35,797 nt of DNA from Longimicrobiaceae bacterium. GTDB taxonomy: Bacteria > Gemmatimonadota > Gemmatimonadetes > Longimicrobiales > Longimicrobiaceae. Positions 1 to 35,797 of this stretch are shown piece after piece. The position numbers were made by a program, and so were the translations under genes. Each line of letters opens with the position of its first letter. Position 1 is the stretch's first letter. Below the pieces are notes generated by a model. That model was given only the letters and a program-made list of their open reading frames with translations. It was not told the DNA's origin and made no database searches. The stretch is from NCBI GenBank assembly GCA_035696245.1, contig DASRQW010000173.1, forward strand, positions 1-35,797. The letters are read 5' to 3'.

Positions 1-3000
1 GAGCCGGAGCCGGCCGCCGAGATCGGCGGCGACGACACGCAGGCGAGCACCGAGGTGCAGGCGCGCGCCGCGATGGAGGAGACGAACCTGTCGATGTTCG
101 ATCTCTCCCTGAGCGCGGACGAGTACGAGGGCGGGCTCTTCCTCTCGCTGGAGTACCGCACGGACCTGTGGGACGCCGACACCATCATGCGGATGGCGAT
201 CCACTACCACACGCTCCTGAACAAGGTCGCGGAAGCGCCCGACGAGCCGCTGTCGCGCATCTCGTTCCTCCACACCGAGGAGCGCCACTACGCCGTATCG
301 CGCTTCAACGCCACGGCGGAGGATTTCGGCCCCCAGCTGCCGCTGCACGCGATGTTCGCGGCGCAGACGGCGGCTACGCCAAACGCGGAAGCGCTGAGCT
401 TCCGCGGCGAGACGCTCACGTACGCGCAGCTCGATGCCCGCGCCAACCGGCTCGCGCGGCACCTGCGGGCCCGCGGCGTGGGCCCGGAGACGCGCGTGGG
501 CGTGTGCGTGGACCGTTCGGTGGAGATGGCCGTCGCCGTGCTCGCCGTCCTCAAGGCGGGCGGCTGCTACGTGGCCATGGATCCCAACTATCCGGCCGAC
601 CGCCTGGCGTACATGCTGGCCGACAGCGCCGCGCCGGTGCTCGTCACCGTCTCGTCCGTCGCCGCCCATCTCCCGTCGCTCGACGCGGACGTCGTCCGCC
701 TCGACGCGGATGCGGATGCCATTGCGGCGGAGAGCGCGGAGGCGTTCGAGCCGGGCGTGCAGCCGGAGAACCTGGCGTACGTGCTCTACACCTCCGGCTC
801 CACCGGCCGCCCCAAGGGCGTGGCGCTGCCGCAGCGCGCGCTCGTCAACATGATCCGGTGGCAGCTCGCTCGCTGGGAAGGCCGGGCGCCCGCGCGCGTC
901 CTCCAGTTCGCATCGCTCAGCTTCGACGTCTCGTTCCAGGAGATGCTCTCCACCTGGTGCTCCGGCGGCACGCTGGTGCTGGTGGACGACGACACCCGCC
1001 GCGACGCCGCCGCGCTCCTCCGCTACGTCGCGGACCAGCGCGTGGAGCGCATCTTCCTCCCCTTCGCCGCGCTCCAGCACCTGGCCGAGGTGGCGGACGA
1101 GACCGGCGCCGGGCCGTCCACCCTGCGCGAGGTGATCACCGCGGGCGAGCAGCTTCGCAGCACCCCGGCGCTGGTGCGCTGGGCCGAGCGCGCGGGCATC
1201 ACCGTGGAGAACCAGTACGGCCCGTCCGAGAGCCACGTGGTGAGCGCGCACCTGCTGGAGGGCGAGCCGGCCGGGTGGCCCGCGCTGCCGTCCATCGGCG
1301 AACCCATCTCCAACGTGCAGCTGTACGTGCTGGACGAGTGGATGCAGCCGTCGCCGTACGGCGTGTACGGCGAGCTGTACATCGGCGGGGAGGCGCTGGC
1401 GCGCGGGTATCTGAACCGGCCGGCCATGACGGCGGAGAAGTTCGTCCCCAGCCCGTTCGGACCCGCCGGAGCGCGCCTGTACCGCACGGGAGACAGGGTC
1501 CGGCACCACCGCGACCAGCTCCACTTCCTGGGCCGCATCGACCATCAGGTCAAGGTGCGCGGCTTCCGGATCGAGCTGGGGGAGATCGAGTCCGTGCTGC
1601 AGCAGCAGCCCGGCGTGCGCGACGCCGCCGTGGTGGTGCGCGAGGACACGCCCGGCGACCGGCGCGTGGTTGCGTACGTGAGCCCCGCCGCGGGCGAGGA
1701 GCTGCGGCCGGACGCGCTGCGCGCCGCGCTCAAGGAGCGGCTGCCGGACTACATGGTCCCCTCGGCCGTCGCCGTGCTGCCCGACCTCCCGCTCTCGCCC
1801 AACGGCAAGGTGGACCGCAAGGCCCTGCCCGCGCCGGACCGCGCCGGCGAGGCGGACACGTTCGTGGCGCCGCGCACCGACACCGAGCGCGACCTCGCCG
1901 CCATCTGGGGCGAGGTGCTGAAGCTGGACCGCGTGGGCGTGCACGACAACTTCTTCGACCTGGGCGGCCACTCGCTCATCGCCACCCGCGTGGTCTCGCG
2001 CATCCGCCAGGCGATGGAGCGCGAGGTACCCGTGCGCGTGCTGTTCGAGGCGCCCACCGTGGCCGAGCTCGCCGTGCGCCTCACCGGCGAGGCCGTGGCG
2101 GACCAGCCGCAGGCCGCGCCCATCGTCCCGGCAGACCGGTCGAACGCGCTGCCGCTGTCGTTCGCGCAGGAGAGGCTCTGGTTCGTCGATCGTCTCATCC
2201 CCGGCAGCACCGCGTACAACCTTCCCCTCGTCCTCCCCGTGCCCGGTGCGGACGCGGACGTGCTGGAGCGCGTGCTCGCGGAGATCGTCCGCCGGCACGA
2301 GGCGCTGCGGACCACGTTCGCTTCGGTGGATGGACGCGTGTCGCAGGTCGTCGCCCCGGCGGGCGATTTCCGTCTCGCCGTGGAGGACGTGGAAGGCGCT
2401 TCGGAAGATGAGATGCACGCCGCCATCTCCCGCCGCGTGGCGGAGGAGATCGGGCAGCCGTTCGACCTGGAGCGCGGGCCGCTCTTCCGCGCCACGCTGC
2501 TGCGCGCGGGCGACGCCGCCGTTCTCGTCCTCGCGATGCACCACATCGTCAGCGACGGCTGGTCGATGAACGTGCTCACGGCCGAGATCAACGCGCTCTA
2601 CGCCGCCTTCGCCGAGGGCCGTCCGTCGCCCCTCCCGGAGCTGGCGGTGCAGTACGCGGACTACGCCGTCTGGCAGCGCGAGCGGATGACGGGCGACGTG
2701 CTGGCGGCGGAGCTGGCGTACTGGAAGGCGCAGCTCGCCGGCGCGCCCGAGGTGCTGGAGCTTCCGGCGGACCGCCCGCGCCCGCCGGTGGAGACGTACC
2801 GCGGCGCCGTGCGCTACTTCCGCTTCCCCGCCCGCCTGGCGAACGCCCTGCGGGACGTGGCGCGGCGCGAGAACGCCACGCTCTTCATGGCCCTCCTCGC
2901 CGCGTGGGACGCGCTGCTCTCGCGCTACGCGGGCACGGACGACGTGGTGGTCGGCAGCCCCATCGCCGGGCGCAACCGCGGCGAGACGGAGCCGCTGGTG

Positions 3001-6000
3001 GGTTTCTTCGTCAACAACCTCGTCCTGCGCACCGACCTGTCCGGCGAGCCAAGCTTCCGCGCGCTGGTGGGCCGGGTGCGGGAGACGACGCTGGGGGCGT
3101 ACGCGCACCAGGACCTGCCGTTCGAGAAGCTGGTGGAAGAGCTGAACGTGGGGCGCAGCCTCAGCCACTCGCCGCTCTTCCAGGTGCTCTTCGCGCTGCA
3201 GAACACGGCCGCCGCGGGAGATGCGGAGCCGTCCGGCGCGATGGAGGGCGACGACACCGCCGTCTCGCCGCCGGTGGAGCGTCCGTCCAAGTTCGACCTC
3301 TCGGTGGACTTCAACGAGGCGGGCGACGAGCTGGTCGGCTCCATCGAGTACAGCACCGAGCTGTTCGGCCACGACACCGCCGAGCGCATGGTGCGCCACT
3401 TCCGCCTCCTCGCGGAAGCGCTGGTGGCGGAGCCCGACGCGCCGGTCACCGCCCACACGCTGCTCTCGGAAGATGAGCGGCGGCAGGTGGTCACGGAGTG
3501 GAACGACACCGCGACGGAGTATCCGCGCGACTCCACCATCCACGCGCTCCTCGCAGAGCAGGCCGCCGCCACGCCGGACGCCGTCGCCCTCGTCGCGGGC
3601 GACGAACGCCTGACATACGCGGAGTTGGATGGCCGAGCCAACCGTCTCTCGCGTCACCTGCGCTCGCTGGGCGTGGGCGAGGGCAGCCGCGTCGCGCTGG
3701 GCGTGCCGCGCTCGGCTGAGCTCGTCGTCGCCTCCGCCGCGGTGCTCAAGGCGGGCGGCGCGTGCGTGCCGCTGGACACCGCGTATCCCGCGGACCGCCT
3801 GGCGTTCATGCTGGCGGACAGCGGCGCGTCGGCCCTCATCGTATCCGCCGGGGTGCCCGGGCCGCTGGCGTCGTTCTCCGGCACCGTCGTCTCCCTCGCG
3901 GCGGACGCGGGCCGCATCGCATCCCACGAATCCACCGGCATCTCCTCGTCCGGCGTGACGGCGGAGAGCCTGGCCTACGTGCTCTACACGTCGGGCTCCA
4001 CGGGCCAGCCGAAGGGCGCCGCGATCCCGCACCGCGCCGTCGTCCGCCTCATCCGGAACACGGATTTCGCGGAGTTCGGGCCGCAGCACGTACACGCGCT
4101 CCTCGCCGCCGCCGCGTTCGACGCGACGCTGCTGGAGACGTGGGGGGCGCTGCTGAACGGCGCGCGGCTGGCCGTCTTCCCGCCGCACGCGCCGTCGCTG
4201 GAAGAGCTGGGCGCCTTCATCCGCGCGCAGGGCATCACCACGCTGTGGCTCACCGCCGGCCTCTTCCATCAGATGGTGGACGAGCGGCTGGAGGACCTGG
4301 GCGGCCTGCGCCAGCTCATCGCGGGCGGCGACGTCATCTCCGTCGCGCACGCCCGCCGCGTGATCGAGGCGCATCCGCACGTGCGGCTCATCGACGGCTA
4401 CGGGCCGACGGAGAACACCACGTTCACCACATGCCGCACGGTGCGTCCGGAAGACACGGAACGCGCACGCATCCCCGTGGGCACCCCCATCGCCAACTCC
4501 ACCGTCTACATCCTGGACGAGCGGATGCGGCCGGTGCCGGTGGGCGTGCCCGGCGAGCTGTACGCGGGCGGCGACGGCGTGGCGCTGGGCTACCTGGACC
4601 GCCCGGAGCTGACGGCCGAGAAGTTCGTGGCCGACCCGTTCTCGTCTTCGGGAGATGCGCGGCTGTACCGCACGGGCGACCGAGCGCGGTGGCTGCCGGG
4701 CGGCATCGTGGAGTTCATGGGCCGCATCGACCAGCAGGTGAAGATCCGCGGCTTCCGCATCGAGCCCGGCGAGGTCGAGGCCGCGCTCAAGGCGCAGCCC
4801 GGCGTCCGCGACGCCGTGGTCGCCGTGCGCGGCGAGGGCGGGGCCAAGCGCCTGGTCGCCTACGTACGCCCGGCGAGCGCGGACGCGGCTGCGCTGCGGG
4901 ACGCGCTGCGCGGCTCGCTGCCGGACTACATGGTGCCCGCGGCCGTGGTGCCGATGGACGCCTTCCCACTCACGCCCAACGGCAAGGTGGACCGCCGCGC
5001 CCTGCCCGAGCCCGAGCTTTCGGGCGACGAGTTCGTGGCGCCGCGCACGCCCACCGAAGAGGTGATGGCGGGCATCTGGGCCGAGATCCTGGGCGTGGAG
5101 CGCGTGAGCGCCGCGGCGGGCTTCTTCGACCTGGGCGGGCACTCGCTGCTCGCCACGCGCGTCATCTCCCGAATCCGCCAGCTCTTCGGCGTGGAGCTGC
5201 CGCTGCGCGCCCTGTTCGAGGCGCCCACCGTGGCCGAGCTGAGCCGCCGCGTGGACGAGAGCCGCGCGGACACCGGCGCGCCGCCCATCGTCCCCGTGCC
5301 GCGGGACAAGCCGCTGCCGCTGTCGTTCGCGCAGGAGCGGCTGTGGTTCGTCGACCGCCTGGTCCCCGGCAGCAGCGCCTACAACGTCCCCGTCGTCCTC
5401 CCCGTCCCCGGCGCGGATGCCGCGACGCTGGAGCGCGTGCTGGGCGAGATCGTCCGCCGCCACGAAGCACTGCGGACTACATTCCGCGTCGTCGACGGCA
5501 CGGAGGTGCAGGAGATCGCCCCCGCCGGCGGCTTCGCGCTGGCGGTGGTGGATCTGACCGGCGTCTCGGGAGATGAGAAGCACGCCCGCGCGTCCGCCGC
5601 CGTCGGTGAGGAGAGCGCGCGTCCGTTCGATCTGGAGGCAGGCCCGCTCTTCCGCGCCACCCTCGTCCGCCTCTCCGATGCGGAGCAGGTGCTGGTTCTG
5701 GTGATGCACCACATCGTCAGCGACGGCTGGTCGATGACGGTGCTCACGGACGAGATCAACGCGCTCTACGCCGCGTTCGCGGAAGGCCGCCCCAGCCCGC
5801 TTCCGGAGCTTCCGGTGCAGTACGCGGACTTCGCGGTGTGGCAGCGCGAGTGGCTGAGCGGCGAGGTGCTGGACACGCAGCTCGGCTACTGGAAGCGGCA
5901 GCTCGCCGGCGCTCCGCCCGTGCTGGAGCTTCCGGCGGACCGGCCGCGCCCGCCGGTGCAGAGCTTCCGCGGCGCCACGCAGCGCGTCGCGCTCTCGCGC

Positions 6001-9000
6001 GCCGCCACGGCCGCGCTGGCGGAGCTCACGCGCCGCGAGGGCGCCACGCTCTTCATGGCCCTCCTCGCCGCGTTCGACGTGCTGCTCGCGCGGTACGCGG
6101 GCACGCAGGACGTGGTGGTCGGCAGCCCCATCGCCGGCCGCAATCGCGCGGAGATCGAGGGACTGATCGGCTTCTTCGTCAACAACCTCGTCCTGCGCAC
6201 CGACCTTTCCGGTGACCCGTCGTTCCGCGAGCTGGTCGGGCGGGTTCGCGAGACCACGCTGGGCGCGTACGCCCATCAGGACCTGCCGTTCGAGAAGCTG
6301 GTGGAGGAGATCGGCGTGGAGCGCAGCCTCAGCCACTCGCCCGTCTTCCAGGTCATGTTCGCCCTCCAGACCACCGGCGCCGCCCCGGTGGCTCCGCCGA
6401 TGTCGGAGGATGCGGACGAAGCGACGACGTCGGCGGAGTCGGTGGATGCCGCGACGGCGTCGGACGACGCGCCGGCGCCGGGGGGGACGGCGAAGTTCGA
6501 CCTGACGCTGAACCTGACGGAGACGCCCGGCGGTCTCGCCGGCGGCTTCGAATACAGCACGGACCTGTTCGACGCCGCCACCGCCCGCCGGATGGCGCGC
6601 CACTTCGCCGCGCTGGTGGAGGCCGCGGTCGCATCTCCCGACGTGCCCGTCTCGCGCCTGCCCATGCTGGCCGCGGGCGAGCGCGAGCAGGTGCTGGGCG
6701 CGTGGAACGACACGGCGCGCGGCTATGCCACGGACCTGCGCATCCACGACCTGTTCCAGGCGCAGGCCGCGCGCACGCCCGCCGCGACCGCGCTCGTCCA
6801 CGGCGCGCACGCGCTCACGTACGCGCAGCTCAACGCCCGCGCGAACCAGCTCGCACGCCATCTCCAGACCCTCGGCGTGGGCCCGGAATCGCTCGTCGCC
6901 GTGTGCATGGAGCGCACGCCGGAGATGATCGTCGCGCTGCTCGCCGTGCTCAAGGCGGGCGGCGCGTACGTGCCCGTAGATGCGAACTATCCCGCGGACC
7001 GCATCGCCTACATGCTGGAGGATTCCGGCGCCGCCGTGGTCCTCACGCAGGCGTTCGTGGCCCGGCATCTCCCGCCCACCGCCGCGCCCGTCGTGAAGGT
7101 GGATGCGGACTGGCCGGAGATCGCCAAGCTGCCGGAAGGCGACCTTTCGGTGGATGTGAAGCCCGGGAACGCCGCGTACGCCATCTACACGTCGGGCTCC
7201 ACCGGCCGTCCCAAGGGCGTGCAGATCGAGCACCGCAGCACCGTCACACTCCTGCACTGGCTGAAGGAGAATGTGCCGGACGACGAGCGCGCCTCGGTGC
7301 TCGGCTCCACCTCCATCTCGTTCGACGTCTCCATCGCCGAGATCTTCGGCACGCTGTGCTGGGGCGGCAAGCTCGTGCTGGTCGAGAACGCGCTGGCGCT
7401 CTCCGGCCTCCCGCCCGAGCACCGCGTCCGCCTGGCCAGCATGGTCCCCAGCGCCGCCGCCGAGCTGCTGCGCATGGGCGCGATCCCGGCCAGCATCCGC
7501 GCGCTGAACCTGGGCGGAGAGCCGCTGCCCAACGCGCTGGCGCAGGACCTCTACGCCCTGGGCCACGTCGACAAGGTCCTGAATCTCTACGGGCCCACGG
7601 AAGATACGACCTACTCCACGTTCTCCGTCGTGGACCGCGGCGGGCAGAAGGTGTACGTCGGCCGCCCCGTCGCGAACACGCAGGCGTACGTGGTCGATGC
7701 GAACCTCCAGCCCGTGCCCGTCGGCGTCCCCGGCGAGCTGTACCTGGCCGGAAGCGGCCTCGCCCGCGGCTACCTGAACCGTCCCGGGCTGACCGCCGAG
7801 CGCTTCATCCCCAACCCGTTCTCCACCGAGCCGGGCGCACGGATGTACCGCGTCGGCGACCTCGTCAGATATCTCGCTGACGGGACGATCGAGTACCTGG
7901 GCCGCCTGGACCACCAGGTGAAGATCCGCGGCTTCCGCATCGAGCTGGGCGAGGTGGAGGCCGCGCTGGCCGCCCACCCGGCGGTGGAGGACGCCGCCGT
8001 CATCGCACGCGAGGACGTGCCGGGTGACAGGCGCCTCGTCGCGTACGTGGTCGCCGGACCGGGAGCGGTGCTGGAAGTGGCCGAGCTGCGCGGCTACCTG
8101 CGCGGCGCGCTGCCGGACTACATGGTGCCGTCGGCCTTCGTGGGCCTGGCGGCGCTGCCGCTCACGCCCAACGGCAAGGTGGACCGCCGCGCCCTGCCCG
8201 CGCCCGACCACGCGGGCTCCGACGCCACGTACGTCGCCCCCCGCACCCCGGCCGAGGAGAAGATGGCCGGCGTGTGGGCCGACCTGCTGGGCGTGCAGCG
8301 CGTGGGCGTGCAGGACAACTTCTTCGAGCTGGGCGGCCACTCGCTGGTCGCCACCCGCCTCGTGTCCCGCCTGCGCGAGGCGTTCGGCGTGGAGGTGCCG
8401 CTGCGCGTGGTTTTCGAGGCGCCCACCGTCGCCGAGATGACCGCGCACGTCGCCGGGCTCTCCGCCGCGGCGGCCCAGCACCCGGCCGCGCCCAAGCTGG
8501 GCCGCGTCTCCCGCGACGCCCGCCGCCAGACGCTCGGCGCGGGCGAGGAGATGCCGTCCGCCCCCGTGCGTACCGCGCCGGCCGCCGGTCCGTCTCCGCA
8601 GCCGCGCAGCGGGCCGCCGCCGCTGTCGTTCGCGCAGGAGCGGCTCTGGTTCGTGGACCGGCTGAGCGCCGCCGGGGCCGCGTACAACATCCCGCTGATC
8701 CTGCCGTCGCGCGGGCTGGACCCGGAGATCATCCGCCGCTCCGTCGCCGAGCTGGTGGCGCGCCACGAGACGCTGCGCACCCGCTTCGGCACGTTGGACG
8801 GGCGGCCGGTGCAGGTCATCTCCGAGCCAGGCGGGTTCGAGCTTCCGGTGATCGATCTCCGCCACGTGCCCGAAGCGGAGAAGCAGGCCGCCGTGCGCCT
8901 GGCGGTGGCCGAGCAGACGCAGCCCGCGTTCGACCTGGAGCGCGGCCCCGTTTTCCGCGGCGCGCTGATCCTGGCGACGGACACGGACCACGTCCTCGCG

Positions 9001-12000
9001 CTGTGCATGCACCACATCGTCAGCGACGGGTGGTCCATCCGGGTGCTCACGCGCGAGCTGGACATCCTGTACCGCGCGTTCGAGAGCGGCCAGCCCAACC
9101 CGCTTCCGCCGCTTCCGCTGCAGTACGCGGACTTCGCCATCTGGCAGCGCGCCTGGCTCACGGGCGCGGAGCTGGAGCGCCAGCTCGCGTACTGGCGCGA
9201 GCACCTGGCCGGCATCCCAGAGGTGCTGGAGCTGCCGACCGACAGGCCGCGGCCGCCGGTGCAGACCTTCCCCGGCGCCTCGCGCACCGTGCTGCTGCCG
9301 CGCGCCATCAGCGAGCGGCTGGGCGCGCTGGGCCGCGAGGAGCGCGCGACGCTGTTCATGAGCCTGCTCGCCGCGTTCGGCGTGCTGCTGGGCCGCTGGT
9401 CCGGCCAGGACGACGTGGTGATCGGCAGCGCCATCGCCGGCCGCAACCGCGAGGAGATCGAGGGGCTCGTCGGCTTCTTCGTCAACAACCTCGTGCTGCG
9501 CACCGACCTTTCCGGTGACCCCACCTTCCGCGAGCTCCTCCGCCGCTCGCGCGAGGCCACGCTGGGCGCGTACGGACACCAGGACCTGCCGTTCGAGAAG
9601 CTGGTGGAAGAGGTGGGCGCCGAGCGCAGCCTGAGCCACACGCCCGTCTTCCAGGTGCTCTTCAACCTGCTCACGGACGAGACGGGCGCCACCGGCAACT
9701 ACGGCGCCGAGGGCCAGGTCGTCACGCACGAAGGCGGCACCGCCAAGTACGACCTCACGCTGGGCGCGCAGGAGACGGCGCAGGGCATCACCGCCTCGCT
9801 CAACTTCAACACCGACCTCTTCGACGGCGCCACCATCGAGCGGATGCTGGGGCACTTCCAGGCCCTGCTCGCCGCCGCGACCGAGGAGCCGGACCTGCCG
9901 CTCTCGCGCCTTGGCCTCTTCGCCAAGGGCGAGCGCCGGCTGCTGCTGGAGGAGTGGAACGACACCGGGCGCGACTACCCGTCCGGCCGCATCCACGACC
10001 TGCTCGAGGCCCAGGCGCGCCGCACTCCGGACGCCCCCGCGCTCGTCTTCGGCGCGGAGGCGCTCACGTACGCGCAGCTGAACGGGCGCGCGAACCAGCT
10101 CGCCCGCCACCTTCGCACGCTCGGCGTGGGACCGGAGACGCTGGTCGCCGTCTGCATGGAGCGGACGCCGGAGATGGTCGTGGCGATGTACGCCGTGCTC
10201 AAATCGGGCGCAGCGTACGTGCCGGTCGATCCCAACTACCCGGCCGAGCGCATCGCCTACATGCTGGAGGATACCGGCGCGCCCGTCGTCCTCACCCAGG
10301 CGCGCGTGGCGGAACGTCTCCCGGCCACGCAGGCTCGCGTCGTCCGCGTGGACGCCGACTGGCACCGCATCGCCACGGAAGCGGCGGACGACCTGTCGGT
10401 AGATGTGAAGCCGGAGAACGCCGCGTACGCCATCTACACGTCGGGCTCCACGGGCAGGCCGAAGGGCGTCCACATCGAGCACCGCAGCACCGTCACGCTC
10501 CTCCACTGGCTCAAGGAGAACGTGCCGGACGAGGAGCGCGCGTCCGTCCTCGGCTCCACCTCCATCTCGTTCGACGTCTCCATCGCGGAGATCTTCGGCA
10601 CGCTGTCGTGGGGTGGGAAGCTGGTGCTGGTGGAGAACGCGCTGTCGCTCGCCAATCTCCCGGCCGGCCAGGAAGTCCGCCTCGCGAGCATGGTCCCGTC
10701 CGCCGCCGCGGAGCTGCTGCGGATGGGCGGCATCCCATCCACCGTCCGCTCCTTGAACCTGGGCGGCGAGCCGCTGCCGAACGCGCTGGCGCAGGGCCTC
10801 TACGGGCTCGGTACAGTGGAGAAGGTGCTGAACTTCTACGGGCCCACGGAGGATACGACGTACTCGACGTGGTCCGTCGTGGAGAAGGACGGGCAGAAGG
10901 TCTACGTCGGCCGCCCGGTCGCGAACACGCAGGCGTACGTGGTGGATCGGAATCTCCAGCCCGTGCCCGTCGGCGTCCCCGGCGAGCTCTACCTGGCCGG
11001 AAGCGGCCTGGCGCGCGGCTACCTCAACCGTCCGGGGCTGACGGCCGAACGCTTCGTCCCCAACCCGTTCTCCGCCGAGCCGGGTGCGCGGATGTACCGC
11101 GTGGGCGACCTCGTCCGTTATCAGGCGGACGGGACCATCGAGTACCTGGGGCGCCTGGACCACCAGGTGAAGATCCGCGGCTTCCGCATCGAGACGGGCG
11201 AGATCGAGTCCGCACTCGCCGCGCACCCCACGGTAGAAACCGTGGCGGTGATCGCGCGCGAGGACGCGCCGGGCGACAAGCGGCTCGTCGCGTACCTCGT
11301 CCCCGCGGCAGATGCGGAGCTGAGCGCGACGGAGCTGCGGGCGCACCTCAAGGCGCGGCTGCCGGACTACATGGTGCCGTCCGCCTTCGTGCGCCTCACC
11401 GCGCTGCCGCTCACGCCCAACGGCAAGGTGGACCGGCGTGCCCTGCCCGCCCCGCAGGCCGCCGCCGCCACGCACGAGCACGTGCCCCCGCGCGACGACG
11501 TGGAGCGGAAGCTGGTGGAGATCTGGCAGGAGGTGCTGGGCACCAGCCCCATCGGCGTGCGCGACGGGTTCTTCGACCTGGGCGGCCACTCGCTGCTGGC
11601 CGTGCGCCTCATGACGCTCATCAAGGAGAGCTTCGGGCGCGAGATCCCGCTCACCGCGCTCTTCCAGGGCGCCACGGTGGAAGCCCTCGCCGCGCTGCTG
11701 CGCGACGAGGACGACGCAGCGCCCACCGGCCCGCTCGTGACCGTGCAGCCCAAGGGCGACAAGCCGCCCTTCTTCCTCGTCCACGGCGCCGCCGGCACCG
11801 TGCTGCGGTACGCGCCGCTGGGCCGCAGGCTGGCGCCGGACCAGCCCTTCTACGCCCTGCGCGCCGTGGGCCTCGAAGCGGGCGAGGAGCCGCCGCGCAC
11901 GCTGGAGGAGATGGCCGCGGGCTACGTGGCGGCTATCCACCAGGTGCAGCCGCAGGGGCCGTATCGCGTGGGCGGCTGGTCCACCGGCTGCTCCATCGCG

Positions 12001-12591
12001 TACGAGGTCGCCCAGCAGCTCACCGCCGCCAAGGAGAAGGTGGAGGTGCTGGTGCTGCTGGACGGCCAGGCGCCCACCCCCGGCGCCGTGCTCGCCGAGC
12101 CGGACGAGGTCGATCTTCTCGTCTGGCTGGCGGGCGAGCTGGGCCGCCCCATCGGCGGCGACCCGGCGGTGAAGTTCACGGAGGAGCTGCGGGACCTGGA
12201 GGGCGATGCCCGCTACCTGCACGCCCTCGCTTGGGTCAACGCCGAGGGCGCCGTGCTCCCGGAGGGCGACCCGGAGCCGCTGCGGCGCTACCTTGGCGTG
12301 CTGCGCGCCAGCATCCACGCCTCGGGCAACTACCGCCCCAAGCTGTACCGTGGCCGCGTGGTGCTCATGCAGGCCCGCGAGCGCATGGTGCAGGCGCGCG
12401 ACCTGGCCCTGCAGCACAACTACATCGTGAACGAGGACTACCTGGCCGGCTGGCGCAACCTGGTGGCCGGCCGGCTGGACGGCCGCATCGTGGGCGGCGA
12501 CCACTACACCATGCTCGCCGAGCCCGAGGCGCAGCCACTGGCGAACCGCCTGCGCGCCGCGCTCGCGCCCCCCGCGGCACCCAAGCCGTGA
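1..12591 (+). CDS. Multimodular nonribosomal peptide synthetase, 5' end outside window
   Basis: The frame is open from base 1, so the protein starts upstream; 4196 residues are visible. Domains by nucleotide: tail of a condensation (C) domain 1-300; A1 345-1840; carrier T1 with GGHSL serine at 1972; C 2140-3460 with HHIVSDG at 2539; A2 3490-5020; T2 serine 5143; C 5300-6640 with HHIVSDG at 5707; A3 6700-8200; T3 serine 8341; C 8610-9920 with HHIVSDG at 9010; A4 9950-11450; T4 serine 11590; thioesterase 11740-12570 with GWSTG serine 11980, likely Asp 12061 and His 12502. C domains look LCL type and no epimerase is present, so these residues should stay L. Pocket codes extracted by eye: A1 DVQFIAQVVK (proline-like), A2 DALWIGGTFK (valine-like), A3 DVASNGLTYK and A4 DVASNGFTYK (unassigned). 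The terminal thioesterase releases the chain by hydrolysis or cyclisation, making this the last synthetase of its line. Domain calls are secure; substrates are tentative. Confidence 0.97.
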   Translation, partial: EPEPAAEIGGDDTQASTEVQARAAMEETNLSMFDLSLSADEYEGGLFLSLEYRTDLWDADTIMRMAIHYHTLLNKVAEAPDEPLSRISFLHTEERHYAVSRFNATAEDFGPQLPLHAMFAAQTAATPNAEALSFRGETLTYAQLDARANRLARHLRARGVGPETRVGVCVDRSVEMAVAVLAVLKAGGCYVAMDPNYPADRLAYMLADSAAPVLVTVSSVAAHLPSLDADVVRLDADADAIAAESAEAFEPGVQPENLAYVLYTSGSTGRPKGVALPQRALVNMIRWQLARWEGRAPARVLQFASLSFDVSFQEMLSTWCSGGTLVLVDDDTRRDAAALLRYVADQRVERIFLPFAALQHLAEVADETGAGPSTLREVITAGEQLRSTPALVRWAERAGITVENQYGPSESHVVSAHLLEGEPAGWPALPSIGEPISNVQLYVLDEWMQPSPYGVYGELYIGGEALARGYLNRPAMTAEKFVPSPFGPAGARLYRTGDRVRHHRDQLHFLGRIDHQVKVRGFRIELGEIESVLQQQPGVRDAAVVVREDTPGDRRVVAYVSPAAGEELRPDALRAALKERLPDYMVPSAVAVLPDLPLSPNGKVDRKALPAPDRAGEADTFVAPRTDTERDLAAIWGEVLKLDRVGVHDNFFDLGGHSLIATRVVSRIRQAMEREVPVRVLFEAPTVAELAVRLTGEAVADQPQAAPIVPADRSNALPLSFAQERLWFVDRLIPGSTAYNLPLVLPVPGADADVLERVLAEIVRRHEALRTTFASVDGRVSQVVAPAGDFRLAVEDVEGASEDEMHAAISRRVAEEIGQPFDLERGPLFRATLLRAGDAAVLVLAMHHIVSDGWSMNVLTAEINALYAAFAEGRPSPLPELAVQYADYAVWQRERMTGDVLAAELAYWKAQLAGAPEVLELPADRPRPPVETYRGAVRYFRFPARLANALRDVARRENATLFMALLAAWDALLSRYAGTDDVVVGSPIAGRNRGETEPLVGFFVNNLVLRTDLSGEPSFRALVGRVRETTLGAYAHQDLPFEKLVEELNVGRSLSHSPLFQVLFALQNTAAAGDAEPSGAMEGDDTAVSPPVERPSKFDLSVDFNEAGDELVGSIEYSTELFGHDTAERMVRHFRLLAEALVAEPDAPVTAHTLLSEDERRQVVTEWNDTATEYPRDSTIHALLAEQAAATPDAVALVAGDERLTYAELDGRANRLSRHLRSLGVGEGSRVALGVPRSAELVVASAAVLKAGGACVPLDTAYPADRLAFMLADSGASALIVSAGVPGPLASFSGTVVSLAADAGRIASHESTGISSSGVTAESLAYVLYTSGSTGQPKGAAIPHRAVVRLIRNTDFAEFGPQHVHALLAAAAFDATLLETWGALLNGARLAVFPPHAPSLEELGAFIRAQGITTLWLTAGLFHQMVDERLEDLGGLRQLIAGGDVISVAHARRVIEAHPHVRLIDGYGPTENTTFTTCRTVRPEDTERARIPVGTPIANSTVYILDERMRPVPVGVPGELYAGGDGVALGYLDRPELTAEKFVADPFSSSGDARLYRTGDRARWLPGGIVEFMGRIDQQVKIRGFRIEPGEVEAALKAQPGVRDAVVAVRGEGGAKRLVAYVRPASADAAALRDALRGSLPDYMVPAAVVPMDAFPLTPNGKVDRRALPEPELSGDEFVAPRTPTEEVMAGIWAEILGVERVSAAAGFFDLGGHSLLATRVISRIRQLFGVELPLRALFEAPTVAELSRRVDESRADTGAPPIVPVPRDKPLPLSFAQERLWFVDRLVPGSSAYNVPVVLPVPGADAATLERVLGEIVRRHEALRTTFRVVDGTEVQEIAPAGGFALAVVDLTGVSGDEKHARASAAVGEESARPFDLEAGPLFRATLVRLSDAEQVLVLVMHHIVSDGWSMTVLTDEINALYAAFAEGRPSPLPELPVQYADFAVWQREWLSGEVLDTQLGYWKRQLAGAPPVLELPADRPRPPVQSFRGATQRVALSRAATAALAELTRREGATLFMALLAAFDVLLARYAGTQDVVVGSPIAGRNRAEIEGLIGFFVNNLVLRTDLSGDPSFRELVGRVRETTLGAYAHQDLPFEKLVEEIGVERSLSHSPVFQVMFALQTTGAAPVAPPMSEDADEATTSAESVDAATASDDAPAPGGTAKFDLTLNLTETPGGLAGGFEYSTDLFDAATARRMARHFAALVEAAVASPDVPVSRLPMLAAGEREQVLGAWNDTARGYATDLRIHDLFQAQAARTPAATALVHGAHALTYAQLNARANQLARHLQTLGVGPESLVAVCMERTPEMIVALLAVLKAGGAYVPVDANYPADRIAYMLEDSGAAVVLTQAFVARHLPPTAAPVVKVDADWPEIAKLPEGDLSVDVKPGNAAYAIYTSGSTGRPKGVQIEHRSTVTLLHWLKENVPDDERASVLGSTSISFDVSIAEIFGTLCWGGKLVLVENALALSGLPPEHRVRLASMVPSAAAELLRMGAIPASIRALNLGGEPLPNALAQDLYALGHVDKVLNLYGPTEDTTYSTFSVVDRGGQKVYVGRPVANTQAYVVDANLQPVPVGVPGELYLAGSGLARGYLNRPGLTAERFIPNPFSTEPGARMYRVGDLVRYLADGTIEYLGRLDHQVKIRGFRIELGEVEAALAAHPAVEDAAVIAREDVPGDRRLVAYVVAGPGAVLEVAELRGYLRGALPDYMVPSAFVGLAALPLTPNGKVDRRALPAPDHAGSDATYVAPRTPAEEKMAGVWADLLGVQRVGVQDNFFELGGHSLVATRLVSRLREAFGVEVPLRVVFEAPTVAEMTAHVAGLSAAAAQHPAAPKLGRVSRDARRQTLGAGEEMPSAPVRTAPAAGPSPQPRSGPPPLSFAQERLWFVDRLSAAGAAYNIPLILPSRGLDPEIIRRSVAELVARHETLRTRFGTLDGRPVQVISEPGGFELPVIDLRHVPEAEKQAAVRLAVAEQTQPAFDLERGPVFRGALILATDTDHVLALCMHHIVSDGWSIRVLTRELDILYRAFESGQPNPLPPLPLQYADFAIWQRAWLTGAELERQLAYWREHLAGIPEVLELPTDRPRPPVQTFPGASRTVLLPRAISERLGALGREERATLFMSLLAAFGVLLGRWSGQDDVVIGSAIAGRNREEIEGLVGFFVNNLVLRTDLSGDPTFRELLRRSREATLGAYGHQDLPFEKLVEEVGAERSLSHTPVFQVLFNLLTDETGATGNYGAEGQVVTHEGGTAKYDLTLGAQETAQGITASLNFNTDLFDGATIERMLGHFQALLAAATEEPDLPLSRLGLFAKGERRLLLEEWNDTGRDYPSGRIHDLLEAQARRTPDAPALVFGAEALTYAQLNGRANQLARHLRTLGVGPETLVAVCMERTPEMVVAMYAVLKSGAAYVPVDPNYPAERIAYMLEDTGAPVVLTQARVAERLPATQARVVRVDADWHRIATEAADDLSVDVKPENAAYAIYTSGSTGRPKGVHIEHRSTVTLLHWLKENVPDEERASVLGSTSISFDVSIAEIFGTLSWGGKLVLVENALSLANLPAGQEVRLASMVPSAAAELLRMGGIPSTVRSLNLGGEPLPNALAQGLYGLGTVEKVLNFYGPTEDTTYSTWSVVEKDGQKVYVGRPVANTQAYVVDRNLQPVPVGVPGELYLAGSGLARGYLNRPGLTAERFVPNPFSAEPGARMYRVGDLVRYQADGTIEYLGRLDHQVKIRGFRIETGEIESALAAHPTVETVAVIAREDAPGDKRLVAYLVPAADAELSATELRAHLKARLPDYMVPSAFVRLTALPLTPNGKVDRRALPAPQAAAATHEHVPPRDDVERKLVEIWQEVLGTSPIGVRDGFFDLGGHSLLAVRLMTLIKESFGREIPLTALFQGATVEALAALLRDEDDAAPTGPLVTVQPKGDKPPFFLVHGAAGTVLRYAPLGRRLAPDQPFYALRAVGLEAGEEPPRTLEEMAAGYVAAIHQVQPQGPYRVGGWSTGCSIAYEVAQQLTAAKEKVEVLVLLDGQAPTPGAVLAEPDEVDLLVWLAGELGRPIGGDPAVKFTEELRDLEGDARYLHALAWVNAEGAVLPEGDPEPLRRYLGVLRASIHASGNYRPKLYRGRVVLMQARERMVQARDLALQHNYIVNEDYLAGWRNLVAGRLDGRIVGGDHYTMLAEPEAQPLANRLRAALAPPAAPKP

Positions 12592-12695
12592 CGTATGGAA
12601 ATTTGCGGGAAATGTATTAGATTGTCCGTCTGCCAGGCCGGGCCTGCGAGTGCGGGCCCCGCGGCGAGCCACCCAACCCACCTACGGAACGACCG

Positions 12696-12926
12696 ATGAG
12701 CCAGAACGACCGCGAAGACACCACCATCTACCAGGTGGTGATGAACCACGAAGAGCAGTATTCCATCTGGCCGGCCGACCGCGAGCTGCCGCTGGGCTGG
12801 AACGCCGTGGGCAAGCAGGGCAGCAAGGCCGAGTGCCTGGCCTACATCGAAGAGGTGTGGACCGACATGCGCCCGCTGTCGCTGCGCAAGAAGATGGAAG
12901 AGATGCAGCAGAGCGGTCAGGCCTGA
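12696..12926 (+). CDS. mbtH: MbtH-family NRPS accessory protein
   Basis: This 76-residue protein has the full MbtH signature: [10 protein letters not shown] near residue 17, then [25 protein letters not shown] and SLRKKM. Such proteins bind NRPS adenylation domains and are often needed for their folding or activity. It lies 104 bases after the synthetase stop and 24 bases before the acyltransferase, on the same strand, and very probably serves the adenylation domains just upstream. The start is ATG with only a weak upstream GGA. The preceding gap holds a short A/T-rich patch (about 12600-12625) without a convincing sigma-70 promoter. Confidence 0.97.
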
Positions 12927-12950
12927 TCCGCCTCGCCGCCTGATTTGCAC

Positions 12951-14378
12951 GTGACAGACACCGTGGAGCCTGCCGGCGCCCCCGCGCTCCGGCAGGCCGC
13001 GCCCGCCGCCCGGCCGTGGCAGCTGCTGGCATTCGCCGCGCCCGAGGCCGAGATGGAAGCCGCCACCGACCGCCTCGCCGAGCACCTCCGCGCGCACCCG
13101 GACGCGGACCTCGCCGCCGTCGCGCGGGCGCTGCATGCGCGCGCGGGGGCGGGCGGGCGACGGCGCGTGCTCGTGGCCAAGGACGCGGAAGATGCCGCCG
13201 CGGCGCTCGCCGCGCGCGACCCGCAGCGCGTCTTCACCGCCGCCGAGCCGGACGGGGGCGAGCGGCCGGTCGTCTTCCTCTTCCCCGGCCTTGGCGAGCA
13301 GTACGTGGGCATGGCGCGCGGCCTGTACCGCGCCGAGCCCGCGTTCCGCGCCGAGCTGGACCGCTGCGCGGACGTGCTGCTGCCGCACCTGGGCGCCGAC
13401 CTGCGCGAGGTGCTCTTCCCCGACGCGCCCGAGGCCCCGGCCGGCGGCGCGCCCGCCGGTGGCGGCATCGACCTGCGCGCCATGCTGGGGCGCATGAAGC
13501 AGCAGGGCGACGCGGCCACCCAGCGCCTCAACCGCACCGAGCTGGCGCAGCCCGCCGTCTTCGCGGTCGAGGTCGCGCTCGCGCGGCTCTGGCTGTCGTG
13601 GGGCGTGCGGCCGGTGGGGATGATCGGCCACTCGCTGGGCGAGTACGCCGCCGCCACCGTGGCCGGCGTGCTGCCGCTGGAGGGCGCGCTGGAGCTCGTC
13701 GCCCGCCGCGCGGCGATGATCGGCGAGCTGCCTGGCGGCGTGATGCTCGCCGTCCCGCTGTCGGAAGAAGATGCGCGGCCGCTGCTCTCCGGCGGCCTCG
13801 CCATCGGCGCCGTCAACGCGCCCTCGACCTGCGTCGTCTCCGGGCCGGAGGATGCGGTCGCCGCGATGGAGGCGAAGCTCGCGGAGATGCAGCTCGTCTC
13901 GCGCAGGCTCCCCACGACGCACGCCTTCCACTCGCCCATGATGGAGCCGGTGGCCCGCGCCTTCACCGAGATGGTGCGCGGGATGGAGCTGGGCGAGCCG
14001 TCGCTGCCCTTCGTCTCCAACGTCACCGGCACGTGGGTGACGGCGGACGAGGCGCGCGACCCCGGCTACTGGACGCGGCACCTCGTGGGCACCGTCCGCT
14101 TCGCCGACGGCGTGCGCGAGCTGGCGTCGGACCCGCGCCGCGTGTTCGTGGAGGTGGGGCCGGGGCAGACGCTGGGCGCCTTCGCGCGGCAGTCCGGCGC
14201 GTCGCAGCAGATCGTGCTGCCGTCGATCCGCCAGTCGTACAACAAGCAGCCCGACACCGCGTTCCTGCTGGGCTCGCTGGGCCGCCTGTGGCTCGCCGGC
14301 GTCCCCGTCGCCTGGGACGGCCTGTACCCCGGCACGCCGCCGACCCCCGCCGACCTCTCCGCCGTCTTCGCGGACTGA
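12951..14378 (+). CDS. Discrete malonyl-type acyltransferase with KS-AT linker
   Basis: About 475 residues. Residues 1-100 resemble the linker between ketosynthase and acyltransferase in modular polyketide synthases (PWQLLAFAAPEAEME, then RRRVLVAKDAEDAAAAL), but no ketosynthase precedes it. The acyltransferase starts at VVFLFPGLGEQYVGMA; nucleophile Ser is in GHSLGEY (codon 13632, about residue 228) and His is in HAFHSP near residue 327. HAFHSP is the signature usual for malonyl-type rather than methylmalonyl-type enzymes. It should move an acyl group from CoA or a carrier onto a carrier protein in trans. No carrier lies in the same polypeptide. The neighbouring dehydrogenase genes suggest a non-standard extender unit. 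I chose GTG 12951; a TTG six bases upstream is possible, and neither has a clear ribosome site. A decayed PKS fragment is the alternative, but the motifs are intact. Confidence 0.88.
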   Translation: MTDTVEPAGAPALRQAAPAARPWQLLAFAAPEAEMEAATDRLAEHLRAHPDADLAAVARALHARAGAGGRRRVLVAKDAEDAAAALAARDPQRVFTAAEPDGGERPVVFLFPGLGEQYVGMARGLYRAEPAFRAELDRCADVLLPHLGADLREVLFPDAPEAPAGGAPAGGGIDLRAMLGRMKQQGDAATQRLNRTELAQPAVFAVEVALARLWLSWGVRPVGMIGHSLGEYAAATVAGVLPLEGALELVARRAAMIGELPGGVMLAVPLSEEDARPLLSGGLAIGAVNAPSTCVVSGPEDAVAAMEAKLAEMQLVSRRLPTTHAFHSPMMEPVARAFTEMVRGMELGEPSLPFVSNVTGTWVTADEARDPGYWTRHLVGTVRFADGVRELASDPRRVFVEVGPGQTLGAFARQSGASQQIVLPSIRQSYNKQPDTAFLLGSLGRLWLAGVPVAWDGLYPGTPPTPADLSAVFAD

Positions 14379-14447
14379 CCGGCGCCGGTTTGGCAGATCG
14401 GGGAAACACTTCTGCCGCACCTCCGTCCGCCAACCACGACGGTGATG

Positions 14448-14514
14448 CGGCAGCAGCCCGCGCAGGCGGGCTTCGCGCCGTTGTAGCCCGCGGCTTTAGC
14501 CGCCTGGGCGATGC
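14448..14514 (+). repeat. 67-bp double-hairpin repeat, copy A
   Basis: Matches 16094-16160 at 64 of 67 positions, same orientation. It contains two perfect small hairpins: GCCCGC-GCAG-GCGGGC, then GCGGCT-TT-AGCCGC. The two copies flank the 3-hydroxyacyl dehydrogenase gene. The form resembles REP or extragenic palindrome families; no transposase or terminal target duplication was seen. Confidence 0.9.
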
Positions 14515-14620
14515 GACCCGCGACGGTTCTCCGGAACCGCGACGATGCTGATCCGCGATGCCTTCGCGCATCTCCGGAATCGCACGATGTGTGGACGATG
14601 CGACCCGCGACGATTCTCGG
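14510..14620 (+). repeat. Two direct copies of GATGCGACCCGCGACG unit
   Basis: The unit GATGCGACCCGCGACG followed by RTTCTC occurs near 14511 and again near 14598, about 87 bases apart, in the same orientation. Between them is a CGCATCTCCGGAA copy of the dispersed motif. The first copy directly abuts the end of the 67-bp repeat. Confidence 0.7.
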
Positions 14621-14742
14621 GACGGCGCGGATGCCCCCGGCGCACTCGCCGCAACGTCGGGGAACACGGCGATGTCAGCCGATTCATCCGCCGCGACATC
14701 TCCGGAAACCGGTTCGATGTACCGGCCGGCGGGTCGGCCGTG

Positions 14743-14769
14743 CATCTACAGAACGCGCTGCGGTAGATG
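14743..14769. repeat. Hairpin of inverted CATCTAC motifs
   Basis: CATCTAC at 14743-14749 pairs with GTAGATG at 14763-14769 across a 13-base loop. It belongs to the dispersed CATCTMC/GKAGATG family seen in other gaps of this window. No T-run follows, so a terminator role is not obvious. Confidence 0.7.
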
Positions 14770-14920
14770 TGCATCCGCCGCCCATCTTCGGAACCGGTCG
14801 GCCGAGGCTGTTGGAGAACTGGTGATGCGACGGAAGCCATCGCCTGGACCACATCTCCCGAAACGCAGGTCCCGCGGCCTTACGCCGCCTGAACACTTCG
14901 AATCTACGAGAGCCAAACCG

Positions 14921-15820
14921 ATGCAGATCAAGACCGTAGGCGTCGTCGGCGCCGGGGTGATGGGCGTGGGCGTCGCGCAGGACCTGGCGCAGACCGGCCA
15001 CCGCGCGATCCTGCTGGACGTGAGCCAGGAGATCCTGGACCGCGCGCGCGGCGAGATCGAGAAGGCCGTGCGCTTCCACGGCTTCTTCGCCAAGCAGAAG
15101 GGCGGCCCCAGCCAGGCCGAGGTGATGTCGCGCATCACCTTCACCACCGACTACGCGCCCTTCGCCGAGGCCGACTTCGTGATCGAGAACGCCACGGAGA
15201 AGGAGCCCATCAAGAAGACCATCTACCCCGTGCTGGACGAGGTCTGCCCGCCGCACGCCTGCTTCGCGGCCAACACCTCGTGCATCTCCATCACCCGCAT
15301 CGGGTCGTGGACCGAGCGGCCGGAGAAGGTGCTGGGGATGCACTTCATGAACCCGGTGCCGCTCAAGCCGGTGGTGGAGACCATCCGCGGCCACTTCACC
15401 ACGCAGGAGACGATCGACACCGCGCTGGGCATGCTCAAGCAGATGAACAAGGAGGGCATCGTCGTCAACGACCTGCCCGGCTTCGTGAGCAACCGCGTGC
15501 TGATGATCACCATCAACGAGGCGGCGTGGGAGGTGATGGACGGCGTGGCGAGCGCGGCCGACATCGACCGCATCTTCGTGACCTGCTTCGGGCACAAGAT
15601 GGGGCCGCTGGCCACGGGCGACCTGATCGGGCTGGACACCATCCTGTACTCGCTGGAAGTGCTGTACGAGAGCTACAACGACTCCAAGTTCCGCCCCTGC
15701 CCGCTGCTTCGGAAGATGGTTGACGCCGGCCTGCACGGCCGGAAGAGCGGCCAGGGCTTCTTCGACTACTCCGCCCAAGGCGTGACGGCGCCGGCGGGTA
15801 AGGTGGCGGTGGGGGTTTAG
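14921..15820 (+). CDS. 3-hydroxyacyl-CoA dehydrogenase-like (FkbK/ZmaG type)
   Basis: 299 residues, the usual length of 3-hydroxybutyryl-CoA dehydrogenases. The N-terminus has the Rossmann motif GVVGAGVMGVGVAQ followed by an acidic NAD-selecting position in LLDVS. The catalytic His is in GMHFMNPVPLKPVVE (His141), with the ANTSCISIT motif before it and the C-terminal helical domain GFVSNRVLM onward. In FK520 and zwittermicin-type loci, close relatives oxidise glyceryl- or seryl-carrier intermediates toward hydroxy-, methoxy- or aminomalonyl extender units, working with an acyl-CoA dehydrogenase like the next gene. A role in primary fatty acid metabolism cannot be excluded from sequence alone. 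The ATG at 14921 begins exactly where family similarity begins; upstream in-frame sequence is repetitive non-coding DNA. The gene lies between two direct copies of a 67-bp repeat. Confidence 0.92.
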   Translation: MQIKTVGVVGAGVMGVGVAQDLAQTGHRAILLDVSQEILDRARGEIEKAVRFHGFFAKQKGGPSQAEVMSRITFTTDYAPFAEADFVIENATEKEPIKKTIYPVLDEVCPPHACFAANTSCISITRIGSWTERPEKVLGMHFMNPVPLKPVVETIRGHFTTQETIDTALGMLKQMNKEGIVVNDLPGFVSNRVLMITINEAAWEVMDGVASAADIDRIFVTCFGHKMGPLATGDLIGLDTILYSLEVLYESYNDSKFRPCPLLRKMVDAGLHGRKSGQGFFDYSAQGVTAPAGKVAVGV

Positions 15821-15865
15821 CGGGCTGAAGCTGGCCCTCACCCGGCTCGTAAAACTCGCCTGCCC

Positions 15866-15883
15866 TCCCCCACAAGTGGGGGA
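15866..15883. terminator. Possible terminator hairpin after dehydrogenase gene
   Basis: TCCCCCAC-AA-GTGGGGGA is a perfect 8-bp stem with a 2-base central loop, 46 bases after the stop codon. There is no T-run, so intrinsic termination is uncertain; it may only protect the 3' end or be part of the intergenic repeats. Confidence 0.45.
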
Positions 15884-16028
15884 AGGCACGGTCGTTAGCG
15901 TGGCTGGAGATGGGTAGGGGTCGAGGTTTCCTCTGCGCTGCTGACACGCTTGCGACTCGCGCTGCGCGCTGCGGGAGGGTGGGTCGAGTGACACCGGCGC
16001 AGCCTGCGAGGACTCTCGTCCGCAGGAC

Positions 16029-16048
16029 GACCGCAGTTCATAGCCGGG
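16029..16048 (+). repeat. 20-bp dispersed repeat, copy 1
   Basis: GACCGCAGTTCATAGCCGGG is identical to the reverse complement of 29888-29907. Weaker similarity extends about 20 bases upstream (CTCGTC...GACCGCAG). Both copies are in gaps between genes. Confidence 0.85.
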
Positions 16049-16065
16049 GGTTTCATACCCCCGGC
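16043..16065. repeat. Perfect 9-bp intergenic hairpin
   Basis: GCCGGGGGT-TTCAT-ACCCCCGGC forms a perfect 9-bp stem with a 5-base loop. It overlaps the end of the 20-bp dispersed repeat. No T-run follows. Confidence 0.75.
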
Positions 16066-16093
16066 GCGTCCGCGTAGATGCGCGACGATGGTC

Positions 16094-16160
16094 CGGCAGC
16101 TGCCCGCGCAGGCGGGCTTCGCGCCGGTGTAGCCCGCGGCTTTAGCCGCCAGGGCGATGC
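16094..16160 (+). repeat. 67-bp double-hairpin repeat, copy B
   Basis: Direct copy of 14448-14514 with three substitutions; both internal hairpins are retained without change in their stems. It lies 119 bases before the acyl-CoA dehydrogenase start. Confidence 0.9.
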
Positions 16161-16278
16161 CGCTGGCGACGCAACCCTCGCCTCGCGAAGTCTGCCGTTC
16201 GCTGTTCGCCGTCGCCCCCCCAGCTGTTGTTGCTGCGGGTTCAACCGCTTCACCACCATCACCAACTCGATCCAGCCG

Positions 16279-17484
16279 ATGCAACCCACCGCGCAGTCCC
16301 CAGCCGTCCTCGACGGGCCCGCAGACGCCGAGCCCGGCCTCCGCATGGGGCTGAGCGCGGCGCAGGAGGCGGCGCGGGCGGAGTTCGCCGCGTTCGTCGA
16401 CCGCGAGATCGCGCCGTTCGCGGGCGAGTGGGACCGCGCGTCCGCCACCCCGCCCGAAGTGGTCCGCAAGGTCGCCGAGGCGGGCTACCTCGGCGCGCTG
16501 CTGCCGGAGTCCGTGGGCGGCGCGGGAATGGACGCGGTCACGTTCACGCTGCTCAACGAGGAGCTGGGCCGCGGCTGCTCGTCCATCCGCTCGCTGCTCA
16601 CGGTGCACAGCATGTGCTCCGCCGCGGTGCTGAAGTGGGGCTCGCGCGACCTCAAGGAGCGCTGGCTGGGCCCGCTCGCGCGCGGCGAGGTGATCGGCTG
16701 CTTCGGGCTCAGCGAGCCGGACGTGGGCAGCGACGCATCTGCCGTGGAGACCACGGCCACGCTGGACGGCGACGAGTACGTGCTGAACGGCCGGAAGAAG
16801 TGGACGACGTACGGCCAGATCGGCGGCCTGTACCTCATCTTCGCCAAGAGCGACGGCAAGCCGGTCGCCTTCGTGGTCGAGCGCGACGCCCCGGGCTTCA
16901 GCGTCACGCCGCTGCACGGCATCACCGGCACGCGCGCGTCCATGCTGGCCGAGCTGCACATGGACGATTGCCGCGTGCCCAAGGCGAACCGCCTGGCCGG
17001 CCCCGGCTTCGGCCTGGCGGTCGCCATCGCCACGCTGGAAGTCGGCCGCCTGAGCGTGGCCGCGGGCAGCGTAGGCATCGTGCGCGCGTGCCTGGACGCG
17101 TCGCTGGCGTACGCGAGCCAGCGGCGGCAGTTCGGCGTGCCCATCAAGGACCACCAGCTCGTGCAGCGCATGGTCACCGACATCGCCACCGAGTGGCGTG
17201 CCGCACGCCTGCTCTGCCTGCGCGCCGCCTGGCTGCGCGACCAGGGCGACCCCGGCGCGGCCGCGGAGATCTTCGTCGCCAAGTACTTCTCCAGCACCGC
17301 GGCCACACGCGCCGCGCTCAGCGCCGTGCAGATCCACGGCGCCAACGGTTGCACCGAGGACTACCCGGTGGAGCGCTACCTCCGCGACTCCCGCGTCATG
17401 GAGATCATCGAGGGCAGCACGCAGATCCAGCAGACCACCATCGGCACGCAGGAGTTCCAGGCCTTCGCCCAGGGCCGCGGGTAG
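16279..17484 (+). CDS. Acyl-CoA dehydrogenase family protein (FkbI/ZmaI-like)
   Basis: 401 residues, the normal family length. The N-terminal helical domain runs to about residue 125; the flavin and substrate region contains CFGLSEPDVGSDAS and GRKKWTTYGQIGGLYLIFAK; the C-terminal domain has YASQRRQFGVPIKDHQLVQ and QIHGANGCTEDYPVERYLRD. The probable catalytic Glu is in EIIEGSTQ (about residue 378). The enzyme should oxidise an acyl thioester with FAD. In extender-unit loci of the FkbI and ZmaI kind, such proteins act on carrier-bound glyceryl or seryl derivatives, and the adjacent dehydrogenase gene supports that reading. Isovaleryl- or short-chain acyl-CoA oxidation is the alternative. The ATG at 16279 sits just before the conserved N-terminus; the longer in-frame extension covers repeat DNA. 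Confidence 0.93.
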   Translation: MQPTAQSPAVLDGPADAEPGLRMGLSAAQEAARAEFAAFVDREIAPFAGEWDRASATPPEVVRKVAEAGYLGALLPESVGGAGMDAVTFTLLNEELGRGCSSIRSLLTVHSMCSAAVLKWGSRDLKERWLGPLARGEVIGCFGLSEPDVGSDASAVETTATLDGDEYVLNGRKKWTTYGQIGGLYLIFAKSDGKPVAFVVERDAPGFSVTPLHGITGTRASMLAELHMDDCRVPKANRLAGPGFGLAVAIATLEVGRLSVAAGSVGIVRACLDASLAYASQRRQFGVPIKDHQLVQRMVTDIATEWRAARLLCLRAAWLRDQGDPGAAAEIFVAKYFSSTAATRAALSAVQIHGANGCTEDYPVERYLRDSRVMEIIEGSTQIQQTTIGTQEFQAFAQGRG

Positions 17485-17573
17485 ACACGCCTGGAGCGCC
17501 CGGCCTCGGACCGCCGGGCACGATCGTCGGTAGAGCGGCCCCGCAGGTGAACCTCTGTCGAAAGGCGGGCACC

Positions 17574-17849
17574 ATGGCGAAGCTGAAGCTCCAGATCGAA
17601 GACCTGTACGTCGACTCGTTCCATACGGGGCCGGACATGCTCCGCCGGGGAACGGTTCACGGTGGAAGCGACGTGTTCGACATGTATGTCAGTCACGCCT
17701 GGCCGCCCATCGAAAGCCGCGTCCGCTCGTGCAATGCCACGGAATGCGACGCGACCTGCATCCGCTCGTGCGAGGGCTCGTGCGCCACGTGCGAAGGCAC
17801 CTGCTACGATCCCACGTGCGGGCCGTCGTCACCGCACGTCTGCTGCTGA
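17574..17849 (+). CDS. Cys-rich RiPP-precursor-like peptide (pinensin-like leader)
   Basis: 91 residues with two parts. The N-terminal part has a leader-like pattern (LKLQIEDLYVDSF at residues 4-16, then RRGTVHGG) that resembles leaders of pinensin-family lanthipeptide precursors. The last 40 residues hold ten cysteines, seven of them directly preceded by Ser or Thr or one residue away (TEC, ATC, RSC, GSC, ATC, GTC, PTC), ending in CC. Ser/Thr/Cys-rich cores suit lanthionine formation, disulfides or other post-translational change. GGCGGGC upstream of ATG is a fair ribosome site. It lies between the acyl-CoA dehydrogenase (89 bases) and thioesterase (124 bases) genes on the same strand. No lanthionine synthetase, radical SAM, YcaO or exporter gene is in the window, so maturation, if any, relies on genes elsewhere. 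Family assignment is inference. Confidence 0.75.
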   Translation: MAKLKLQIEDLYVDSFHTGPDMLRRGTVHGGSDVFDMYVSHAWPPIESRVRSCNATECDATCIRSCEGSCATCEGTCYDPTCGPSSPHVCC

Positions 17850-17973
17850 GGCGGCGGACTTCCGGCGCGACGCGGTCGATCCGGCGAGCCTTCGATATCT
17901 TCATCCCGCCGCCGCGCCAACGCTCGGCGGCGGTCTCCGTCCCACCCGCACCGCGGGCCAACCCGGCAGTGGA

Positions 17974-18765
17974 ATGAACAGAAGCGCGCTGAACTCGTGG
18001 GTCACCTTTCCGCGCCCCAACCCCCAGGCGCGGCTGCGGCTGTTCTGCTTCCCGTACGCGGGCGGCGGCGCCTCGGTCTTCTTCGGCTGGCCCGCGCTGC
18101 TGCCGCCGGACGTGGAGGTGTGCGCTGTGCAGCCGCCCGGCCGCGAAGGCCGCCTGGTGGAGAAGCCGTACAGCGACATGCTGGAGCTGGTGGAGCGCAT
18201 GGGGCCCGAGCTTCTGCCGTACATGGACAAGCCGTTCGCCTTCGCCGGCCACAGCAACGGCGCGGTGATGGCCTTCGAGCTCACCCGCAAGCTGCGCCGC
18301 GAAGGCCGCACGCTGCCGCTGCACCTGTTCGTCACGGGCCGGCCGGCGCCGCAGCTCCCGAATCGCCATCCGCCCATCCACGACCTTCCCGAGCCGCGGT
18401 TCATCGAGGAGCTTCGGCGCCTGCAGGGCACGCCCGAAGAGGTCCTGCAGAACCGCGAGATCATGGAGTTGATCACCCCCCTGCTCCGCGCGGACTTCTC
18501 GCTGGCGGAGACGTACAAGTACAGCCCGGAGCCGGCGCTGGACGTGCCGCTTTCGGCCTACGGCGGCATCGGCGACGCGGACGTGCGCCCGGACGAGGTG
18601 GAGCCCTGGGGCGAGCAGACCGGCGCGGCGTTCACCTTCCGCACCTTCCCTGGCGACCATTTCTTCATCAACACCCAGCGGCAGATGGTGCTGGAGCAGA
18701 TGTCGGCCGAGCTGCGCGGCGTCACTGCCCGGCTGGCACGCGGTGCCGCGGCGCATGGCTTCTGA
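17974..18765 (+). CDS. Type II thioesterase of NRPS/PKS locus
   Basis: 263 residues. An alpha/beta hydrolase with the type II thioesterase start LFCFPYAGGGASVFFGW, oxyanion region PPGREGR, nucleophile Ser94 in GHSNG, the acid in the GIGDADVRPDEV segment and His229 in FPGDHFFI. These stand-alone enzymes remove stalled or wrong acyl groups from carrier domains, here presumably of the upstream synthetase. The GHSNG elbow replaces the more usual GHSMG. The ATG at 17974 is preceded by GGCAGTGGA and its stop lies 11 bases inside the next gene, so the two are probably translated together. Confidence 0.95.
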   Translation: MNRSALNSWVTFPRPNPQARLRLFCFPYAGGGASVFFGWPALLPPDVEVCAVQPPGREGRLVEKPYSDMLELVERMGPELLPYMDKPFAFAGHSNGAVMAFELTRKLRREGRTLPLHLFVTGRPAPQLPNRHPPIHDLPEPRFIEELRRLQGTPEEVLQNREIMELITPLLRADFSLAETYKYSPEPALDVPLSAYGGIGDADVRPDEVEPWGEQTGAAFTFRTFPGDHFFINTQRQMVLEQMSAELRGVTARLARGAAAHGF

Positions 18766-19546
18766 GCACGGCTGGGACGGCGCGCCGGCGGACCTGGCTC
18801 TCGCCGGCGGCGACGTCCACGTCTGGCGCGCCTCGCTGGAGCCGCCCGCGCCCGAGCTGGCGCGCCTCGCCGCCACGCTCGCGGAAGACGAGCAGGTGCG
18901 GGCGGCGCGGTTCCGCTTCCCCGTGCACCGCGACCGCTACGTCGCCGGCCGCGGCATCCTGCGCGTGCTCCTGGGCCGCTACCTGGGCATCCGCCCGCGC
19001 GAGGTGCGCCTGACGTACACCGCGCACGGAAAGCCCGCCCTGGCCGATCAAGGCGGGGCGGGCGGGCTGTGCTTCAACGTGTCCAACACCGAGGCGCTGG
19101 GGCTCTACGCCTTCGCGCGCGGGCGCCACCTGGGCGTGGACGTGGAGCACGTGCGCCCCATGCCCGACGGCGTCGCAATCGCCCGCCGCTTCTTCTCCGC
19201 GCCGGAGAACGAGGTCTTCGCCGCGCTGCCTGAAGAAGGGCGCGAGCTGGCGTTCTTCACCTGCTGGACGCGCAAGGAAGCGTACATCAAGGCCGTCGGC
19301 GAGGGCCTGTCGATGCCGCTGGACCGCTTCGACGTCACCCTCGTCCCCGGCGACCCCGCGCGCCTCCTCGCCACGCGCCCGGATGCGTCGGAGGCCGCCC
19401 GCTGGGTACTCCACGAGCTGCACCCCGGCGCCGGGTTCGTCGGCGCTCTCATGGTGGAGGGCAGCGGCTGCGCCATCTCCTGCTACGACTGGCCGGGAGA
19501 TGCGCTCACGTCCGCATCCCCCGCGTTCGAGAACGCCGCACGCTGA
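18755..19546 (+). CDS. Sfp-type 4'-phosphopantetheinyl transferase
   Basis: 263 residues. It carries the Sfp-family motifs RGILRVLLGRYL, FNVSNTEALGLYAF, GVDVEHVRP (Asp129 and Glu131, magnesium ligands) and FFTCWTRKEAYIKAVGEGL (Lys174). It attaches the phosphopantetheine arm of CoA to carrier-domain serines, so it can activate the four visible T domains. I chose ATG 18755, which overlaps the thioesterase stop by 11 bases; a GTG at 18743 would add four residues (MPRR). It is the last + strand gene of the biosynthetic run, which ends in repeat DNA. Confidence 0.95.
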   Translation: MASEHGWDGAPADLALAGGDVHVWRASLEPPAPELARLAATLAEDEQVRAARFRFPVHRDRYVAGRGILRVLLGRYLGIRPREVRLTYTAHGKPALADQGGAGGLCFNVSNTEALGLYAFARGRHLGVDVEHVRPMPDGVAIARRFFSAPENEVFAALPEEGRELAFFTCWTRKEAYIKAVGEGLSMPLDRFDVTLVPGDPARLLATRPDASEAARWVLHELHPGAGFVGALMVEGSGCAISCYDWPGDALTSASPAFENAAR

Positions 19547-19758
19547 CGCCGCATCGGCTGTACGGCAGGCGGTAGATGCACGGCTCTACATCTCCTTGTC
19601 GAATTGGGAGATGTGCGGAAGCCGGGATTTTCGGTAGATGCGCGGAATTCCGCTTTCCGACCGCGCAGCTCATCGCGCGCGGACGTGGAACGGAAGTTGA
19701 CGTGCCTTGGAAGGCTGTAGCGGAGGCTCGGTAGATGCGCGGCGTGTGGCGACGGACG
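19547..19758 (+). repeat. Repeat-motif cluster between convergent genes
   Basis: 212 bases between the convergent PPTase and regulator genes. GGTAGATGCRCGG occurs three times (near 19571, 19634 and 19730) and GGGAGATGTGCGGAA once (19606). ACATCTCC (19588-19595) pairs with GGAGATGT (19607-19614) across 11 bases as a hairpin. No gene is supported; the hairpin could end transcription from either side. Confidence 0.8.
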
Positions 19759-20598
19759 TCAGGAACCGACGCGCTGGCCTCGGCGGCGCTCCTTGCCCCA
19801 CATGCGCAGGTCGGTGAGCTCTTCCAGGAACGTCCGCGACGCCCGGACGAACGCACCTTCCCGCCGTAACGTAGTGGGGATGGTGCCCAGGAAGTCCTGC
19901 ATCGCCCGCCGCAGGCTGCTGTCGGACGCATAGCTGCACGCGTAGGCCACGCTCAGCACCGTCCGCCCCGGGTCGTCCAGCAGCGACGCGGCCTGGAGGA
20001 TGCGCATCCACGCCATCAGCCTGCGGGGCGGGGGAAGGCCGGCGCGCTCGGCCCAGCGCAGCACCGTGCGCTCGGAGAGGTGGAGGGCGCGCGCCAGGTC
20101 CTTGCCGCGCCCGCCCATGGAGACGACCTCGGCCGCCGTCATCAGCAGCATGCGCGCCTTGCCCGAGGTGGACGGCGGGAGCGAGCGCTCCAGCAGGTTC
20201 TGCAGGGGCCGGCCCTGCGCCGCCCGCAGCCGCCGTGCGATCGACTCGGAGGTGTCGTCCTCCTCGAGCGAGATGATGTCGGTCACGCCCCACTCGCCCA
20301 GCGTGCGCAGGTCGTGCGACCGGCCGGGGCGGATCTGGAGGGCGGCGAGCACGGTGGCGGAGGGGAACTCCCAGAGCAGGGCGCGCAGCTCGGGCGAGAG
20401 CTGCCCGTCGCGGTGCGTGCCCTCGTACGGGTCCACGATCAGGAGGGCGGCGGGGGGCGCGTCGGTGACCGCCTGGCGCAGCGCTTCCCACCCCGGAACG
20501 AAGCGGCAGCGGTAGGCTTTTCCGCCCACCCGCCTGACCCGCTCCCGAAACGGCGCGTTTTGGTGCAGCACATAGAGCGGACGGGGAACTGCGGGCAT
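19759..20598 (-). CDS. AraC-type transcriptional regulator with receiver-like N-terminus
   Basis: 279 residues. The C-terminal 110 residues are a double helix-turn-helix of AraC style: RGKDLARALHLSERTVLRWAERAG, then ILQAASLLDDPGRTVLSVAYACSYASDSSLRRAMQDFLGTIPTTLRR, the second helix pair having the FxxxxSLRRAMQDFLG form. The N-terminal part (ALLIVDPYEG near residue 55, VLAALQIRPG, GVTDIISLEED) resembles a response-regulator-like alpha/beta fold without a clear phosphoacceptor. It may regulate the biosynthetic genes or the divergent lipoprotein gene; the target is unknown. The ATG at 20598 has no ribosome site, and a perfect TATAAT lies only 13-18 bases upstream, suggesting a very short leader. 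Confidence 0.85.
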   Translation of the reverse strand: MPAVPRPLYVLHQNAPFRERVRRVGGKAYRCRFVPGWEALRQAVTDAPPAALLIVDPYEGTHRDGQLSPELRALLWEFPSATVLAALQIRPGRSHDLRTLGEWGVTDIISLEEDDTSESIARRLRAAQGRPLQNLLERSLPPSTSGKARMLLMTAAEVVSMGGRGKDLARALHLSERTVLRWAERAGLPPPRRLMAWMRILQAASLLDDPGRTVLSVAYACSYASDSSLRRAMQDFLGTIPTTLRREGAFVRASRTFLEELTDLRMWGKERRRGQRVGS

Positions 20599-20610
20599 GA
20601 CGTGTCTGGA

Positions 20611-20616
20611 ATTATA
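20611..20616 (-). promoter_or_regulatory. TATAAT -10 box of the AraC-type gene
   Basis: On the - strand the sequence CCATATAATTCC contains a perfect TATAAT. Transcription would start about five bases before the ATG at 20598. The -35 position 17 bases upstream (CATTCT) is weak, so activator help or a different sigma factor is possible. Confidence 0.5.
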
Positions 20617-20641
20617 TGGCTACTGCGCGACTGAGAATGGG

Positions 20642-20698
20642 CGCGAAGCGTCCTTCGCGTGTACGTTTACGTCATCACCTCAGGCAACTTCTGTTGCC
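20642..20698. promoter_or_regulatory. Two hairpins/dyads between divergent genes
   Basis: CGCGAAG-CGTC-CTTCGCG (20642-20659) and GGCAAC-TTCT-GTTGCC (20683-20698) lie in the 140-bp gap between the divergent regulator and lipoprotein genes. They are candidate operators or leader structures; no matching protein can be named. Confidence 0.45.
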
Positions 20699-20738
20699 GA
20701 ACCGCACGGACCTCCCCCACATCACCCGGAAAATCGGA

Positions 20739-21011
20739 ATGAAACTCGCCCGGACCTTCCTGGCCGCCCTGGCCGTCACCGCCCTCGCCGCCTGTAGCTC
20801 GGACCCGGTGGGCGTCGCGGACCGCCAGCCCCGCACTCCCGCGCACCGTGACATCACCCCGAGCGATCCGGGCGTGGACCCGAACGCGGGCCTCACGGAC
20901 GGCGGAACCGGGCTGACCAACTGCGTGACGCTCGAAGTCGTGGTGAACGGCGTGCTCACCGCCACCGTCACCTGTGACGGCCGCGGCCCCCAGATCGGCA
21001 CCGGGACCTGA
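20739..21011 (+). CDS. Small putative lipoprotein of unknown function
   Basis: 90 residues. The N-terminus is a lipoprotein signal peptide: MKLAR, a hydrophobic stretch and the lipobox LAAC at residues 17-20, so Cys20 would be lipidated. The mature part is short and Pro/Asp/Gly-rich (TPSDPGVDPN, LTDGGTGLTN), then a small strand-like segment CVTLEVVVNGVLTATVTC bounded by two cysteines that could form a disulfide. I do not recognise a family. ATG 20739 is chosen over upstream in-frame starts because the signal peptide begins there; GGAAAATCGGA upstream is a modest ribosome site. It diverges from the AraC-type regulator and is followed by a strong terminator, so it is probably a single-gene transcript. 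Confidence 0.75.
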   Translation: MKLARTFLAALAVTALAACSSDPVGVADRQPRTPAHRDITPSDPGVDPNAGLTDGGTGLTNCVTLEVVVNGVLTATVTCDGRGPQIGTGT

Positions 21012-21033
21012 GCTGGCCCATCCCAGCGCCGTA

Positions 21034-21071
21034 GATCCCCCGCCTCGCGCATATGGCCGAGGCGGGGGATC
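21034..21071 (+). terminator. Strong terminator hairpin after lipoprotein gene
   Basis: GATCCCCCGCCTCG pairs perfectly with CGAGGCGGGGGATC (14-bp stem, 10-base loop), followed by TTCGCATCT. It starts 23 bases after the lipoprotein stop. Confidence 0.8.
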
Positions 21072-21238
21072 TTCGCATCTGGGCCCGCGTTCTCCTCCGC
21101 GAAGGGAAAGCGCAGGCAGCCGGATGATACCGAGCCGCAGAGCTCCGTTCCGGAGATGAACCGCAACCGCCAGAATCGGTGAGGTCTGCCGCCACGCGGT
21201 TCCGGAGCGATGCTCGGCGCTGCGGTATGAAAGACGAA

Positions 21239-21271
21239 CTACCCGCCGGGCACCAGATGCCCGGCGGGTAG
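21239..21271 (-). terminator. Strong terminator hairpin after TPR gene
   Basis: CTACCCGCCGGGCA pairs perfectly with TGCCCGGCGGGTAG (14-bp stem, 5-base loop). On the - strand it begins 14 bases after the TPR gene stop and is followed by TTCGTCTTTC, a partly T-rich tract. The gap 21072-21238 between the two terminators holds no gene I can see. Confidence 0.8.
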
Positions 21272-21284
21272 TCGTTCTCGGTCT

Positions 21285-22580
21285 TCAGGCCGCGACCGCC
21301 GCCTCGAGCGAGCGCACCATCTCGCCGGCCAGCCAGTCGGCCGCCTGCGCGCCGCTGCTCGGCTGCCGCTGCGAAGCCACCGCCGCCTGCGAGCTGCGGC
21401 CGCTCTGCACGTGCTCCAGGAGCGCTTCCGCGCCCATGCGGTACTTGGCCTCGCCGCGCTCCTTGGCCACCCGCAGCGCCTGCTGCGCGGCCTGCTCGGC
21501 GCGGTCCCACTCGCCCAGGCTGGCCGCGCCCTGGCCCAGCTCGAGCAGCGCGCCGGCCTGCACAGTGATGGTGTCGGGGTCCTTGGCCATGCGCGTCACC
21601 TCGACCCACGACTTGCGGAAGAGATCGCGCTGGCCCGTGCCGCCGGCGGCGCGGGCGATGTGCGACAGCACCGTCATGCGCAGCGGCGGCGTGGCGAAGT
21701 GAGGCAGCAGCGCCTCGAACACCGGGATCACCCGCGCGAAGTCGCCCTGGTCCATCCAGAAGTACGCCACGTCGTGCGCCAGCGTGGGCAGCAGGTCGTG
21801 CTGCGGGCCGTACGCCTTGAACGCCTGCTTGGCGTACTGCTCCGCCTGGTCGTTGCGGCCCGTCTCGGTCGCGATGATGAACAGCTCGTGCAGCGCCTTG
21901 CCCTGCACGTGCCGCAGGCCCTTGCGGCGGGCGGCGCGCAGCGCCTTCACGTGCATGCGCTGGGCGGCGGGCAGGTTGCCGCGCTCGCGCAGCATGTTGC
22001 CCAGCGAGATGTAGGCCTGCGAGTACGACGTCCAGTCGCCACTCTGGCGGCCGATCATCACCGCGTGGCGGAACCAGGTCTCGGCGCGGGGAGCCTCGCC
22101 GCGGCGGCGGGCCAGCTTGCCCACCGCGTACGCGAACGCCGCGTTCATGGGCGCCGAGAGCGCCGCCGCCTGCCGGAAGGCGAGCGCGGTCGCCTGCGCG
22201 CCCTCGCGGTCGGCCCACGTGCCGATGGCGGCGCAGGCTTCGGCCACGGCCTCGCCGTGCCCGGCGCCCGGCGAGCCGATCATGCGGCCCACGGTGACCA
22301 GCGAGTCCACGATCTGCGCGGGCACCTGCGCCTCGAGCAGCTCGGCCAGGCGCTTACGGCCCGCCTCGGGCGAGAACATCTTCCCGCGCTCCTCGGGCTC
22401 GGACGAGGCCCACAGCATCACGTTGCGGTACGACTGCCAGAGCAGTATCCCCGCGTCGCCGCCGACCTCGCGGAGGATGTCCATGCCCTCCAGCGTCTCG
22501 GAGCCGCGCGTGAGCGGGGGCGGTGTGCGCCACCGGCGGGGTGCGCGTGCGGGCGGAGCCTTGGGGCGGGGGGCTTTCAT
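21285..22580 (-). CDS. TPR-repeat protein of unknown function
   Basis: 431 residues. A basic Pro-rich N-terminus (MKAPRPKAPPARAPRRW) is followed by helical repeats of about 34-40 residues with TPR-like spacing, for example AYAVGKLARRRGEAPRAETWFRHAV, AYISLGNMLRERGNLPAAQRMHVKAL, ALHELFIIATETGRNDQAEQYAKQAF and ALLELGQGAASLGEWDRAEQAAQQAL. There is no signal peptide or membrane segment, so it is probably cytoplasmic. TPRs act as protein-binding scaffolds; no partner or enzymatic domain is visible. ATG 22580 has a strong ribosome site (AAGGAG, 8 bases upstream). Its own promoter with a near-perfect palindrome lies just upstream, and a terminator follows, suggesting single-gene transcription. Confidence 0.82.
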   Translation of the reverse strand: MKAPRPKAPPARAPRRWRTPPPLTRGSETLEGMDILREVGGDAGILLWQSYRNVMLWASSEPEERGKMFSPEAGRKRLAELLEAQVPAQIVDSLVTVGRMIGSPGAGHGEAVAEACAAIGTWADREGAQATALAFRQAAALSAPMNAAFAYAVGKLARRRGEAPRAETWFRHAVMIGRQSGDWTSYSQAYISLGNMLRERGNLPAAQRMHVKALRAARRKGLRHVQGKALHELFIIATETGRNDQAEQYAKQAFKAYGPQHDLLPTLAHDVAYFWMDQGDFARVIPVFEALLPHFATPPLRMTVLSHIARAAGGTGQRDLFRKSWVEVTRMAKDPDTITVQAGALLELGQGAASLGEWDRAEQAAQQALRVAKERGEAKYRMGAEALLEHVQSGRSSQAAVASQRQPSSGAQAADWLAGEMVRSLEAAVAA

Positions 22581-22601
22581 CGAGTTGCTCCTTGCAAGAT
22601 G

Positions 22602-22662
22602 TCGGGAAAGTGTCCCGATCGTAGAAGTCATATTGTATACTATATGCAGGGAGGGGCGTAAA
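22602..22662 (-). promoter_or_regulatory. Promoter and palindromes upstream of TPR gene
   Basis: On the - strand, TTTACG (22657-22662) and TATACA (22634-22639) are spaced 17 bases apart, a plausible sigma-70 promoter. CATATTGTATACTATATG (22629-22646) is palindromic except for one symmetric mismatch pair and overlaps the -10 box, so it may be an operator. A second inverted repeat, TCGGGA-N5-TCCCGA (22602-22618), lies in the transcribed leader. This A/T-rich patch stands out strongly from the surroundings. Confidence 0.6.
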
Positions 22663-22681
22663 CGCCACATTTTCCTGCAAA

Positions 22682-22700
22682 CACCCGGTGACTCCGGGTG
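22682..22700. repeat. Small hairpin between clpA and TPR gene
   Basis: CACCCGG-TGACT-CCGGGTG, a perfect 7-bp stem, lies 85 bases downstream of the clpA stop and may contribute to termination of the clpS-clpA transcript. No T-run is evident. Confidence 0.4.
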
Positions 22701-22785
22701 CCGACCGGTTGTGCCCAAGTGAACGGCGGGACGGGTCGCCGCCCCGTGGCGGCCGCATGCCGGTGCCTGGTGTCCACTGGATACA

Positions 22786-25113
22786 CTAATGCCGTGGGGT
22801 TGTTTCCGGAAGCGGACGCTTTTCGTCCACCTCCGGCGGTGCGGTAGTTTGCACATCCCGCGCCGCCGTGTAGCGTATGTCCAACTTTCCACCACGCCTG
22901 TCCACCGTCGCGTAGCCGCCGTGCTCCAGCGCGCCGAAAAGGATCTCCTCTCCCATAGGCCGCAGCACCTCTTCCTGCACCAGGCGGGCAAGGGGCCGTG
23001 CACCGTTCTTCGGGTCCAGCCCGCCTTGGGCCAGCCACGCGCGGGCGGCCGGGGTCACCTCCAGCTCCACTCCCTTGGCGGCCAAACGGACGGCGAGCGC
23101 CGCTACCGTCCGGTCCACGATGCGCTCCATCACGGCCAAGGTGAGTGGTGCGAAGGGGATGCGCGCGTCCAGCCGGTTGCGGAACTCGGGCGAGAAGGTC
23201 TTCTCGTACGCCCGCTCGTCCTCGCCGCCCGCTTCTCCGCCTCCAAAACCCGCGCGGCGGCGCGCCATCTCCTCGGCGCCCACGTTGCTGGTCATCACCA
23301 GGACGACGTTGCGGAAGTCGGCCTGCTTGCCGTTGGCGTCCGTGAGACGGCCGTAGTCCATCACCTGCAGCAGGACGTTGAAGACGTCGGGGTGCGCCTT
23401 CTCGATCTCGTCCAGCAGCAGCACGGCGTGGGGGGTGCGCGCCACCGCGTCGGTGAGCAGGCCCGCCTGCTCGAAGCCCACGTAGCCCGGCGGCGCCCCG
23501 ATGAGGCGCGAGACGGTGTGGCTCTCCATGTACTCGCTCATGTCGAAGCGGATGAGCGTGATGCCCATCGCCTCGGCCAGGCTGCGCGCGACCTCGGTCT
23601 TGCCTACGCCGGTGGGGCCGGTGAAGAGGAACGAGCCCACCGGCTTCTCCGGGTCGCGCAGCCCGGCGCGGGAGAGCTTGATCGCCGAGACCACCCGCTC
23701 CACCGCGGCGTCCTGCCCGAAGACGCGCCGCTTCAGCTCCGCCTCCAGCCCGCGGAGCCTTTCACGGTCACTTCCCGCCACCGTCTTTGGCGGGATCCGT
23801 GCCATGGTCGCGAGGATGCGCTCGACCGTCTGCTCGTCCACCTCCGGCGGCTCGGCGGCGCCCACTGAGCGCAGGCGGACTTCCGCGCCGGCCTCGTCCA
23901 GCAGGTCGATCGCCTTGTCGGGGAGCCGTTTCTCGTGCAGATGGCGGGCGGCGAGCTCGGCGGCCGCGCGGATGGCGCCTTCGGTGTAGCGTACGCCGTG
24001 GAACGCCTCGTACCGGGGCCGCAGCCCGTCCAGAATGCGCACGGTGTCCGGAATCGAGGCTTCGGGCACCTCCACCTTCTGGAAGCGGCGGGCGAGCGCG
24101 CGGTCCTTCTCGAAGTGCGACCGGAGCTCCTCCCACGTGGTCGATCCGATGCAGCGCAAGCCCGCAGCGAGCGCCGGCTTGAGGAGATTGGAGGCGTCCA
24201 CGCTGCCGCCGCTGGTGGTGCCGGCGCCCACGAGGGTGTGGATCTCGTCCACGAAGAGGATGGCGTGGGGGTGGGCGGCGAGCTCGGCCAGCACGGCCTT
24301 CAGGCGCTCCTCGAAGTCGCCGCGGTACCGCGTGCCCGCCAGCAGCGCGCCAAGATCGAGCGCGAAGATCTCCGCATCCCGCAACGGTTCGGGCACTTCG
24401 CCCGCGTGGATCCGGAGGGCCAGCCCTTCCACCAGCGCGGTCTTGCCCACACCCGGGTCGCCCACGAAGAGCGGGTTGTTCTTGCGGCGCCGCGCCAGCA
24501 CGTGCACGGCCCGGGCGATCTCCGCCTCACGGCCGATCAGCGGGTCCACGCGCCCCGCGGCGGCCATCTCGTTGAGCGACACGGCGAAACGGGCCAGCGC
24601 GCTGTCTCCGTCCGCCACGTCCGGCTGGTCGTCGTCCGCGTGCACGCGCGGGGGGCGAGGAGCGTCGGCGGCGGCGTGGGCGGTGCCGTGGGAGATGTAG
24701 CGCAGCACGGCCAGGCGGCTCATCCCCTGCTCCTCCATGAAGTGCACCGCGAACGCGTCGGCCTCGCCCCACAGAGACGCCAGGACGTGGGCGCCCGTCA
24801 CCTCGTCCTTCCCGGAGCGGAGCACGTGCAGCGCGGCCTCGTGCACCACCCGGCGGAAGGCCAGCGTCGGCGAGGCTTCATCGACCGCGTGCGATGCGGG
24901 CGGCACCTCGTCGCGGAGGAAGCGGTCCAAGCGCGCCCGCAGAGCCTCGGGGTCGCCGCCGGCGCCGCGCACGGCCTGGAGCGCGGCGTCGTCGTGAAGA
25001 AGAGCGAAGAGCAGGTGCTCCAGCCCGGCCAGACGGTGGCCGCGGCGTGCGGCTTCCATGACGGCCAGCCGCAGGGTGATCTCCAGGTCCGGGCGCACTG
25101 CGGGGGTGGACAT
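22786..25113 (-). CDS. clpA: ATP-dependent Clp protease ATP-binding subunit ClpA
   Basis: 775 residues, close to typical ClpA. Order: Clp-N repeat domain (residues 1-145), first AAA+ module with GDPGVGKT and ILFVDEIHTL, second AAA+ module with GPTGVGKT and VLLLDEIEKAHPDVFN, then the Clp C-terminal small domain. It unfolds substrates and threads them into ClpP. The immediately upstream clpS supports ClpA rather than ClpC or ClpB; the long coiled-coil middle domain of ClpB is absent. The loop where ClpP-docking IGL/VGF tripeptides occur reads RRAGFGGG, so the first loop residue is Ala. ATG 25113 is four bases after the clpS stop, so the two are co-translated. No clpP is in the window. Confidence 0.97.
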   Translation of the reverse strand: MSTPAVRPDLEITLRLAVMEAARRGHRLAGLEHLLFALLHDDAALQAVRGAGGDPEALRARLDRFLRDEVPPASHAVDEASPTLAFRRVVHEAALHVLRSGKDEVTGAHVLASLWGEADAFAVHFMEEQGMSRLAVLRYISHGTAHAAADAPRPPRVHADDDQPDVADGDSALARFAVSLNEMAAAGRVDPLIGREAEIARAVHVLARRRKNNPLFVGDPGVGKTALVEGLALRIHAGEVPEPLRDAEIFALDLGALLAGTRYRGDFEERLKAVLAELAAHPHAILFVDEIHTLVGAGTTSGGSVDASNLLKPALAAGLRCIGSTTWEELRSHFEKDRALARRFQKVEVPEASIPDTVRILDGLRPRYEAFHGVRYTEGAIRAAAELAARHLHEKRLPDKAIDLLDEAGAEVRLRSVGAAEPPEVDEQTVERILATMARIPPKTVAGSDRERLRGLEAELKRRVFGQDAAVERVVSAIKLSRAGLRDPEKPVGSFLFTGPTGVGKTEVARSLAEAMGITLIRFDMSEYMESHTVSRLIGAPPGYVGFEQAGLLTDAVARTPHAVLLLDEIEKAHPDVFNVLLQVMDYGRLTDANGKQADFRNVVLVMTSNVGAEEMARRRAGFGGGEAGGEDERAYEKTFSPEFRNRLDARIPFAPLTLAVMERIVDRTVAALAVRLAAKGVELEVTPAARAWLAQGGLDPKNGARPLARLVQEEVLRPMGEEILFGALEHGGYATVDRRGGKLDIRYTAARDVQTTAPPEVDEKRPLPETTPRH

Positions 25114-25117
25114 GCGG

Positions 25118-25435
25118 CTATTCGGGCTCGGTCGTGACCAGCAGGGGGTAGCCCTGCGCCTGCGCGGCCTCGGTGGCCTCGGCGGCCAGGGTCTCGGCCA
25201 CGTCGCGCGTGTAGGTGCCCGCCACGCCGGTGCCTGCGTGGTGCACCTCCAGCATCACGCGCATGGCCTCGGTCTCGGTCTTCCCGAAGACGGTGACCAG
25301 CACGTCGACCACGAACTCCATGGTCGTGTAGTCGTCGTTGTGCAGCACCACGTGGTGGCGGCGCGGGGTGCGGGCGGATGGCCGCTCGGCCACGTCCACG
25401 CCCTCCTGGCGCTCGGTCTCGCGCTCGCGGCTCAC
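25118..25435 (-). CDS. clpS: ClpS, N-degron adaptor of ClpAP
   Basis: 105 residues. The core has HHVVLHNDDYTTMEFVVDVL, the acidic pocket residues (NDD) that bind N-terminal degron residues, then the helix with HHAGTGVAGTYTRDVAETL. The His of HHAG corresponds to the conserved pocket His. It presents proteins with destabilising N-termini to ClpA, whose gene follows four bases downstream. The start is GTG at 25435; the first 24 residues are a charged tail like the flexible extension seen in the family. Confidence 0.96.
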   Translation of the reverse strand: MSRERETERQEGVDVAERPSARTPRRHHVVLHNDDYTTMEFVVDVLVTVFGKTETEAMRVMLEVHHAGTGVAGTYTRDVAETLAAEATEAAQAQGYPLLVTTEPE

Positions 25436-26077
25436 GCGCCTGCGGGGGCTGCGGGCGTCTTCGGGCGCCGGACCTTATTGCGGGGCACGGCCTGGGGAAA
25501 GCACGGGGGATGCGGTGCGGGCGGCAAGGCCCGCGTGTGCGGAGTTGTTCCACGCAGATTGGCCGCGTCTCCGCCGGAGCGCAAGGGCCTTGGTGCATCA
25601 CCAGCCCTTCGAAGCCGATTCGTTGGACGTCCGCACATCTTCAACCCACCGTATTTCACTTTCGATGCGCGTCACGCCCGCCACGCATCCTCGCATCCGC
25701 GTCGAAGTCCCCGGACGACCGTCGTCCAGATGCGCGGGGGGACGACCGGATGGCCGGCGATCCGCATCCTCTGACGCAATGGACGGCCGGCAACGTCGTT
25801 TCCGCATCTACCGATCCCCATCTGCTCATCCAGCGGCTTGTCGTCGAGTACATCTACCGAGGCATCCCGCACGGGCGATGCTACGACCTGCATCTACCGA
25901 CCTTCGATCTACCGGTCGTAAAGCCAAGCAGACACTGGGAGTATCGACTATCGGCCGAACCCGACCGGGACCCCTGGTACGGGCGTTGCTAACCCGGAAG
26001 ATGGACCCGCCCTCGCCCGTCCGCGCCTTCTCCGAGCCGCGGGACGGCGGGGGCTACGAGCTTCGCCAGGAGACCGA
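25436..26077 (+). other. 642-bp intergenic region with repeat motifs
   Basis: No gene is supported between the divergent clpS and C39-like genes. Composition is visibly poorer in G/C than the neighbours. From about 25670 to 25930 the region holds GCATCTACCGA-type copies near 25803, 25848, 25891 and 25906, related GCATCC and CAGATGCGCGG sequences, and a small dyad GGACGA-CCG-TCGTCC. Promoters of both flanking genes must lie here, but I see no convincing -35/-10 pair. Confidence 0.7.
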
Positions 26078-26914
26078 ATGCCCACCGGCGCACCCGCCGT
26101 GACGATCCCCGAAGACCGCACCCAGGAGCACTCGCGAATCGCGCACGAGCTGCGGGTGCAGCGGTTCCTGCAGCCCGACGACGTGACGTGCGGGCCCACC
26201 TGCCTTCGCAAGGTCTACGACTTCTACGGGCTGGAGCTGGAGCTGGGCGAGGTGATGGGCGAGATCGAGCGCAACGAGGACGGCGGCACGCTGGCCGTCT
26301 ACCTCGGCATCGCGGCGTGCAAGCGCGGCTTCCAGTCGCGCATCTACTCGTACGACCTGCGCATCTTCGACCCCACGTGGTTCGCCCTGCCGCGCGAGGC
26401 GCTCACCGAGAAGGTGCGCGCCCGCTTGCCGTTCCTGCGCACCGAGAAGGCGGGAGATGCGGCGCGGGCGTACCTGCGGTTCCTGGAGATGGGCGGCCAG
26501 ATGGCCTTCGACGAGCTGACGCCGGGGCTGCTCAAGTCGATCCTGGACCGCGACCACCCCATCCTGGCCGGACTCTCCGCCACGTACCTGTACCGCATGA
26601 TGCGCGAGCGGCACGACGAGCGCGACGACACGCTGGTGGACGACGACGTGCGCGGCAGCCCCACGGGGCACTTCGTGGTGATCACCGGCTACGAGCACTG
26701 GGGCCGCGCGTTCTCGCTGCGCGACCCGTCGGAGCACGTGCCGGTGGCCGAGCACGGGCGAGTGGTGGTGGATGCGCAGCGGCTCATCAACGCCATCCTG
26801 CTGGGCGACCTGACGTACGACGCGGTGCTGCTGGAGGTGTGGCGCGCTGACGGCTACGGCGGGCCGGAGGTGACGCGCGGCGCCTTCGCGGCCGGTGGCG
26901 AGGGGGCCGCGTGA
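26078..26914 (+). CDS. C39-like papain-fold protein of an amidoligase locus
   Basis: 278 residues. The papain-like triad pattern is present: Cys38 in QPDDVTCGPTCLRKVYDFYG, His198 in TGHFVVITGYEHW, and Asp216 in SLRDPSEH. This matches peptidase C39-like proteins found beside RimK-like ATP-grasp ligases and GCS2-like ligases in comparative surveys of amidoligase gene neighbourhoods. It could cleave a peptide, transfer an acyl group or trim the ligase product; the substrate is unknown. There is no signal peptide or transporter domain, so it is not a bacteriocin exporter. ATG 26078 has AGGAG a few bases upstream. Its stop overlaps the next start (GTGA), indicating translational coupling. Confidence 0.85.
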   Translation: MPTGAPAVTIPEDRTQEHSRIAHELRVQRFLQPDDVTCGPTCLRKVYDFYGLELELGEVMGEIERNEDGGTLAVYLGIAACKRGFQSRIYSYDLRIFDPTWFALPREALTEKVRARLPFLRTEKAGDAARAYLRFLEMGGQMAFDELTPGLLKSILDRDHPILAGLSATYLYRMMRERHDERDDTLVDDDVRGSPTGHFVVITGYEHWGRAFSLRDPSEHVPVAEHGRVVVDAQRLINAILLGDLTYDAVLLEVWRADGYGGPEVTRGAFAAGGEGAA

Positions 26915-29850
26915 GCCGACGCCGCGTGCTGGTGGTGGTGTCGGACCCGGCGGACGCGAGCGGCCTGCCGGGCGAGAGCGTCGTCCCGGCCGACCAGTAT
27001 CTGGAAGGCGGCGCCGAGCTGGCAGACGGGCGCTGCGTGGTGGTGAACCTGTGCCGCTCGTTCCGCTACGGCAGCAAGGGCTACTACGTCTCCCTGCTGG
27101 CCGACGCGCGCGGCCAGCAGGTGATCCCGTCGGTCGAGACGAGCGAGGGGCTGGCGGAACCGTACGGGCGCTTCCGCGCGCTCCAGGAGGCGGGGGTCGC
27201 CACCATCGACGCGGCGGAGATGAACGTGCGCCGCCGCGCCCTGGGCTTCCCGGCCGACGCGGAGGCGGAACCAGTGCTGGAGGAAGATGCGGAGCCGCCG
27301 CGCGCCTTCCCGCCCCCGCTGGCCCGCGACCCCGCCGCGCCCCAGGGTTGCCGGCCCGCACGCGAGGGCGAGTACGTGGAGACGCTGGTGTACATGGGCA
27401 CGTGCGACGACGCGCGCTTCCGCCTGCCCGCGCTGGCCGTCTTCCGCGAGTGGCCCGCCCCCGTCCTGCGCCTCCAGCTGCTGCACGAGGGCGACGAGTG
27501 GAAGGTGACGCAGGTCGCGGCCGTCCCTCCGCACCACCTGGACGCGGACGGGCGCGCCCGGCTTGCCCACGCGCTCACAAACGAGCAGCGCGTGCTTCGC
27601 CGCGGCCGCGCCGCGCCGCGCGAGACGGTGCGGGCCTCTATCGCCGTCCTGGTCGACCCCGCGGACCCGTTCAGCCCCTCGAGCCCCGAGACGATCGACC
27701 GGCTGGCGCGGGTGGCGGCGCGGCGGAACGTGCACGTGCACCGCATCTCCGCGGCCGACCTGCGCAAGCTGCCGGAATACGACGCGCTGTTCATCCGCGT
27801 GCTCACCGGCGTGAGCCTGCCCGCCTTCCAGTTCGCGCTGCGGGCCGAGGCGCTGGACATGCCCGTGGTGGACGACAGCCAGTCCATCATCCGCTGCGGC
27901 AACAAGGTGTTCCTGGAAGAGCTGCTGCGCCGCGGCGGCATCCCCACGCCGCGGACCCGCATCGCCACCGCGGCGACGCCGTGGGAGCAGGTGGCGGAGC
28001 TGGGCCTCCCGCTCGTCATCAAGCTCCCCGACGGCTCGTTCTCGTCGGCCGTGCACAAGGTGGCGTCGCGCCAGGATTACGAGGCGCGGGCGCGGGAGAT
28101 GTTCCGCCGCTCGCCGCTCATCATCGCCCAGGAGTGGCTGCCCACGGAGTTCGACTGGCGGGTGACCGTTCTGGGCGGGAAGCTGCTCTTCGCCGCACGC
28201 TACTACATGGCGCGCGGCCACTGGCAGATCCGCAGCGAGGTGCAGGGCACGGAGCGCTACGGCCGCGTGGTCGCCGTGCCGCGCGAGAGCGCGCCCCGCG
28301 ACGTGGTGGAGGTGGCGCTTCGGGCGGCCGGGCTCATCGGCGGCGGGCTCTACGGGGTCGATTTGAAGGAGACGCCCGACGGGCCGGTGGTGATCGAGAT
28401 CAACGACAACCCCAACCTGGACGTGGGCTACGAGGACGGGGCCGACGGGAACGCCATCTACGAGGACCTGGTGGAGCACTTCGTGAGCCGCATCGAGGAG
28501 GGCGCCCCGGCGCGCAACGGCGCGGGGGAGCCGCCCACGTCCGCGGCCGAGACGCTGGCGAGCATCCGCCGCCCCATCCGCGTCCGCTCGTCGTCATCCA
28601 CCGACCGCGCCTACAAGCCGTTCGAGGTGGCGGGGCTGGAGATGGAGTATCCGACCGTGGACCGCGACCTCAACGTGGTCTCGCTGGTCGAGCCGGCATT
28701 CCGGATACTCGCCGGGCGAGGGACGAGCGACGTGGACCTGGGCGCGGTGGGCTTCAGCAACGAGATCGCCGACCACGTGTTCGAGGTGAAGACGCTCCAG
28801 CCGGTCAAATCGTTGCGCGACGCGGAGGAGGCGATGGCCGAGGGCATCGGCCGCTTCAGCGCCGTCCTCCGCGACGAGTTCGACGCCCGGCTGATGCCTA
28901 CGGGCATGCATCCCTGGTTCGATCCGAAGAAAGGGCGGCTGTGGACCCGCTCCGGGCTGCGCGTCTACACCACCTACGCGCGGCTCTTCGATCTGCGCAC
29001 GCACGGGTGGATGAACGTGCACGCCACCCACCTGAACCTCCCGTTCGGCAGCGAGCGGGAGACGGTGGCGATGCACACGGCTGCAGCGCTGCTGATCCCC
29101 TATCTCCCCGCCCTCGCCGCCAGCTCGCCCATGTTCGATGGCGAGCTGCAGCCCTCGGTGGATGGCCGGCTGGCGTTCATCCTGGAGCACCAGGCGCGCA
29201 TCCCCGAGAGCTGCGGCGACATCGTGCCGGAGTACGTGGAGAGCTTCGGAGACTACCGGCGCCGCATCTTCGCGCCCATGTACGCGGCGCTGGACCGGCT
29301 GCCGGACACGGGCGCCATCCGCCACGAGTTCTTCAACACGCGCGGGGCCATCCTCCGCTTCGCTCGGCAGGCGATGGAGATCCGCGTGCTGGACACGCAG
29401 GAGTGCGTGAAGATGGACGTGGCCGTGGGCGTCTTCGTCCGCTCCGCGCTGAAGCACCTCACGCAGCGCGTGCTGGACGGGAAGATCGCCATTCCCCCGC
29501 ACGAAGTGCTGGTCGAAGACTTCCGCTCGTCCATCCGCGACGGCAGCGCCGCGTCGGTCCTCGCGCCCCACGTCGTCGGAGCCAGCGCGGGCGGGCAGGT
29601 GCCCGTGCGAGAGGTGCTGCACGCGCTGCTCGCGGGCGCGCGCAAGTCCGTCCGCCGCGACGAGGCGTCGTACCTGGACCTCGTCGCGCGCATGATCGAC
29701 ACGGGCACGCTCTCGGAGCGCATCCGCGCCGCGCTCCATCCCTTCGCCGACGCCGAGGACGAGGAGTTCACCGAAGCCGCCCGGCGCATCTACATCGAGC
29801 TGATGGACTGCCTGGAAGCCAACGAGCCCTGGGCCCGGCGGGGATTGTAG
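26911..29850 (+). CDS. Fused RimK-like ATP-grasp ligase and GCS2-like ligase
   Basis: 979 residues. Residues 1-220 match an RLAN-type N-terminal region (VNLCRSFRYGSKGYYVSLLADARG). Residues 250-530 form a RimK-like ATP-grasp domain: CGNKVFLEELLRRGGIPTPRT, VIKLPDGSFSSAVHKV, FDWRVTVLGGKLLFAARYY and the metal-binding EINDNPNLDVGYEDG. After a linker, residues 566-979 resemble glutamate-cysteine-ligase type 2 proteins (FEVAGLEMEYPTVD, NEIADHVFEVKTLQP, MEIRVLDTQECVKMD). Both halves are ATP-dependent carboxylate-amine ligase folds, so the protein could form two successive amide bonds on a small molecule or peptide. Such genes are generally separate neighbours; here they are one polypeptide. GTG 26911 overlaps the upstream stop by four bases. 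The substrate is unknown; glutathione or ovothiol-like thiols cannot be assumed. Confidence 0.88.
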   Translation: MSRRRVLVVVSDPADASGLPGESVVPADQYLEGGAELADGRCVVVNLCRSFRYGSKGYYVSLLADARGQQVIPSVETSEGLAEPYGRFRALQEAGVATIDAAEMNVRRRALGFPADAEAEPVLEEDAEPPRAFPPPLARDPAAPQGCRPAREGEYVETLVYMGTCDDARFRLPALAVFREWPAPVLRLQLLHEGDEWKVTQVAAVPPHHLDADGRARLAHALTNEQRVLRRGRAAPRETVRASIAVLVDPADPFSPSSPETIDRLARVAARRNVHVHRISAADLRKLPEYDALFIRVLTGVSLPAFQFALRAEALDMPVVDDSQSIIRCGNKVFLEELLRRGGIPTPRTRIATAATPWEQVAELGLPLVIKLPDGSFSSAVHKVASRQDYEARAREMFRRSPLIIAQEWLPTEFDWRVTVLGGKLLFAARYYMARGHWQIRSEVQGTERYGRVVAVPRESAPRDVVEVALRAAGLIGGGLYGVDLKETPDGPVVIEINDNPNLDVGYEDGADGNAIYEDLVEHFVSRIEEGAPARNGAGEPPTSAAETLASIRRPIRVRSSSSTDRAYKPFEVAGLEMEYPTVDRDLNVVSLVEPAFRILAGRGTSDVDLGAVGFSNEIADHVFEVKTLQPVKSLRDAEEAMAEGIGRFSAVLRDEFDARLMPTGMHPWFDPKKGRLWTRSGLRVYTTYARLFDLRTHGWMNVHATHLNLPFGSERETVAMHTAAALLIPYLPALAASSPMFDGELQPSVDGRLAFILEHQARIPESCGDIVPEYVESFGDYRRRIFAPMYAALDRLPDTGAIRHEFFNTRGAILRFARQAMEIRVLDTQECVKMDVAVGVFVRSALKHLTQRVLDGKIAIPPHEVLVEDFRSSIRDGSAASVLAPHVVGASAGGQVPVREVLHALLAGARKSVRRDEASYLDLVARMIDTGTLSERIRAALHPFADAEDEEFTEAARRIYIELMDCLEANEPWARRGL

Positions 29851-29887
29851 ATCGCCGCTCCTGCACAACGGCTGAGCGTGAGGAACG

Positions 29888-29907
29888 CCCGGCTATGAAC
29901 TGCGGTC
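29888..29907 (-). repeat. 20-bp dispersed repeat, inverted copy 2
   Basis: Reverse complement of 16029-16048 with 20 of 20 bases identical. It lies between the ligase-fusion stop and the bidirectional terminator. Confidence 0.85.
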
Positions 29908-29966
29908 ATCCGGCGACGAGGTGTCGGATTCACCCGCTTACGCGAATCGATCCAACACCCCGTAGA

Positions 29967-30008
29967 CACGAAAGCCCTCCCGACGCGTTGTCGGGGAGGG
30001 CTTTCGTG
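29967..30008. terminator. Bidirectional terminator between convergent genes
   Basis: CACGAAAGCCCTCCCGAC pairs with GTCGGGGAGGGCTTTCGTG (18 bp with one bulged G, loop GCGTT). The A-rich left arm and T-containing right arm suit termination from both sides. It separates the + strand ligase fusion (stop 29850) from the - strand cyanophycinase-like gene (stop 30024). Confidence 0.9.
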
Positions 30009-30023
30009 GTCTGCATCCGCGCA

Positions 30024-30878
30024 TCAAGTCGCCGCGGGCGCTTTCTCGATCTCATCGCCGTTGGGGAGGATGGGGCGCTTGTTCTTGAGGTTGAAGCCGT
30101 AGCCTTCGGGAAGGACGTGGATGGTGGAGTCCGTGATGGCCAGCGTGGCGTCGTCGCCCACATTGGGCGCGTTGGTGTGCGTGACGCGGCCGTTAAAGAC
30201 CATCACGGCGCCCGCGCCGATCACGGTGAACCGGTCGCCCGGCACGCAGTCGACGGCCGTGTTCTCGTCGATTCCGATGCCCAGCACTTGCGGGTTCTGC
30301 GCGAAGATGGTGAGCAGGCGGCTCACGCGGCCGCGCTGGTTGAAGTGCGTGTCCACCACCGTGTCGCGCCAGTAGCCCAGCCCCGGCGCCAGGTCCACGT
30401 CTCCCCGCCGCACCGTCCCCTCGTTCTTCCCCCCGATGAGCATGACGCTGCTCATGGCCGCCGCCCCCGCGCTGGTGCCTGCCACCACCAGCCCGTCGCC
30501 GTACAGCCGCTGGCGGATGTGCTCGCACATCGCGCTGCCGGCCATGAGAGCGGTGAGCCGGAGCTGGTCGCCGCCGGTGAAGAACACCGCCGTGGCACGC
30601 TCCACCGCGTCCACGATCTCCTGGGTGTTGGCCTGGTTGCGGTCGGTGATGGGGGCCCCGATCACCTCCGCCACGCCGATCTTCTCGAACAGCGCGCCGT
30701 AGGTGTCCACCTTCTCCTCGGGGCTCTCGGAAGGAGCAGAGCAGATGATGATGCGGGCGTTCTTGCCGCCGGCGATCTTAACCAGGTACGGCAGCACGTG
30801 CATGTCGTTCTCGTCGGGATCCTCCGCCCCCCCGATCACCAGCAGCCGCCCCGCCCGCCCCGTCTTCTTGTCGCCCAT
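30024..30878 (-). CDS. Cyanophycinase-like serine peptidase (family S51)
   Basis: 284 residues, close to typical cyanophycinases. Motifs: RLLVIGGAEDP at the start, IIICSAPSESP, AVFFTGGDQLRLTALMAGS, nucleophile Ser136 in VAGTSAGAAAMSS, and GLGYWRDTVVDTHFNQRGRVSRLL, whose His-containing segment is conserved in the family. Cyanophycinase cuts the branched polymer of aspartate and arginine into beta-Asp-Arg; relatives cut other beta-aspartyl or isopeptide-like bonds. No cyanophycin synthetase is in the window, so the true substrate may instead relate to the neighbouring amidoligase locus. I chose ATG 30878 because GGAGA lies just upstream; ATG 30899 would add seven residues but has no ribosome site. 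It is cytoplasmic, with no signal peptide. Confidence 0.93.
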   Translation of the reverse strand: MGDKKTGRAGRLLVIGGAEDPDENDMHVLPYLVKIAGGKNARIIICSAPSESPEEKVDTYGALFEKIGVAEVIGAPITDRNQANTQEIVDAVERATAVFFTGGDQLRLTALMAGSAMCEHIRQRLYGDGLVVAGTSAGAAAMSSVMLIGGKNEGTVRRGDVDLAPGLGYWRDTVVDTHFNQRGRVSRLLTIFAQNPQVLGIGIDENTAVDCVPGDRFTVIGAGAVMVFNGRVTHTNAPNVGDDATLAITDSTIHVLPEGYGFNLKNKRPILPNGDEIEKAPAAT

Positions 30879-30978
30879 CTCTTCTCCGTTGGCTCGCATT
30901 GAGTCGTTTTCCCGCAGTCCAGGAGGCAGGGACGCCGCCGCCGGGAGCTCCGGCCAGGGCTTGTGCGTCCCCCGCGGT

Positions 30979-31884
30979 TCAGCCGACAGGGCCGGCGAAC
31001 GGGTGCGCGGGCAGCCCGCGGGCTCCCGTGCGCAGGCGGAACAGGTCGCCCGCGTTCACGTGGCGCTCCAGCTCGTCCTGGCCCATGTCCACCGACGCGG
31101 TGGTCACGTACAGGTCCCGCAGCCCCGCGCCGCCGAACGCACAGCTCGTGGGAATGGGCACGGGTATGGAGATGCGCTCCCGCTCGCGCCCGTCCGGCCC
31201 GAAGCGGATCACGCAGCCTCCCTGCCACTGCGCCGACCACACGCAGCCTTCCTCGTCCACCGCCATCCCGTCGGGAAACGCGTCGCCGTCGTTCAGGTCC
31301 GCGAAGACCCGCCGGTTCGCGATCTCCCCGCGATCCATGTCGAAGTCGTAGGCGTAGATGATCTTCCGGGGCGAGTCCGCCAGGTAGAGCGTGCGGCCCT
31401 CGGGGCTCCACGCCGTCCCGTTGCAGACGCCGAATCCGCGTTCCACCGTCCGCACGCTCCCATCCGAATCGACGCGGAAGAGGCTCGCTCCGCCCTCCTC
31501 GTCAGGCGAGGTGGAGCCTACCCACAGGCGCCCCGCCGCGTCGCACTTGCCGTCGTTGAGCCGCTTCCGGCCTCCACCCGCGTCCAAGTCCGCGAACGGC
31601 TCCAGCGTTCCGGCCGCCGGGTCGAGCAGTGCCAGGCGGCTGCGCAGCGCCACGAGGACGCGCTCGCCCCGCGCCGGGATCACGCAGGCCGCAGTCTCGC
31701 TCACCTCCCAGTGGCGGTCCTCACCCGTCTCCGGGGTGAAGCGGTGGACCCGCTGGTTCAGCAGGTCCACCCACCACAGCACACCGTTCTCCGCGTCCCA
31801 CGCGGGCCCCTCGCCCAGCCGGGCCCGCGCCTGGAGCACGTCCTCCACCTCCGCCCCGTCCCCCATCCCCGTCTTCTCCGTCAC
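30979..31884 (-). CDS. SMP-30/gluconolactonase (regucalcin-like) family protein
   Basis: 301 residues, the family's normal length. A six-bladed beta-propeller is indicated by recurring motifs: RLGEGPAWDAENGVLWWVDL, RLNDGKCDAAGRLWVGSTS, GVCNGTAWSPEGRTLYLADS and DAFPDGMAVDEEGCVWSAQW. Metal-site residues are present as Glu25 (LGEGPAW), Asn in CNGTAW and Asp in PDGMAVD. Members are divalent-metal lactonases, often on sugar lactones; the specific substrate is not evident. I chose GTG 31884 because GGGAGGA lies about nine bases upstream; GTG 31926 or ATG 31866 are alternatives. A small ORF lies 97 bases upstream on the same strand. Confidence 0.93.
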   Translation of the reverse strand: MTEKTGMGDGAEVEDVLQARARLGEGPAWDAENGVLWWVDLLNQRVHRFTPETGEDRHWEVSETAACVIPARGERVLVALRSRLALLDPAAGTLEPFADLDAGGGRKRLNDGKCDAAGRLWVGSTSPDEEGGASLFRVDSDGSVRTVERGFGVCNGTAWSPEGRTLYLADSPRKIIYAYDFDMDRGEIANRRVFADLNDGDAFPDGMAVDEEGCVWSAQWQGGCVIRFGPDGRERERISIPVPIPTSCAFGGAGLRDLYVTTASVDMGQDELERHVNAGDLFRLRTGARGLPAHPFAGPVG

Positions 31885-31981
31885 GCCGTCGTCCTCCCAT
31901 CCTCCCCGCCGCCCGACCCGCTCCACTCGCTGCCTCGCGCGTGGAGCCTATCGTTCCGCCGTTGCCGCACCGCCGGCACGA

Positions 31982-32167
31982 TCAGAGGTGCCGTCCTTCG
32001 TTCTCGCCGATCGTCGGGCGCGAGCCGGTGCCGCGGGTGCTGCCACGCGGCGCGTCGGCGCGGCGCGGCGAGCAGTCGATGTTGCGCATGGGCCGGAGCA
32101 CCGGCTTCTCGCCGCGTTGCTGCGACTCGCGCATTCCGTTCCGTTCCGGGCTGGTGGGCGTGGGCAT
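31982..32167 (-). CDS. Possible small hypothetical protein, 61 residues
   Basis: I do not recognise a family. Support comes from a strong ribosome site (CCGGAGG, 5 bases before ATG 32167), codons mostly ending in G or C, and position in tandem with the SMP-30 gene. The peptide is basic and Arg/Pro/Gly-rich with one Cys (RNIDCSPRRADAPRGS), probably disordered, without signal peptide or membrane segment. A different frame on the + strand is also open over the same bases, so this remains a candidate only. Confidence 0.45.
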   Translation of the reverse strand: MPTPTSPERNGMRESQQRGEKPVLRPMRNIDCSPRRADAPRGSTRGTGSRPTIGENEGRHL

Positions 32168-32297
32168 CGAGTCCTCCGGTTCGTTCCGTGTGGCCACCCG
32201 CGACGTGCGGGGTTCGCCGTGCCATTGAGCAGCACGCGTACCGCATGGCGTCACACGATTCGCCTCCGCGCATCTCTCCATACGCGCCCTGCGTGAG

Positions 32298-32319
32298 GTG
32301 TCGGGGAATCTCCCGACAC
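32298..32319. repeat. Perfect 8-bp hairpin, possible operator or terminator
   Basis: GTGTCGGG pairs with CCCGACAC across GAATCT. The right arm includes TCTCCCGA, the CATCTCCCGA-like motif core, linking it to the dispersed family. Confidence 0.6.
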
Positions 32320-32421
32320 GTCGTTCCATCTACCGCGAAACGCAAACGGGAGACGCACATGCGATCTCCCGAGGCGAATGGATGAAGTGCTTCCGAGCAG
32401 CGCGGGCGATGCGCGCATCGA

Positions 32422-32452
32422 CATCTCCCGACAGATGCAGTTGCGGGAGATG
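32422..32452 (-). terminator. Motif hairpin downstream of M14 gene
   Basis: CATCTCCCG (32422-32430) pairs with CGGGAGATG (32444-32452) over a 13-base loop that itself contains CAGATGCAG. It starts 15 bases after the M14 stop on the - strand, so it may work as its 3' end, though no T-run follows. Confidence 0.5.
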
Positions 32453-32467
32453 CGCGGCGGTGGCGCG

Positions 32468-34078
32468 CTACGGCACCGGCTGCGACGTGCGGAGGATGGG
32501 GTACGCCGCGGCGCCCTTGAGCGCGTCGTCCAGCAGGTTCCAGTCGGCCAGGCCATCGTCCGAGCGCGGCTCCAGCAGCGTGAACGCCAGGCGGCCGAGT
32601 GGTTGATCTACCGGCACCACCAGCGTTCCCGCGGGCACGGTGCGCTGCGACTGCACGTACGCTCCGTAGATCGTACGCTCGCGGTGCCCCTGGAACGCGC
32701 GCTCCGGCACAGCGGTCGAGTCGATGCGGAACTCCTCCACCGGAAGCGTGACAGCTCGCGTCAGCCGCCGGAAGCGGATGCCGTGCGCCTCCAGCCGGTC
32801 GACGACGATGGAGAGCGAAGCGGGAACGAGGTACGCAGCCGGCGCGCGCTCCGTCTCCGTCGGCGCGAAGGTCCCGAACTCCGGCATCCGCTCGGGCCGG
32901 TGCACGTCCAGCCGGCGCAGCATGGGCTGGCCGGTGTACGGGTTCCGCAGCGTGTCCACCGCGCCCATCAGGATCTCCACCGGCGCCGCAGAGCGCTCGT
33001 GCGTTGCCCTCAGCGCCAGGCGCGACCCGACGACGGAGCGCCGGTCCGCCGCCTCGGTCGCGCGGCGAATCTCCGTGGCATGCGCGTGCGCCCAGTCCGC
33101 GATCTCCTCCACGAATCGCAGCGTCACGTCGATCCGCTGGTCGAACGGCAGGTACGCGTACGCCTCGCTCAGGATCGCGAAGCGGTTGCGCAGCCCCACG
33201 TAGTTGTTGCCGAAGCGCGGCCGGTGGTCGAAGGTGTACCAGCCGCGCCCCGCGCCCTCGTTCCCCTCCTCTTCCGACGGCACGTTGCCGTAGTAGTAGA
33301 AGTCCCACCCGTGCCCGCGCCGCAGGTCGGCGGTGATCGCCGGCAGCCACTCGCGCCGGAGGATGCGCACGATGGCGCTGGCGGTGTTGGGGTGCAGCGG
33401 CGGGGAGTAGGTGAGCTGGTACGCGTGGTAGCTGCCGTTGGTGGTGTGCAGGTCCACCGCCACGTGCGGGTCGTACTCGCGCAGCAGCAGCGCCAGCGAG
33501 CGCGCCTCGGGCGACTCCAGCTTCATGTGGTCGCGGTTCAGGTCCAGCCCCTGCGCGTTGGCGCGCGTGCCCATGCCGCCCACCGGCCCCCACTGGTGCG
33601 GCCGGTTGAGCAGCCCCACGCGCTCGTTCCCGTCCGCGTTGTAGATGGGTGCGATGAGCAGCACAAGCGAGTCCGCCCACGCCGCGTGCCGCCCCGCCGC
33701 CAGGTCGCGCAGCAGGACGAGCATCGCCTCCTTCCCCTCCACCTCGCCCGCGTGGATGTTGGCCTGAACGTAGATGCGCGTCTTCCCGCTCGCCATCACC
33801 GCCTGCGGGCTCGCGTCGCGCACGTTGCCGACGACGGCCAGCGGCAGCGGTCTTCCCTCCTGAGTGTAGCCGAACGTGGTGAGGTGGATGCGGCCCGGCG
33901 CGCGCCGCTGCACCTCGCGCATGAACGCCACCACCTCGTCGTAGCGGCTCGTCTCGCGGTACGCGCTCGCCTCCGCGCGCGTCCGCGGCACGTCCGTTTG
34001 CGCGCCCGCGGCGGATGCGGACGCACACGCGAGCGCCAGCGCAGCGGCGGCCGTCGAAACGCGATGGAGTCTGGTCAT
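32468..34078 (-). CDS. Secreted M14-family zinc carboxypeptidase
   Basis: 536 residues. An N-terminal signal peptide (MTRLHRVSTAAAALALACASASAAGAQ) predicts export. The zinc site is HxxE in NIHAGEVEGKEA (His109, Glu112) and the third ligand is His211 in VAVDLHTTNGS; GLDLNRDH and the acid in RFAILSEAYAY follow the carboxypeptidase A-type pattern. The catalytic domain ends near residue 310, and the C-terminal 220 residues (LVPASLSIVVDRLEAHGIRF, VPVDQPLGRLAFTLLEPRSDDG) resemble the accessory domain of large periplasmic M14 proteins. It should remove C-terminal residues from peptides outside the cytoplasm. ATG 34078 is fixed by the signal peptide; its upstream sequence is a duplicated gene fragment with no clear ribosome site. 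Confidence 0.93.
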   Translation of the reverse strand: MTRLHRVSTAAAALALACASASAAGAQTDVPRTRAEASAYRETSRYDEVVAFMREVQRRAPGRIHLTTFGYTQEGRPLPLAVVGNVRDASPQAVMASGKTRIYVQANIHAGEVEGKEAMLVLLRDLAAGRHAAWADSLVLLIAPIYNADGNERVGLLNRPHQWGPVGGMGTRANAQGLDLNRDHMKLESPEARSLALLLREYDPHVAVDLHTTNGSYHAYQLTYSPPLHPNTASAIVRILRREWLPAITADLRRGHGWDFYYYGNVPSEEEGNEGAGRGWYTFDHRPRFGNNYVGLRNRFAILSEAYAYLPFDQRIDVTLRFVEEIADWAHAHATEIRRATEAADRRSVVGSRLALRATHERSAAPVEILMGAVDTLRNPYTGQPMLRRLDVHRPERMPEFGTFAPTETERAPAAYLVPASLSIVVDRLEAHGIRFRRLTRAVTLPVEEFRIDSTAVPERAFQGHRERTIYGAYVQSQRTVPAGTLVVPVDQPLGRLAFTLLEPRSDDGLADWNLLDDALKGAAAYPILRTSQPVP

Positions 34079-34095
34079 GGAGATCTGGGCGGTCG

Positions 34096-34476
34096 TCAAC
34101 ACATTCTGCGTCTCCAGCGAAAGTCCAGTTCCGGCACCGTCAGCACCTGCGTGGCGGGATCGAAGACGCACGCGCCCTCGAACAGGAACGCGCGCAGCTC
34201 CGGCATCTCGAACGCCAGCCGCGACACGCACACGCCGGCCACCACGTCCAGCCGGTCGTCGCTCTCCAGCGCCGCCAGCACGTCGGCGGTGCTCGGCCGG
34301 TCATCGTCCACCTTGTACGACGTGAGCACCAGCGCGCGGTCCACGCCGCACGCGTCCATCTCGCCCAGCAGCAGCGCGTGCCGCTCGGCCAGGCTGGCGG
34401 GCTCCTCGGCGGAGTACCGGTTCAGGTGCGTGTGGCAGTCTACGATCAAGGCGCTCGAGGTTTCGGGTTCGCCCAC
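34096..34476 (-). pseudogene. Truncated amidohydrolase fused to a DUF4403 fragment
   Basis: The first ~100 codons look like the start of a TIM-barrel amidohydrolase: IVDCHTHLNRY with the HxH metal motif, then MDACGVDRALVLTSYKVDDD and LDVVAGVCVSRLAFEMPELRAFLFEG. Full family members are usually 250-300 residues. After FEGA the frame switches into CVFDPATQVLTVPELDF, which copies the neighbouring DUF4403-like protein (VFDPATQVLTVPDLDF), then a one-base deletion relative to that source ends it at RWRRRMC. Only one third of the barrel remains, so it cannot be a working enzyme. Start may be GTG 34476 or TTG 34449. Recombination or loss between two loci is inferred. Confidence 0.7.
34106..34168 (-). 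repeat. 63-bp duplicated fragment of the DUF4403 gene
   Basis: Aligns with 35120-35183: 61 of 64 columns identical, one deleted base and two substitutions, same orientation. Weaker similarity continues to about 34090. It lies directly upstream of the M14 start codon. Confidence 0.9.
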
Positions 34477-34852
34477 GCGGCGAGGCACGGAGCGTACCAC
34501 CGGAGGGAGAGTTCCCGCCAATGGGAGGAGCAAGGACGTCCCGCGGCCAGTGATGGCCGCGGGTACACACGAGCGAATCCGGTTGAGCGATGACGGAGTT
34601 CGACAGCGCAGTCCGAACCGTGGCCGATACGCGTCAGACAGACGCACCGGTTCGGATGCATCGCTGCGCATCTCCCGAATCATCCCACTGTCCTCATCCG
34701 GATCACCGCGGATATCACCCGGCGGGCATCAAACGGGGCGCACCATCGGAAGGATCGCCGGACCACATCACCCGCGCGTGACGCGTCGCTGACTTCGTCG
34801 ACGGAAATCCGAGTACGCGTCGGCGCCTGACGGACGCTGCGCAACGCGGCGG
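34477..34852 (-). other. 376-bp intergenic region with hairpin and motifs
   Basis: No gene supported. It holds a perfect 10-bp hairpin at 34540-34563 and a CGCATCTCCCGAA copy near 34667, with looser relatives (CATCACCCG) near 34710-34775. The strand given is that of the flanking genes. Confidence 0.6.
34540..34563. repeat. Perfect 10-bp intergenic hairpin
   Basis: CCCGCGGCCA-GTGA-TGGCCGCGGG. It lacks a T-run. The stem is similar in style to the GCGGCT-TT-AGCCGC hairpin of the 67-bp repeats, but not the same sequence. Confidence 0.7.
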
Positions 34853-35797
34853 TCAGCGCATGGTGACGGTGATGCCGGCGGTGCCCTCGGCGACGAGGAC
34901 GGCGGCGACGGAGCCGGGGCGAACGGCCACGCCCACGGGGCTCAGGGCGTCCACGCTGCCCCGCATGCGCACGGAGCGGCCGAGATCGCGGTTCAGCGCG
35001 CCGTCCACGTGCTCCCGCAGCTGGGCGACGCGCGGGGCGAGCGGGAAGCGCGCCGCCGCGACCATCTGCTCGCGCAGGCTGGGGTAGAGCAGCCACTTCG
35101 CGGCCGTCGCCAGCACGTCCTGCGTCTCCAGCGAGAAGTCCAGGTCCGGCACCGTCAGCACCTGCGTGGCGGGGTCGAAGACGGGCGTGCCCACGAAGTA
35201 GAGGGTGCCGCGCGCGTCGCCCCGCACGTCCACCGCCAGCACCAGCCGGCGGCCCTGCCCGGACAGGTGCGCCGCCGCGATCGTCACGCTCTGGCCGTGC
35301 GAGAACAGGCGCTTGCCCACGAGCTGGTCCGCCAGGATGCTGTCCGCCGCGGCATACGGGATGTCGGCCAGCAGCTGGATGCGAAAGCCGCGGCCGGGCG
35401 GCATGGGAATGCGCGGGGGAAGCGGCGTGGTGTCCGGCTCCGGGCGGTCGCCCACCACCACGCGCGGCATCATCACCAGCGCCACGTCGGCAGAGAGCGT
35501 GGTGCCGCTTCCCTGGGGCGCGGCGGCGCTGGCGGCGCGCGGGCGCAGGGTGAGCCAGACCCCGTCCGCCACGCGGATGGGCTGCTGGAGCGCGCGCCAC
35601 ACGCCGGCCACGCGGTCGTGGAGCTGCGCCGCCCGGCGGATGCGCTCGTCCACGCGCGGCGCGGCGCGTTCTAGCTCGGCCAGCACCTTGGCCTGCACGC
35701 GCTCGGTCACGTCCACACGCGCCGCAGCCACCACGCAGTGCACCCCGCTGCGGACGGGGCGCGCGGCCGTGTGCGGCGCCACCCGCCAGTCCGGCGT
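34853..35797 (-). CDS. DUF4403-family protein, N-terminus outside window
   Basis: 314 residues are visible and the frame is still open at the right edge, so the start lies beyond it; family members are usually 450-500 residues. The signature VFDPATQVLTVPDLDFSLETQDVLATAAKWLLYP is typical of DUF4403, as are the preceding FVGTPV strand and the region PMPPGRGFRIQLLADIPYAAADSILADQLVGK. The family is probably a lipid-binding-like beta-rich protein of the cell envelope; no enzymatic function is known. A 64-base part of this gene (35120-35183) was the likely source of the duplicate at 34106-34168. Confidence 0.85.
   Translation of the reverse strand, partial: TPDWRVAPHTAARPVRSGVHCVVAAARVDVTERVQAKVLAELERAAPRVDERIRRAAQLHDRVAGVWRALQQPIRVADGVWLTLRPRAASAAAPQGSGTTLSADVALVMMPRVVVGDRPEPDTTPLPPRIPMPPGRGFRIQLLADIPYAAADSILADQLVGKRLFSHGQSVTIAAAHLSGQGRRLVLAVDVRGDARGTLYFVGTPVFDPATQVLTVPDLDFSLETQDVLATAAKWLLYPSLREQMVAAARFPLAPRVAQLREHVDGALNRDLGRSVRMRGSVDALSPVGVAVRPGSVAAVLVAEGTAGITVTMR

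Follow-up and report, generated by a model that had tools for sequence, protein, structure and literature searches.

Iyer et al. reportedly predicted in 2009 (Mol BioSyst), by comparative genomics, amidoligase neighbourhoods built around RLAN-RimK proteins with a papain-like partner and GCS2. These reported neighbourhoods and the locus described here have in common the RLAN-ATP-grasp protein, the papain-like partner and a GCS2 nearby, whereas the joining of ATP-grasp and GCS2 in a single polypeptide is a feature of our locus. The bifunctional glutathione synthetase GshF also carries a pair of ATP-dependent amide ligases, an ATP-grasp among them, in one chain. Our fusion is similar to GshF in this respect, but it has the opposite domain order, a GCS2 instead of a GCS1 domain, a RimK-like ATP-grasp, and an additional RLAN domain and C39-like partner. 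In open-access papers we found no experimental characterisation of the RLAN-ATP-grasp family, and nothing on function for RLAN, DUF3335 or FGase/RimK combinations. Judged from these papers, the additions made here to the existing prediction are a fused clade spanning several phyla, an FGase companion and an alternation between GNAT and GCS2.

The stretch of DNA analysed (the window; 35,797 nucleotides) is contig C173 of a Gemmatimonadota genome of 5.6 Mb in 561 contigs. The features considered are the following.

26078..26914, + strand: C39-like papain-fold cysteine enzyme, 278 aa (Pfam Peptidase_C39_2)
26911..29850, + strand: RLAN/RimK-ATP-grasp/GCS2 fusion, 979 aa (Pfam, AlphaFold2, Foldseek)
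26911..26914, + strand: GTGA stop/start overlap, translational coupling (sequence; NTGA junction in the fused clade)
29962..30014, strand unassigned: strong hairpin, probable bidirectional terminator (folding energy)
30024..30878, - strand: S51 peptidase, cyanophycinase paralogue; a neighbour, probably not a core part (Pfam, TIGR02069)
30979..31926, - strand: SMP-30/gluconolactonase-like gene, conserved partner of the S51 gene (Pfam; pairing across genomes)

The C39-like, fusion and S51 frames are open throughout over these intervals, and the family assignments made for them in the original prediction are supported by Pfam and TIGR02069. The stop codon of the C39-like gene and the start codon of the ligase gene share the tetranucleotide GTGA, which had been read as translational coupling. 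All ten Gemmatimonadota relatives with the fusion that were inspected keep an NTGA overlap here, and hence the coupling is real and not due to chance.

Two ligase folds had been proposed for the 979-aa protein, and both are recovered. Pfam identifies RLAN (3e-27; residues 28-220), RimK (2.6e-7; an ATP-grasp of the RimK/LysX/ArgX type, residues ~283-505) and GCS2 (3.9e-19; residues ~570-850, followed by C-terminal helices). The AlphaFold2 model has a pLDDT of 90.3 and a pTM of 0.61, the latter making the relative placement of the domains unsure. In Foldseek comparisons the ATP-grasp half matches ArgX, LysX and RimK (TM by target up to 0.83 for LysX/ArgX) and the GCS2 half matches the YbdK family (up to 0.84), while the RLAN domain has no match of its own among the matches listed; its conserved motifs are Asn-x-Cys and Gly-Tyr-Tyr-x-Ser-Leu-Leu-Ala. 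D484, E496 and N498 of the ATP-grasp half align with D248, E260 and N262 of RimK, which we take to be Mg ligands, and are conserved in 44 sequences. The GCS2 half retains, in 40 sequences, the acidic motif GxExE (E577, E579) together with N617, E618, E625, K627, R811, E823 and R825, and H667 and H698 are kept as well. A dead ligase half, named in the original prediction as evidence against it, is therefore not indicated, and by these alignments both halves retain their catalytic residues. LysX/ArgX and RimK are thus the closest folds to the ATP-grasp half and share its aligned Mg ligands. However, no LysW or other acceptor protein was found at the locus, the ATP-grasp of the window is fused to RLAN and GCS2, and it falls below every NCBIfam cut-off (rimK_fam, 74.7 against 143.4 bits; LysX, 86.2 against 275.6).

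The 278-aa protein encoded upstream is assigned to Peptidase_C39_2 (E = 3.5e-7). Its residues Gln32, Cys38, His198 and Asp216, corresponding to an oxyanion Gln and a Cys-His-Asp set, are invariant in an alignment of 40 homologues. The AlphaFold2 model (pLDDT 87.7) is best matched in Foldseek by the pseudomurein endoisopeptidase PeiR, the C39 domains of PCAT1/ComA and the phytochelatin synthase Alr0975, all of them moderate matches with a TM by query of ~0.4.

The distribution of such loci was surveyed in 249 genomes of the phylum and then in GTDB, where the RLAN-ATP-grasp family is found at more than 580 candidate loci in hundreds of bacterial genomes; the best 80 of these candidates were kept. 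Two kinds of locus were found among those surveyed. Type A (45 loci in many phyla among the 249 phylum genomes and the best 80 of the >580 GTDB loci) has the order stand-alone C39-like, RLAN-ATP-grasp, GCS2, often with 4-nt overlaps, and mostly consists of three overlapping genes (31 split operons). The C39-like, RLAN-ATP-grasp and GCS2 genes are hence the core of a conserved operon. With an RLAN domain fused to a RimK-type ATP-grasp bearing the Mg ligands, a GCS2 with the conserved acidic motif and an adjacent, coupled C39-like protein with its catalytic residues, the window locus is the fused form of this widespread type A amidoligase operon.

ATP-grasp and GCS2 share one open frame in 14 sequences, the window's included, and these form a single clade (support 99/97; recovered in all 200 bootstrap trees) that adjoins two split Gemmatimonadota operons in the tree. 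Its members come from the window's family and from a second family of that order (one genome), with one Planctomycetota and two Myxococcota genomes besides. As the clade spans several families and phyla, the fusion has been passed on, by descent or by transfer, as a functioning unit, and a sequencing artefact can be dismissed. It argues for a joint action of the ATP-grasp and GCS2 steps, and it offers a single-gene assay target by which an old prediction becomes directly testable.

Type B loci, found for instance in Marinobacter, Thiocapsa and Labrys, have a homologous RLAN-ATP-grasp and a C39-like partner as in the window, but a GNAT acyltransferase is attached to the C39-like protein (a GNAT-DUF3335 fusion, the DUF3335 half of which is also C39-like) in place of GCS2. 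The presence of GNAT-DUF3335 where GCS2 is missing suggests an exchange of modules. Examples of the GNAT-DUF3335 fusion are found at L106:6675-7829 (-) and L039:6407-7711 (+).

An all-against-all comparison of the ORFs around the loci revealed a family of ~240 aa encoded directly 3' of GCS2, which Pfam assigns to FGase (N-formylglutamate amidohydrolase). FGase enzymes act on small N-acyl amino acids. The gene directly follows GCS2 in 21 of the 31 split operons (L044:11436-12176, L080:10704-11420, L136:10612-11358 and others), the remaining 10 being without it in part due to contig ends, and it lies divergently upstream in the two fused loci of Myxococcota. Overall it occurs at 23 of 45 type A loci against none of the 55 GCS2-less loci, type B included, where GCS2-less means that no GCS2 lies within the stretch examined and some loci end at contig ends. 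FGase is therefore a frequent but not universal feature of type A, hence not a defining one, and the window does not have it. A whole-genome search found no FGase in nine of ten fused-clade Gemmatimonadota genomes searched, including that of the window, and the exception (G250) carries its copy elsewhere in the genome. FGase, and not S51, is accordingly the conserved companion of the operon, although most of the Gemmatimonadota clade to which the window belongs does without it; the original prediction missed this partner because the window's clade lacks it. It is possible that S51 replaces FGase in the window's family. Together with the alternation of GNAT and GCS2, the FGase link points to acidic amino acids that are N-acylated or gamma-linked.

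Operon conservation, the single fusion clade, the catalytic residues, the folds and the FGase linkage are directly supported; the reactions, their order and the substrates we infer as follows. By analogy with characterised relatives, we give about even chances to a bifunctional amidoligase that makes a small compound of the isopeptide or gamma-glutamyl type, with the papain-fold partner cleaving or transferring the product. The ATP-grasp half would convert a carboxylate into an acyl phosphate and couple this to the amino group of an amino acid, in the way of RimK, LysX and ArgX, and the GCS2 half would form a second amide by the chemistry of glutamate-cysteine ligases, a link that is most likely of the gamma-glutamyl type. 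Both amide-forming steps would thereby be placed in one polypeptide, as in GshF with the domain order reversed. The coupled papain-fold enzyme may then act on an amide or isopeptide bond in the product, by hydrolysis or transpeptidation, like phytochelatin synthase or PeiR, but its cleavage could also come before ligation rather than after it. In most lineages an FGase-like hydrolase would act next, stripping an acidic residue of its acyl or amide cap. A small diffusible compound is the most likely product; a macromolecular acceptor may also be used, by analogy with the RimK/LysX/ArgX group, which modifies proteins too.

A broader view, which we put forward tentatively, is that the operon is a modular platform for a previously undescribed class of metabolites or polymers, where a fixed core of papain-fold enzyme and RLAN-ATP-grasp would be combined with exchangeable third enzymes, either GNAT or GCS2, and with hydrolases, which would be FGase or, in the window's family, S51; the fusion would be its streamlined form.

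The ATP-grasp half might instead add amino acids to the C-terminus or a side chain of a protein in the manner of RimK, with the C39-like enzyme removing them. The closest folds of this half, RimK and LysX/ArgX, do have proteins as acceptors, and a papain-fold partner would suit the role of deconjugase. Characterised GCS2 enzymes, however, use free amino acids, and the FGase substrates named above are equally small. Moreover, no conserved acceptor protein was found to travel with the operon and, beyond one close group, no small ORF is conserved around it. Lacking an acceptor protein or a precursor peptide that travels with the operon, both protein tagging and the maturation of a ribosomal peptide become less likely, and we regard the former as rather unlikely.

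The original prediction joined the ligase and two hydrolases, the C39-like and the S51 proteins, into one system; the module of two ligases and C39-like enzyme is supported, while the membership of S51 is not. The S51 protein scores well in its family (Peptidase_S51, 2e-19; TIGR02069 cyanophycinase, 241 bits where 126.6 is the cut-off) with the catalytic Ser/His/Glu intact and the serine in GTSAG, and it is, to judge from these matches, an intact cyanophycinase paralogue. As a third enzyme it would degrade a cyanophycin-like polymer produced by the fused ligase. In favour of this, orthologues with 65-76% identity are present in eight of ten fused-ligase family genomes (the window's, G224, G032, G249, G251, G253, G255 and G256) against none of four without the ligase (p = 0.015, a value that ignores kinship), and the gene is linked to the ligase in three genomes, that of the window, G224 (at 1.3 kb) and G256 (locus L071; 2.2 kb). 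However, it is unlinked in G032, G249 and G253, G250 and G252 yielded no orthologue, and none of 36 loci outside the family has it, at least 2.5 kb of downstream sequence being available for 29 of these; G251 and G255 were left out of the linkage verdict because their contigs end. Linkage in the survey, a check named in the original prediction, thus holds for C39-like, ATP-grasp and GCS2 (the 45 type A loci), but for S51 is confined to three genomes of one family.

The S51 gene is also convergent to the ligase across a gap of 173 nt, and this gap contains a hairpin (-41 kcal/mol, z -7.3) that a simple T-tract scan does not call as a terminator but that is probably a bidirectional terminator between the convergent genes. 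Although its product is of the cyanophycinase family, no CphA lies at the locus and the gene is not linked to cphA; pieces of cphA and another cphB are found on contig C3 of the same genome, which therefore has cyanophycin genes of its own. The SMP-30 gene is a better partner, as it adjoins S51 in four genomes (pairs seen in L071, L177 and L180), including G253 where the ligase lies elsewhere, and the pairing (window 30024-31926, -) hints at a function of their own. On the linkage survey, and with the hairpin in between, we reject S51 as a core partner, and its part in degrading a polymer from this ligase seems improbable, even if a looser functional tie to the fused ligase may exist. The orthologue in G251 (L179:1060-1866, -) is without the catalytic serine codon (GT-AGAA), by natural loss or assembly error. 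A change of specificity at the position of CphB Gln173 was considered in the S51 alignment, which leaves out rows L054, L055 and L067, and was uninformative: Thr stands there in the window copy and equally in the cphB of the genome itself.

A divergent thiol pathway of the glutathione or ergothioneine type is comparably improbable. GCS2 and ATP-grasp are the glutathione enzyme pair and the C39-like model matches phytochelatin synthase, but the GCS2 of the window is divergent (72 bits against ~180 for the canonical paralogues elsewhere in the same genome) and matches no NCBIfam equivalog, which led us to reject glutathione and EgtA assignments, and the ATP-grasp is RimK/LysX-like rather than GshB-like. 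C39 family peptidases cleave double-glycine leaders, but we know of no role for GCS2 or FGase in RiPPs. Graspetide-like maturation, where a precursor peptide would be cyclised by the ATP-grasp and lose its leader to the C39-like enzyme, is thus highly improbable: the C39 peptidase-transporter is the commonest family near graspetide ATP-grasp loci (PMC8939145), but our C39-like protein stands alone without an ABC-transporter domain (Pfam), and no precursor-like small ORF is conserved at the loci beyond one close group.

A role in defence was dropped, as PADLOC gave no match. The clpA-clpS pair divergent from the operon (window 22786-25435, -) holds the same place in G032, G224, G250 and G253; as a functional partner it was rejected and taken as synteny, being seen in five family members only and in none outside the family. 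Four of the type A loci (L036, L038, L044 and L094; L094:5641-7116) have a sodium:solute symporter gene, possibly for substrate uptake. Further upstream, the window (55-12591, +) encodes a non-ribosomal peptide synthetase of 4178 aa that has four copies each of the condensation, adenylation and carrier domains and ends in a thioesterase; 3' of it come genes for a 3-hydroxyacyl-CoA dehydrogenase, an acyl-CoA dehydrogenase and a free-standing thioesterase, and together they make up a predicted natural-product cluster.
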